A stretch of DNA of 64,000 nt from the NCBI GenBank assembly GCA_963576725.1, contig OY755237.1, forward strand, positions 57,635,805 through 57,699,804, read 5' to 3'. The notes under the pieces were generated by a model, which was not told the origin of the DNA, did no database searches, and saw only the letters and a list, made by a program, of their open reading frames with translations. Every line of letters begins with the position of its first letter. Position 1 is the stretch's first letter. Origin of the DNA: Azorinus chamasolen. Taxonomy: Eukaryota > Mollusca > Bivalvia > Cardiida > Solecurtidae. Below are positions 1 to 64,000 of the stretch, piece after piece. Both the position numbers and the translations under genes were made by a program.

Positions 1-643
1 ATAAAACAATTCATTAAAAAGGGATATGATCCTGTATTACTACAACATACTGCATGTTTGGTTGTGAACCCTTTTACAGTTGGCAATCACGCTGGCCTCT
101 TTGCATGTACGCCGACAAGAAAGGTTTAGTACTCTATGAAGGCGACCTCTTAAATCCAGAAATGGAAGGAGAACGTCGGATATCTGTACTATTTCATTTT
201 TGTCGTACCCTTTATTACTTTTCTACAGTTACTCTGTTTGCAGCTCAATCATTGAGTACAATAGCGATAGGTGGATACAGTATTTTCAATAAAATGTTGT
301 TGTTTTTTTTGTTATACATGCACTTTACCACTGTATTTGCTGTCGCGGTTGTTGTAGATTAGTCGGAGAGGGGATACGTTTATTTACACTGTTTGTCTTT
401 TAGGATGGGGATGGAATAAGGGTGAGGTTGGGCGCCCATAAACCGGTTTAAACCCCCGGTGACTTTTGTCACTGACCGTTCCAAGGCGGTACTTCCATCT
501 TCCTCCTATTGTATGTTTGTTTTGTCTTTGTGCGTCTCTTGTTGTTTTTTCTACCTATGTACATTTGCTGTTTCCTTGTGTTGCTGTTCGGGCGAGTGTT
601 TGTTCTGTATGTGGTGTTTCCTGCATGACTCATTTTTGTACTT
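1..643 (+). mobile_element. PLE fragment, subfamily 2 (C-terminus and 3' region)
   Basis: Starts at the window edge. The end of the ORF (1-129: GYDPVLLQHTACLVVNPFTVGN) is clearly related to the RT C-terminus at 56.3 kb, followed by a SECIS-like stem, the palindrome TAAACCGGTTTA, a GTGAC-tttt-GTCAC hairpin, and the 3' end CTCATTTTTGTACTT that marks this subfamily. Confidence 0.8.
128..190 (+). promoter_or_regulatory. SECIS-like element of diverged PLE subfamily
   Basis: AGTAC (128-132) pairs with GTACT (186-190). ATGA is at 136-139, AAA at 152-154 (12 nt between) and GA at 179-180. Helix II reads GGCG with CGTC instead of TGGTA with TACCA, so bases change on both sides while pairing is kept. 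The stop TAG (127-129) overlaps the stem, as in the young copies. Confidence 0.65.
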
Positions 644-709
644 ATATGTATAGCTCATAGTGATTACTTTTATAACATCGTCAATAATTCTTTCTTTTAA
701 AAGCAAATA

Positions 710-875
710 CAGTAAAACGCCCTCTAAACCGGATTTTAATATTAGCAGCAGCACTGGCCTGTCAGATATATGGCTACTTAATACAGAGTGACAGTCATAC
801 AGAAAGCTCCCCTGCATTAAGCAGCCACCTTCCGAAAAGAATTTATTAAAATTCCGGTTAAGACGGGTTTTACTG
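710..875. mobile_element. TA-flanked MITE, CAGTAAAAC termini
   Basis: 166 bp with inverted ends of about 30 bp (CAGTAAAACGCCCTCTAAACC against CAGTAAAACCCGTCTTAACC) flanked by TA. The CAGT start and TA duplication suggest a pogo/Tc1-mariner derivative. Confidence 0.75.
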
Positions 876-1038
876 TAATCATAATATAAAATAGTTTTAT
901 GTCCTGATTAAACGCCGAATTACTTAGCGTTTCATCTGGATACAAACTATCTGCAAACGTTCTGAAAGTTCAAAGGCTATCACAATATCACCACTAGCAT
1001 GTAATGAGGTAAGAAAATGCGCAAGCCCTCTGTTCGCA

Positions 1039-2239
1039 CCGTTTTATTAACGAACTTAAGCTAGCGTAAGTCTATGTAAGTTATGAAATCAGCGTTTTAC
1101 TAAAATTGGCGGGGCTACGCTCAAGCGTAAGTTTTTGCGTAACTTTACGACCAGAAAAAAATGCACAAGTCGTGCGTAAATATGGCAGAATTTCTGTCGC
1201 CTCCTCAGTGTACTCCAAGAATGTTTTGGAGAATTGCTGAATGATTACGGCGAGAAAGAGATAGTTGGTTGGTCTACTGCCTACTATCTTCTGATTCTGA
1301 AAACGTTCACGGGCCTATTGCAGAAGAAGTACAGCCCAAAACCCATAGAAACCACGTACTTTCTCCACCGATCATGGTATGTTAATATTTTTTGTTTATT
1401 CTTTATTTTGCCAAAAATAATTATTATATCATCGTTGCATTTTATACCTGTATACATACAGATAGCCAATTGTGCTTAACTTGGTTATGCCAGAGACATA
1501 TACATACATGCATCTATATGTCTCTGGTTATTCCCCTTCTCGTACGACCTTGGACTTCATAAGTTAACATTTGTTAATTAATGAAACGTGTTTATTAGGC
1601 ATTTAAAATAACTTAACTGTACTGCAATCAATGCATTTCGATGTTCAGAAGTTAAACCTACATCAATATGATTGGATTTAGATCTAAATTTGTGGATTTA
1701 GGAATATGGATAAAGGATTTGGAAATGTATCATGCCTATCTGAATCAAGTACCCCATCCATCAAACCCACTGATATAATTTTATTTATTTGTTTGTGGCT
1801 CTTTTTATTTATATTCAAGTAGCGCTTACAAATTATGTAAAAGTGGTGAATGCAGCTAGAGGTATATTTCAATCTTTGGAGAAATGAAATAGGATAAACG
1901 GTAAAAAAAATAAGTTCTGCTCTCATCATTTGTTTTGCTTATTTGTAGTTGCCGATCACATTGCAATTCCTTGCAAAATCAGAATTCAATAGAGAATGAG
2001 GACTTACGCATGGTACGTGGAAGAGGGGAATGGCGAATGACAGGTACAATGTAATAGTTTTTCTACAATAAATTGTCTCTTGTCATTCGGTTTGTTACAA
2101 GGTAGAATTACAGTTGTTGGCACGTGCTACCTAGATAAGAAAGTTTAGTAAAACGGGTTTACGAAAGCGTAAATCTGAACGTATGCGTAATACCTTACGA
2201 AAACGTTACGCAACATCTTACAAATTATTAGTAAAACGG
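1039..2239. mobile_element. Possible DNA transposon with long degenerate inverted ends
   Basis: Left end CCGTTTTATTAACGAAC...GCGTAAG...GTTTTACTAAA and right end GTTTAGTAAAAC...GCGTAA...TTAGTAAAACGG are inverted relatives over about 100 bp. No target duplication was found. The interior has a short possible coding relic (1183-1380) without known domain. Confidence 0.4.
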
Positions 2240-2519
2240 TATCAAGTTCTTTAATACTCAAACATGGATGGATACACTGTTTGGGAAATCCCCTCTCTTA
2301 AACGTGTTCAATATACATACTGTGAATATGGTTAGAGAGACACCTGTGTCAAAGTAGATTAAATATAGACATAAATAATGGATTTTAATTATTTTTGGTA
2401 CGAAATCCAGTATATTTGACAGTAAAGAATATTTTACACCGAGATCATATGGCACATATGGAGTTAATGAGGGCAACTGTTGTCTAAGGAAGTATGTAAT
2501 GTAAAACCCACATTCCACT

Positions 2520-3440
2520 TAGCGGCGATTCCGCTACGCTTCGAAATGTTGGTAAAAACGCCGCGAATCGTAGCACGAACGCCAAGAGCGCAGCAGAAAC
2601 GCCCTGATCGTAGTATAAGCGTAACAGAAGCTTCTTGATCACCACTTCACGGCGATTTTTTGACCTTGCTAAAAACAATCGTAGCGGCATCGCCTAGGAC
2701 TCGAATCGCCGCAAAAGCGTAGTAAGAAATTTTCGAACGCAGCAGTATCGTAGTCGCAACGTGTGTTACGTAGTGCAATAGCAAGCGCATCGCAACAAAA
2801 GCGCCGAGATATTTGTCAACATATAAATGCTTTTTCACACATTTGCAAACATAGTAGACCCAGATCAGACAGCTCCTTTTAGAACCGTCTGATCAGGGTA
2901 TGCTCCGTTTGCTTATAACATGATAGATAAAGCAAAAACATTTATTAAAAAGTTTAAATTTTAAAAATGCAGCTAACAAATATTCATAAGATCATTATGT
3001 CTTACATGGATATTGAACAGGAAAAAGGTTAATTCATGAGTCACCCCATAGGAAGACTTAGCAAATAGAATACCTAGATCAAGCCCAACACTGTGTTTTT
3101 CTTGATCTGGGTCTTCAAAATAATTTGATCCATTTTCTTCGAAGGAAGATGATCAACTTCTTCGAAATCAGTTTAATCACCAATTTTATATAGAAAGGTT
3201 CCAAAAGCGCAACAGAAGCGCAGCTCCTGCGGCTAGGTCGAAGCAAGATCGTAACAGCAACATATTAAGCGTACACGAAGCGTAGTCTAAAATCCCATGC
3301 CGTAGTAGAAGCGTAGAAGAAGCGTCTTGGAGAGACCTCAAGCGCCGTAGAAGCGCATTAACATCGCGACAGAGTCATAAACAGCGCAGCGAGATCGTTA
3401 TTGAAGCGTACTATAAGCGTACCGGAAACGCCCAATTCCC
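2520..3440. repeat. Degenerate GCGTAG-rich repeat tract
   Basis: Blocks 2520-2835 and 3190-3440 are full of loosely spaced AAGCG, GCGTAG and ATCGTAG words, much more CpG-rich than the surroundings. No reading frame or clear unit length was seen. Confidence 0.5.
2854..2900. repeat. Short palindromic repeat (GACC-GATCAGACAGCTCC type)
   Basis: AGACCCAGATCAGACAGCTCC...GTCTGATCAGGGT folds as a hairpin. It is a member of a family seen at 13361-13425, in every sushi unit, and near 48505 and 52005. Confidence 0.65.
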
Positions 3441-3825
3441 AAAATTAGGCACATGGCGGCGCTTCTGCGGCGATTTGGAAGAATTTGGAGAGTCGGCATG
3501 ATCGACATGAGCGCAGTGGAATCGCCGCCCAGTGGAATGGGGGTATTAAGGAAGAGTTTGCCATTGTATTGGGTGACAAAAGGACACCAGTTTACGTATT
3601 GAAATTCAGATATTTTTGCGTCAGAGATACAGTAAATATGTTCGCATTAATTCTTTGGCTGCCAAATACATGTATTGCCATCCTCAAACATTTGCTACAA
3701 TTTCGTTTGTTTAATGTTCTCCCATTTTCGTTCATCAACACTATCACAGTAAAAACAGTTTTGACCCCTAACAGATGTCAAGTAACTCGGTGCCGCACCT
3801 GGATCCAAACTGTTAGCATATCTAG

Positions 3826-3895
3826 GGCTTGGTGCACAACTATTCTAATTCCTTCACAAAGGGAAGGAGTTGGATTAGTTTTGCACCAAGCCCTC
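3826..3895. repeat. Imperfect 70-bp hairpin
   Basis: AGGGCTTGGTGCACAACTAT and GGATTAGTTTTGCACCAAGC...CCT are inverted partners over about 32 bp with a six-base loop. Confidence 0.7.
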
Positions 3896-4019
3896 GATAT
3901 GTAGTCATAGATGCTAAATTTGTAGCAAAATAGTTAATTCTTACAAATGAGGATAAGCTATGTTTTGAAATAAAAAAATCTTCTTAACAATATGATTGTA
4001 AATTGGTGACGTGAATTAC

Positions 4020-4145
4020 CTGTACAGGCACGACCATCGTTTTCAAGCTTCGATCCATCTGGGCATTGACATATGTAAGCACCGTCAGTATCGATACAAG
4101 TTGCCATCCTAGAGCATGGATTGTCTCTTCTACATTCATCTACAT
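4020..4145 (-). CDS. EGF-like calcium-binding exon (last exon seen)
   Basis: A 126-bp phase 1-1 exon preceded by TTTCAG and followed by GTAATT. It begins DVDEC, the calcium-binding EGF signature, and has six cysteines ending CQCPDG...ACTG. It is the leftmost exon recognised. Confidence 0.85.
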
Positions 4146-4289
4146 CTGAAAGAAGACATACGCAGTTATATGTGTTTATAACACGTGAAAACGTTACATT
4201 TAAATAAAAGGGGTAAAATACAAGGAAAATATATAACCACTAGTTTACCGAGTTGAAGTCACGGTTAGCAATTAGCCATATTTACATAT

Positions 4290-4522
4290 TGCCCTGCGTT
4301 GACCGTCTTTTATGTTGTGTGGAAGTCTGGCGGGAATACCTTTATTTACACTGTTTAAATAGGGGGACTTTAGTGCGCGGTTAGGACGGCCGTAAAACGG
4401 TTTAACCCCCGCCCCAGTGGGGTTTTCGCCACAGGCCGTTCCGATGCGGTACTCTCTTTGTCACCGTTACTTTTATATGGGTCTCGTGATTTGTGTCGTT
4501 ATACTTGTGCGTTTGTTGCTTC

Positions 4523-4584
<62 letters not shown>

Positions 4585-4608
4585 CATTTGCTTTTTAAAG
4601 CGTAGTTG
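4290..4608 (+). mobile_element. PLE 3' fragment with (GT)n expansion
   Basis: Contains GGCGGGAATACCTTTATTTACACTG, the palindromic AAACGGTTTA remnant and GGCCGTTCC..GCGGTACTC, all from the PLE 3' region. Its GT-rich tail has become a pure (GT)n run at about 4526-4581. Confidence 0.75.
4526..4582. repeat. (GT)n microsatellite
   Basis: About 28 uninterrupted GT units, in the position of the GT-rich 3' tail of a PLE fragment. Confidence 0.95.
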
Positions 4609-4660
4609 CAATAAGCTTGCATTGCGTCCTTTAAGCGGTTAATTAAATCGACAAAAATAC

Positions 4661-4786
4661 CTATACATGTCTCATTGTCTTTGCCCAGCTCATAGCCTCT
4701 TTTACATGCGCACTTGGGTACACCATCATCCACCACACATATCTGAGAGCAGTGCTTTTCACTGAAAGCTTCACACGGATTTATGT
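4661..4786 (-). CDS. EGF-like exon
   Basis: A 126-bp phase 1-1 exon with acceptor TTTTCAG and donor GTATTT. It starts DINPCEAF, so the usual DxxEC is DINPC, and calcium binding may be weaker. Six cysteines end in CACKRGYELG...CIG. Confidence 0.82.
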
Positions 4787-5024
4787 CTGAAAAGAGACAA
4801 ATTCAAATCAGAATAAGAATATTTTTATATCTACATTGTCGTCATACTTTTACAAGCTACTATTTTTAATATATAATATGACTGAGATTGTAACAATTTG
4901 TCATAATTTACAGCCTTGTAAACAGTATAAATCCATATCCCTGATGGCCATGTTTCTATGATGAGTTAGAAGTGTGTCTAGTGAAACGTGTGTCTAATAT
5001 CTGTACTTTGAGTACCTTCACATA

Positions 5025-5218
5025 CAGTAGAACCTGTCTTAGGCAGTCAGCAAAAGCAGTTCTAATCATAAGCGTGTAAAAACATAGGGTAATTTAATGA
5101 AGGTCAAAAGTAATGCAGATAACTTCTACAGGGTGTTTTATGCATTACTGTAGCCTTGCATTAAGCAACCACCTTTTTTGTTCAATAAATGAATGGCCGT
5201 TTAGGACATGTTCTATGG
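5025..5218. mobile_element. TA-flanked MITE related to 710-875
   Basis: Starts CAGTAGAACCTGTCTTAGGC, ends with the inverse of CATAGAACATGTCCTAAACGG, and is flanked by TA. Contains the shared internal word TGCATTAAGCAACCACC. Confidence 0.6.
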
Positions 5219-5280
5219 TATTATATAATATAACTATTAGACAAGTAGCTTGTTTGGTTATAATTTAACTACCCTATACC

Positions 5281-5775
5281 TTATTGAATGTCTATAGCAC
5301 AGTAGAAATTGCGATTCAGGAAAATCGCCGATTCTCCTAGAACAGATTGCGATCGCAATCTCTCCTAGGACAAACTCCGATCCTCTTTTTAAATTATTCA
5401 CAATTATGTCTAGTTAGTCATGTTTTGAATATGAACTTATGGTCTTAAAATAATATATTATTCTAGTAGAATTGTAGATTTACTTTGTAGTGTTAACGTG
5501 TCCGTAAAGTGTCGTATAACACTAATGATAAATTCTTATAGTAGAACTGTACAATGTCCTAGACCAATTAAAGTTTCATATCTAAAACTTAAAAATTAAA
5601 TTCTTCCAGTAGAATTGTAAATTTTCATGAGAGAATTAGTTTGTCCTTAGACAAACTGTGATCAGAATCTGTACTAGTAGAATCGGCGATTGTCCTTAGA
5701 ATACATTAGGATCAGAGTCTGTCCTAGAAGAGATTGCGATCGGAATTTGCACTAGGGGAATCGACGATTGTCCTG
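5281..5775. repeat. Degenerate TCCTAG/GCGATC repeat tract
   Basis: Repeated words TCCTAGAACAGATTGCGATC, CTCCTAGGACAAACTCCGATC, TCCTTAGACAAACTGTGATC and TCCTAGAAGAGATTGCGATC recur on both sides of an AT-rich core. Confidence 0.55.
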
Positions 5776-5879
5776 CATCGCATTTTCTACAGTTACATCT
5801 ATATATGAACTCGTTATTTGCCTTTCTATCTGAAGTTTAGTGCATAGGCAGCTATATTCATGTATGTATGCATACCTAC

Positions 5880-6005
5880 CAAATCTACACGTAAGTCTGT
5901 CATCACTTAAAACAAATCCATATGAGCAGATGCAGCTAAATCCTCCTTGAGTGTTTTCACAGTAATGTTCACAGCGGATCTGACCGCTGTTGCATTCATC
6001 CACAT
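5880..6005 (-). CDS. EGF-like calcium-binding exon
   Basis: A 126-bp exon starting DVDECNSG, with CEHYCENTQGGFSCICSYGF. Acceptor is TTTTCCAG. The donor is GTAGGTATG; a second GT four bases on would shift the frame, so the first is preferred. Confidence 0.83.
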
Positions 6006-6807
6006 CTGGAAAACACATGATTATCCTTCAGAATTTTTATTCCAATTATAAATATAAATTGTTTCAAAAGTTATAACTTAACAAAATGATTATTGTCATA
6101 ATCGTTACACAACCTTTTCAAAGGGCTGCCTCAGGAGCCCTTTCATCTAGGTCAACGCTGTTTGAAAATTCCCTGTATACTCGGTTGAAGATATTTTTGT
6201 TTTAACACATGGTAAAATAAGACGAATTGCGTATAGCTCTAGATACACCGGCTGAATGATACATAGCTCTGAGGTTATTAAATGTTTTGATTGAGTCTGA
6301 GCTCATTCTCATGCAATGATTGGTCAGATTCTGAGCTCGCTAAAATCTAACAAATGAGATACTTTAGAACGATCTCAAACCCAGACTCAGAAGTTTTAAA
6401 CTTCGGACCATGGTCTCCTAAATATCAGCAGAATTAGACACGAATTGAGGGATGTTGAATTTGCTTTCGATGGAACTCCTATTTTCAGAACGTTTAATAG
6501 ATAGAGCCTGAAACAGTGTCAGTGTTTTCTAAAATACATTAAAAATGTGCTAATACGACCACTACCATAAGAGCTTTCTGCATTACTTTTGCCCTGTATT
6601 TTGATTAGGTTATGGTTGCATTAGCGAAATTATATTTATTTACCAAATATTCAGTTTTGTTATTCAATATAGGCTTTGAACAAACACTTAGGAGCAACTT
6701 TCGGATTCATTAAAAACGAAGACGTTCAATTGCAAAAGGAAAGAACTAGACACAACTCATTTGTGACTTTTATGCATAACTGGATTCTCAAAATAAGTTG
6801 TACAAAC

Positions 6808-6930
6808 CTGTACATGTAAATTCACCATTCCTTGTGTAACCATCTTCGCATTCACAGACATAACTGCCGTTAGTATTGACGCATATCTGTTCACAGCTAT
6901 TTAAAGTAGGATCTGCACATTCATCAACAT
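6808..6930 (-). CDS. EGF-like calcium-binding exon
   Basis: A 123-bp phase 1-1 exon starting DVDECAD, with [16 protein letters not shown], the consensus beta-hydroxylation/calcium-binding EGF core. Acceptor AAACAG, donor GTTTGT. Confidence 0.85.
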
Positions 6931-7362
6931 CTGTTTAAAACGAAAGATTCAGTGTATTTCTATATTTATCTTTACATGTACAATATATTAGGAATTGGAA
7001 TGTTGTTTCAAGAAATGTATAAATAGATTGTCACAAACCGATTAGCTGAACAGTTTGACTTCCGATTTGATCAAATATTTAAGAAATTATTGATCAAATA
7101 AGAGAAAAGCACATGTATTCTGATAAGAAGCTGAGTAACGTGGCGTTTCATCTAAATCCAGGGTATTGCAAGTGCCAGCTAAAACGTGCATAGCGTGAGA
7201 AAAAATAACGGACTGGAGGCTAAAGGAAAAGGAATATTAGATTCAAATAATAGTTCAAATACATCATTTAATACAGTGAATTAGCTTTTTGTAAAATGCA
7301 AATTTGAGACCCAAAAGAGGAAGTCCCTACAATGAACGAATATTTCAAGAATATCATTAAAC

Positions 7363-7720
7363 TTGCTATTCATTATTCACTTATTCAATCATTATTATGA
7401 AGATTGTCAATTTGAACTTATATCGAAAAATGTCCCTGTGATACAAAATAAACCGATTTCACCAATGCTTATAATTTTTGTTCTACAACAAAGTATTATC
7501 GGCCTTTTCCGTTCAAATTGTCCGCGTTTTGCCGATGATCACCTGATCCTTTCATTGTTTACGTAACAGCTTTTCTCGGAAGTGGTCTGAGAGACGCGAA
7601 TAGCACAAACAGATACGAAACTAAAACACAACCCGAATAAAACTGAAACATCGGGGAATAAAACCAGGATCGTCGATATCAGACACATGGATATTTTTTC
7701 ATTTGCGTCGTTTATTGGAT
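7363..7720. repeat. Dispersed repeat, copy 1
   Basis: Shares TTCAATCATTATTATGAAGATTG, ATACAAAATAAA and the later ATATCA.ACACATG segment with 42345-42770. The intron 6931-8615 shows no other recognisable feature. Confidence 0.6.
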
Positions 7721-8615
7721 AGGTCTCCTTGCGTTATTATACTGCTCAGTATATAAACAAATGAGTTTTTTATAAATAGGTATTTTTGAAACACGTCGGA
7801 TGTAGGAACTTCCCCTTTAAGATGGTGTAATCTTCCTTAGAAATAAATCTATAATGTTACATTGAAGGGCATAATCTCAGGATCCCGTAATCCGGACATG
7901 ACCCAAGAGCTTGGAACAACATCATAGTGATTTTAAAGAAGGCATACGATAGTCAGGGTATGTAGCCATGAAGCAGATTGGTGTGTGAACTGAGATACTA
8001 AACTTGTCGTTTCTTCATCAAAACATATGTTGTAACTACTCATCGAAAATATTCTAAAGAGTGGTCACACCATAGGGTTTGTTGGAGAAATGAGCGAGAT
8101 ATTCTTGAGAATGATTAATTTTACGCATCGTATCTGGACATCTGTATATAAAGTTGATGTTTTTGTCAACCAAACTCATTCATTCTAAGATCCACGATAG
8201 ATACATGAATTATATTTAAAAATCAGCAACTTGACAGTCCTTTCTTATCTTTTCTTATTCCGTGATTATATATACCTATATGACTGCTGTGGAAAGAGGG
8301 AGAGTCTTAGTATGTAGAATTGTTAACATGTTTTCAGATTTATATCAGTATGATGTACAATGTATATAAAGTATTTTATCAGCGAACATCTTAGGTTTTG
8401 AATGTAATAATGAAAATCAAAGAAGTGTGTGCAAAATGAATGCCTTTGTTAATATAGTTCAGATGTGCCTTACAGAACTGATCATTTCGAGTTATGCTCA
8501 GAGCTAAAATTATTTACTTCTAGTGAAAACACAATTTGAGAATATCTAGGCTTTGATGTATTTAAAAAAACCAAAATTGTGCAGTCGGCAGAAAGTAATG
8601 AAACGTAACATGTAC

Positions 8616-8870
8616 CTTTACAGCCTTCAATGCTGTCCTCATATCCAAAAGGACATTGACAGTAGTACGAGCCATCTACGTTAATGCACATCTTCTTGAT
8701 ATCTTTACAGATATTTAGGTCTAGACACTCGTTTATATCCGTTTCACACATGTCGCCTTGCCAACCAGACTTGCATACACAACCTCGCACAGTGTTACAC
8801 TCCAAGGTACCAGTGGCCGAACACTCGCAGATGTTGGCACAATTGTATCCCCAAGATGGCGGAACACATT
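8616..8870 (-). CDS. Double EGF exon (laminin-type EGF plus calcium-binding EGF)
   Basis: A 255-bp exon of 85 codons. The first part (ECVPPSWGYNC, CECS, CVCKSGWQGDMC) is a laminin/MEGF-like EGF. The second (TDINECLDLNIC, CINVDGSYYCQC) is a calcium-binding EGF. It is the only exon of this gene in the window with two EGF modules. Acceptor ATTCAG, donor GTACAT. Confidence 0.85.
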
Positions 8871-9334
8871 CTGAATACAGGTTGAGATCTTGGGTAGATT
8901 AAAGCATTATGCAACATTTCTTTTCAAATAGACACCAAGATACACTCCAATGAGCTACTCAGTGAGAAATTGTATCCTGTGTCTTTGAACAAAGTGTACA
9001 GCCATTATGTTAACATTCTATGGCCAGGGTCTGTACTATTTCACATAAGAAATTGATGTGTTACAATCTGAGACCTAGGCAAAACATCATACAATATTTC
9101 CACTTGCTCCGAGTGCCAGTGCAATTGTCGGTAAATATAGTATGGGTACTTCACAAAATTACAGGACGGACTGGGTTCTACCACATATCTATAGCAACTT
9201 GCAACAGTAAAAACAAGTACATGTATTGTGTAGATTTGAAAATATAGAGCAATTTTGTACTGTTTAAGGTATTTTAATGCCTGCTATTCTGATTAGGCCG
9301 AGATTCTGATGATAATGGTCTTTCATTTTACAAA
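8871..9334. other. Intron stretch, nothing recognised
   Basis: Between the double EGF exon and the first PLE fragment. No exon, RNA gene or repeat unit could be supported. Confidence 0.5.
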
Positions 9335-9808
9335 CTATATGACACTTTATTACTTTTCTACAGTTACTATGTTTACAGCTTAACTTTGAGTAGACTAGCG
9401 ATAGGTAGATCCATTTTGTTTCACTTACATATTATTTCGTTTTACATGGAAATTACCACTGTGTTTGTCATCGCGGTTGTGGTCGATTAGTCGGAGAGGG
9501 GATATATTTATTGACACTGTTTGTCCTTTAGGGTGGGTATGGAATGCATGTGAGATTGGGCGCCCCTAAACCGGTTTAAACCCACAGTGACAATAGTCAT
9601 TGGCCGTTCCAAGGCGGTCCATCTCCCCCCTATTGTTTTTTGTATGTCTTCTATATACTTCCATCTTCCTCCTATTGTATGTTTGTTTTGTCTTTGTGTG
9701 TCTCTTTTTGTTTTTTCTACTTATGTACATTTTCTGTTTCCTTGTGTTGCTGTTCGGGTGAGTGTTTGTTCTGTATGTGGTGCTTCCTGCATTACTCATT
9801 TTTGTACT
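9335..9808 (+). mobile_element. PLE 3' fragment, subfamily 2
   Basis: Runs from ACTTTATTACTTTTCTACAG to the subfamily-2 3' end CTCATTTTTGTACTTT, with TAAACCGGTTTA and TGGCCGTTCCAAGGCGGT. Joins directly to a minus-strand fragment. Confidence 0.75.
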
Positions 9809-10680
9809 TTCACAACCAAACATGCAGTATGTTGTAGTACTACAGGTTCATATCCCTTTTTAATGAATGTTTTAACATATTTGATGAACAAAGTGAGAAC
9901 ATGTGTATGTCAAATAATTTTACGAAGTTTGTAAATCATATCACCATAAAATTAAGGATGTGAAATACCGTGTCGCAGAAGCACCTTGAGATTACATTGG
10001 TACTTGCCAATAAGCGAGAGATTTCGATAGTAAAATTCTGAGAAAGTTTTTCTTAGTTTATGGTATCTATATCCTTGCAGTTTTTCAGTTAAAATGAGAT
10101 TTCGACTGTTAAAATCGTCAATAGATGAACAAGCTCTAGCAAAACGAATAAGTTGAGATATATAAACCCCGTAAGATGGAGCACGGGGAACATCCCCGTC
10201 AAGATGAGGAAAATTTACAATATTAAAATCAAAATCATCTCTTTTGTCATATATTTTAGAAGAAATCATTCCATTATTAATTTTAAGGTCTAGATCAAGA
10301 AACGCTGCATAATTGTCGGACGGGTTAGCTTTATTCAATTTGAGGTCTTTAGGATAAATTGTAGGAATCAGAGCATCAAAGAAAGGGTTATCTAAGTTAA
10401 AAATATCATCCAATGGACAAGTTTTATTGAAAGGCTTAACATCTTGTGATTGAGGATTCAAACACAACATGAAATCTCTCTCATAGCAGTACAAAAACAA
10501 ATCTGTAACAAGTGGTGCACACTTCGCACCCATAGGAATACCAATTTACCTGACGGTATATAGCATTCCCATAACGTACAAATATGTTATCCAAAAGAAA
10601 GGTTAGTACTTCTGAGCAAGTCAAATTGGTACAGGTTTGATTTGTTTGAATTATTTTACAATTTCAGTGTTGTACGGGTT
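9809..10680 (-). mobile_element. PLE RT fragment, inverted relative to its neighbour
   Basis: Minus-strand ORF 9952-10533 encodes MGAKCAPLVTDLFLYCYERDF, FLDLDLKI and SYGVYISQLIRFARAC, a diverged PLE RT. Motif C reads CPLDDIF, damaged by a small deletion. It is cut off after the LQ..ACLV-like end and joined to the plus-strand 3' end at 9808. Confidence 0.8.
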
Positions 10681-10784
10681 AAGGGTTAATGATTTGGCGG
10701 GATATTGATGTATATCCGCCTAAAGTTACTCTCAAGATGGTTTCGCATCTGCATAATGTTTTTGAAATAGTAATAAGAATGAAA

Positions 10785-11461
10785 CAGTAGCAACGTCAAG
10801 CAGGCAAAGTCACATAGAAGACGCAACCACCACCAAAACAGTGATAGACAACATGTCACATACACACAACCACACACCCAAACACGCACACATGAGATGA
10901 ACACAAAAACACCAACAAAAACACAAGAGATAAACATTCCAAACATGAACGAAAACATGAACAAAGCAGAAGTATAAAGACACAAGACAAACAAAAGTAA
11001 GGGTGACAAAGCGAGTACCGCCTTGGAACGGTCAGTAGCCAAATCACCACTGGGGTTTAAACGGGTTTACGGACGTCATAGTCTCATACTCATCTCAACG
11101 TCACACTTATCTCAAGTACAAAAATGAGTCACCATAGCTTAACAAATAGTGTCAATAAAGGTATCTACGTCGGACTTTCCAACAACATAGAAGATGGTAA
11201 ACACATGATAATATGTAAAACATAACAACAAAATCCATCAAATATGTAATCAAAGACTTTGCTAAAGTCAGAGCAACTGCAGAAAAGTCGTTAAGGGCAC
11301 GTCAGGGAAAAAGTAATACATGAGTCTGGTAAGCTCATCCTGTTTCTGAGTTTAATAGTATACAATCATAGTGTATTACCAACGGCCTTTCATCGCGCAA
11401 ACAAGGAGGGAAGCGTAGCTACCGGTTGTAAAGGGATCAATAAGCAAACATGCAGTGCGTT
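10785..11461 (-). mobile_element. PLE 3' fragment, subfamily 1
   Basis: Minus strand from the ORF end through the SECIS-like stem and the GT-rich 3' tail. It terminates 18 bp from the EGF exon at 11480. Confidence 0.78.
11313..11379 (-). promoter_or_regulatory. SECIS-like element in older PLE fragment
   Basis: Minus strand: ATGA (11366-11369), 12 nt, AAA (11351-11353), GA (11325-11326). Helix I is GTAATAC with GTATTAC, turning the G-U pair of the young copies into A-U, a compensatory-type change. Confidence 0.65.
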
Positions 11462-11479
11462 ACCAGCTATTGCACGTAC

Positions 11480-11599
11480 CTTGACATGTGACATTGTTTT
11501 CAAGTTTGTATCCTGCTGGGCATCTACACTGGTATGCGCCCTCTATATTGACACACAGATCAGAAAACGAACAGACATTTCTCGTGCATTCATCTATGT
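11480..11599 (-). CDS. EGF-like calcium-binding exon
   Basis: A 120-bp phase 1-1 exon starting DIDECTRNVC, with CVNIEGAYQCRCPAGY. A retroelement fragment ends about 18 bp beyond its donor, GTACGT. Confidence 0.85.
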
Positions 11600-12229
11600 C
11601 TGAAAATAGAAGTCGTTCGATTTATATATTCTCAACAAGTCTAATTTTGTTTCATTTTAGATGTAGTTGGCATATCAACTACTGGTAAATATGAATGTAC
11701 AGTTTATTATGTAGTGTTTATAGTTTTAGTAAAACATTATTTAATTTTGCTTGAATATACTGTTTTACCAATGCAATAGTCCTTTCTATGCATGTCATGC
11801 ATTATTTCTATCCGTACTATTAAATTACATTTGGATGAAAACAATTACATAAAAGCAACAATTTATTGCTCTTGAAGTTTTAATAACTTATATATTAACT
11901 AAGAGGTTAGAAATCAAACATTAATCAAACGCACATTGAATGCACATTTAAAACTATGTATTGAATATCACTTATACTATAGCAGGTATCAAAATAGTTC
12001 ACAATAGTGACAAATATTTGCTTAACCCCAATAACCCAGGAATATCCATGTAAGAAATAATAGCCGCATGAATATTAATTAGATTAACTACTTTTTCATT
12101 TATAATAGCACATGGACACAGGAATATATACATATACAGGACCTGGCTAGTCAGCTCCTACAGAATATTCACCGTTTGCAAAGATGGTGTAAGGAGTATT
12201 TATTGAGTAAATGTAAAATGGTAGTTTAC
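11600..12229. other. Intron, nothing recognised
   Basis: AT-rich intron between two EGF exons, without repeats visible to the eye. Confidence 0.5.
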
Positions 12230-12361
12230 CTGTACATTGCATACCATCTGATGTAAGTTCGTATCCATTATTACAAAAACAGGTTGCATTGCCATCTTCA
12301 TCTAAAGTACAGCCATCAGTTAGAGTACAATTAATGTAATCACATCCCTCCAGTGAGTCAT
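12230..12361 (-). CDS. EGF-like exon without calcium signature
   Basis: A 132-bp phase 1-1 exon with six cysteines (GCDYINC, DGCTLDEDGNATCFC, MQCTG). It lacks the DxxEC start. Acceptor TTGCAG, donor GTAAAC. Confidence 0.82.
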
Positions 12362-12668
12362 CTGCAAGATAATCGGGTTTGTGATCTATAGTTTGTAGAA
12401 TACCTTTTTTTGTTTATCTCGTCTACGACTTAAATCGAGTGGTGGTACATTATTCTATCTGATCCTGATAACCTGTTACTGTATTTTGTTTTAATCTAAG
12501 CATTAAGCGTGCGTGTACAATTCCCTTTAAATTAATAAAAGGCGTGTCAATATTAACTTTAATAAAAATTGTATGAGTCATGTAGCGAACACCACATACA
12601 AAACACACATTATATTCACCAATCTGGAACACAATAATAAAATTGTGCATAATTTGGAATGGCATTAC

Positions 12669-12794
12669 CTTGATCACATGTGTTGTCTAACACATTATAG
12701 GTGTATCCCTTGTAACAGGAACAGCTGTAGCTCCCAATGTTGTTGTTGCACAAATGCAAACAAGTGTGCAGCGCCTCATCACATTCATCGATAT
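12669..12794 (-). CDS. EGF-like calcium-binding exon
   Basis: A 126-bp exon starting DIDECDEAL, with [16 protein letters not shown]. The acceptor is TTTAAG, which is weaker than its neighbours. Donor GTAATG. Confidence 0.82.
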
Positions 12795-13360
12795 CTTAAA
12801 CAGACAAACATTGGAGAGTTGAAAAGATTGCTTTGAAATAATGTTTTCATGAATGTAATCCCGATTTGGACTTTTCAATATAAATATGTTTAAACAAATA
12901 ATTTATGGAAATTCATTACAACGTTAGAACATTATTGTAATATATATAAGATAAATGATTTGAACATATTTTAGACACATAATTGTCGTTTCGGATTGCA
13001 GTATTGATGTTATCATGATTTTTTAATATTAAAATGGACAGTATTCTTATGGATTAAAATAGTTATGGTAGAGTCAATTATTTTGCAAATTGCTTTGCAG
13101 CTGCTCTGTACTTTTCCACTAACATTGCTTCTTTATTATATTTTTCTGAATTAAGTATAACATTTACTGAGAATGCAGTAGCAACACCATATCTACGTAG
13201 GTGGGACATACGTATTTAACCTCTCGCTTGCTGAATTTTAAAATACATTTCGCCTCCTTTACCCATGTCCTGTTGTATAATTACATATATCTTCACTGTG
13301 TACACATATTTCGCTGTGCAATCACTGCTGTGGAGTGCGCTTGTTGCACAATCAACTTGT

Positions 13361-13425
13361 AAATAGTGCAGACCCTGATGAGACAGCTCCTGCAGGACCT
13401 GTCTCATCAGGGTCTTCACTATTTA
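13361..13425. repeat. Near-perfect palindrome
   Basis: AAATAGTGCAGACCCTGATG and its inverse CATCAGGGTCTTCACTATTT flank GAGACAGCTCCTGCAGGACCTGTCTC-type arms, giving a stem of about 30 bp. Confidence 0.85.
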
Positions 13426-13669
13426 CAGGTAGGTATATTGACGCGATTAGCAAGCGAAGGGTTAACATATATTCTTACGGTTTTGGTGATTATTAGCCGC
13501 AGTTATTGTGTCGAATTCATCTCCATAAACATTAAAGGAACGGCGAAACTAGACGAAAATGACATCCAATGCTATGGAACTTCGTTATATAAATAATCCG
13601 TATGAAATAAAACTTGAATTAAATGTTTGACGGAACTGACGATTCTATATAAATACACATCATATTTAC

Positions 13670-13795
13670 CTATACAATGGCTTATATTATACAAACTTGG
13701 CCTATAACCATCAAAGCATGAACATATGAAACCCCCTTCACTGTTATTGCAGTAATGTTCACAAGTATCCAGTCCGTTGGAACATTCGTCTATAT
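13670..13795 (-). CDS. EGF-like calcium-binding exon
   Basis: A 126-bp exon starting DIDECSNG, with CEHYCNNSEGGFICSCFDGY. It is closely similar in layout to the exon at 5880. Acceptor AACAG, donor GTAAAT. Confidence 0.84.
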
Positions 13796-14375
13796 CTGTT
13801 AGAAACGTATAAGAAAGGAGACATTATGGAGACATTAATGCAATTTCAGGTTAAGATGTTTATAAGTCCTGTCCACCAAAACAGAATGAAACATTGAATT
13901 GAAGCTGTATTCCCACATTCTTCCTTAATATTTATTTACTAGCATTCCTACTATGTTGTATGCACTGTAATTACAGATCAGATGGTTATGCAAGTGTGAA
14001 TTCATTGTATGTCTTTAATTGCCTGATTGTGGGTGATTTTTAAGATGCATTTGATCCTAATTTAACAGCGTTTCCTTTTAACAATTATATACAGGTGTAC
14101 ATCATCTCAGGTACCAAATGCATACCAAGTGCAGGTACGGACATTATCATACAGATAATCACAAATCTAGGGAATTTATTTTTTAGGTAAAAGGCAAACC
14201 AGTGTAGCTGATATACTGACAAGTGGAAGATTCAAACAGGTTGATAAAACATATTAATCAATTCTAAAAATGAGAGTATGCAACAAAAGCTGACCGAACT
14301 AAACTAAGAAAGCAAACAATGGCCACAAATTTAGAGTTTAAAATTCGGGACATTAAATCACGTGTTGCTTCATAC

Positions 14376-14537
14376 CTACACACTTGTTGTCATCGGTGTC
14401 ATACCCAAGAGGACAGGGTTCACATTCATATGCCACCTTTTCCTCCATGTGTCTTTCCGGTGAAACATCTGAGCAGTTTCTGCCAAGTGAGCAAGGTTCA
14501 GCTGCGCATCCATCGTAATCATGCTCACATTCTATAC
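14376..14537 (-). CDS. EGF-like exon
   Basis: A 162-bp phase 1-1 exon reading IECEHDYDGCAAEPC...CEPCPLGYDTDDNKCVG. It continues the CxCxxGYdG ending of the previous exon into a classic EGF after VWD in mucin-like proteins. Acceptor AACAG, donor GTATGA. Confidence 0.82.
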
Positions 14538-14883
14538 CTGTTAAATACACATAATCCTTTTTAAGTGTCTGCTGCATTGGTTGTCATGAATTGTCTTAAA
14601 ATCAAATCAATGATAGCAATAAGGGTCAAATCAAATTTATTTTACTATTGGAATATACGTATAGGGAATGGTAAATACTTTCAAAAGTTGATTTAATATA
14701 AAGATGAGGTTAATGTGCTTGCACAGAACAGACAAAGCAGGCTATAAAGGATATAAGATGTAGTCACGAGGAACGATCGAGTGGAGCTTGGGATTGGATT
14801 CTACGGCTCCTCGATCCTCTCTGATTGGAAAAGGCACTGAAGACAATCAGACAGGTCCCACAGGTCTGTATGATCCCGACGCG

Positions 14884-15008
14884 GATGATGATGATGATGA
14901 TGATGATGGTGATTATAAAGCATTGAGAATGATGATGGTGATGATGATTATGGTGATGATGTTGATGATGATGATAATGATGATGATGATGATAATGATG
15001 ATGATCAT
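14884..15008. repeat. (GAT)n microsatellite, interrupted
   Basis: GATGATGATG runs with GGT and AAT interruptions in the intron between the exons at 14376 and 15264. Confidence 0.92.
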
Positions 15009-15263
15009 GAATGGACAATTATATGAAGGCAAATAACTGATGTACATATATGTGTTTTAGTTACATATATTTTGTTCATGTGTTTTATGGATGATAATAG
15101 CCATTTACTTTCATATAGTAAACATCTCTCAATGTTGATCCATCATGCAAATTGCTTGAAATTATGGTGTTTTATTGACAACATATAAAGAACGGCAATA
15201 TCTAATATGTAATAAAAATCAACTGCAAATCAATTCAAATCCGCATCAATTTTAATCTCGTAC

Positions 15264-15430
15264 CATCATATCCGATATCGCATTCACACTCTGCGAACTT
15301 CAAGGTAGGAGTTGCCCTCACGTCCTTTCGCTCTTTATGCAAACACTTTCCGCGTCCATTACAGCCAGAACATATGAATAATGGCATCTTAACTGGAGGA
15401 GACGTCTTTCCATTTGTCATCGCAACAATA
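15264..15430 (-). CDS. Post-VWD cysteine-rich/EGF exon
   Basis: A 167-bp exon, phase 2 in and phase 1 out. Reads CSGCNGRGKC then AECECDIGYDG. In MUC4-like proteins a similar CNGxGxC segment opens the EGF block after VWD. Acceptor TTTCAG, donor GTACGA. Confidence 0.8.
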
Positions 15431-15559
15431 CTGAAATTATGTATCTTTATCAAAACGAACGTACTTTGCTTCGATAAGCCTGCATGTTACCATGGTAAAC
15501 AGTATATGCTTTGATCTTATTCCGTCTTTCAACAAGAGTGCCAGTGGGCACAATATACG

Positions 15560-16190
15560 CCCGTCGAGGTATTGTTTAACATAAACTGGGGTTAACGTAT
15601 TTGCTAAACTCAAATTCTAAGTCCAATTTTGTGACCAAGGTCCAAAATTGTAAATAGGCATACTTTAACAAAAGACCTTAACCAAAAATGCTAAATTAAA
15701 AATGGCATAATTGTGTCTAAATGCTTGACAGTTATATTGTATTTACTCTTGCCTACAGATGAAGCTTCTGATGGTGAACAAATGTTTCAAGTTTAAAAGC
15801 TTTATCTCAAATAAAATGGTTATGTAAATAAATGGATTTTAACAAAAACCTTAACCAAAAATTCTAAGTTAAAAGGGGGCATAATTCTGTACATAATCAT
15901 GTACTCTGACAGGCTACTGTGGCATGTCTAGATAAACATTGTGGTTATATCAGGGAAGGATCCACTAAGTGGAACTTGAGGTAGAGTTGTTACAGACAGA
16001 CAGGTAGGTTAACATTTTTGTTTAACCCAAATTCTAAGTCCAATTGTGCGATATTGATTAACGAACCGGGACTTGGCAGGCCACTGTAGCACGTCTAGAT
16101 AAACATTGTGGTTAAATTTGGGAAGAATCCACCAAGTGGAACTTGAGTTAGAGATGTTACAGACAGACAGGTTGGTTGTAGGCGTGTTAC
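15560..16190. repeat. Dispersed repeat with internal duplication
   Basis: The block ...CACGTCTAGATAAACATTGTGGTTA..GGGAAG.ATCCAC.AAGTGGAACTTGAG..AGAG.TGTTACAGACAGACAGG occurs at about 15915-16005 and again at 16080-16175. Upstream words AAATTCTAAGTCCAATT also repeat. Confidence 0.7.
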
Positions 16191-16579
16191 TTGCTGATTT
16201 GTTTACTGTATTTAACATATGCGCATGCATATTATAAGCTGTATGTAAAACAACATGCTACTCTATGGAATCACTATATATCTCATCAATATCAAAGCTA
16301 TTTGACTCTCTGAATGTGTCTGAAAATATAAGAATATGACAGGACCCGTACAAAGTCAATGCGATAAGCAGGCGGACAAAATATTTCACTGATTCATGCA
16401 ATTGTGCAGATGGAAATTCTGAAGGTCAGGGCAGGATTGAGATTGGGACAGAAATACATGTTTATGTATTTCTACTAAGCGGAAACATGAAGTTTAGTGA
16501 GCAGAAACGAACGTTAACCAACACAAACAAACTTCCTAAAGCATAGACAATTCTCGGAAAGAAGTATTATTTCACCCAC

Positions 16580-16769
16580 CTTAAACCTGGTAGGTTATCA
16601 TTGGAGACAATAAACTCAACCGTTTTTGTCAAATTGTTGTAAGTCGTCCCGACGTTGTTGTCCACAAAATTTATTGTAGCGTTTTCGCTTACAGTAACTA
16701 TGCACGATACTAAACTGCCAGCTGTAACAAAGGTCTCGTTACAAACACTAACATTAGGTATCACAGCAT
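16580..16769 (-). CDS. Ig-like/adhesion segment exon
   Basis: A 190-bp exon, phase 1 in and phase 2 out. Contains VTAGSLVSCIVTVSENATINF, a beta-sandwich-like pattern. The donor AAG-GTGGGT is chosen because it matches the phase of the next exon. An alternative donor at 16587 would leave a phase mismatch. Domain identity is tentative. Confidence 0.7.
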
Positions 16770-17245
16770 CTGAAATGAAAATGAATCTCGACATATAGTG
16801 CATTCACTGTACCATAAAATGCTTTAGATATGGATGCAATACTGGGATAGCAATCGGGTAAGGACAAAAGCAATCGGGTAAGGACGACTGGTTAAGAAGT
16901 CTTGAAATAACTGATTAACATAGTTGTGATAGCAGCTGCGTACCGTTTTGACCCAGACTGTACAGAGACTAACTGTGTAATTAAAGAGGATAGTGATTGC
17001 GTATGGGTGTTGTAACCAAAGTCTTTGTTAGTTAGCTGGTAAAGAATAGTATTATATGTTGCCCGTGAAATTCTGTTGACAGATATACTCATTATATTCA
17101 TTATTTACTTGTTTCGCCGGACTGACATTACTTAAATCCATATCAAAAAGCAAATTATACCATTGTGTCCTAGTCCGATGGTTTCTCACTACAACAAACT
17201 GCATGGGTACACTTTTATAAACAGAACTATAATTGTAAGCAGTAC

Positions 17246-17494
17246 CTATTTCTTCCGCAACTTTGATGGCCCTATACTTAGTAACTTTTGTATCTTTTGC
17301 AACGTCTTTGTTGTTTGTATATACATAATCAAATATGCACGATTGCTCTCCCCTTCCACAGAAAGCTTCCGCTTCAGTGCGATTGGGCTCTGGTAGTCCG
17401 TCATGAAATTGTGAGGGAAATGAATCGTTTCGATATTGCATGTAGTTCTTGCTATCACTATAATGCAGGATTGACCGTGTTGGTTCCACTTCCC
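17246..17494 (-). CDS. VWD C-terminal extension exon
   Basis: A 249-bp phase 1-1 exon. Contains the pattern W/Y-Y(D)S...FPSQF then AEAFCGRGEQSCIFDYV, like the region after VWD in MUC4/SUSD2-type proteins (CG...C.FD). Four potential N-glycosylation or acidic stretches are visible. The reading frame stays open another 60 codons past the donor GTACTG; I end the exon at this donor because the phase fits the next exon. Confidence 0.78.
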   Translation of the reverse strand, partial: GKWNQHGQSCIIVIARTTCNIETIHFPHNFMTDYQSPIALKRKLSVEGESNRAYLIMYIQTTKTLQKIQKLLSIGPSKLRKK

Positions 17495-17757
17495 CTGTGA
17501 ACAGAATAATAACTACCATGCATAAAATCCGTATCAATTGGACCATAGGCTACATTGGTTTGATGAATCCTTGATAAAGAGTTTAATGACATCTACATTG
17601 AATACCCAAATAAATAATTACATTCATGTTGGCAAACATGGTATCTAATAGTATTGAATGAATCAAATTAGATCAGATATAATCTTGTATCAGCTGTCCG
17701 GAAATATCAGAGCTATTGGAGAATATTTTTTTAAAAAATATCATAAGTGAAGATAAC

Positions 17758-17976
17758 CTGTACGAAATACACGATGCTCACATGTTTTTGCATATTCGGA
17801 GATATTTCTGTGACTCATGTTGGACGGAAGTTGGGTTCCGTTTTTCATTCTGAAATCATTTTCAGGGTCTCCATCAAAATTGCCAAGAAGGCCAACTATC
17901 GTGTTCTGCATTGTGTGTTGAAATGATGTGACAATCTTCAAAAGAGTTACTCCAACTGTTATATTCAAAGCCACCT
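17758..17976 (-). CDS. VWD domain exon 3
   Basis: A 219-bp phase 1-1 exon carrying GLLGNFDGDPENDF, the conserved GxxGxxDGxxxxDF core that ends VWD domains, then MKNGTQLP. Acceptor CGACAG, donor GTTATC. Confidence 0.9.
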
Positions 17977-18359
17977 CTGTCGGAAAAGAACAAAAATATA
18001 TGAGAAACATACCCTATGCAAACACAAGCATATTATAATTATGTAACAGAAATATACTACACCAAAGAGTCCTTTAATTCACAGCAGATGATTTTATCTG
18101 ATAATAAAACAAACTAAATGCATTCCCTTCGGTCACCTCTGAATAAGGTGAATTTCAGAATAAACATGGTTCAACCAACCATCTTTAAACATGATCACAT
18201 AGTTCATTGTAACGCAATCTATTTCGAACTTTGAGTAATGTCATTGCGTTGATAACCATATTTCAATCATTCGAAAAGAAGACCTTCGCGGAATATAACT
18301 ATGTACAGGGTGTAATTTTCCTTATTTTGTCTATGACGTAATTCAGTAGTTTATGACGT
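17977..18359. other. Intron stretch, nothing recognised
   Basis: Upstream of VWD exon 3. No exon or repeat unit could be supported. Confidence 0.45.
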
Positions 18360-18660
18360 TTTCAAGATGTCTACCCATTTGCAGTCTCCTTTCCCGCACT
18401 CTCTTTCTCTTTGAAACAGTTGATTACCTTAGCACATGCGTCTATACTGATCTTCTTAACCTTTCTCCTAATGTTTCGCTGAAGCTTAGATGTGTCCGTT
18501 AATTTTGGGCTGTACACTAACGACTTCAGATGGCCCTACATAAAATGTCACAAGGATTGAGATCCGGGCTGTGGGTGGGCCGTGTCACACCACAGTGCTT
18601 CACCTCTGGTGATTTCATGGAAATTACTCTATCACCAAACGTTTCATATAATGCATCCAA
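18360..18660 (-). pseudogene. Tc1/mariner-type transposase remnant
   Basis: On the minus strand a relic reads THSPDLNPCD, matching the SPDLNPCDFF..G motif around the last catalytic aspartate of DDE transposases, followed by L..SKLQRNIRRKVKKISIDAC in a shifted frame. Several frameshifts are present and no ends were found. Confidence 0.5.
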
Positions 18661-19351
18661 CACCTTATTTGTAGTGTGGTGTTTTGAATTTGGTATGGGA
18701 AAAATTCTAAACCCTTTCTTATTATAATATGCCCAGGGCTTTATTGCAGCATGTCTTTGAGCACTCTAACCATTTCGTTCCTTCTACTGGTCTATGGTCG
18801 ACCCGACCTTGGAGAATCTTTACTGTCCCACGTTCCTCAAACTGTCTTACTGTCTTGTAGATGTTCAACCTATTCACACTCATGCCTTTATATGCATAGT
18901 AAACTACCTTTGCACATCAGTAACACTTTTGATTTCATAACAACTTTTCACAATAGAAATACGCTGATTGAACGTCAGACGCCACATTGTGAAAATAATA
19001 CGTTATTGAATGACGTCATACCGTCGCGACATTACAGATTTAAGCGTAATGAAACAGATTTTATGCGTAATGAAAACATGAGCACGTATGCTTTAAAATG
19101 ATGTATTTTTCACCAATATAGTTCAATATTTGACAAACTTATAAGGGGATAAAACTGTAAACTTTCTTTTTGGACAAACTGTATGAATGAATTCCAACCT
19201 TAGATGTCGATAGATATACTGACAGCAATAATATAATTAACTCCTTTTCTCAAACTGCACTATGTGCCAATGTGTGCTGGAACCGATATACATCGGAAAA
19301 ACAGCACTGTCATATAGAACTCCACATTATTGTTATTAGTCACGCTCTTAC

Positions 19352-19483
19352 CAGCTGAGGAAAAAAGGACACTGAGGGTATTATCACGTCTAGTCAGGAT
19401 GATATCACCGTCAATAACTTCAAACGATGGACTATCTTTATATCTGTTTGTGAGGTCCGCCCCGTTTAGGTAAATGACCAATC
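19352..19483 (-). CDS. VWD domain exon 2
   Basis: A 132-bp phase 1-1 exon reading VIYLNGADLTNRY...VIDGDIILTRRDNTLSVLF. It fits the middle strands of a VWD domain. Acceptor TTCACAG, donor GTAAGA. Confidence 0.82.
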
Positions 19484-20839
19484 CTGTGAATAAGATGATA
19501 AAATATATCAAACGAATAAAAGTAGCTAAAATCGCGAAGAAACTTTCATCGGTGTATTTTGTCCGTAATTGTTAATCATATACATTCACATTCGAAATAG
19601 TAACATTCAAATGGAACCAAGGGTTAGAAAAAGTGTATGCACACTTTATTCAAATGTACATGTATTAAATTGTAGGATTAGCTAGCTACTCTAAATCGAG
19701 AAATTACACAATATAATTATGAGGTTTTCTAACGATTTGTACATTTCAGAGAGTTAGAAACATCCTATATCGTCGCAAATGTCAATTACAATAGGGTTAA
19801 TCACGGTGGGGCATAATTTATACGTCATCAATTACGTTTTAGTTCCCCGCGATACGCCATTGTTATAGTTTTTAATGCAATTCAACAAAAAAGCATATAT
19901 TCTGCCTGAAATGCCATTATCTAGTGAAAAATCGTTATTTATATAGCGAGCTATTACGGTAGGCAAAAAAACAATTTAATTTTCGCGTGCACTTCATTTG
20001 TGCTTCCGGTATTACGTAGGACGAAGTATTCCGTTATACTTCTATTCTATTTTAATACACACTGAAATAATTCTTCTAGTCGTTCAAGCCTCGTGTTTTC
20101 CTCATATAAGTGTTGATGATGTTTTTTAATTTATTCGCTGCACACGTTGTCGTCTGCTATAATGTTTTATTTTTATTTTGCTTCATTTTGTTTATAAAAC
20201 ATTCACAGTGACAAACAATTTGGATTCCGATGAGACGCCGAGTATAGATAATCACATATTGCGACGTTGGCAGCGAAAGAGTTAAGATAACTGAGATCGG
20301 ATACCTCTTCATTATTTAATTTGTAAATTCATGTCTAACATTTATAGTTCTCTCTGATAATTTGTGGAAAACTAATACCTAATATATATATAGATGCAAT
20401 CATTGCTAATATACAATGACGTTAAGTATGCATATGGAAATGTAATATGTTGAAATCGGGAAGCAATATGTTGTGGTAATGGTTTTTATACGAACTTGAT
20501 AATTATATAGAATCGGTGGCTAATGTACATTTTGCGATATCGGCAATAATTAATCACCCCAGCAAACTGCACTATGTACAACTTATGAACACATATGTAT
20601 AGATAACTTATCGTTTTGTAAAATGATAACAAGAGTACCACATACGGTACATAGTACGCCCAATAGCAAAACTTCATCATCATGCCTTATAAGTGTTGAC
20701 ATTTTCTTATTTGTGCTTCATATCTTGATCTCCGTATTAAGGTGATATTATATAAAACACATTTTAATAGCAATAAAATGGTGTATTAATGTATTTAGTT
20801 TTACAGTTAACAAGAAGTGTTTGTGAAACACTATGCCCC
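19484..20839. other. Intron without recognised feature
   Basis: AT-rich sequence. A segment near 20212-20290 (GATTCCGATGAGACGCCGAG...GCAGCGAAAGAGTTAA) resembles 32848-32940 and is probably a dispersed repeat. Nothing else was seen. Confidence 0.5.
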
Positions 20840-22710
20840 CTTGATATGATATTTGGCCCTGAATGATTGACCTTGACATGTTACCCCTCAAACTGTGCAG
20901 CTTCATGGGGTTCACATGCATATCAAATATCAAGTCTGTATCTCGACTGGTTCAAAAGTTATGGCCAATGTTAAAGTTGGTGACCTTTGACCATGAAGGG
21001 TGACATTGACCTTGACATATCACCCCTTCAAGCTGTGTGGCTTCATGATATACACATGCATATCAGTATCAAAGCTGTGTATCTACTGGCTCAAATGTTA
21101 TGGCCAATGTAAATGTTGGTGACCTTTGACCTTCAAAGATGACCTTGACCTTGGCATGTACCCCTCAAACTGTGCAGCAAAAATGAGAAACACATGTATA
21201 CTAACTATCAAATCTGTATCTCTACTGGTTCAAAAGTGATGATCAATGTTAAAGTCGGTGTCCTTTGACCCTGAAAGATGACTTTGACCTTGACATGTCA
21301 CCCCACACTGTGCAGCTGCATGAGATACACATGCATACCAAATATCAAGACTCTATCTCTATTGGTTCAAAAGTTATTGCCAATTTCAAGTTGGTGATCT
21401 TTTACCCTGAAGGATGACCTTGACATGTCACCCCTCAGACTATGTAGCTTCATGAGATACACAATCATGCCACATATCAAGTCTCTATCTGTACTGGTTC
21501 AAAAATTATGTCCAATGTTAAAGTCTGTGATTTAACCCATATATTTGACCTCTGACCTTTAAAGATGACGTTGACCTTGACATGTCACAGTTCAAATTGT
21601 GCGACATGATGAGATACATATGCATGCCAAATATCAAGTCTCTTTTTGTACTGACTCAAAAGTGATGACCAATGTTGAAATTACAGACAAACAGACAATT
21701 TACCTTTGACCCTTAAGAATGACACTGACCTTGACATGTCACCCCTAAAATTGTGCAGCTTCATGAGATATACCAGCATGCCAAATATCACCTCTCTATC
21801 TCTACTGGTCCAAAACGTATGACCAATGTTAAAGTCAGTGATTTGACCTATGTATGTCGCCTCTGACCTTGAAGGATGACCTTGACCTTGACGTGTCACC
21901 CCTCAAAATGTGCGGCCTTGATCTTGACCTTGACATGTCAAACCTCAAACTGTGCGGCTTCATGAGATACACATGCATACCATTATCAGACTGTATATAT
22001 ACTGGTTTTAACGTTATGGCCAATGTTAATGGCCTTTGACCTTTCAAGATGACATTGACCTTGACATGTGACCCCTAACCCCCGATGAGAAACACATGTA
22101 TACCAACTATCAAGTATGTATCTCTACTGGTTCAAAAGTTATGGCTAATGTTAAAGTGGGTGACCTTTGACCATGAAAGATGACCTTGACATGTCACCCC
22201 AAACTGTGTAGCTTCATGGGATACACATGTATACCAAATGTCAAGTCTGTATCTCCACTGGTTCAAAAGTTATGGCCAATGTTAAAGTCGGTGACCTTTG
22301 ACCCTGAAAGAAAACCTTGACCTTGACATGTCACCCCAAATTGTGCAGCTTCATGAGATACACATGCATACCAAATGCCAAGTCTGTATCTACAGGTTCA
22401 AAAGTTATGGCCAATGTTAAAGTCTGTGACCTTCCTTTGACCCTAAAAGATGACCTTTACCTTGACATGCTACCTCGACATGTCAACCCTCAAAATGTGC
22501 AGCTATACTGTCTCAAACGTTATAACCAATGTTAAAGTTAGACAAACAAACAGACTATTTGACCGTTGACCCTGAAGAATAACATTGACCTGGATATGTC
22601 ATCCCTCAAAATATGCAGCTTCATGAGATACACCAGCATGCCAAATATCAAGTATCCATCTCCGCTAGTCCAAAAGTTATGGCCAATGTTAAAGTCCTTT
22701 TCTGTACGTT
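20840..22710 (+). repeat. Satellite of about 140 bp rich in TGACCT half-sites
   Basis: About 13 units, each with a phrase like ACTGGTTCAAAAGTTATGGC, CAATGTTAAAGT, TGACCTTTGACC, TGACCTTGACCTTGACATGT and CTTCATGAGATACACATGCA. It lies in the intron between VWD exons 1 and 2. Confidence 0.88.
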
Positions 22711-23153
22711 GTGATGTCCGCAATTCAAGGGAAACAGACTCACACTGTGACTTTATTGTGTCCGCTCACTCATGTCACCCAATTTTTTATGAAACAATAT
22801 GTGTACAGTGCCAGTACATCATACAGTTACGACCCAGAACCACCTGAAACGGGTTTATGTATAACATACAATACTATACATAAGATATTGCCTTACATAT
22901 GTAGGACAATGTGTTAACATGAAAAGTCAATTTTGTAGCTAATGCATATAAACAACCACAATGCAATACAAACAAACCGCCAATATATGCACCCAGTATG
23001 CAAAATTGGCAAAGGGGTATCGTAATATGAATATTATATATTGAATATATGTATATATTGAAGATCTCACGGTGATTAGGTAACTCACGGTCTATAACCA
23101 TAGTCTAAAACAGTGTGATGTTAAGCGTATTTCCAAAACTAATATGATACTAC

Positions 23154-23393
23154 CTGTAAAGTTCTCATTCAGTTCAGCATGGAATGAGGAATTTAGCTTT
23201 GCATCCCTTCCAGCAAAAGCCGTAAATATGGCGGCATGCTCCGATTTTGTTAAATCCTTACGAAGGGCAGGAGCTGTTCTAGCTTGTAGTTCAAACTTTC
23301 CTTCTATACGCGCAAGAATGTATTCACCATGTCCATTGAAAGTGTATTCCTTTCCGTCAATAGTTCGAATATGTGGATCGCCCCAGGCGAGTG
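23154..23393 (-). CDS. VWD domain exon 1
   Basis: A 240-bp phase 1-1 exon opening with WGDPHIRTIDGKEYTFNGHG, the diagnostic VWD start (GDPHxxTxDGxxYxFNGxG), followed by a FELQART strand. Acceptor TTTAAG, donor GTAGTA. Confidence 0.92.
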
Positions 23394-23705
23394 CTTAAAA
23401 AGAAATTTAGGCTATGCAGAAACACAGCTGTTATGATATATATTTGTCTTCCAAACTTTAAAATATAAATGGGACATACTATTTAGTCAATATCTAAACG
23501 TACATAGTATGTGAAACATATTTAATAATAGAAGTGATTGCAATATAAAACTAGAACTGTAAGCCAAAGGCTAACGAATATCCCCCACCTGTCTGCTTGT
23601 CAGAACACCTATCATCAATCTGAACATATGTACATACAGAAACATGAAGAGATTTAAAAACAATACATGCCTCAACCTAATTTATGTTATAAAAATGAAG
23701 AATAG

Positions 23706-24960
23706 TTCAGAGAGTACCGCCTTGGAACGGTTAGTGGTAAAACCACCACTGGGGATTTAAAACGATTCACGGACGTCCTAACCTCACACTTATCTCAAAG
23801 TCACCGTAGCTTAACAAACAGTGTAAATAAAGGTATCCCCGCCAGACTTCCCACAACATAGAAGACGGTAAACACAGGACAATATGTATAGCATAGCATT
23901 GCAACAACTGTGAGAATCCGTCAAATATGTACTGTACTCGATGGCTGATGTCATATCAACTGCAGGGAATCCGTTAAGAGCACGGCAGAGAAAAGACAAT
24001 ATAAGCCTGGTAAGCTCATCCGATTCCTGGGTTTAAGAGTATACCACCATAGAGTACTACCATCGGTCTGTCATCGTGCAAGCAAAGAGGAGGGAAGCAA
24101 GGCCACCGACAATAAAAGGGCCAATAATCAAGCATGCAGTGCGTTGCATTATAACGGGATCATAATCTTTCTTCCTAAACGTTTTAATGCGATTAATAAA
24201 CAAAGCATGACAATGGATATGACACTGAACTTTCCTGAGTTTGTAGATAATATCACCATAGAATCCTGGATGAGAAATACCTTGTTGAAGTAACGCCCTT
24301 AGATTGAAATTATATTTACTAATGAGAGGTACATTTCGATAAAAAATGAAAAAGCTCTCCAAATTTTGTGCTATCTGTAACCTTGCTTATGACTTTTTCA
24401 GTTATGATTAAATTACGACTATCGTCTAGCAAAGAACAGGCTCGGGCAAAGCGAATAGGTTGAGAAAAGTAAACCATAAGGTGTAGAATGGGGTGCATCT
24501 CCATCTAGAAAAGGATAATCAACAATTATGGAATTAAAATCTTCCCATTTATCGTATTTTTGTGATGGAACTTTATCATTTATGATGAAAGATTCAAATT
24601 CAAAAAGGAAGCAATGGATTCGCCTTATTTTATTCATTTTGGATAAATAGGAGAAACCATGGTTTCAAAATAAGGATTATCCAAAATCAAAATATCGTCT
24701 TAATACCTAGACATTTTATTAATAGTATAAACAGTATCAGCTTGTGTATCAGGTTTTCAACTTAGCATAACATCTCTCTCATAGCAATACAAAAAAAAAT
24801 CTGCAACAAAATCGGCACAGTTTGAACCCATAGGTGTACTAGCAACTTGACGATACATGGTATCCCCATATCTAAAAACATCAAGCCAAATCCACTTTGT
24901 GTAATGTTCAACTTCACAAGTTTGTTTGCAAATGGAAAATAGTTATTGTTTATTTCCAGA
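23706..24960 (-). mobile_element. Decayed PLE copy, subfamily 1
   Basis: Minus-strand remnants of RT and 3' region in at least three frames (FYRNVPLISKYNFNLRALL; QPIRFARACSLLDD; VKLLVHLWVQT). The SECIS core has mutated to ATGG and CAGG, so this copy is probably old and inactive. Confidence 0.8.
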
Positions 24961-25369
24961 TCTATTAATTGCTTTGAAAAGGAGTTCATGTTCAGTATGA
25001 CCTTGATACACGGGCAGATGTCATCAATGCTTTCCATGAAACATATTGATATACGGATGACATATGTAATATTGATAATTCATTTTGATGTCAAATTTTC
25101 TCTTATGTACCAAAAAGAAATTCAGGTAACATAAATCAGTAAGACATTTTAACACCTTTGTGGACATTGATCTGTCTTTTAAAAATGGACCTCTTCCAAA
25201 ACCATGACAATTGTATGACTTCGACTTTTATATAGTTGATTTACCAACTTCAGAGTTACTCTTTTGGAGTCTTAATGCACGTGTTGTTTAACGAATCTTT
25301 TTGCTATATAACTGTTTTCTTTACATTTGCATCTGTGATTCGAAACCCGGTCAGGACATTTGGAATGTT

Positions 25370-25675
25370 CTTGTGAGGAAGCCATACATGTGATTAGCAG
25401 TAGGTCAGTGGTTCAACCCGGGTGTTCTACGGTGCACAAATTATGTCTCAGTGTTGTTATGGTTTCTGGTCCTTAAGTTTCATTAGTGTCGATGTTATTA
25501 GTTTTCTTAATTAAATACCACTTAAGCCGGTGCTAGATGCACGTGTAGTACTGCAACTTTAAAAACTGCTCATGAACAGATTCAATAAAACCGAGTCTAC
25601 ATTGTTCTCTTTTTATATTGCTGATTTTGGTTTTGAAGGATCAACTTTCAGAATTTATCCCATTCAAGCTAAAAC
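25370..25675 (+). repeat. Dispersed repeat, possible SINE, copy 1
   Basis: Contains GTAGGTCAGTGGTTCAACCC (B-box-like) and a 3' part CTCATGAACAGATTCAATAAAACC that recurs inverted at 40360-40690. Confidence 0.5.
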
Positions 25676-25726
25676 ATTTTGTGTTTTCCTGTATCTGTAA
25701 CTGGCTGTACATCGGAATATGCCTTA

Positions 25727-25929
25727 CAGTATAATCTCTCTATAACGGCGACTACGTTACATCAATTATTTGTGTTACAGGCAGGTGGTTGCATAAAGCA
25801 AGGTGAAAGTAAATCAGAACGCTCCTTTTTTAGCGTTTTGTTTTAATTTCATCTTGCGTTGAACAGCCACCTGCCCTAAATACCAACTAATTAACACAAT
25901 TTAGAAGCCGTTATAGAGAGGTTTTATAT
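25727..25929. mobile_element. Hairpin MITE, CTCTCTATAACGGC ends
   Basis: Inverted ends CTCTCTATAACGGC / GCCGTTATAGAGAG and internal CAGGCAGGTGGTTGC..GCCACCTGCCC pair, so the whole element can fold. Confidence 0.65.
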
Positions 25930-26105
25930 CGTTAAGGCGATGTTAAACCTCGATATAAACAAACATTAACACATGTCCTTTCATAAAATGCAACATTGTA
26001 TTATTCGGTACTGTTGAAAAGAATTTGATCAATATTAGTTACATTTTGTATAGGCAATTTAGCAATCTATATGAATTTGAACTGAGTGTTGAATTTTCTA
26101 CTTAC

Positions 26106-26319
26106 CAATATTAAACCTGGTTCGTGTGGCACAAGTTCCAATTGGTCGCAGTTGATAGTACAGACTACAAAATGGCGACTGTTCACAACATTGTTTTTTT
26201 GGATTGAAATCATATTGTATGTGTTTCGCTGGATGTTCCTTTGGATGGTACTCGAAATATGTCCCTGCATATGGCCTCTCGTTTATCCATAACCCAGTAG
26301 TTGTGTTGTAGCAGCAACT
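26106..26319 (-). CDS. AMOP domain, C-terminal exon
   Basis: A 214-bp exon, phase 0 in and phase 1 out. Reads CCYNTTTGLW...KQCCEQSPFC...YYQLRPIGTC, matching the second half of AMOP (CCYd..G.L ... CC ... C..Y...RP...C). Acceptor ATTTAG, donor GTAAGT. Confidence 0.88.
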
Positions 26320-26668
26320 CTAAATAAGATTAAACCAAACGTAGTCAGAGGGCAGCGCGTCACATCTTGCATTTCGATTTTGATCAGTTTTAGTATTTGT
26401 TGAACTATGTTCTCAACATTAAGCATGCAAAGAACATTTGTATGCGTATGTGTATAGAATATGTGTATTATGTATGTATGGGCGCTCTTCGTTTGCTGTG
26501 AATCGGTGTTTCTAGAGTTCCTTCATGTTCTAATTCCTTTGCCACAACGTGCTATTTTTAGTGTTACAGTCCCCAAAATGATGTTGGTGTGAAACATACA
26601 AGGAGCCAAAATGAGCTGAATGAGCTGAGGGCGAGTGCGTATTTCATTTGGTGTTGCTGTGTAATATC

Positions 26669-28287
26669 CAGACCTGTGGTTAATTACATGGCAAAGTAAT
26701 TAATTAAATTACAATTACATTCATGAAAGGTCAATTACCATTACAATTACAATAACAGGAGTTCTGTGAGTGTAATTAATTAAATTACAATTACTTTGCC
26801 AAATGTAATTAATTACATCTCAATTACTTTGAAAAGGCTGGCAACAAGAATTGTTTGAGAAAGTGACTCACTGATTTCTGTTCATGTATCAATAAGTATT
26901 TTTATAAACATCTTGGATTCATACCGGTACCAATATACAAAATAATAAATCTTCATCAGAAAGCTGTCATAAACATGTTATACACAGATGATCTGATCAG
27001 GGTCTGCACTTATTCTAACTTTTCATACATAATCTGCAATACTGCAGATCTACCGTACCAGTAAATATCAAGACTGGAAGAAAAACAGTGGTTGATATAG
27101 AGAATTTAAATTCATTACCTGGTAGGGTCAATAATAATCATTTTCAGTTTGGATCTGGGTGAGAAACCAAGTTTATTCTTTATCTGGGGTATTCGTCAGA
27201 ATTCAAGCTGATGTAGCCATTTGTATACAATTCTCCTCATCTTTTAATTAAAATGAAACGGTTGTACCAAAGGAGCAGGGCAGATGTAGAATTTATCATG
27301 TGCCGTTTGTCAGCAGACAAAGGGTTATATCATGGGGGTTATACAATTTATGGTCACTAATGGTTACTGCATTTTGCTTTTTGTGGTCAGTCAGGTGTGA
27401 CACTGTCTATTGTCAATAGCATAATTATCACAGGTAACAGTAAAGGTGTTAGTGCAGTTGGCTGTACATATTTAATTATCATTCTGGATAATCTGCCAAA
27501 CTTTATATAACTCTTCCAACACAATAATTTTTATATTGCACTGATGACACTAGGGAACAAAGCATACCCATATCAAAGTGCTATCATAGGAGCCCTTTGA
27601 ACGAACAGGGTCTGTACTGTTTGAAATATAACTCTAGGTTTTGTTCTTAGTAAAAATTCATAACACATTCCCATAAAATGCAAAATTAATTTTTTTATAT
27701 GCTATAATAAATTAAAAAAAAAACACTATGTAAACTGAGATGAGGCGCCTTCTATATGAGCTGTCACATCAGGGTACGTTAGCAATGCAGAATACATACT
27801 GGTAATGTCTGCCTTGTTTGCAATTGAAGAATGAATATTACAATTTTACCATTTTCATGAGATGTGTTTAACTATTCAGTGGGTATAGTTATAAAATTCT
27901 GCAGCAGAGTAATAATTTGCAGAATATGGGATCTCATTTAATTGAATATACATGTAACATGTTATTTCAATTTCTTTGTATATTAAACAATATAATACAC
28001 TGAAATAACATTTGTTATTAAGTCACTTTCTGTATATGGATTCAATGTTTAAAAAATAAAATCTATTAAAATCACTGAATGGCTGTGCTTTATAGTATAA
28101 ATAACCAAAGTAATTGAAAAGTAATTGAAAAGTAATTGTTCATTACACCTAATTTTTGACTGTAATTAATTACATTACAATTACATGTAATTAAAAAAGC
28201 ACTTAATTACACATTACATCAATTACATTGAAAACATGTAATTAATTGTAATTAATTACAATTACAATTTTAATTACCCCAGGTCTG
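26669..28287. mobile_element. Non-autonomous hAT-like DNA transposon
   Basis: Ends CAGACCTGTGGTTAATTA and (inverted) CAGACCTGGGGTAATTA, flanked by the perfect 8-bp target duplication GTAATATC (26661-26668 and 28288-28295). Subterminal regions are packed with AATTAC repeats. The 1619-bp interior has no transposase frame. An 8-bp duplication is diagnostic of hAT elements. Confidence 0.85.
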
Positions 28288-28989
28288 GTAATATCGCGAG
28301 TAAATATAAAAGTATTACATGCCTTCTATTCTATTTGTTCGATTACGAGTATTGTCTGAAAACGAATGACGCTAAACGTTGCAATGTTCGTCCAACCACT
28401 GAAGTTATATTCTGTCATTTTTTATAAAACTCAATAAAAACCAAAAATTGTACAGATATTCATATTAGTACAATAATGCTTACAGTCCATTATCCAATAG
28501 TTTTAGGGGAATCTGAATACTGATAAAGTAAGAAAATGCTTTCAATATTAATTCTGTGTTCACATCAATAGCTGACGTGTGCTAGTCGAAACAATAAACG
28601 CGACAAGATAATGTCAATTACCTTCATATAGACCGAGTACAAACGGTACACATTAGTTTTACGACAGAGCTCTCTCTCCAAGGTTATAACAATTCGAATA
28701 GCTTCAATATAAACAACTCTTTCCTAACCATGTACTTTAGCATTATGGTCACATAGATCACGATTTCAAAGTTATTTTGTCACGCAAAATTTGCGAAAAT
28801 ATGAGTAGTCAAGAGATGCAACAAATGGAAATACCCTCACCTGAACTTTAAATACAAAAACACCATCGTGTCGGCAAAATGTACCCTACGTTTGAATACT
28901 GATAACATGATTATTCTAAACATATGTTTGGCAGTTCTGTGACTCCTTAGAAAGGACGCTTTATAACGAATTTCAACTGGAAATCCGAG

Positions 28990-29697
28990 TACATGTATGA
29001 GTCATGCAGGAAGCACCTCATACAAAACACACAACCGCCCGAACAGCTCCACGACAATAAAAAGCAAATGTACATACATATGAAAGACAGAAAGAGACGC
29101 ACAAAGACAACAAATAAACAAAAGAGGGAGATCGAAGTACCGCCATATAACGGTCAGTAACAAATTTCACTGGGACTTTAAACCGGTTTAGGGGCGACCA
29201 GTCTCATATTTATTCCACCCAACCCTAAAAGACAAACAGTGTAATTAAACGTATTTCCTCTCCGACTAATCTACAACAACCGCGATGACAAACACAGTGG
29301 TAAAGTGCATGTAAAACGGAAACATATTTAAGTGAAACAAGCTGTATCGACCTATCGCTAGTGTACTCAATGAGCTGCAAATAGAGTAACTGTAGAAACG
29401 TATTAAAGGATAGGACAAAAACGAAAACAAATATTGGACGTCCTCCTTCCGTTTCCGGATTTTAGAGGTTGTCTTCATAGAGTACTAAACCTTTCCTGTC
29501 GGCGTACATGCAAAAAGGGCACAGTAATTGCCACCTGTAAAAGGGGTGACAAACAGGCATGCATTATGTTGTAGTACCATAGGATCGTACCCCTTTTTAA
29601 TGAATTTGTAACGTATGTAGTAAACAAAGTGAGACAAAAGGTATGTCCAATAATTTTACGAAGTTTCTAAATCCCTTCACCATAAAACTCAGTCACC
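28990..29697 (-). mobile_element. PLE fragment, subfamily 2
   Basis: Minus strand; shares GAGTCATGCAGGAAGCAC end, TAAACCGGTTTA, and the GTACTCTATGAAGAC start of the 3' region. The 3' GA of the SECIS core is lost. Confidence 0.78.
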
Positions 29698-30074
29698 AAG
29701 TCGAGATTCACAGTGACGAAAATCATTTCACTGTTTTAGAACATATAATGCAGGATACTCACAAATAAGTGTTTTAAGTTTTGTTGTAATGAATCCTAAA
29801 GTTTAAAAATTAAAAGGTAGTTCCTAGGAAGCAGTAACATCAAACAGTATGTCGTAAAAGGAACACACGTCTGAAAATTGGAATTAAATAAATAAAATTA
29901 TCTCTATTGTAGGCTAAGAAATTTGCTATATACACACTTCTCCATAATATGACATAGTAGACACATTTGAACTTGTTCAAAAAAGTTCAGCGTATATGAG
30001 CGTATACATTATACGTTATTCATATGCTCATAATACGCAAGGCATAGGTTGAATACGCTAGGGTGTCGGTAAAG

Positions 30075-31492
30075 TACGAAAGACCGGCGGTGACATTTCC
30101 ATTTCAAGATTTCACACAAAGCAATTCATGATTTCACGATTTCACAATTTCACAATTTCACGATTTCACGATTTCACTTCAAAATTTCACGATTTCACGA
30201 TTTCACAATTTCACGATTTCACGATTTCACTTCAAAATTTCATGATTTCACGATTTCATGATTTCACAATTTCACGATTTCACTTCAAAATTTCACGATT
30301 TCACAATTTCACGATTTCACAATTTCACGATTTCACTTCAAAATTTCACGATTTCACGATTTCACAATTTCACGATTTCACGATTTCACTTCAAAATTTC
30401 ATGATTTCACGATTTCATGATTTCACAATTTCACGATTTCACTTCAAAATTTCACGATTTCACAATTTCACGATTTCACTTCAAAATTTCACAATTTCAC
30501 GATTTCACAATTTCACGATTTCACAATTTCACAATTTCACGATTTCACAATTTCACGATTTCACAATTTCTCTTCAAAATTTCACAATTTCACGATTTCA
30601 CAATTTCACAATTTCACGATTTCACGATTTCTCTTCAAAATTTCAAAATTTCAAAATTCACGATTTCACAATTTCATGATTTCACAATTTCACGATTTCA
30701 CAATTTCACGATTTCACGATTTCACTTCAAAATTTCACGATTTCACAATTTCATGATTTCACAATTTCACGATTTCATGATTTCATTTAGTCTATTTGAA
30801 TTGTTATGACGTCATCAAAACGCACATGTTGAAGTAAAAGCCACGATGAAAGAAACGGCGGAAAACTATGACAATCTTCCCTTCCAGAACTGTAGGGCCG
30901 AGGGCCTTCATATTTTGCATGTAGCTTGTCATCAGGTCCACCATCAATATTGTTTAACCCTTTCCTGCATGAATATTCATGCATGAGAATGCCAATCATG
31001 TGTTTATTGTGTTAAATCATTGTCTTATGTTTGTATGACACTGTACTGGAGGAGAATTTAATTAATAATAAACTGTAAGAAATAATGACATCATGGATTT
31101 TAAATAAGATTAAATCCTATAGGAGTCGTCTGAGCTGGGTCTAGCCTGTTTGCAAAGGCGTAGAAAGGTGTATTTATGGATTTCAAATTGCCATCCTGAT
31201 TTCAAGGGCGAGAGCCACTCTGTTGCCTTAATTACGTCAGCGTGCCACGTGGCTAAAAGATTCTACATGAGGTTGAAATTGCGAAATCGAGAAATTGTGA
31301 AGTCCTGAAATCTTGAAATTGTGAAATCGTGAAATCGTGAAATTGTGAAATTTTGAAGTGAAATCGTGAAATCGTGAAATCGTGAAATCGTGAAATCATG
31401 AAATCATGAAATCATGAAATTGTGAAATCGTGAAATCATGAATTCTATTGTGTGAAATCTTGAAGTGGAAATGTCACCGCCGGTCTTTCGTA
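30075..31492. mobile_element. Foldback element with 8-bp-repeat arms
   Basis: Ends TACGAAAGACCGGCGGTGAC and the exact inverse at 31473-31492, with flanking duplication GTAAAG (30069-30074 and 31493-31498). The left arm is a 660-bp array of ATTTCACR; the right arm (31264-31440) is the inverted, shorter array. The middle (30790-31260) is unique, with TGACGTCAT. Confidence 0.85.
30128..30786. repeat. ATTTCACR tandem array
   Basis: About 80 copies of an 8-bp motif with higher-order breaks (ATTTCACTTCAAAATTTCAC). The open frames it creates (an ISRFHDFT octad) are by-products. Confidence 0.95.
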
Positions 31493-31931
31493 GTAAAGGT
31501 ACGTTCTTTCTAAATGACATATGCTTCACAAACGGTGGTATGAAGGCGGCTAGTAAAACTATCATATGGATAGCGTAACGGAACTGTAACGTATATCTAT
31601 CAATAGCTACTCATAAGTTATTCATATACTCGCATACGCTACATAAACGCTGATATACACTACACTGACAGAGACATAGGTTGGCATACGCTCGTATACG
31701 TTTGTCATGCGCTGCCTATACGCCTGAGATATGGTACATAAACAGCGAATACCTTTATCGAATATGGTATAGGCAAAATTGTTTCATACACTAAAAAGTT
31801 GCTCGTATGACCAGATTGTCGAACACTTTCATACGTAGTTCATAGGTTCCTCTCATACCCTAGAGTGTGACAGAGCCATAATGTATCGACATAACGTTGC
31901 CTACAATTAAGCAACAGTGTTCAATCTCTAC

Positions 31932-32191
31932 CTTTCCATGAGTTCCAAATCTAATGGCTGGAAATAGTGTTGTACAGTTGACATCTGTGAACTGCTTTGA
32001 AGCTGTACTATACCAATGGTCTATCAGAAGTTTATTGGTGTCACATGGGCATTCGGGTAATGTTGCCGCTGATTTTCTGAATTCGCCCTCTCGTGCCTTG
32101 TTCATATTAAACCATTCAAGACAAAGGATTGCGTCATTTCGTGGACGTTCACCTACGGTTGTAAGGCGATAGAACAGAAGCCCCTTAAGTC
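31932..32191 (-). CDS. End of NIDO linker and AMOP N-terminal exon
   Basis: A 260-bp exon, phase 1 in and phase 0 out. Starts GLKGLLFYRLTT (the NIDO end). Then CLEWFN...LPECPCDTNKLLIDHWY, the CxxW...CPC start of an AMOP domain. Acceptor TTCAAG, donor GTAGAG. Confidence 0.85.
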
Positions 32192-32522
32192 CTTGAAAAA
32201 TAAATGAATGTGTTTATTGTAAAATCAGAATGTACATGATACAAATCCATTTACGAGATAGATACTATAAATAAATAAATATAGATGAATATATATAAAT
32301 AAATAAATAATGAATGAATGTGTTGGATTGAATAACATATATTTCTGCAAACCTACATACTGTGAAACAAAGTCCTTGCCGATATCGTTTATATTATTGA
32401 CTATTGATTAAAACAGACGGCGCGCCAACAGCTTTTTGTTTCTGTTACAAATGAACTGCCATAGGTAGAAATATAACGTTAGAAGCCTGAACATAGTGTC
32501 TACAGTACAATACTTATCACAC

Positions 32523-32727
32523 CTTTAGTGTCTGCATACATGTCCATCCTTGAAGTATAATTGGAGAAGGACAGGACGTGTGTTTCCTGCTTAGTACCAC
32601 CTGCAGTGATCCCTATCCACACATCAGCTGGCGATCTGTTTGACCAATGCATTTGCTCATGGCCGTAAATGAACATAGCAAATGTGTCCACGCTGTCTGT
32701 GACCAGTACCAACTGGAACGTTGCCTC
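32523..32727 (-). CDS. NIDO domain exon 3
   Basis: A 205-bp exon, phase 0 in and phase 1 out. Reads EATFQLVLVTD...TFAMFIYG...VWIGITAGG, the nidogen-type NTFQxVLxTDGxxSFxxFxY...AxxGfxxG pattern. Acceptor CGTAG, donor GTGTGA. Confidence 0.88.
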
Positions 32728-32847
32728 CTACGAAACGTCATAAAATAAAATAAAATATCGCTGCCAAACATTACCGTCTTCAAATATTATCCTCTGCAAA
32801 ATTTGTCGTGAACTAACATTTTAATTTTCTCAACATTGCTACAGTAC

Positions 32848-35800
32848 AATCCAATTATGATCCTGATGAGACATCGGGTTACTACAAAGGTTTGCATAGG
32901 TAATCACAGATGCGACAATAACAGCGAAAAGAGTTAAAGCTAATGTATAGTTTTGTGATTCTGATTTACTTTCAAACAAACTGACAGTGTCAAACAATTG
33001 ATATCCTGCCTATGAGCATTACCAGTCACCATTAGTTCTCTGTGAATTATGGTCATGACAACATATTTCCGTTATTTCTCTAACTTTGCAGCATTTATAA
33101 AGCGTTCAGTCTGAAACTAAGACTCAAAACTCAAACTGAATATGCCAAAATCTCAACAATGCCTCGCCTAATTGGACTAAAAATTGCCATAAATAATTAT
33201 TTTACCGCTTATATTATCATAATCATTTCTGAAGTGGAACAAACAATATTATTCAGATTGTGGTAAATTTCATTCTGAGTCTTGAGTCTGAGTTCAGAGC
33301 TTTGTGAATACGGACTGATGACGAATCGCATGTAGTGATACGTATTACTATTAACTAAACTAATATGTATTATAAACAATTGACAATATCGATGACTAAA
33401 CTAATTCGTATTATAAACAACTGATAATATCGAAAACTAAACTAATACGCTTCGGCTAAATAAGTTGTGTTTCATTTTTTGTTAAATATAAAACTTTAAA
33501 TTACGTCAAATATTAAAACGGGAAATACATGGAGTGCAAGGAGAAGCATTTGATAAATAGTGGGAACTGTCCATTATGATTTCATTTCAACTTTTACCAA
33601 AGGGTATAGAACAGCAATTGCAAAAGTAATGCAATTCCATTCGACTGACTGGCACTTGTGAACATGTAATGCTTAAATGAAACATTATCAAATACAGAAA
33701 CATGCACAGTAAGTGAAACAGGCTTCAGTTATACCCTCTGTAGCTATGACTTTAGTGAATAGCAGATATGTATATTATATATATATATATCGCATCCATT
33801 GGAGGGCGACAGCACACATTATTAACCCGAGGTCGGTAATATCCACGGAGGGCTGACAATACGAGTGGTCGCCCTCCATCCGGTGTGATAAATTTTATTA
33901 TATTGAACATTACATTTTCATCAGCAAAATTATTTATTCAATGACAACTATATACAGTTTGAAACAAATGTTATTCCCGGTGCTTAAACTTCACGGAACA
34001 GCTTCACATTTCTTTTTATTACGCGTACTGTCGGAGTCCTTTTCACTGTCCAATCTTGACAAATCGTCCTCCGAAATAGTCGCAAAATGCGACATTTCTC
34101 AAATAATTAGACAGACACAAACAGTTAAAATGTCGCGTGGTGATCAAATTGCAAGCTTCGCATGACGTCACGCACACAGCTTATAGACATTTTTCGCTGC
34201 TTCTGAAAACGGCCCTCGAAAGCGGGTGGCGGACTAAATTGGGGGTCCTCTCAAAACGCATGATAAGGTATTAAATTTGTACCTGTATAACAAGAGCGGA
34301 TTATGTGACATTTTAAAACGGATACATTAGATATTTTGCTGTAACTTATTAACAAAAACATGAACAAAAAGAACCGTTCACGGCTTTATTGTGAAACGAG
34401 ACACAGCAAGAAAAGGATATCGCCATCAAACTGTGTTTTCCTTCACTACAAACTGTGAACAACGCTCTTTTTCGGATACCCCAGTCTATCATGTATGTCT
34501 TGGGTAAGTCTATGTTTTGGTTTGGGAGACCACAAAATAGCTTGATTAAAATCGTAAACAAGAGATGCACAATGACATTTTATGCGGAACATTCTTTAAA
34601 AGTAGGAGGAGTTGCGCTCATGAATTTAGTACCCAAACTCCTTGTACTATTTTGACTAAGCCATTGTTTTGTTATAGAACATCACAAAGCATTTCATAAC
34701 GAGCATTACTTTTAAAGCTTTACTACCCATGTCGGAGTTGATCTTAAAAGTTCAAAAATATAGAAGATCTGGAATAAATCCTGAAGTGAAATAATCTCCA
34801 CTGAAATATCTCGGATCGTAAAGACAATCTTTCATGCGCATCTTCATATAACATATTACTCCCGGTTAAAAAATCCTTGAAATCTACTCATGTACGAGGA
34901 GTTGCGCTTAGGAATTCAACCATACATGATATCTGGAATAAATCTCAAAGTCTGATTAGCTCCCCTAAAATGTGTCGAACCAAAATGATTTTCTTCAAGC
35001 ATATCCTCATATGGTGTGCTACGTTCTGTTAAGGTTTCATTGAAATCCAACCACACATGTAGGAGGAATTGCGCTTACAATTATCAATGGACGGACTTTC
35101 TAACTAACGGATGGTCGGACGGTCGAACGGACAGAGGTAACTCAGTTTGCCCCTAGTATATTGCATTAAATGATTAATGTAATACTTATTTTGTATTTTT
35201 AACTCATTCATCTTTAGTTACCGATTTGGTTACACATACATTTTGGATCCAGAACTGGGTACCCTTTCACCAAACGTCGTACGCATACAATAATTGTGTT
35301 GCCTTGCGAAGTTTAGTTAACCTTCTACTTGGTATGCAATTGTCGTCTGCAAAACTTGGCGTCTGCAACAATTCTCAAAGTTAAATTTTCTGCATTTTCG
35401 AACAGGAAATATCAGCAGAGTGTAAAACAGTCTGGATCAAGATAAGACGCCGCGTCATGCGACGTTTCGTCTGGATTCAAAGTGTATTCAATAGTTATTA
35501 AAAATTCACCCGTAGCAGGCACGTTAAACAGCACAAATCCAACCAAACCATAATGGCTAATGTGAGGTCCAAAATGTGCGACGAAGATCTTTATTAGTGC
35601 AGAAGTAATGAAAACAAATCAATTGCTTTTGGAAAACAAGCAGACGACAAGAATGCAGACGGTAATTTAAAAATCATTATGTCTCGATGGTTTGAGTGAG
35701 ACCCCCCACTCAACCAAGTCGTGTACAGTCACCCGCTACTCGCAATCAGCAGCAGCGACAAGTGTCTAATAACTGTTCTTTGAGCGATCACTGATCTAGA

Positions 35801-36447
35801 TGTAATGTTGCCATCACGAGATAATGTTGCATGAAACAATACAACGTGTTTAATCGCAGTTATATGGAAAAATATATAGGAATTTCACGTGTGTGATAAT
35901 AATGCAAAATACTATGATTATCTTACGTGACCTAGCTACAACTGCACGTTGGTAGGAACACATTAATGTAAATAATGCACATTCGTGACGGAAAGTTGCG
36001 TAACGGCGGGGTGACTTTCACTTTACAGGAAAATAGAACCACTGCAGTGCATAAACGTTGTGCATGCTAAATAGTGCATTATTGATCAAATTGAAAACTG
36101 TTGCATGATAATGTGACTTCTGTCCCTACCCATTTCTAAGTCATAGTAAATCACTACTCAAGAGAGAATAACAATCAGATTATGTTACATTCTATCATAC
36201 GAATCAATAGCTCCTCTTGAAAATTATGGTTACGGACTACGTGGATACTGAGATGTACAGCACTCTTGGTAATTCGCTTACAACTGTTCGAACATATTAC
36301 CAAAACAAAGTTAGAACAGTGCATTTTCTGTTACTGCGCGTGTACAGTTTTCCAACGTATTTATTTAACACATACAGAGGTTACACTAACACTAATGGTC
36401 CAGACGAACGAGCGGATATTACATGTGTGAACTGTTTTGAATAATAC
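32848..36447. other. Long intron, mostly unrecognised
   Basis: Holds an (AT)n run at 33775-33791, an inverted repeat GGAGGGCGAC/GTCGCCCTCC at 33803-33875, and the repeat block at 34570-35160. The rest shows no coding exon or known element. Confidence 0.5.
34570..35160. repeat. Tandem-like dispersed repeat, GAGGAGTTGCGCT
   Basis: The word AGGAG(G)A(G/A)TTGCGCT recurs at about 34605, 34897 and 35062 with similar flanks (CTCCACTGAAAT / CTCCCCTAAAAT, TCTGGAATAAAT). The tract ends in a GGACGGAC-like tail. Confidence 0.6.
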
Positions 36448-36741
36448 CTGTGAACGTCCGGGTGACTTCACCTTCCACCATGTTGCAAATAGGATAAACT
36501 TTGCCTTGAAATTGTTTATTTGTCCATATCTATTCACAAAGTCTTCCACTTGTATAACGTCATCACCACCGAGTTTTTCATTGGAGGAAATCAGGTCAAA
36601 TGATCGATAAAAAACAGTTCCACCCTCGATGGAAGCAAAGTACGGACCCACTATTGTTGCCGTTGACTTTGTCGACACGTTTTGAAAAGGTGTTGGGTTT
36701 TTGTACTCGACACCTAGACTGGCAATTCCGTTTGAGGAAAC
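36448..36741 (-). CDS. NIDO domain exon 2
   Basis: A 294-bp phase 0-0 exon starting VSSNGIASLG and containing IVGPYFASIE...GTVFYRSF, matching the NIDO xvssNGxisFG ... iaPyWadxD...G.vyyR pattern. Ends with ATWWKVKSPG before donor GTATTA. Acceptor GCATGCAG. Confidence 0.88.
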
Positions 36742-37397
36742 CTGCATGAAATGGTATAATAGACTGAAAATGCAAACGTGACAAACATTCGCAACTAAGT
36801 ATAACAACAAGAGTTGGTGTTCCCCAGGTGTAACTTGAAAGGTTGTTTGAATATTAAATGTATTTTAAAAGATAAAACACACGTCCAATGTACAAATATT
36901 CATAATTAAAATCCGAAAAAATGTAGGACATTGCTACTCGAATACATATACAAAGTACTAATTACATACACCTATTGACTTTTTAGTAGATGCAATTCTT
37001 ACGAAAACATTTTAGGTATGAAGCCTGCATAGCAAACCTTATTTACGTTATTTAACGGTTGTCTGCGTTAAGGTTCAATTTCATTTTCGTTTTGATTTGT
37101 TTCAAACAGTATGGACCTACATATGGGTCATCCGGTGGCTGTGTACATACCCATAATGGACACTTCCTACCGACAGGCTTCATAGTCAGATCAGCCATCG
37201 ACGGCGATTAAATTAGACCATTGCGTAACCCATCTTAAGTTATTTGTAACGACTTTCATATGTTTGTCTTTAGTACGAAACAATTCAAGACGTTTATTAC
37301 CACCAAATGTTGCTTCTCGTAATGTGAGAAGTGCATCTAAAAGTAAATGTATATTTTGTCTACTTTTGTTACCCCTTGTCAATTCTATAAGACTTAC

Positions 37398-37440
37398 ATA
37401 GACATGAGCCTGTTTAGAACCAAAGACAGGTATGCACTGT
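37398..37440 (-). pseudogene. Partial duplicate of NIDO exon 1
   Basis: Encodes IPVFGSKQAHVY directly before a GTAAGT donor-like site, mirroring IPVFGSKHTEVF plus GTAAGT at 37640. Only the 3' portion of the exon is recognisable and no acceptor was found. Confidence 0.45.
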
Positions 37441-37639
37441 TTCGGACTATCTCGCACATACGTCTAAAATAATTCTTGATATATATTACCAAATATCGTC
37501 ATGAGGGGATTACATGTTCAAATAATGTATTCTTCATTAAGTACATTCAAAGCAGATCGTTTATTTTATCTGTCTCTTTATGTCAGTTTATTTTCTCTTT
37601 GTCTACTTGTGTTAAACCTTATCATTGTATGGAACTTAC

Positions 37640-37761
37640 AAAGACTTCGGTATGTTTAGAGCCAAAGACTGGTATCCCAGGAAGGAATGCGACATTAGCT
37701 GTTCCAGAATTAACAGCCGTAAAAGCACGATCGTCATCCGTATCATACGAAAATAGGTCCA
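37640..37761 (-). CDS. NIDO domain exon 1
   Basis: A 122-bp exon, phase 1 in and phase 0 out. Reads DLFSYDTDDDRAFTAVNSGT, like the lFpfGxxxGDxxL opening of NIDO, then PVFGSKHTEVF. Donor GTAAGT. A retroelement fragment starts about 25 bp upstream of the acceptor (TTTCAG), very close to the branch-point region. Confidence 0.82.
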
Positions 37762-37784
37762 CTGAAATAAACACACATGCAAAT

Positions 37785-38072
37785 GAAAAAGTAGTAAAGT
37801 CAAGCAGGACACACACAAAACGCAACCAACATCAAAACATCAACAGAAAGCAAGCAACACAACCACACACGCTCATACACATGCGCGTGCACGCAGACAA
37901 ACACGAAAACACGAACTTACGCACAAACACAAACATAAAAGCAAGGGTGTCATAAGAGTACCGCCTTGGAATGGTCAGTGGTAAAACCGTCACAGGGGGT
38001 TTAAACCGGTTCACAGACGTCTTAACATCACACTTATCTCAAAGTCACTTAACAAATAGTGTAAATAAAGTT
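37785..38072 (-). mobile_element. PLE 3' fragment, subfamily 1
   Basis: Minus strand; from GTAGTAAAGTCAAGCAGG to ACAAATAGTGTAAATAAAG with AAACCGGTT and CCGCCTTGGAATGGTCAGTGG. It lies 24 bp from the acceptor of NIDO exon 1. Confidence 0.78.
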
Positions 38073-38623
38073 GTATTTTGATAAAATAAACGATCCACTA
38101 TCTTATTATATGAGGTTTGTCTTAAATGTAATGACTTCAATATGCCAAGCTAACCGTAAAACACTTGTCAGCTCAATGCTTCTTTTATCATGTCCTTTGT
38201 TTTTAAAGTAACTATTTTCTGGCCGATATTATGACCAGGTAGAGCAGCATGTCGAGGGGTGTTGTCCTCGCTTTTCATCACAAATGGACAGTAATTATTT
38301 TTTGTCAATGTAGCGATGTATATTTTCTCCCGTGTACCTGCTTTACAATGGGAATAACTTGAAAACTAGGAACCAAATACGGCGTTCTGCCGTACCACAA
38401 GTTACAAATTACAAAATATTGCAAAGCTAGATTCTTAGTAGCACAAAAGCAGGATATTCTCTGCTTGTTATAGTAATAAGTGTCACATATTCACTCTAGC
38501 TTGTGTAAATCCTTGGATGTATAAACAGTTTGATAGGAAGATTGGATTTGCTCACAAAATGACACTGGATGACACTAAAATTATTATTATCTGGCGAAAA
38601 TGCTTAGAATCGTTAAAACTTAC

Positions 38624-38749
38624 TTATGTCACATTGGTCTAAGCTTTCAGTACGCACTCCAGATTTGCTGCACACACACTTTGAATCCACACAACTGGCC
38701 CCCGTAGTGATGCAAGAAGATGTCCTCTCACAATATTCACCGTACGATA
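38624..38749 (-). CDS. Small cysteine-rich (EB/EGF-like) exon
   Basis: A 126-bp phase 1-1 exon reading SYGEYCERTSSC...ASCVDSKCVC...QCDI, a pattern of EB or short EGF modules. It links the sushi block to NIDO. Its donor is the consensus GTAAGT; acceptor TGTCAG. Confidence 0.78.
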
Positions 38750-39564
38750 CTGACATGGATAAAGAGAACATATGCTATCAAATGATACTAATTGTATGAA
38801 CAAACTAAACTTCTTTTGTTAGATCTTTCGCGTGCTTAAGCTCTAATCGTCCATAGTCTCGCAATGTTCACGATGCTATTGTCAACTGTTTGCATCCTGA
38901 GGGGACAGCTAAAATTATAATGTGAATGCAAAGTATATCGTAATATTACTCATCAATTTACCAGTGACATGGTATGTGCTCATATCAGGACAATAAAACA
39001 TATTGTTTGAATATCCAAACTAATAAAAGGCGACCGCGGTTATTGCACGTATAGGATAGATAGGCATCATGAAACAAAACAAAAATTGTATTGCATCAAA
39101 TATGTATTACGTATTACTGCAGTGTTGCATTAACGTTGCTGTTGTTACATTATTTTGCTTTAACTTTACAGACCTTCTTTGTGTGGCTCTAGTGATTAGT
39201 ATTAAATGAATGACCTAGCTTAAATCATCAGCTCATCATAAACAATACAATTAACGACATTGTACAAGGGTTAAAGTACATTAATATTAAACATTTTTAA
39301 ACATGCTATAAATAAATTCTAATTAATGCCTATCTGTATAATAATAATACTACATTTCTATTGAAAATAGTTTATGTGAGCACATTTACCACCAGAGTGC
39401 AGGGCACGGACCACTTATGTCATTTGCGCTCTAATCAGGATCTGCAATCTACATTCATCTTTAGAAAAATCCCTAAATTTTCAAAATAAGCTTGACCTGT
39501 TTGAATTCTGGAATAGTCCATTTGAAAACGTTGTAAGAATTAAGGAGAAGTTAAATGTTTCCAC
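38750..39564. other. Intron, nothing recognised
   Basis: Between the cysteine-rich exon and the last sushi exon. AT-rich, no repeats noted. Confidence 0.5.
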
Positions 39565-39738
39565 CTTTATTCTTGCATTCTGGAACAATTTTACTCCATG
39601 TTCCATTCGCCAAACACTTCACGGGCGAGGTGTCGATGAGTTCATAACCAGGTATGCAGGTAAAGGTTGCGGTTGTTCCATACGTCGTTACCATGGCAGA
39701 AATAAATCCATGTGTCGGAGCCGAAAGAGAGCCACAGT
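39565..39738 (-). CDS. CCP/sushi exon, most NIDO-proximal
   Basis: A 174-bp phase 1-1 exon with four cysteines: CGSLSAPTHGF, FTCIPGYEL, VKCLANGTW, VPEC. It has diverged from the A/B repeats, as expected for an old, stably kept copy. Acceptor TTTCAG, donor GTGGAA. Confidence 0.88.
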
Positions 39739-39904
39739 CTGAAAAATGTCATAGATACCATGTCATGTATTATTTATCAATTTTACTTTTTCACATTATA
39801 CTAATGTATTGCTTTTATTACTTAAATGAGAACAGGAAGAAAAACATGAGTTGATGTTGATACGATGTTATCCCACTTTACTACTTTGCAATATGTTAAA
39901 TTGA

Positions 39905-40350
39905 AAAAGAAGTAAAATCAAGCAGGAAAAAACACAAAAAGGCAATCAACACCAAAACATGATGAGAAAGCAAGCAACACATCCATACAACCACACGCAC
40001 GCACGCACGTACGGTCAGTGGAAAAATACCACCGGGGTGGGGGGGGGGGGGTTAAACCGGTTTACGGACGTCCTAACCCGTTTCTTCATATATGAAAATG
40101 TAGTAAAGTCAAACAAGAAAAGACGCACACAAAACGCAACCACCTCTAAAAACATCGATATAAAAAATGTCGACACATACACAACACACATACAAACAGT
40201 CACACACACACATACACACGCGAGAGATAAAGAATTTAAACATGAACAAACACACAAGTACAAAGACACCAAGCAAACATATAAGCAAGGGTGACAAGGA
40301 GAGTTCCACCATGGAACGGTCAGTGGAAAAACCACCACCGTGGGTTTAAA
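39905..40350 (-). mobile_element. Two nested or tandem PLE 3' fragments
   Basis: The 3' terminal motif (GTAAAATCAAGCAGG and GTAGTAAAGTCAAACAAG) occurs twice, at 39912 and 40098, each followed by the AC-rich tail and a copy of the GGTCAGTGGAAAAA-CCACC segment. A run of G at about 40038-40050 interrupts the first. Confidence 0.7.
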
Positions 40351-40359
40351 TAAACTCTG

Positions 40360-40690
40360 ATGAGATCCGTCGAAAACAAAACCAGCAATTTAAAAAGAGA
40401 AAGTTGCAGAATCGGTTTTATTTAGCCTGTTCATGAACATTGATTAATAGTGCAACACTGCTCACGCCCCCTAACACCGGCTTAAGCGGTATTCAATTTT
40501 CAAAACTAAAAGCACTGCAATTGATGATCCCGAAGGAACAGAATATATGACAATACTGAGAATGAAGTACCGTGCGACCTTTTACGGCTGCCACACAAGT
40601 ACTAAACACTTGCTTTTGTGAAGTGAATAAGCTCTGGTAAGATGATGTCCTTCGAAAGCAAATACATCAATGCAAAATGACAAAATAGCA
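40360..40690 (-). repeat. Dispersed repeat, possible SINE, copy 2
   Basis: Inverted relative of 25370-25675, sharing GTTCATGAACAGGCTAAATAA and the CTTAAGCCGGTG segment. Confidence 0.5.
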
Positions 40691-40705
40691 GACTCGGTTT
40701 TGTAG

Positions 40706-40806
40706 AATTCACGGACGACCTAACCTCACACTTATCTCAAAGTCAGCATAGGTTAACAAACAGTGTATCCCCGCCAGACTTCCCAACAACACATAATACG
40801 GCTTTT
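40706..40806 (-). mobile_element. Short PLE 3' fragment
   Basis: Contains ACGGACGACCTAACCTCACACTTATCTCAAAG-type sequence and CCCCGCCAGACTTCCCAACAAC as in other subfamily-1 3' regions. Confidence 0.65.
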
Positions 40807-41639
40807 GGTACCTTTACAAACAGTGATAACCGAGAACAGACACCGCTTCAAATTCAAAATCAAATTATTTTAGCTGTAATGATACAATTTCAGTCCATGA
40901 GTGTTCTTGAATTCTTGAATGAAAGGTATAACAACTCATGGCGAGTGCTGTAGAATTTATGTATAGGATGAATGAACCGTACAGGAAGTTTTTTTGTTTA
41001 TATAATACCAATGAAACCGGTTGGAAGAATTGTATATATACTAATACCAAAGGTATATAATACTCTAACTTGATTAAATTATCTACACACTTTCCAATCT
41101 AAGATTTTACTAATTGAGTGTAAATGGATATTTTGTTTAAGATAGGCAACGACTTGTGTCTCGCTTTATTACACTTTCTCTGTTTACCAAACAAGGAAGT
41201 TTACAGTCCCAGTGTTGATCCGATCATATGTCGTCAAACTGACAAAAACGGACACCATCGCTGATTGCACTGAAAAATTCCGATTTCACGTTGTTGTAGA
41301 TACAGGAATGCCTAAATTAATAAAGGGTCTACGAAATTTCTTGGTGGGTTTTACTGTCAGTAATATAATTTACTCCTTTTTCTTTATTTTTCAATCTGAT
41401 TTCATTGTAACCCTTCGTCTACAAGGGGTAACAGGGTCGACTTTTGCAAACAGGCATATCACCCGGTTCCAAATTGTTTGATGCTTGTTCATTAGTTTCC
41501 AAAGGCTTCAACAAATAGGGAGTAGGTGAAAATTGTAAACGATCGGAGTGACATACATCATTTTCCAGCAGGCTAATGGTTAGTAAGAATCAAATATATT
41601 AGACTAATACAGTCCAGAATAATAATAAAGTGTGTGCAG

Positions 41640-42185
41640 CATTGCAACATTCACTCGTATAGGCCCCATTAACCGTTAAATAGCAGACCGTGAAACATTT
41701 CAACATAGCTCGTGTATTCCCACTTGAACGCTATATGGCTGACCGTTAAGCTTTGCACCATTCCGTCTTACATGCCTCTTTGACCGCTAGGTAGCAGACC
41801 GTGTAGCAATGCATCACACGCTAATACAGGCACAGTTGACGTTATAAATCATATCTGCATCAATAATTCATATACTCGTACATGTCAACCTGACCGCTAG
41901 ATAGTGGAATGTGTTCCAATGCATCATACTGCTGTGCAGGCCCTTTGGATGCTGGATAGCAGACTGTGTAACATTGCAACATACGTTCGCGCGGCCCCTT
42001 TGGCTAATATATAGCAAACAGTATAAAGTTGCAAAATACGCTCGTAAGGCACCTTTGACCGCAACGTAGCAGGCTATGTCGCAATGCACCGTGTACCGTT
42101 GTACATGCCATTTGGTCGCTGGCTAGCACACTCGTCAAATTGCAACATACACTCGCACATGCCCTTTGACTGCTAGATAGCAAAA
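41640..42185. repeat. Minisatellite of about 60-bp units
   Basis: Degenerate units with CCTTTGACCGCTAGATAGCA, GACCGTGTA and CATTGCAACATAC..TCGC recur about nine times. Confidence 0.7.
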
Positions 42186-42344
42186 TAGGATAATCACATA
42201 TACAGTGTAACCACGTGATACTACGACAGACGTTTTTTATATTATATATACACGAATATGAATGCATCTGGGCTAATATCTAGCTTTAAAGTAACAATCC
42301 CAGTAAACGCATATTTAATAACATAATAAAACTAGGTATTTGTC

Positions 42345-42770
42345 ATGTTCAATCATTATTATGAAGATTGACTTAAATAGGAAAATGCCCCTCTGATACA
42401 AAATAAATCAGTTACGTCGATACTTATATTTTTGTTTTACAACAAAATAGTATTGGCCTATGTCGATACGTTAACGAAACTGAAACGCAACCCTAAAAGG
42501 CACTAATGCAGTAACTCCTCTCTATAACCACCACTAAATTGTGTTAACTAGTTGGTATTTAGCTCCCATAGGAGCGTTCTGTTTTACTATCACCTTGCTT
42601 TAAGCAGCCACCTGCCTTTAACACAAAATAATTGATGTAATTTAGTGGTCATTATAGAGAGGTTTTACTGTATATTATCGAATAACACCCGGTCTTCGAT
42701 ATCAAACACATGCATGTTTTGTCTTCCTCGGGCATTTTGTTCGATTGCCTTTCTCATGAGTGTTTCTAAG
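42345..42770. repeat. Dispersed repeat, copy 2 (with MITE insertion)
   Basis: Same repeat as 7363-7720, interrupted by the MITE at 42509-42670. Confidence 0.6.
42509..42670. mobile_element. Hairpin MITE, same family as 25727
   Basis: CAGTAACTCCTCTCTATAACC at one end and TTATAGAGAGGTTTTACTG at the other. It is inserted inside a dispersed repeat that is intact near 7630. Confidence 0.65.
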
Positions 42771-42787
42771 GCTTAAATGTAAATGCA

Positions 42788-42930
42788 CGAGGCATGCAGG
42801 AAACAACAAATACAAACACACAGTCGCCAGAACATCACCATGACAAGAAAGAACAGCAAATGTATATGCCTATCAAAGTAAAAAAAGAGAAATACAATCA
42901 CATAACGAACAAAACTGAGGAGGAAGATGG
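42788..42930 (-). mobile_element. PLE 3' end fragment, subfamily 2
   Basis: Minus-strand 3' end (GGCATGCAGGAAACAAC ... CAGAACATCACCATGACAAG). It replaces the 3' half of a sushi exon. Confidence 0.65.
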
Positions 42931-42931
42931 A

Positions 42932-43055
42932 TTTGCCATCTTTGAACGACCCGAGTAGGTCAAAGCCAGCCCGACGGAATACTTCACGGTTTTCCCGTAT
43001 TTGGTCATAGTATTAGAACTAAATCCGTTTATCGGAGCCACCAGAGATTCACAAT
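42932..43055 (-). pseudogene. Decayed type-B sushi exon
   Basis: The start (CESLVAPINGF) matches type B, but a small indel shifts the AGFDLLGS segment into another frame. The 3' part is replaced by a retroelement 3' fragment at about 42788-42930. No donor remains. Confidence 0.65.
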
Positions 43056-43423
43056 CTGAATGGTTAAGTTTATAGTGATTTGGAAGACTATCATTTGCAA
43101 CAGGATGAGCATGATACAAATGTTTTATATAGTACAAATGCATAAATTGCCCTTACTAGAGGTCAACCAGATATTAATGTCATTTATTGATGGTTGTTTA
43201 CATCCTAAACTGGTGTTTCTTATTAATGTTGTAAACGTACGTGTTATTATCATTCATGAGTATTACTTATAGATAACAAATCAAATAAGAATGGGCTTAT
43301 TCTACCTTTCTTATAATTACCTATATGATGTATATGTGTAGAGTGTAATTGATTTAAAGAATGACTATGATTACGGACACATTACACACATCACATAAGA
43401 TCAATTCATTAAACTCGACAGAC

Positions 43424-43597
43424 CTTATATCCAGCATGTAGGAACAGCGGTACTCCAACTGTAATTCGGTAAACAGACGAGAGAAGGGTTGCCGATTTGA
43501 TCAAATCCTGTCTGACAAGAAATCGCCACATTTGTACCATATGTCGTTATATTGGTTGAGGTAGAGTCGTTTGCCAGAGGCGCAAGAGATCCACAGT
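43424..43597 (-). CDS. Type-A sushi exon with damaged acceptor
   Basis: 174 bp with all four sushi cysteines (CGSLAPLANDST, ISCQTGFDQIG, LVCLPNYSW, VPTC). The usual TTTGCAG-ATTGTGG acceptor reads TTGACATACTGTGG, so the AG is absent. The exon may be skipped or spliced at an unseen site. Confidence 0.6.
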
Positions 43598-44009
43598 ATG
43601 TCAATAACATGAATTTGATATGAATATGAACCGGAGGACCATAAATAATTCTATGGTGCTTAGTATATGTTAACAATAAATATATGGTTTAGGATTTTGA
43701 TCTAAAATTGTATTTATGGCATTTACAATACGACAAATCGATACTGAAGTCATATTATCATCTATGTAGACAAACTACATTTACATTTTGTTAAGTAACA
43801 TTCAGTATAATTCTTTGCAACTGCTTCTGATGCGTACTTTTAGCCACCTTTTGTTAACAATTCAATGAATAGTTTACAAATGGTTTGACGCCATATTTGA
43901 TACGTAAATTGGAACAAGCATTTTGTGTAAAATGAGTATCAATTTAAGTTTCAAAATTCAATACCATTACGGTCAAATTTCATCAGAAGAATATTACTTA
44001 TCCACGAAC

Positions 44010-44183
44010 ATTTAATCCGGTATATTGGAACAGCTTTACTCCAATTACCATTCGCAAAGCACTCGAAGGATATGCTACCGAATAGGTCATAGCCAGCCCG
44101 AGAGGAATATATCACCGATGTCCAGTATATGGTCATAGTTGTCGAAATAAATCCGTTTTTCGGAACCATAAGATATCCACAAT
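44010..44183 (-). CDS. Type-B sushi exon, diverged
   Basis: 174 bp reading CGYLMVPKNGF, YSSRAGYDLFG, FECFANGNW. The second sushi cysteine is replaced by S (YSSRAG for YSCLAG) and the fourth by Y (VPIYRIK), so the disulfide pairs are lost. The donor is AAT-GTTCGT instead of AAG-GTTCGT. Probably decaying. Confidence 0.62.
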
Positions 44184-44359
44184 CTAAATGATAACAAATT
44201 ATTGTGATTTGAAAGACTATCATTTGTTACATGATGAGTGCGATAAACATGGATAATATACCGGTAGTACATATGAAAAAATGACCCTGAAGGCATATGT
44301 TGATGCCTGTTTACATATTGCACTAATGACTTTTTTCCAGGTATTCTTAATAATGTTGT

Positions 44360-44782
44360 AAATGACTTTGTTACTTTTCTACAGTTACTCTGTTTGCAGC
44401 TCAACCATTGAGTACACTAGCGATAGGCGGATACAGTTTGTTCACTTAAATGTTTTCGTTATACATGCACTTTACCACTGTATTTGCCATCGCGGTTGGT
44501 GTAGATTAGTCGGAGAGGGGATACGTTTATTTACACTGTTTGGTTTTTAGGGTGGGGATGGAATAAGTGTGAGGTTGGGCACCCATAAACCGGTTTACCC
44601 CCCCCCAGTGACCGTTCCAAGGCGGTATTTCCATCTTCCCCCTATTGTATGTTTATTTTGTCTTTGTGCGTATCTTGGTGTTTTTAATAGTTATGTACAT
44701 TTGCTGTTTCCTTGTGTTGCTGTTCGGGCGACTGTTTGTTCTGTATGTGGTGTTTCCTGTATGACTAATTTTTGTACTTTTC
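44360..44782 (+). mobile_element. PLE 3' fragment, subfamily 2
   Basis: Runs from TTGTTACTTTTCTACAGTTACTCTG to ACTAATTTTTGTACTTTT. It has the palindrome AAACCGGTTTA and GACCGTTCCAAGGCGGT, but the AGTGAC/GTCACT hairpin is deleted. Confidence 0.78.
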
Positions 44783-44934
44783 ATATCATTATGAATTAAT
44801 TTTAGAATAGGTCTAATTTACCTATATATTATTGCATGTATGCTGTACGTATGCAGGCGTTAATAGATGCTAAGAACAAGTATGATTATTGACACATCAC
44901 ACATATCGTATAAGAACAATTAAACTCGACGGAC

Positions 44935-45108
44935 CTTTAATCCTGCATGTAGGAACAGTGTTACTCCAACTGCCATTCGCTAAGCAAACGAGAGAGGGGC
45001 TGCCGATTAGATCAAATCCTGTCTGACAAGAAATCGTCACATTTGTACCATATACCGTTATATCGGTTGAGGTCGAACCGTTTGTCGGAGGCAACAGGGA
45101 TCCACAAT
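44935..45108 (-). CDS. Type-A sushi exon
   Basis: 174-bp phase 1-1 exon: CGSLLPPTNGST, ISCQTGFDLIG, LVCLANGSW, VPTCRIK. Acceptor TTTACAG, donor GTCCGT. Confidence 0.85.
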
Positions 45109-45529
45109 CTGTAAAAAATGAATTTGATATGCGTATGAACTGGAATACTATATTTGGTAACATGATGCTGAACGTATGTTAACCATAAAATTTAATGTCC
45201 GGTTTAGGATTTTGATTTAATTTGACTCATATTTGTATTTGTGTTTATAGCATTTACAATGTGACAAATGAAGTCACATGACAATTTTCACTAACAAGTT
45301 GTATTGTATCTCTCTATTCTATATAATTGATTGCAGCTGCATGGGTTGCTTAAATGTTTGCAAGCATTTGTAAATAATTGAATACATAGGTTTTACAAAT
45401 TGTTTGACGCCATTATTCTAATAAATGTGAACAAGTTTTAAAAATAAATACCCTGACGGACACATCTCATCAGAAACCATAAACGTCAGGTTTAGGATTT
45501 TGATTTAATTTGACTTATATTTGTACTAT

Positions 45530-46072
45530 TAGTTATACAGATCATTGGCGGGGTATCTGACTTTTTGTTTCCTGCTGAGGAAATTCATCTTGCCGTGCCG
45601 TTAGGCGAGGGCTACATATATTTTCCTCAGCAGGGAAAGTCAGATATTCCGCCAAAAATCTGTATAACGATTTTATTATCCTGCAAAATTTAATTTTTGT
45701 GGCAGTTAATTAAAGGTGGTTTGGGGGCTAATCGGTACGTGCACAAGCACTTTGACAACATTTGCAGCATCAGAGCAGAAAAGCTTCGCCACGTATCGGG
45801 TTTATAACAAAAAAATATCTCAATGGATAACTTTGTTCAGACCCAAACTCTTATTTCGTTTGAGAGCGGTCGCTTGGATCGAATCGACGAATTGAATATG
45901 GTCGGCCATTTTTATTTTGGTGTATCAAGGAAGCGAGGCTCTCAACGGGGGAAATTCCATTGTTGCTCATGACTCAGTATATACATCAGACCTTAGAGGG
46001 ATACACGGCTTTTATACATGGCTAATTGACCACTCAAAATCGAGGATGTAACTTTGCAGTATAATAACTGTA
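45530..46072. mobile_element. Insertion with nested inverted repeats
   Basis: GTTATACAGATCATTGGCGG and CCGCCAAAAATCTGTATAAC are inverted partners (45533, 45653). A second pair, TATTATCCTGCAAAATT and AACTTTGCAGTATAATA, spans 45676-46070. The block interrupts an intron segment that is continuous in paralogous units (GTTTATAGCATTTACAATG). Confidence 0.65.
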
Positions 46073-46519
46073 TAGCATTTACAATGTGACAAATGGTTAC
46101 TGAAGTCATATGAGATTCGATGTAGACAATCTTCATTAACAATTTGTATTGTATCTCTCAATTCTATACAAGTGCTTGCAGCTGCATGGGTTGCTTAAAG
46201 TTTTGCAATCATTTTTCAACAATTATATCAATAGGTTTCACAAATTGTTTGACGCCATAATTCTAATAAATGTGAACAAGTTTTTAAATTACTACCATTA
46301 CTGCACTAAGGAATGTATTGCAGGTATTCCTAATAACGTTGTAGATACGGTTCTAGTGATCATTAATAAATTAATTCTAGATAACAAATAAAAAAATAAC
46401 TACAATTCTAATAATTGCTTATATGATGTATGTGTGCAGTGTTTAATCGATGCTAAGAATAAATATGATCACTGACACCTCATATACCAATCACATAAGA
46501 GTAACTAAACACGATGGAC

Positions 46520-46693
46520 CTTTTATCCTGCATGTAGGAACAGCGTTACTCCAACTGCCATTCGCTAAGCAAACGAGAGAGGGGCTGCCGATTAGATCAA
46601 ATCCTGTCTGACAAGATATCGTCACATTTGTACCATATACCGTTGTATTGGTTGAGGTAGAACCGTTTGTCGGACGCAACAGAGATCCACAAT
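46520..46693 (-). CDS. Type-A sushi exon
   Basis: 174-bp phase 1-1 exon: CGSLLRPTNGST, ISCQTGFDLIG, LVCLANGSW, VPTCRIK. In the transcript it is followed by another type-A exon (44935) with no type B seen between them, breaking the alternation. Confidence 0.85.
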
Positions 46694-47008
46694 CTGCAAA
46701 TAAAATGAGTTTGATATGCATATAAATTTGAAGACTATAATTGGTAACATGATGCTGAACGTATTTTAACCATAAATGTCAGGTTTAGGATTCCGATTAA
46801 ACTTATATTTATGGCATTTACAATGTGACAAATTGATACTGAAGTCATATGAGATTCTATGTAGAGAAACGTCAGTAACAATTTGTAAGTTTTTGCTACT
46901 ATTTGCTATCAACCGAATCAATAGGTTTTAAAAATTGTTTGACGCCATAATACTCATAAAAGCCAGTATGGACATATCTCATCAGAAGAGTATTCAATAT
47001 CCACGAAC

Positions 47009-47182
47009 CTTTAATTTGGCACATGGGAACAGTTTTACTCCAATTACCATTCGCTAAACACTCGATGGAGCTGCTACCGAGTAGGTCATAGCCAGCCAGA
47101 CAGGAATACATCACACTGGTCCCATATGTGGTCATAGAGTTAGAAATAAATCCGTTTGTCGGAACCATAAGCGATCCACAAT
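47009..47182 (-). CDS. Type-B sushi exon
   Basis: 174-bp phase 1-1 exon: CGSLMVPTNGF, YSCLAGYDLLG, IECLANGNW, VPMCQIK. Acceptor ATTTAG, donor GTTCGT. Confidence 0.86.
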
Positions 47183-47568
47183 CTAAATGGTTAAAGTTTA
47201 TCGTGATTTGGAAAACCATATTTTGCTAAACGATAAGTGTGCTAAACATGGATGAATGATATAGTGGGGATACAAAATTAGCCATTAGTAGAGGGGGAAA
47301 CAGATATTGACGTATTATGATGGTTGTTGTTTACTTACTGCACTAATGAATCTTTTCCGGGTATTCTTCATAATGTTGTATGTATATACACTTCTTATGG
47401 ACATTAATGAGTTAATTCTTGATAACAAATCAAATTAGAATTGGTTTAATTGGCCATTGTAATAATTATCTAAATGTTGTATGTGTGCAAAGTGTAATCG
47501 ATGTTAAGAATAACAATGATTACGAACATATCACACCAATCACATAAGAGCAATTAAACATGGCGGAC

Positions 47569-47742
47569 CTTTTATCCTGCATGTAGGAACAGGGTTACTC
47601 CAACTGCCATTCGCTAAGCAAACGAGAGAGGGACTGCCGATTAGATCAAATCCTGTCTGACAAGAAACCGTCACATTTGTACCATATACCGTTGTATTGG
47701 CTGAGGTTGAACCGTTTGTCGGAGGCAACAGAGATCCACAAT
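47569..47742 (-). CDS. Type-A sushi exon
   Basis: 174-bp phase 1-1 exon: CGSLLPPTNGST, VSCQTGFDLIG, LVCLANGSW, VPTCRIK. Acceptor TTGCAG, donor GTCCGC. Confidence 0.86.
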
Positions 47743-48111
47743 CTGCAAATTAAATGAATTGGATATGCATATGAAATGGAAGATTATAATTGTAAATATG
47801 ATGCTGAATATGTGTTGACCATAAATGTCAGGTTTAGGATTTCGATTTTTAAAAACTTGTATTTATGGCATTTACAATGTGACAAATGGATATTGAAGTC
47901 ATATGGGATTCTATGTAGACAAACGTCACTACCAATTTGTAATGTATATGTCAACTGCATAGGATGCTCACGTTTTTGCTATCCTTTGTTAAAAATTGAA
48001 TCAATAGGTTTTAAAAAAAATTGACGCCATTATACTCATAAATGTGAACAAGTTTAAAAATCGACAAATTAGGGACATATTTCATCAAAAGAGTATTCAA
48101 TATCCACGAAC

Positions 48112-48285
48112 CTTTAATACGGCACATGGGAACAGCTTTACTCCAATTACCATTCGCTAAACACTCGGTGGAGCTGCTACCGAGTAGGTCATAGCCAGCC
48201 AGACAGGAATACATCACACTGGTCCCATATGTGGTCATAGAGTTAGAAATAAATCCGTGTGTCGGAACCATAAGCGATCCACAAT
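48112..48285 (-). CDS. Type-B sushi exon
   Basis: 174-bp phase 1-1 exon: CGSLMVPTHGF, YSCLAGYDLLG, TECLANGNW, VPMCRIK. Acceptor ATTTAG, donor GTTCGT. Confidence 0.86.
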
Positions 48286-49142
48286 CTAAATGATTAAATT
48301 TTATCATGATTTGGAAAACTTTAATTTGCTAGACGATGAGTGCGGTAAAAATGATATAGTACTAATGCAAAATTGACCGTTACTAATATCTGCAAAATAG
48401 TGAGTCAGTTTCAGTACCGATTTCATACCTGCATCATGAGACGTATATTTGCCTTAACCCATTAGCCCCTGATAGAAAGGACTTCTTAAACATCTAAAAT
48501 AGAGTAGACCCTAACCAGGCAGCTCCTCTATGCGTCGTCTGATCATGATCTACTATATTAGATTATTTACGTACAGAAAAGGTATTATATTTCTACATGT
48601 CCTGCCATGGTAAACAATACTACGTTCATGTTCCATTAAAAATATCTTTTAATAAGTTAATGGATGTTCAATAATGTGATTATTTCTCAAAAGATAATTA
48701 TATAGCAGGTAGAGGGTTGAGGATAGTTGATTTACATCTTATGTTTCAAGTGTTCTGTTTCATGTGACACATTTACTGTAGAATGCTGAAAGGGGGCTGG
48801 TCGTAGGTAATGTTGGCCAAACTTGTGGCCCAACCCTTTTTCATGAAGTGATAATTATACAGAATAAAATATGTAAATAAATATACTAGAGTGGTAAACA
48901 GATATTGGTGTATTATGATGATTGTAACGTTTACATACTACACTAATAACTCTTTTCGAGGTATTCATAATAATATTGTCAATACAATTCTTATAATCAT
49001 TAATGAGTTGATTCTAGAAACAAAAAATCAAATTCGAATGTACCTATATGATGTATGTGTGCAGAGTGTAATCGATGTTAAGAATAAATATGACTACAGA
49101 CACATCACACACTTCACATATGAGCACTTAAACTCGGTGGAC

Positions 49143-49316
49143 CTTTTATCCTGCATGTAGGAACAGCGTTACTCCAACTGCCATTCGCTAAGCAAACGAG
49201 TGAGGGGCTGCCGATTAGATCAAATCCTGTCTGACAAGACAATGTCACATTTGTATCATATACTGTTATACTGGTCGAGGTAGAACCGTTTGTCGGAGGC
49301 AACAGAGATCCACAAT
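49143..49316 (-). CDS. Type-A sushi exon
   Basis: 174-bp phase 1-1 exon: CGSLLPPTNGST, LSCQTGFDLIG, LVCLANGSW, VPTCRIK. The intron upstream of it carries the inverted retroelement pair at 49592-51194. Confidence 0.86.
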
Positions 49317-49591
49317 CTGCAACAAAATCAATTTGATATGCATATGAACTGGAAATGTATAACTGGTAACATGATGCTGAACATAGGTTGACCATAAATA
49401 TCGGGTTTAGGATTTTGAAATAATTTGACTCATATTTGTATTTGTGTTTATAGCTTTAACATTTTGACAAATGGTTACTGAAGTCATATGATATTCTATG
49501 TAGACAATCTTCACTAACAATTTGTATTGTATCTTCCTATTCTTTATTCGTCCTTGCAGCTGTGTGGGTTGCTTAATTTGTTCAACCATTT

Positions 49592-50434
49592 GTTAACACA
49601 CACGAAATGAACACAGAAAACACCAAAATACACACAAGAAACAGGGACAAACGTTCCACAACATGAACAAACAACAAGCACAAAGACGCAAGGCAAACAA
49701 AAGGAAGGGTGACAAAGAGAGTACCGCCTTGGCACGGTCAGCAGCAAAAACACCACTGGGGGTTTAAACCGGTTTACGGACGTCCTAACCTCACACTTCT
49801 CTCAAAGTCACCCTAGCTTTACAAATATTGTAAATAAAGGTATCCCCGCTGGACTTACCCACAACATAGACGACGGTGAACACAGGACAACATGTAAAAC
49901 ATAGCATAATAACTGTGACAATCCGTCAAATATGTACTCAATGACTTTGCTGAAGTCAGAGCACCTGCAGGTAAGCCGTTAAGGGCACGACAGGGAAAAA
50001 GTAATACATGAGTCTGGTAAGCTCCTCCTGTATCCAAGTTTAAGAGTATACCATCATAGAGTACTACCCTCGGCCTGTCATCGCGCAAGCAAAGAGGGAA
50101 GCGTAGCTACCGACTGTAAAAGGGTCGATAACCAAACATGCAGTGTGTTGCAATATAATAGGATCATAACCTTTCTTTTTAAATGTTTTAATGCGTTTAA
50201 TAAACAAATCATGAAAATGGATATGACCCCGAATTTTCCTAAGTTTGTAGATAACATCCCCATAAAATTCTGGTTGAGAAATGCCTTGTCGCAGTAACGT
50301 CCGTAGATTGCAATTATATTTACTAATGAGAGGTAAATTTCGATAATAAAATTTAGAAAAGGTTTTCCGAAGTTTGTGATATCTGTAACCTTGCTTAAGA
50401 AGTTTATCAGTTATAACTAAATTATTGTGATGAA
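49592..50434 (-). mobile_element. PLE fragment, minus arm of an inverted pair
   Basis: Minus-strand RT C-terminus (SKYNCNLRTLLRQGISQPEF), ORF end, SECIS-like stem and 3' region, close to the young copies at 54-56 kb. Its 5' end abuts the plus-strand arm at 50435. Confidence 0.82.
50001..50067 (-). promoter_or_regulatory. SECIS-like element in inverted PLE fragment
   Basis: On the minus strand the same ATGA, 12-nt, AAA, GA core and both helices are retained (GTACTAC at 50061, GTAATAC at 50001 on the plus strand). Confidence 0.68.
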
Positions 50435-51194
50435 ATCTACAAACTTTGTAAAAATTGGGATTATATCCATTTCCATTATTTGTTTATAAAACGCATTCAC
50501 ACCTTTAAGAAGGAAGATTATGACCCCATTATATTGCAACGCACTGCATGTTTGGTTATTGACCCCTTTACAGTCGGTTGCTACGCTTCCCTCTTTGCTT
50601 GCGCGATGACAGCGCGAGGGTAGTACTCTATGATGGAATAATCTTAAACTCAGAAACGGAATGGGCATACTGGACTCATGTATTACATTTTCCCTGTCGT
50701 GCCCTTAACGGCTTCCCTGCAATTGCTCTGAATTCAGCAAAGTCATTGAGAACATATTTGACGGGGTTTTCGCAGTTGTTTTGCTATGTTTTACATACTG
50801 TCATGTGTTTACCGTCTTCTATGTTGTCGGAAAGTCCGGCAGGGATACCTTTATTTACACTATTCGTTAAGCTAGGCTGACTTTGAGATAAGTGTGAGGT
50901 TAGGACGTACGTAAACCGGTTTAAACCCCAATGCTGATTTTGCTACTGACCTTTCCAAGGCGGCACTCTCTTTGTAACCCTTACTTTTGATTGTCCTGTG
51001 TCTTTTTACTTGTGCTTTAGTTCATGTTTGGAATGTTTATCTGTGGTGCTTTTGTGTTTGTTGGTGTTTCTGTGTTCATCTTATGTGTGTATGTTTGTGT
51101 GTGTGGTTGTGTGTGTGTGAGTGGTGCTGTGTTATATCGGTGGTTTGGTGGTAGTTGTGTGTGTGGCTTTGCCTGCTTGACTTTACTACTGTTT
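50435..51194 (+). mobile_element. PLE fragment, plus arm of an inverted pair
   Basis: Plus-strand ORF end (IILQRTACLVIDPFTVGCYASLFAC) and full 3' region to GACTTTACTACTGTTTGATT. The SECIS helix II is less well paired than in the other arm. Flanks TTGTTAACA and TTAACAATTG suggest a short target duplication. Confidence 0.8.
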
Positions 51195-51320
51195 GATTAA
51201 CAATTGAATCAATAGGATTTAAAATTGTTTGACACTATAATACTCATAATTGTGAACAAGTTTTAAAACCAATACCATTACGGACACATTTCATCAGAGG
51301 TGTATTCAATATCCACGAAC

Positions 51321-51494
51321 CTTTAATTTGGCACATGGGAACAGCTTTACTCCAATTACCATTCGCTAAGCACTCGGTGGAGCTGCTACCGAGTAGGTCA
51401 TAGCCACCAAGACAGGAATACAACACAGTGGTCCCATATGTGGTCATAGTGTTAGACATAAATCCGTTTGTCGGAACCATAAGCAATCCACAAT
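51321..51494 (-). CDS. Type-B sushi exon
   Basis: 174-bp phase 1-1 exon: CGLLMVPTNGF, YSCLGGYDLLG, TECLANGNW, VPMCQIK. A retroelement fragment is inserted only about 14 bp upstream of its acceptor, so the natural branch-point region is displaced and a pyrimidine-rich element end now sits there. Confidence 0.84.
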
Positions 51495-51508
51495 CTAAAT
51501 GATTAAAA

Positions 51509-51848
51509 GTACAAAAATGAGTCATGCATGAAACACCACATACAGAACAAACACTCGCCCGAACAGCAACACAAGGAAACAGCAAATGTACATAACTATA
51601 AAAACATCAAGAGACGCACAAAGACAAAACAAACATACAATAGGAGAAGATGGACGTACCGCATTGGAACGGTCAGTGACAAAAGTCACTGGGGGTTAAA
51701 CTGGTTTATGTGCGCCCAACCTCACACTTATTCCATCCCCACCCTAAAAGACAAACAGTGTAAATAAACGTATCCCCTCTCCGACTAATCTACAACAACC
51801 GGGAAGGCAAATACAGTGGTAAAGTGCATGTATAACGAAACAACAAAC
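51509..51848 (-). mobile_element. PLE 3' fragment, subfamily 2
   Basis: Minus-strand AGTACAAAAATGAGTCATGC to AACAAACTGTATA. The paralogous unit sequence TCTAAATAATTAAAGTTTG without insertion (about 57850) shows the insertion point. Confidence 0.8.
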
Positions 51849-52524
51849 TGTATAAAGTTTGTTGTGATTTGAAAAACTATAATTTGCCACTTGAAGAGTG
51901 CGGTAAACATGGATGATATAGTTTAAAGGCAAAACTGGTCCTTTTTTGCATTAACCCTTGACCTGAGAGAGAGGACTTCTCAAACATCTTAAACAGATTC
52001 GACCCTGACCAGACAGCTCCTCTAGGAGTCGTCTGATCATGATCTACTATATTAGCTTATTTACGTACAGAAAAAGTGTTATATTTCTACATGTCCTGCC
52101 ATGGTAAACAATACTTCGTTCATGTACCATTATAAATATTTTTTAATAAGTTAATGGATGTTCATGAATGTCATTAATTCTCAAAAGATAATTATATAGC
52201 AGGTAGAGGGTTGAGGATGGTTGATTTACATTTTATGTTTCATATGTTCTGCTTCATGTGGCACATTTGCTGTAGAATGTTGCAAGGAGGATGGCCGTAA
52301 TTAATGTTGGGTCAAACTTGTGGCTAAACCCTTTTTCATGAAGTGATATATAAAATAAATATGTAAATAAATATACCAAAGGAGTAAACATATATTGATG
52401 TATTATGATGATTGTAACGTTTACATACTACAGCGACTCTTTTCGAGTTATTCATAATAACGTTGTAAATACACATCTTATTATCATTAATGAGTTAATT
52501 CTTGATAATAAATCAAATTTGTAT

Positions 52525-54223
52525 ATTAAAAACTAGGTTTCGTCATACAGGACATTCTTTCAAATATGTTTCGGTTCAACCAGTAGAACAAATTTATTAT
52601 GATTCTAAAACTACTGGTAGTTTAAAATCTAAAGCTCGTTTCATCACAGAGCTAGACTGGATAAAGAAATTACAAACACCTTTTCCTTTAGGCCTTAATG
52701 ATAACATTTTCCAAAGCGGCAATATTTCTAAAGATCCAAGTATCGACATTTTCTCTATATTTTCTATTCGAAAACGTAAAAGTAGATCACATGGCAGACG
52801 TAGAAATGGTAATATTAAGCGTAAATTACGTCGTAATATGTCTATTCATGATTTACATACTATTCTAAAACAAACTGGTAAACATTCTATGTTATCTTGT
52901 TTATCGTCTTTACCCTTTTCCTGTCTTAAGTCAATAGACGAAGAGGCTGATAAAATCTATATGCGTACAGATCCGTTAATTAATACTGCCTCACTTATAC
53001 AAAGTTACACACAGCATGTTCTTCGTCCACGTATTGATAAAGAATCTGAACATAAGAGACATTTTCTGAAACTTCAGTTCCTAAATAAAGGTATCGATTT
53101 TATTGATATTCAAAGTATAGTTCGTGATAAGAATGTAATCGATGCTATTCCCAAATATTTCATCAACTCTGAATCACCTATCATCTGTTATAAATATAAT
53201 AAACCTATTAGAAATGTTATTTTGAACTACAATAAAATTGTCTCTGACTTAAATATTGATGTTAATACCCCTATTTCTTGAGATTGTAGCATTTCTAGCT
53301 TTTGCTATAAACCAGTTGGTCATGTCATTACTGGTAATTTTGATATCATTAAGGATAAACGTCTCAGGACCCTCCTAACTAAAGGACCTAAATATAGATT
53401 ACCTTCCCTTATTGATTTTGACGCTTGTCGAACTCATATTGCGGAAGCTATTCAAGAATTCTGCATCAAATGGTGTCGACGAGAACATGCTGATGTTAAT
53501 GCCCTTTCGGATTGGAAGAAATGTATTTTTCGTAATAAAACTTCAAGGTATTTAGACGATATTTTGAATTTAGATAATCCTTATTTTGATACTATGGTTT
53601 CTTCAATCTACCCAAAAGAACTGTCTTTAAACAAAGCTAATCAATCTGACATTAATGCTTCATTTTTAGATTTGAATCTTTCAATTACAAATGATAAAGT
53701 TTCGTCCAAAGTATACGATAAAAGAGAAGATTTTAATTTTAAAATTGTTAATTATCCTTTTCTAGATGGGGATGTGCCACGTTCTACATCTTATGGTGTT
53801 TATATTTCTCAACTTATTAGGTTTGCCCGAGCCTGTTCTTTGCTTGAAGATTTTAACAGACGTAATTTAGTTATAACTGATAAACTTCTTAAGCAAGGTT
53901 ACAGATATCACAAACTTCGGAAAACCTTTTCTAAATTTTATTATCGAAATTTACCTCTCATTAGTAAATATAATTGCAATCTACGGACGTTACTGCGACA
54001 AGGCATTTCTCAACCAGAATTTTATGGGGATGTTATCTACAAACTTAGGAAAATTCGGGGTCATATCCATTTTCATGATTTGTTTATAAAACGCATTAAA
54101 AAAATTAAAAAGAAAGGTTATGATCCTATTATATTGCAATACACTGCATGTTTGGTTATCGATCCTTTTACAGTCGGTAACTACGCTTCCCTCTTTGCTT
54201 GCGCGATGACAGGCCGAGGGTAG
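52525..54223 (+). pseudogene. PLE copy 1: GIY-YIG remnant, linker with UGA, RT C-terminus
   Basis: Open from the 5' truncation to the stop TAG except for one TGA at 53279-53281. The first residues (FRHTGHSF ... FITELDWIKKLQTPFPLGLND) match the C-terminal half of PLE GIY-YIG endonucleases, including the glutamate before LDWIKKL and the HxxxH pair. A basic stretch (RKRKSRSHGRRR) follows. The TGA sits in S-[TGA]-D-C-S, before SFCYKPVGHVITG, where related elements appear to have CxC. After WKKCIFRN the sequence jumps to KTSRYLDDIL, deleting the RT fingers and palm, with microhomology AATAAAAC and frame kept. Confidence 0.8.
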
Positions 54224-54286
54224 TACTCTATGATGGTATACTCTTAAACTTGGATACAGGAGGAGCTTACCAGACTCATGTATTAT
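54220..54286 (+). promoter_or_regulatory. SECIS-like element of PLE copy 1
   Basis: Same structure as in copy 2: ATGA at 54230-54233, AAA at 54246-54248, GA at 54273-54274. One base in helix I changes a G-C to a G-U pair. Confidence 0.7.
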
Positions 54287-54811
54287 TTTTTCCCTGTCGT
54301 GCCCTTAACGGCTTACCTGCAGGTGCTCTGACTTCAGCAAAGCCATTGAGTACATATTTGACGGATTGTCACAGTTATTATGCTATGTTTTACATGTTGT
54401 CCTGTGTTCACCGTCGTCTATGTTGTGGGTAAGTCCAGCGGGGATACCTTTATTTACAATATTTGTAAAGCTAGGGTGACTTTGAGAGAAGTGTGAGGTT
54501 AGGACGTCCGTAAACCGGTTTAAACCCCCAGTGGTGTTTTTGCTGCTGACCGTGCCAAGGCGGTACTCTCTTTGTCACCCTTCCTTTTGTTTGCCTTGCG
54601 TCTTTGTGCTTGTGGTTTGTTCATGTTGTGGAACGTTTGTCCCTGTTTCTTGTGTGTCCTTTGGTGTTTTCTGTGTTCATTTCGTATGTGTGTGTGCGTG
54701 TGCGTTTGGGTGTGTGGTTGTGTGTGTGTGTGTCATGCTGTCTATCGGTGTTTTGGTGGTGGTTGCGTCTTGCATGTGGCTTTGCCTGCTTGACTTTACT
54801 ACTTTTCCATT

Positions 54812-56440
54812 ATTGATACACGAATAACTTTTTACAAATCAAATAACCATCTTTTACCACCTCGACCTAGAGTTACATTTCGCTACTTGAAGAAAAACAT
54901 TTCTAATTTTCATTCAGATTATGTTCTTGTTCCTGCTGACAAGGCATCAAACAATGTAATCATTATTTGAAGATTGTATTATGTTGATGTTTTAAAGAAG
55001 GAGCTAACTGATTCAAAAACTTATATAACAGTTCAAACACCTGAAAAAGATATAGTCTCGGAACATGTAAAAATGTGCAATGATTTTAAGTCTGGTCCTA
55101 ACATAAAACAACATAAACTTTCTACTTTGTACTGGATTCCGAAAGTACATAAAAACCCTTATAAGTCGCGTTTTATTGCCAACTCTAGCTGTTGTACCAC
55201 TACTAAATTATCTATACTTTTGACGTCCTGTCTTACTACGATCAAAGAACATGTTAAACGCTACTGTGATAAAATATATGAAAATTCTGGTATTAATGTT
55301 TTTTGGTCCATAAAAAATTCAAATGATGTTTTAACAAAACTTGAAAATGAACAGTATAACATTTCTTTACTGAGCTCTTATGATTTCTCTACACTCTATA
55401 CTACTCTACCTCACCATCTTATAAATGATAGACTTATTAAATTAATAGAAAAAACCTTTGCCAGAGAAAACAAAATGTTCATTGCTTGTAATGTTCAACG
55501 TTCATTCTTTTCGAATTCAGAAGTTGAACATTACACAATGTGGACTTGCCTTGATGTTTGTAGATCTCTTACCTTTCTTTTAGATAATATATTTGTGCGT
55601 TATGGAGATACCATATATCGTCAAGTTGTTGGTATACCCATGGGTACAAATTGTGCCCCTCTTGTTGCAGATTTGTTTTTGTATTGCTACGAGAGGGATT
55701 TTATGCTTAGCTTAAAACCTGATACACAGACCGATATTGTTAATGCTTTTAATAAAACTTCAAGGTATTTAGACGATATTTTGAATTTAGATAATCCTTA
55801 TTTTGATACTATGGTTTCTTCAATCTACCCAAAAGAACTGTCTTTAAACAAAGCGAATCAATCTGACATTAATGCTTCATTTCTAGATTTGAATCTTTCA
55901 ATTACAAATGATAAAGTTTCGTCCAAAGTATACGATAAAAGAGAAGATTTTAATTTTAAAATTGTTAATTATCCTTTTCTAGATGGGGATGTGCCACGTT
56001 CTACATCTTATGGTGTTTATATTTCTCAACTTATTAGGTTTGCCCGAGCCTGTTCTTTGCTTGAAGATTTTAACAGACGTAATTTAGTTATAACTGATAA
56101 ACTTCTTAAGCAAGGTTACAGATATCACAAACTTCGGAAAACCTTTTCTAAATTTTATTATCGAAATTTACCTCTCATTAGTAAATATAATTGCAATCTA
56201 CGGACGTTACTGCGACAAGGCATTTCTCAACCAGAATTTTATGGGGATGTTATCTACAAACTTAGGAAAATTCGGGGTCATATCCATTTTCATGATTTGT
56301 TTATAAAACGCATTAAAAAAATTAAAAAGAAAGGTTATGACCCTATTATATTGCAACACACTGCATGTTTGGTTATCGACCCTTTTACAGTCGGTAACTA
56401 CGCTTCCCTCTTTGCTTGCGCGATGACAGGCCGATGGTAG
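54812..56440 (+). CDS. PLE copy 2: reverse transcriptase with in-frame UGA
   Basis: One frame runs from the 5' junction to TAG at 56438, broken only by TGA at 54968-54970 (VPADKASNNVIII-[TGA]-RLYYVDVL), where related elements appear to have cysteine. RT motifs are intact: YDFSTLYT (motif A aspartate), VGIPMGTNCAPLVADLF (motif B), RYLDDIL (motif C), SFLDLNLSI (motif D), and FLDGDVPRSTSYGVYISQL in the thumb region. The order and spacing are those of Penelope-like RTs, relatives of telomerase. The protein ends shortly after the thumb with no C-terminal endonuclease. The 488 codons after the TGA are uninterrupted. Confidence 0.85.
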
Positions 56441-56503
56441 TACTCTATGATGGTATACTCTTAAACTTGGATACAGGAGGAGCTTACCAGACTCATGTAT
56501 TAC
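56437..56503 (+). promoter_or_regulatory. SECIS-like element of PLE copy 2
   Basis: Helix I is GTAGTAC (56437) with GTATTAC (56497), seven pairs including one G-U. After a small internal loop come ATGA (56447-56450), helix II TGGTA..CTCTT with GGGAG-like and TACCA partners, exactly 12 nt from ATGA to AAA at the 5' side of the apical loop (56463-56465), and GA (56490-56491). This is the eukaryotic SECIS layout. The stop TAG lies inside helix I. Folding was done by eye. Confidence 0.72.
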
Positions 56504-57143
56504 TTTTTCCCTGTCGTGCCCTTAACGGCTTACCTGCAGGTGCTCTGACTTCAGCAAAGTCATTGAGTACATATTTGACGGATTGTCACAGTTATTATGC
56601 TATGTTTTACATGTTGTCCTGTGTTCACCGTCGTCTATGTTGTGGGTAAGTCCAGCGGGGATACCTTTATTTACAATATTTGTAAAGCTAGGGTGACTTT
56701 GAGAGAAGTGTGAGGTTAGGACGTCCGTAAACCGGTTTAAACCCCCAGTGGTGTTTTTGCTGCTGACCGTGCCAAGGCGGTACTCTCTTTGTCACCCTTC
56801 CTTTTGTTTGCATTGCGTCTTTGTGCTTGTGGTTTGTTCATGTTGTGGAACGTTTGTCCCTGGTTCTTGTGTGTCTTTTGGTGTTTTCTGTGTTCATTTC
56901 GTGTGTGTGTGTGTGTGCGTGTGCGTTTGGGTGTGTGGTTGTGTGTGTGTGTCATGCTGTCTATCGGTGTTTTGGTGGTGGTTGCGTCTTGCATGTGGCT
57001 TTGCCTGCTTGACTTTACTACTTTTCCATTTAGTTCACCATTCTAATAATTTTCTATATGATGTATGTGTGCAGAGTTCAATCGGTGTTAAGAATAAATA
57101 TGATTACGGACACATCACATAAGAACACTTAAACTCGGCGGAC

Positions 57144-57317
57144 CTTTTATCCTGCATGTAGGAACAGTGTTACTCCAACTGCCATTCGCTAAGCAAACGA
57201 GAGAGCGACTGCCGATTAGATCAAATCCTGTCTGACAAGAAATCGCCACATTTGTACCATATACCGTTATATTGGTTGAGGTAGAACCGTTTGTCGGGGG
57301 CAACAGAGATCCACAAT
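57144..57317 (-). CDS. Type-A sushi exon, array unit 1
   Basis: 174-bp phase 1-1 exon: CGSLLPPTNGST, ISCQTGFDLIG, LVCLANGSW, VPTCRIK. Acceptor TTTGCAG, donor GTCCGC. The upstream intron holds the 4.5-kb retroelement pair. Confidence 0.88.
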
Positions 57318-57675
57318 CTGCAAAACAAATGAATTTTATATGCATATGAACTGAAATACTATTTTTGGTAACATGATGCTGAAGATATGTTAACCATAAA
57401 TATCAGGTTTAGGATTTTTATTTAATTTGACTCATATTTGTACTTGTGTTATAGCTTTAACAATGTGACAAATAGTTACTGAAGTCATATGAGATTCTAT
57501 GTAAACAATATTCACTAACAATTTGTATTGTATCACTCTATTCTATATAAGAGTTTGCAGCTGCAATGGGTTTTACAAACTGTTTGACGCCATAATTCTA
57601 ATAAATGTGAACAAGTTTGAAAATCAGTACCCTTTCGAACACATCTCATCAGAAGGATATTCAATATCCACGAAC

Positions 57676-57849
57676 CTTTAATTTGGCACCCGGGAACAGC
57701 TTTACTCCAATTACCATTCGCTAAACACTCAGTGGAGCTGCTACCGAGTAGGTCATAGCCAGCCAGACAGGAATACATCACACTGGTCCCATATGTGGTC
57801 ATAGAGTTAGAAATAAACCCATTTGTCGGAACCATAAGTGATCCACAAT
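57676..57849 (-). CDS. Type-B sushi exon, array unit 1
   Basis: 174-bp phase 1-1 exon: CGSLMVPTNGF, YSCLAGYDLLG, TECLANGNW, VPGCQIK. Acceptor ATTTAG, donor GTTCGT. Confidence 0.88.
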
Positions 57850-58713
57850 CTAAATAATTAAAGTTTGTCGTGATTTGAAAAAAAACTATAATTTGCCACT
57901 TGATAAGTGCGGTAAACATGGATGGTATATTTCAAATGCAAAATTGGTCCTTACTAGTATCTGGAAAATATTATCAGCTTAAGTACAGATTTCATTTTTG
58001 CATCATGAAATGTATATTTGCATTAACCCTTTACCTGATAGAGAGGACTTCTCAAACATCTAAAACAGATTCGACCCTGACCAGACATCTCCACTAGGAG
58101 TCGTCTGATCATGATCTACTATATTAGCTTATTTACGTACAGAAAAAGTGTTATATTTCTACATGTCCTGCCATGGTAAACAATACTTCGTTCATGTACC
58201 ATTATAAATATTTTTTAATAAGTTAATGGATGTTCATTAATGTCATTAATTCTCAAAAGATAATTATATAGCAGGTAGAGGGTTGAGGATGGTTGATTTA
58301 CATTTCCTGTTTCATATGTTCTGCTTCATCTGGCACATTTGCTGTAGAATGTTGCAAGGAGGATGGCCGTAACTAATGTTGGTCAAACTTGTGGCCAAAC
58401 CCTTTTTCATGAAGTGTTAAATAAAATAAATATGTAAATATATATACCAAAGGAGTAAACATATACTGATGTATTATGATGATTGTAACGTTTACATACT
58501 ACCGCGACTCTTTTCGAGTTATTCATAATAACGTTGTAAATACACATCTTATTATCATTAATGAGTTAATTCTTGATAATAAATCAAATTTGTATGTGTT
58601 TAGTTCACCATTCTAATAATTTTCTATATGATGTATGTGTGCAGAGTTCAATCGGTGTTAAGAATAAATATGATTACGGACACATCACATAAAAACACTT
58701 AAACTCGGCGGAC

Positions 58714-58887
58714 CTTTTATCCTGCATGTAGGAACAGTGTTACTCCAACTGCCATTCGCTAAGCAAACGAGAGAGGGACTGCCGATTAGATCAAATCCTG
58801 TCTGACAAGAAATCGCCACATTTGTACCATATACCGTTATATTGGTTGAGGTAGAACCGTTTGTCGGGGGCAACAGAGATCCACAAT
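58714..58887 (-). CDS. Type-A sushi exon, array unit 2
   Basis: Same protein as the unit 1 type-A exon except GSPS for GSRS. 174 bp, phase 1-1. Confidence 0.88.
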
Positions 58888-59245
58888 CTGCAAAACAAAT
58901 GAATTTTATATGCATATGAACTGAAATACTATTTTTGGTAACATGATGCTGAACATATGTTAACCATAAATATCAGGTTTAGGATTTTTATTTAATTTGA
59001 CTCATATTTGTACTTGTGTTATAGCTTTAACAATGTGACAAATAGTTACTGAAGTCATATGAGATTCTATGTAATCAATATTCACTAACAATTTGTATTG
59101 TATCACTCTATTCTATGTAAGAGTTTGCAGCTGCAATGGGTTTTTCAAACTGTTTGACGCCATAATTCTAATAAATGTGAACAAGTTTGAAAATCAGTAC
59201 CCTTTCGAACACATCTCATCAGAAGGGTATTCAATATCCACGAAC

Positions 59246-59419
59246 CTTTAATTTGGCACCCGGGAACAGCTTTACTCCAATTACCATTCGCTAAACACTC
59301 AGTGGAGCTGCTACCGAGTAGGTCATAGCCAGCCAGACAGGAATACATCACACTGGTCCCATATGTGGTCATAGAGTTAGAAATAAACCCGTTTATCGGA
59401 GCCATAAGCGATCCACAAT
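59246..59419 (-). CDS. Type-B sushi exon, array unit 2
   Basis: 174 bp, phase 1-1. Starts CGSLMAPINGF rather than CGSLMVPTNGF; the rest is identical to unit 1. Confidence 0.88.
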
Positions 59420-60284
59420 CTAAATAATTAAAGTTTGTCGTGATTTGAAAAAAACCCTAATTTGCCACTTGATGAGTGCGGTAAACATGGACGATATATT
59501 TCAAATGCAAAATTGGTCCTTACTAGTATCTGGAAAATATTGTCAGCTTAAGTACAGATTTCATATTTGCATCATGAAATGTATATTTGCATTAACCCTT
59601 TACCTGATAGAGAGGACTTCTCAAACATCTTAAACAGATTCGACCCTGACCAGACATCTCCTCTAGGAGTCGTCTGATCATGATCTACTATATTAGCTTA
59701 TTTACGTACAGAAAAAGTGTTATATTTCTACATGTCCTGCCAATGGTAAACAATACTTCGTTCATGTACCATTATAAATATTTTTTTAATAAGTTAATGG
59801 ATGTTCATGAATGTCATTAATTCTCAAAAGATAATTATATAGCAGGTAGAGGGTTGAGGATTGTTGATTTACATTTTATGCTTCATATGTTCTGCTTCAT
59901 GTGGCACATTTGCTGTAGAATGTTGCAAGGAGGATGGCCGTAACTAATGTTGGTCAAACTTGTGGCCAAACCCTTTTTCATGAAGTGTTAAATAAAATAA
60001 ATATGTAAATATATATACCAAAGGAGTAAACATATACTGATGTATTATGATGATTGTAACGTTTACATACCACCGCGACTCTTTTCGAGTTATTCATAAT
60101 AACGTTGTAAATACACATCTTATTATCATTAATGAGTTAATTCTTGATAATAAATCAAATTTGTATGTGTTTAGTTCACCATTCTAATAATTTTCTATAT
60201 GATGTATGTGTGCAGAGTTCAATCGGTGTTAAGAATAAATATGATTACGGACACATCACATAAAAACACTTAAACTCGGCGGAC

Positions 60285-60458
60285 CTTTTATCCTGCATGT
60301 AGGAACAGTGTTACTCCAACTGCCATTCGCTAAGCAAACGAGAGAGGGACTGCCGATTAGATCAAACCCTGTCTGACAAGAAATCGCCACATTTGTACCA
60401 TATACCGTTATATTGGTTGAGGTAGAACCGTTGGTCGGGGGCAACAGAGATCCACAAT
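60285..60458 (-). CDS. Type-A sushi exon, array unit 3
   Basis: 174 bp, phase 1-1, exactly 1571 bp from the unit 2 copy. Near-identical; the PPTN segment reads PPTNG with a ccaacgg codon change (forward gttggtcgg). Confidence 0.88.
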
Positions 60459-60816
60459 CTGCAAAACAAATGAATTTTATATGCATATGAACTGAACTAC
60501 TATTTTTGGTAACATGATGCTGAACATATGTTAACCATAAATATCAGGTTTAGGATTTTTATTTAATTTGACTCATATTTGTACTTGTGTTATAGCTTTA
60601 ACAATGTGACAAATAGTTACTGAAGTCATATGAGATTCTATGTAATCAATATTCACTAACAATTTGTATTGTATCACTCTATTCTATGTAAGAGTTTGCA
60701 GCTGCAATGGGTTTTTCAAACTGTTTGACGCCATAATTCTAATAAATGTGAACAAGTTTGAAAATCAGTACCCTTTCGAACACATCTCATCAGAAGGGTA
60801 TTCAATATCCACGAAC

Positions 60817-60990
60817 CTTTAATTTGGCACCCGGGAACAGCTTTACTCCAATTACCATTCGCTAAACACTCAGTGGAGCTGCTACCGAGTAGGTCATAGC
60901 CAGCCAGACAGGAATACATCACACTGGTCCCATATGTGGTCATAGAGTTAGAAATAAACCCGTTTATCGGAGCCATAAGCGATCCACAAT
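60817..60990 (-). CDS. Type-B sushi exon, array unit 3
   Basis: 174 bp, phase 1-1, 1571 bp from the unit 2 copy, with the same predicted protein. Confidence 0.88.
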
Positions 60991-61855
60991 CTAAATAATT
61001 AAAGTTTGTCGTGATTTGAAAAAAACCCTAATTTGCCACTTGATGAGTGCGGTAAACATGGACGATATATTTCAAATGCAAAATTGGTCCTTACTAGTAT
61101 CTGGAAAATATTGTCAGCTTAAGTACAGATTTCATATTTGCATCATGAAATGTATATTTGCATTAACCCTTTACCTGATAGAGAGGACTTCTCAAACATC
61201 TTAAACAGATTCGACCCTGACCAGACATCTCCTCTAGGAGTCGTCTGATCATGATCTACTATATTAGCTTATTTACGTACAGAAAAAGTGTTATATTTCT
61301 ACATGTCCTGCCAATGGTAAACAATACTTCGTTCATGTACCATTATAAATATTTTTTTAATAAGTTAATGGATGTTCATGAATGTCATTAATTCTCAAAA
61401 GATAATTATATAGCAGGTAGAGGGTTGAGGATTGTTGATTTACATTTTATGCTTCATATGTTCTGCTTCATGTGGCACATTTGCTGTAGAATGTTGCAAG
61501 GAGGATGGCCGTAACTAATGTTGGTCAAACTTGTGGCCAAACCCTTTTTCATGAAGTGTTAAATAAAATAAATATGTAAATATATATACCAAAGGAGTAA
61601 ACATATACTGATGTATTATGATGATTGTAACGTTTACATACCACCGCGACTCTTTTCGAGTTATTCATAATAACGTTGTAAATACACATCTTATTATCAT
61701 TAATGAGTTAATTCTTGATAATAAATCAAATTTGTATGTGTTTAGTTCACCATTCTAATAATTTTCTATATGATGTATGTGTGCAGAGTTCAATCGGTGT
61801 TAAGAATAAATATGATTACGGACACATCACATAAAAACACTTAAACTCGGCGGAC

Positions 61856-62029
61856 CTTTTATCCTGCATGTAGGAACAGTGTTACTCCAACTGCCATTCG
61901 CTAAGCAAACGAGAGAGGGACTGCCGATTAGATCAAACCCTGTCTGACAAGAAATCGCCACATTTGTACCATATACCGTTATATTGGTTGAGGTAGAACC
62001 GTTGGTCGGGGGCAACAGAGATCCACAAT
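61856..62029 (-). CDS. Type-A sushi exon, array unit 4
   Basis: 174 bp, phase 1-1, 1571 bp from unit 3, with the same predicted protein. Confidence 0.88.
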
Positions 62030-62387
62030 CTGCAAAACAAATGAATTTTATATGCATATGAACTGAACTACTATTTTTGGTAACATGATGCTGAACATAT
62101 GTTAACCATAAATATCAGGTTTAGGATTTTTATTTAATTTGACTCATATTTGTACTTGTGTTATAGCTTTAACAATGTGACAAATAGTTACTGAAGTCAT
62201 ATGAGATTCTATGTAATCAATATTCACTAACAATTTGTATTGTATCACTCTATTCTATGTAAGAGTTTGCAGCTGCAATGGGTTTTTCAAACTGTTTGAC
62301 GCCATAATTCTAATAAATGTGAACAAGTTTGAAAATCAGTACCCTTTCGAACACATCTCATCAGAAGGGTATTCAATATCCACGAAC

Positions 62388-62561
62388 CTTTAATTTGGCA
62401 CCCGGGAACAGCTTTACTCCAATTACCATTCGCTAAACACTCAGTGGAGCTGCTACCGAGTAGGTCATAGCCAGCCAGACAGGAATACATCACACTGGTC
62501 CCATATGTGGTCATAGAGTTAGAAATAAACCCGTTTATCGGAGCCATAAGCGATCCACAAT
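62388..62561 (-). CDS. Type-B sushi exon, array unit 4
   Basis: 174 bp, phase 1-1, 1571 bp from unit 3, with the same predicted protein. Confidence 0.88.
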
Positions 62562-63426
62562 CTAAATAATTAAAGTTTGTCGTGATTTGAAAAAAAACCT
62601 AATTTGCCACTTGATGAGTGCGGTAAACATGGACGATATATTTCAAATGCAAAATTGGTCCTTACTAGTATCTGGAAAATATTGTCAGCTTAAGTACAGA
62701 TTTCATATTTGCATCATGAAATGTATATTTGCATTAACCCTTTACCTGATAGAGAGGACTTCTCAAACATCTTAAACAGATTCGACCCTGACCAGACATC
62801 TCCTCTAGGAGTCGTCTGATCATGATCTACTATATTAGCTTATTTACGTACAGAAAAAGTGTTATATTTCTACATGTCCTGCCAATGGTAAACAGTACTT
62901 CGTTCATGTACCATTATAAATATTTTTTTAATAAGTTAATGGATGTTCATGAATGTCATTAATTCTCAAAAGATAATTATATAGCAGGTAGAGGGTTGAG
63001 GATTGTTGATTTACATTTTATGCTTCATATGTTCTGCTTCATGTGGCACATTTGCTGTAGAATGTTGCAAGGAGGATGGCCGTAACTAATGTTGGTCAAA
63101 CTTGTGGCCAAACCCTTTTTCATGAAGTGTTAAATAAAATAAATATGTAAATATATATACCAAAGGAGTAAACATATACTGATGTATTATGATGATTGTA
63201 ACGTTTACATACCACCGCGACTCTTTTCGAGTTATTCATAATAACGTTGTAAATACACATCTTATTATCATTAATGAGTTAATTCTTGATAATAAATCAA
63301 ATTTGTATGTGTTTAGTTCACCACTCTAATAATTTTCTATATGATGTATGTGTGCAGAGTTCAATCGGTGTTAAGAATAAATATGATTACGGACACATCA
63401 CATAAAAACACTTAAACTCGGCGGAC

Positions 63427-63600
63427 CTTTTATCCTGCATGTAGGAACAGTGTTACTCCAACTGCCATTCGCTAAGCAAACGAGAGAGGGACTGCCGATT
63501 AGATCAAACCCTGTCTGACAAGAAATCGCCACATTTGTACCATATACCGTTATATTGGTTGAGGTAGAACCGTTGGTCGGGGGCAACAGAGATCCACAAT
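63427..63600 (-). CDS. Type-A sushi exon, array unit 5
   Basis: 174 bp, phase 1-1, 1571 bp from unit 4, with the same predicted protein. Confidence 0.88.
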
Positions 63601-63958
63601 CTGCAAAACAAATGAATTTTATATGCATATGAACTGAAATACTATTTTTGGTAACATGATGCTGAACATATGTTAACCATAAATATCAGGTTTAGGATTT
63701 TTATTTAATTTGACTCATATTTGTACTTGTGTTATAGCTTTAACAATGTGACAAATAGTTACTGAAGTCATATGAGATTCTATGTAATCAATATTCACTA
63801 ACAATTTGTATTGTATCACTCTATTCTATGTAAGAGTTTGCAGCTGCAATGGGTTTTTCAAACTGTTTGACGCCATAATTCTAATAAATGTGAACAAGTT
63901 TGAAAATCAGTACCCTTTCGAACACATCTCATCAGAAGGGTATTCAATATCCACGAAC

Positions 63959-64000
63959 CTTTAATTTGGCACCCGGGAACAGCTTTACTCCAATTACCAT
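63959..64000 (-). CDS. Type-B sushi exon, array unit 5 (cut by window edge)
   Basis: The donor GTTCGT and the last 14 codons of a type-B exon are visible before the window ends, so the array continues to the right. Confidence 0.85.

Follow-up and report, generated by a model that had tools for sequence, protein, structure and literature searches.

A SECIS-like hairpin overlapping the stop codon of a Naiad-like Penelope retroelement in the bivalve Azorinus chamasolen

Known selenoprotein systems and the present locus

Selenoproteins that contain several selenocysteines (Sec) are reportedly encoded by Naiad elements of spiders and clams (Craig, Yushenova, Rodriguez and Arkhipova 2021), and Mix, Lobanov and Gladyshev (2007) are said to have studied a fowlpox virus GPx4 whose open reading frame (ORF) contains the SECIS. 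The element analyzed here presumably shares with these selenoprotein Naiads the organization of a Penelope-like element (PLE) with an N-terminal endonuclease, a CxC linker and multiple Sec residues. According to passages in a review and in a further paper, the fowlpox virus GPx4 SECIS lies inside the ORF and is functional in mammalian cells (PMC6769590, PMC7409322), and a SECIS in translated sequence is therefore workable. The likeness to the present locus is a eukaryotic-type SECIS within translated sequence; the difference is that the viral SECIS is internal to the coding region of a GPx4 homologue (PMC6769590, PMC7409322), whereas the one reported here straddles the terminator of a retroelement.

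Our literature search, which covered titles and the beginnings of abstracts and few subscription papers, revealed no retroelement-encoded selenoprotein, and the four passages that matched a search for a SECIS overlapping a stop codon contain no description of such an overlap. The element class with Sec has probably been described already, and the overlap with the stop is probably a notable and mainly new detail; as selenoprotein jumping genes are seemingly known, the new part is mainly the placement of the hairpin. If the 2021 Naiad paper already reports such an overlap, the present case is a further example.

The analyzed window is the whole stretch of 64,000 nucleotides from contig OY755237.1 of A. 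chamasolen. Our preferred interpretation, to which we assign a probability of about 0.9, is that a hairpin at the end of a reverse transcriptase (RT) ORF in this window is the SECIS of a Naiad-like Penelope retrotransposon, in the ORF of which at least two UGA codons are decoded as Sec. The two proposed Sec sites are the first Cys of the CxC motif and the Cys that follows a PADKAxNN motif. Four of its parts are directly observed: the fold of the hairpin, compensatory changes across two subfamilies of the element in the window, the correspondence of the UGA codons to conserved Cys residues, and the position of the hairpin across the stop codon. An earlier note on this DNA had proposed that a mobile selenoprotein gene carries a SECIS that overlaps its stop codon, and this is the best-supported reading.

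The retroelement, its copies and its relatives

The RT of the element was found by tblastn at several places in the window. Two copies, delimited by tblastn and boundary comparison, are arranged head to tail on the forward strand as a partial tandem that resembles a pseudo-LTR, copy A at 52525..54811 and copy B at 54812..57028 (the ends of the latter being approximate by a few bases). Copy B is 5'-truncated and contains an RT ORF of 488 residues that closes at the UAG codon 56438-56440 and is followed by a 3' UTR with a TG-rich tract. Copy A lacks an internal part of the RT and starts within the C-terminal portion of the endonuclease region, at a place that aligns with the endonuclease end of the relatives P0145 and P0197. 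By Pfam, the window's own pieces contain no RT or endonuclease domain, the matches at E 1 or better being two sub-cut-off DUFs. In the relatives where it is recognized, the endonuclease is N-terminal, with the GIY-YIG domain at residues 87-120 in P0150, 86-169 in P0197, 103-138 in P0206 and 250-338 in P0145, and with RVT_1 downstream of it in P0150 and P0206; an N-terminal endonuclease is the Naiad arrangement. The linker between the endonuclease and the RT carries UDC in the window and a CxC consensus in the relatives. The host of the hairpin is a Naiad-like Penelope element.

Naiad-type elements have an insertion bias for microsatellites; at the single insertion point considered here, the host unit in its intact form carries no more than GTGT. 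Copies A and B are inserted in a tandem host repeat, which occupies positions 57029-64000 and about 45000-52524, has a unit of about 1571 bp with right-hand copies that are 97-99% identical, and encodes a Sushi (SCR) domain (PF00084) at 57533-57919 on the reverse strand. At 49596-51105, the 3' ends of two elements meet head to head, one inverted (49596-50435) and one a direct fragment (50423-51105), and this is a complex inverted insertion. Positions 3822-3896 form an inverted repeat that matches the Rfam mir-548 family on both strands with 42 and 34.9 bits (cut-off 90), and our guess is a MITE-like palindrome, not a microRNA.

Searches with the protein and with an alignment revealed no relative in viral contigs, and no match was found in plasmids. 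The contig search yielded three loci from bacterial metagenome-assembled genomes (MAGs), L001 (Gammaproteobacteria CS3), L002 (Bathymodiolus symbiont) and L003 (Candidatus Thioglobus), and a scan of all three gave no SECIS match up to E 10. Related PLE RTs are encoded at L001 226-1614 and at L002 4834-5170, and L002 and L003 contain short RT pieces only; the RTs of L001 and L002 are probably eukaryotic sequence binned with bacteria. One relative, P0097, comes from a MAG named Candidatus Thiodiazotropha endolucinida, presumably a symbiont of lucinid clams.

The hairpin at the end of the ORF and its conservation

Copy B has the longest RT ORF of the copies in the window; its hairpin occupies the 67 bases at 56437..56503 on the forward strand and was delineated by minimum free energy (MFE) folding, the Rfam SECIS_1 model and covariation. 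Its MFE structure is that of a form-2 eukaryotic SECIS (-20.3 kcal/mol, z -3.15, with an equally good fold in 1 of 200 shuffles). Helix I pairs 56437-56443 with 56497-56503 in seven pairs, including one G-U. Between helix I and helix II lies the quartet, composed of AUGA at 56447..56450 and the facing GA at 56490..56491, both located by our descriptor and by copy comparison, the former also directly in the sequence. The arm from AUGA to the unpaired AAA (56463..56465, placed by the fold) is 12 nt long, and in eukaryotic SECIS elements an unpaired AA is expected 10-13 nt after AUGA. The AAA is a bulge beneath a 4-bp apical helix, as in form 2, and the arm comprises 5 bp, a 2x2 internal loop and 5 bp, the internal loop in helix II being a point against the SECIS reading. 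The AUGA, the 12-nt spacing, the AA, the GA opposite AUGA and the seven-pair lower helix are all found where the earlier note had placed them, and the UAG that it had assigned to the lower helix does sit in helix I. Two of its details need revision: its 12-nt helix holds as an arm length but is not one continuous helix, and the AA that it had put at the 5' side of the apical loop is present as AAA but is bulged below the apical helix.

The Rfam model SECIS_1 (RF00031) matches 56439-56501 from end to end, with the same core and small apical helix, but the window scores under the curated cut-off, with 23.2 bits for copy B and 26.0 bits for the copy at 127..192 vs. a gathering score of 35. With an E value for copy B of 1.2 in a 14-kb scan and 5.3 in a 64-kb scan, this score would not by itself establish the SECIS. 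The 64-kb scan gave 12 matches to any family at E 10 or better; four of them are to SECIS_1, and all four lie at ORF ends of the element on its sense strand. Three of these are near-identical copies and therefore count as one lineage, and the fourth (128-190, 26.0 bits) belongs to a subfamily that is ~67% identical over the 3' region. Our own SECIS descriptor recovered the three near-identical copies and one unrelated match (47771) in the 64-kb window, and did not recover the diverged copy at 128; its background was 0.52 matches per shuffled window on average (both strands, 60 shuffles, maximum 3). The argument against chance rests on the position of the matches at ORF ends of the element and on the covariation between copies, and a chance hairpin was judged unlikely for these two reasons. 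The absence of a SECIS score above background, which the earlier note had named as evidence against its proposal, was encountered in part, because the Rfam score is below the curated cut-off.

Eight copies in the window have the ORF end followed by the hairpin region, and a ninth (around 9811) diverges before the hairpin. According to Rfam, folding and copy comparison, the hairpin is intact, with UAG in helix I, in copy A (54220..54286, forward strand) and in the inverted copy (50001..50067, reverse strand). The hairpin of the diverged subfamily (127..192, forward strand), identified by SECIS_1 and by its fold, keeps 19 of 21 pairs with compensatory changes. Folding and copy comparison further distinguished two decayed regions that retain the core letters and have lost the fold (50620..50686 on the forward strand, and 11312..11378 on the reverse strand with UAA as its stop) and one that has lost the GA (AA instead) and partly retains the fold (29423..29488, reverse strand). 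The homologous region at 23993..24059 on the reverse strand, characterized by tblastn and folding, has lost the core (AUGG, GG), and its RT matches fall in several frames. The SECIS structure is thus the MFE fold in four of the eight copies (those at 56437, 54220, 50067 minus and 127) and not in the other four (50620, 11378 minus, 24059 minus and 29488 minus), all of them decayed and two of them without some of the core letters. The eight copies end their ORFs with seven UAG codons, one UAA and no UGA, i.e. with a terminator other than the codon to be recoded.

The eight copies provide seven distinct rows for a covariation alignment with 21 pairs and 143 cells. Of these cells 84.6% pair, vs. 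38.7-47.7% when partners are slid by one to three columns, and both sides have changed in 6 of the 21 pairs. None of 500 shuffles reached the observed covariation score, percentage paired or number of doubly changed cells, and 12 of 500 reached the number of doubly changed pairs; the fifth measure, which counts further pair types, does not exceed the shuffles (390/500 reach it). With seven distinct rows, the signal is mostly one split, between two subfamilies. The structure of the hairpin is conserved by compensatory change. Loss of the core in young copies, the second outcome that would have counted against the earlier proposal, is not what we observed, since the three near-identical copies (97.8-98.4% over the 3' region) all keep both core and fold; the copies without the fold are more diverged than these three.

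A conserved hairpin in the 3' part of such an element could also serve another step of its cycle, such as template recognition by the RT, and merely resemble a SECIS. The PLE RT must recognize its own RNA, and both this requirement and the 3' location of the hairpin would fit such a role, but it is in the SECIS core that the letters are best preserved (AUGA in 7 of 8 copies, AAA in 8 of 8, GA in 6 of 8), and the ORF needs Sec decoding, which together make this explanation very improbable.

In-frame UGA codons at conserved cysteine positions

Alignment with relatives placed two in-frame UGA codons, both on the forward strand, at conserved Cys positions, as expected of a selenoprotein gene. The first (53279..53281) is in copy A, where reading UGA as Sec gives the end of a GIY-YIG-like region followed by ...VNTPIS-U-DCS..., and falls on the first of the two CxC cysteines (UDC). 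The second (54968..54970) is in copy B, where the same reading gives ...VPADKASNNVIII-U-RLYYVDV... followed by the RT, and corresponds to a residue that is Cys in most relatives. No copy in the window has both UGA codons and the hairpin.

In the alignment of the best 120 of 163 matches, the first UGA column contains 79 C, 12 W, 2 Y and 1 L among 94 letters (26 gaps), and the second 96 C, 15 W, 1 L and 1 S among 113 (7 gaps). The simplest explanation of the W residues is that a gene finder decoded UGA as Trp, although some could be genuine UGG codons; the W of P0073 in the first column and that of P0177 in the second, which stand among gaps, are probably misaligned. Among the 120 RT relatives listed of 3042, the protein starts one or two residues past the second UGA site in 23 and within 12 residues past it in 46, with nothing upstream. 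Starts just past this site would be expected from a predictor that halts at UGA, and the other starts vary and lie later. In the GIY-YIG endonuclease region of relative P0131, W stands at what look like two further conserved Cys positions, so that this relative may have four selenocysteines.

Alternatively, the copies could be dead and the UGA codons nonsense mutations in them, with a hairpin that arose by chance or has decayed. The truncation of the window copies, the sub-threshold SECIS_1 score and the RT matches of some copies that are found only across several frames are all compatible with decay. Decay leaves unexplained, however, that the two UGA codons are the only in-frame stops before UAG in the coding parts read of copies A and B, that both fall at conserved Cys positions where most relatives have C or W, and that the hairpin covaries. 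Nonsense decay was judged unlikely on account of the correspondence of the UGA codons to Cys columns of the family, and this alternative as a whole appears very improbable.

With the hairpin taken as a SECIS, and by analogy with established selenoprotein biology, SBP2 would bind the quartet and recruit eEFSec and Sec-tRNA to the upstream UGA codons, the distance from the UGA at 54968 to the AUGA being about 1.48 kb. The true terminator would be UAG or UAA, which the Sec machinery would not recode.

Overlap of the hairpin with the terminator and its implications

In copy B, sequence and fold together place the UAG (56438..56440, forward strand) within helix I. Eight codons on, the frame meets its next stop, a UAA (56462-56464) that uses two of the three apical A residues. 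We surveyed ORF ends in 232 relative proteins, 100 of which fit our own pattern for a conserved F-x-C near the end. Of these 100, 44 share the end of the window ORF, six residues after F-x-C, and 31 run on to 14 residues after it, exactly to the position of the window UAA; the evidence is indirect, as the relatives' tails come from proteins, many belong to close kin, and the hairpin of the 44 early-stopping relatives is presumed. In the remaining 25 the end falls at other places, and P0227, at least, has no genuine C-terminus of this type. All 31 of the 14-residue tails have a (D/G)xM-x motif. In the 33 tails that fit our own (D/G/H)xM-x pattern, the residue after Met is M in 27, T in 3, and N, K and I in one each; all of these residues have A-initial codons, so that AUGA would be kept while the protein changes (33/33 tails). 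The survey points to a family-wide overlap of hairpin and ORF end, with two stop placements inside the hairpin. The C-terminal part of P0054 used as a homologue query found 14 proteins and added little.

The SECIS could be real and its overlap with the stop incidental, the UAG being one of two alternative ends of an ORF that in relatives continues as far as the apical UAA site. This would be a variant of the main interpretation and is compatible with it; the UAA on the apical AA as the next in-frame stop, and the 44 and 31 relatives that stop as the window does or eight codons later, speak for it, but both stops lie inside the hairpin, so that an overlap exists either way. We consider an incidental overlap a serious possibility that falls somewhat short of an even chance. 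Another proposal is that SECIS and terminator form one evolved unit in this PLE lineage, with an overlap that is regular in the family and with two stops, the first in helix I and the second a UAA made with the apical AA, every terminating ribosome opening the SECIS and thereby coupling termination to Sec recoding. We regard this proposal as doubtful. The overlap may be a 'compact design', as the earlier note suggested.

With the hairpin acting as a SECIS, each terminating ribosome would melt helix I and probably the AUGA side too. Since helix I, and probably AUGA, would be masked while a ribosome stands on the UAG, the hairpin would have to refold before the next ribosome arrives. A signal at the end of the ORF also stays in 3' fragments, and 5'-truncated copies therefore carry the SECIS too.

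The use of Sec in a selfish element would tie its spread to the selenium of the host and to the host Sec machinery. A SECIS that shares its bases with a stop, perhaps in two ways among the relatives, would provide a natural test of how a terminating ribosome and SBP2 coexist on one RNA.
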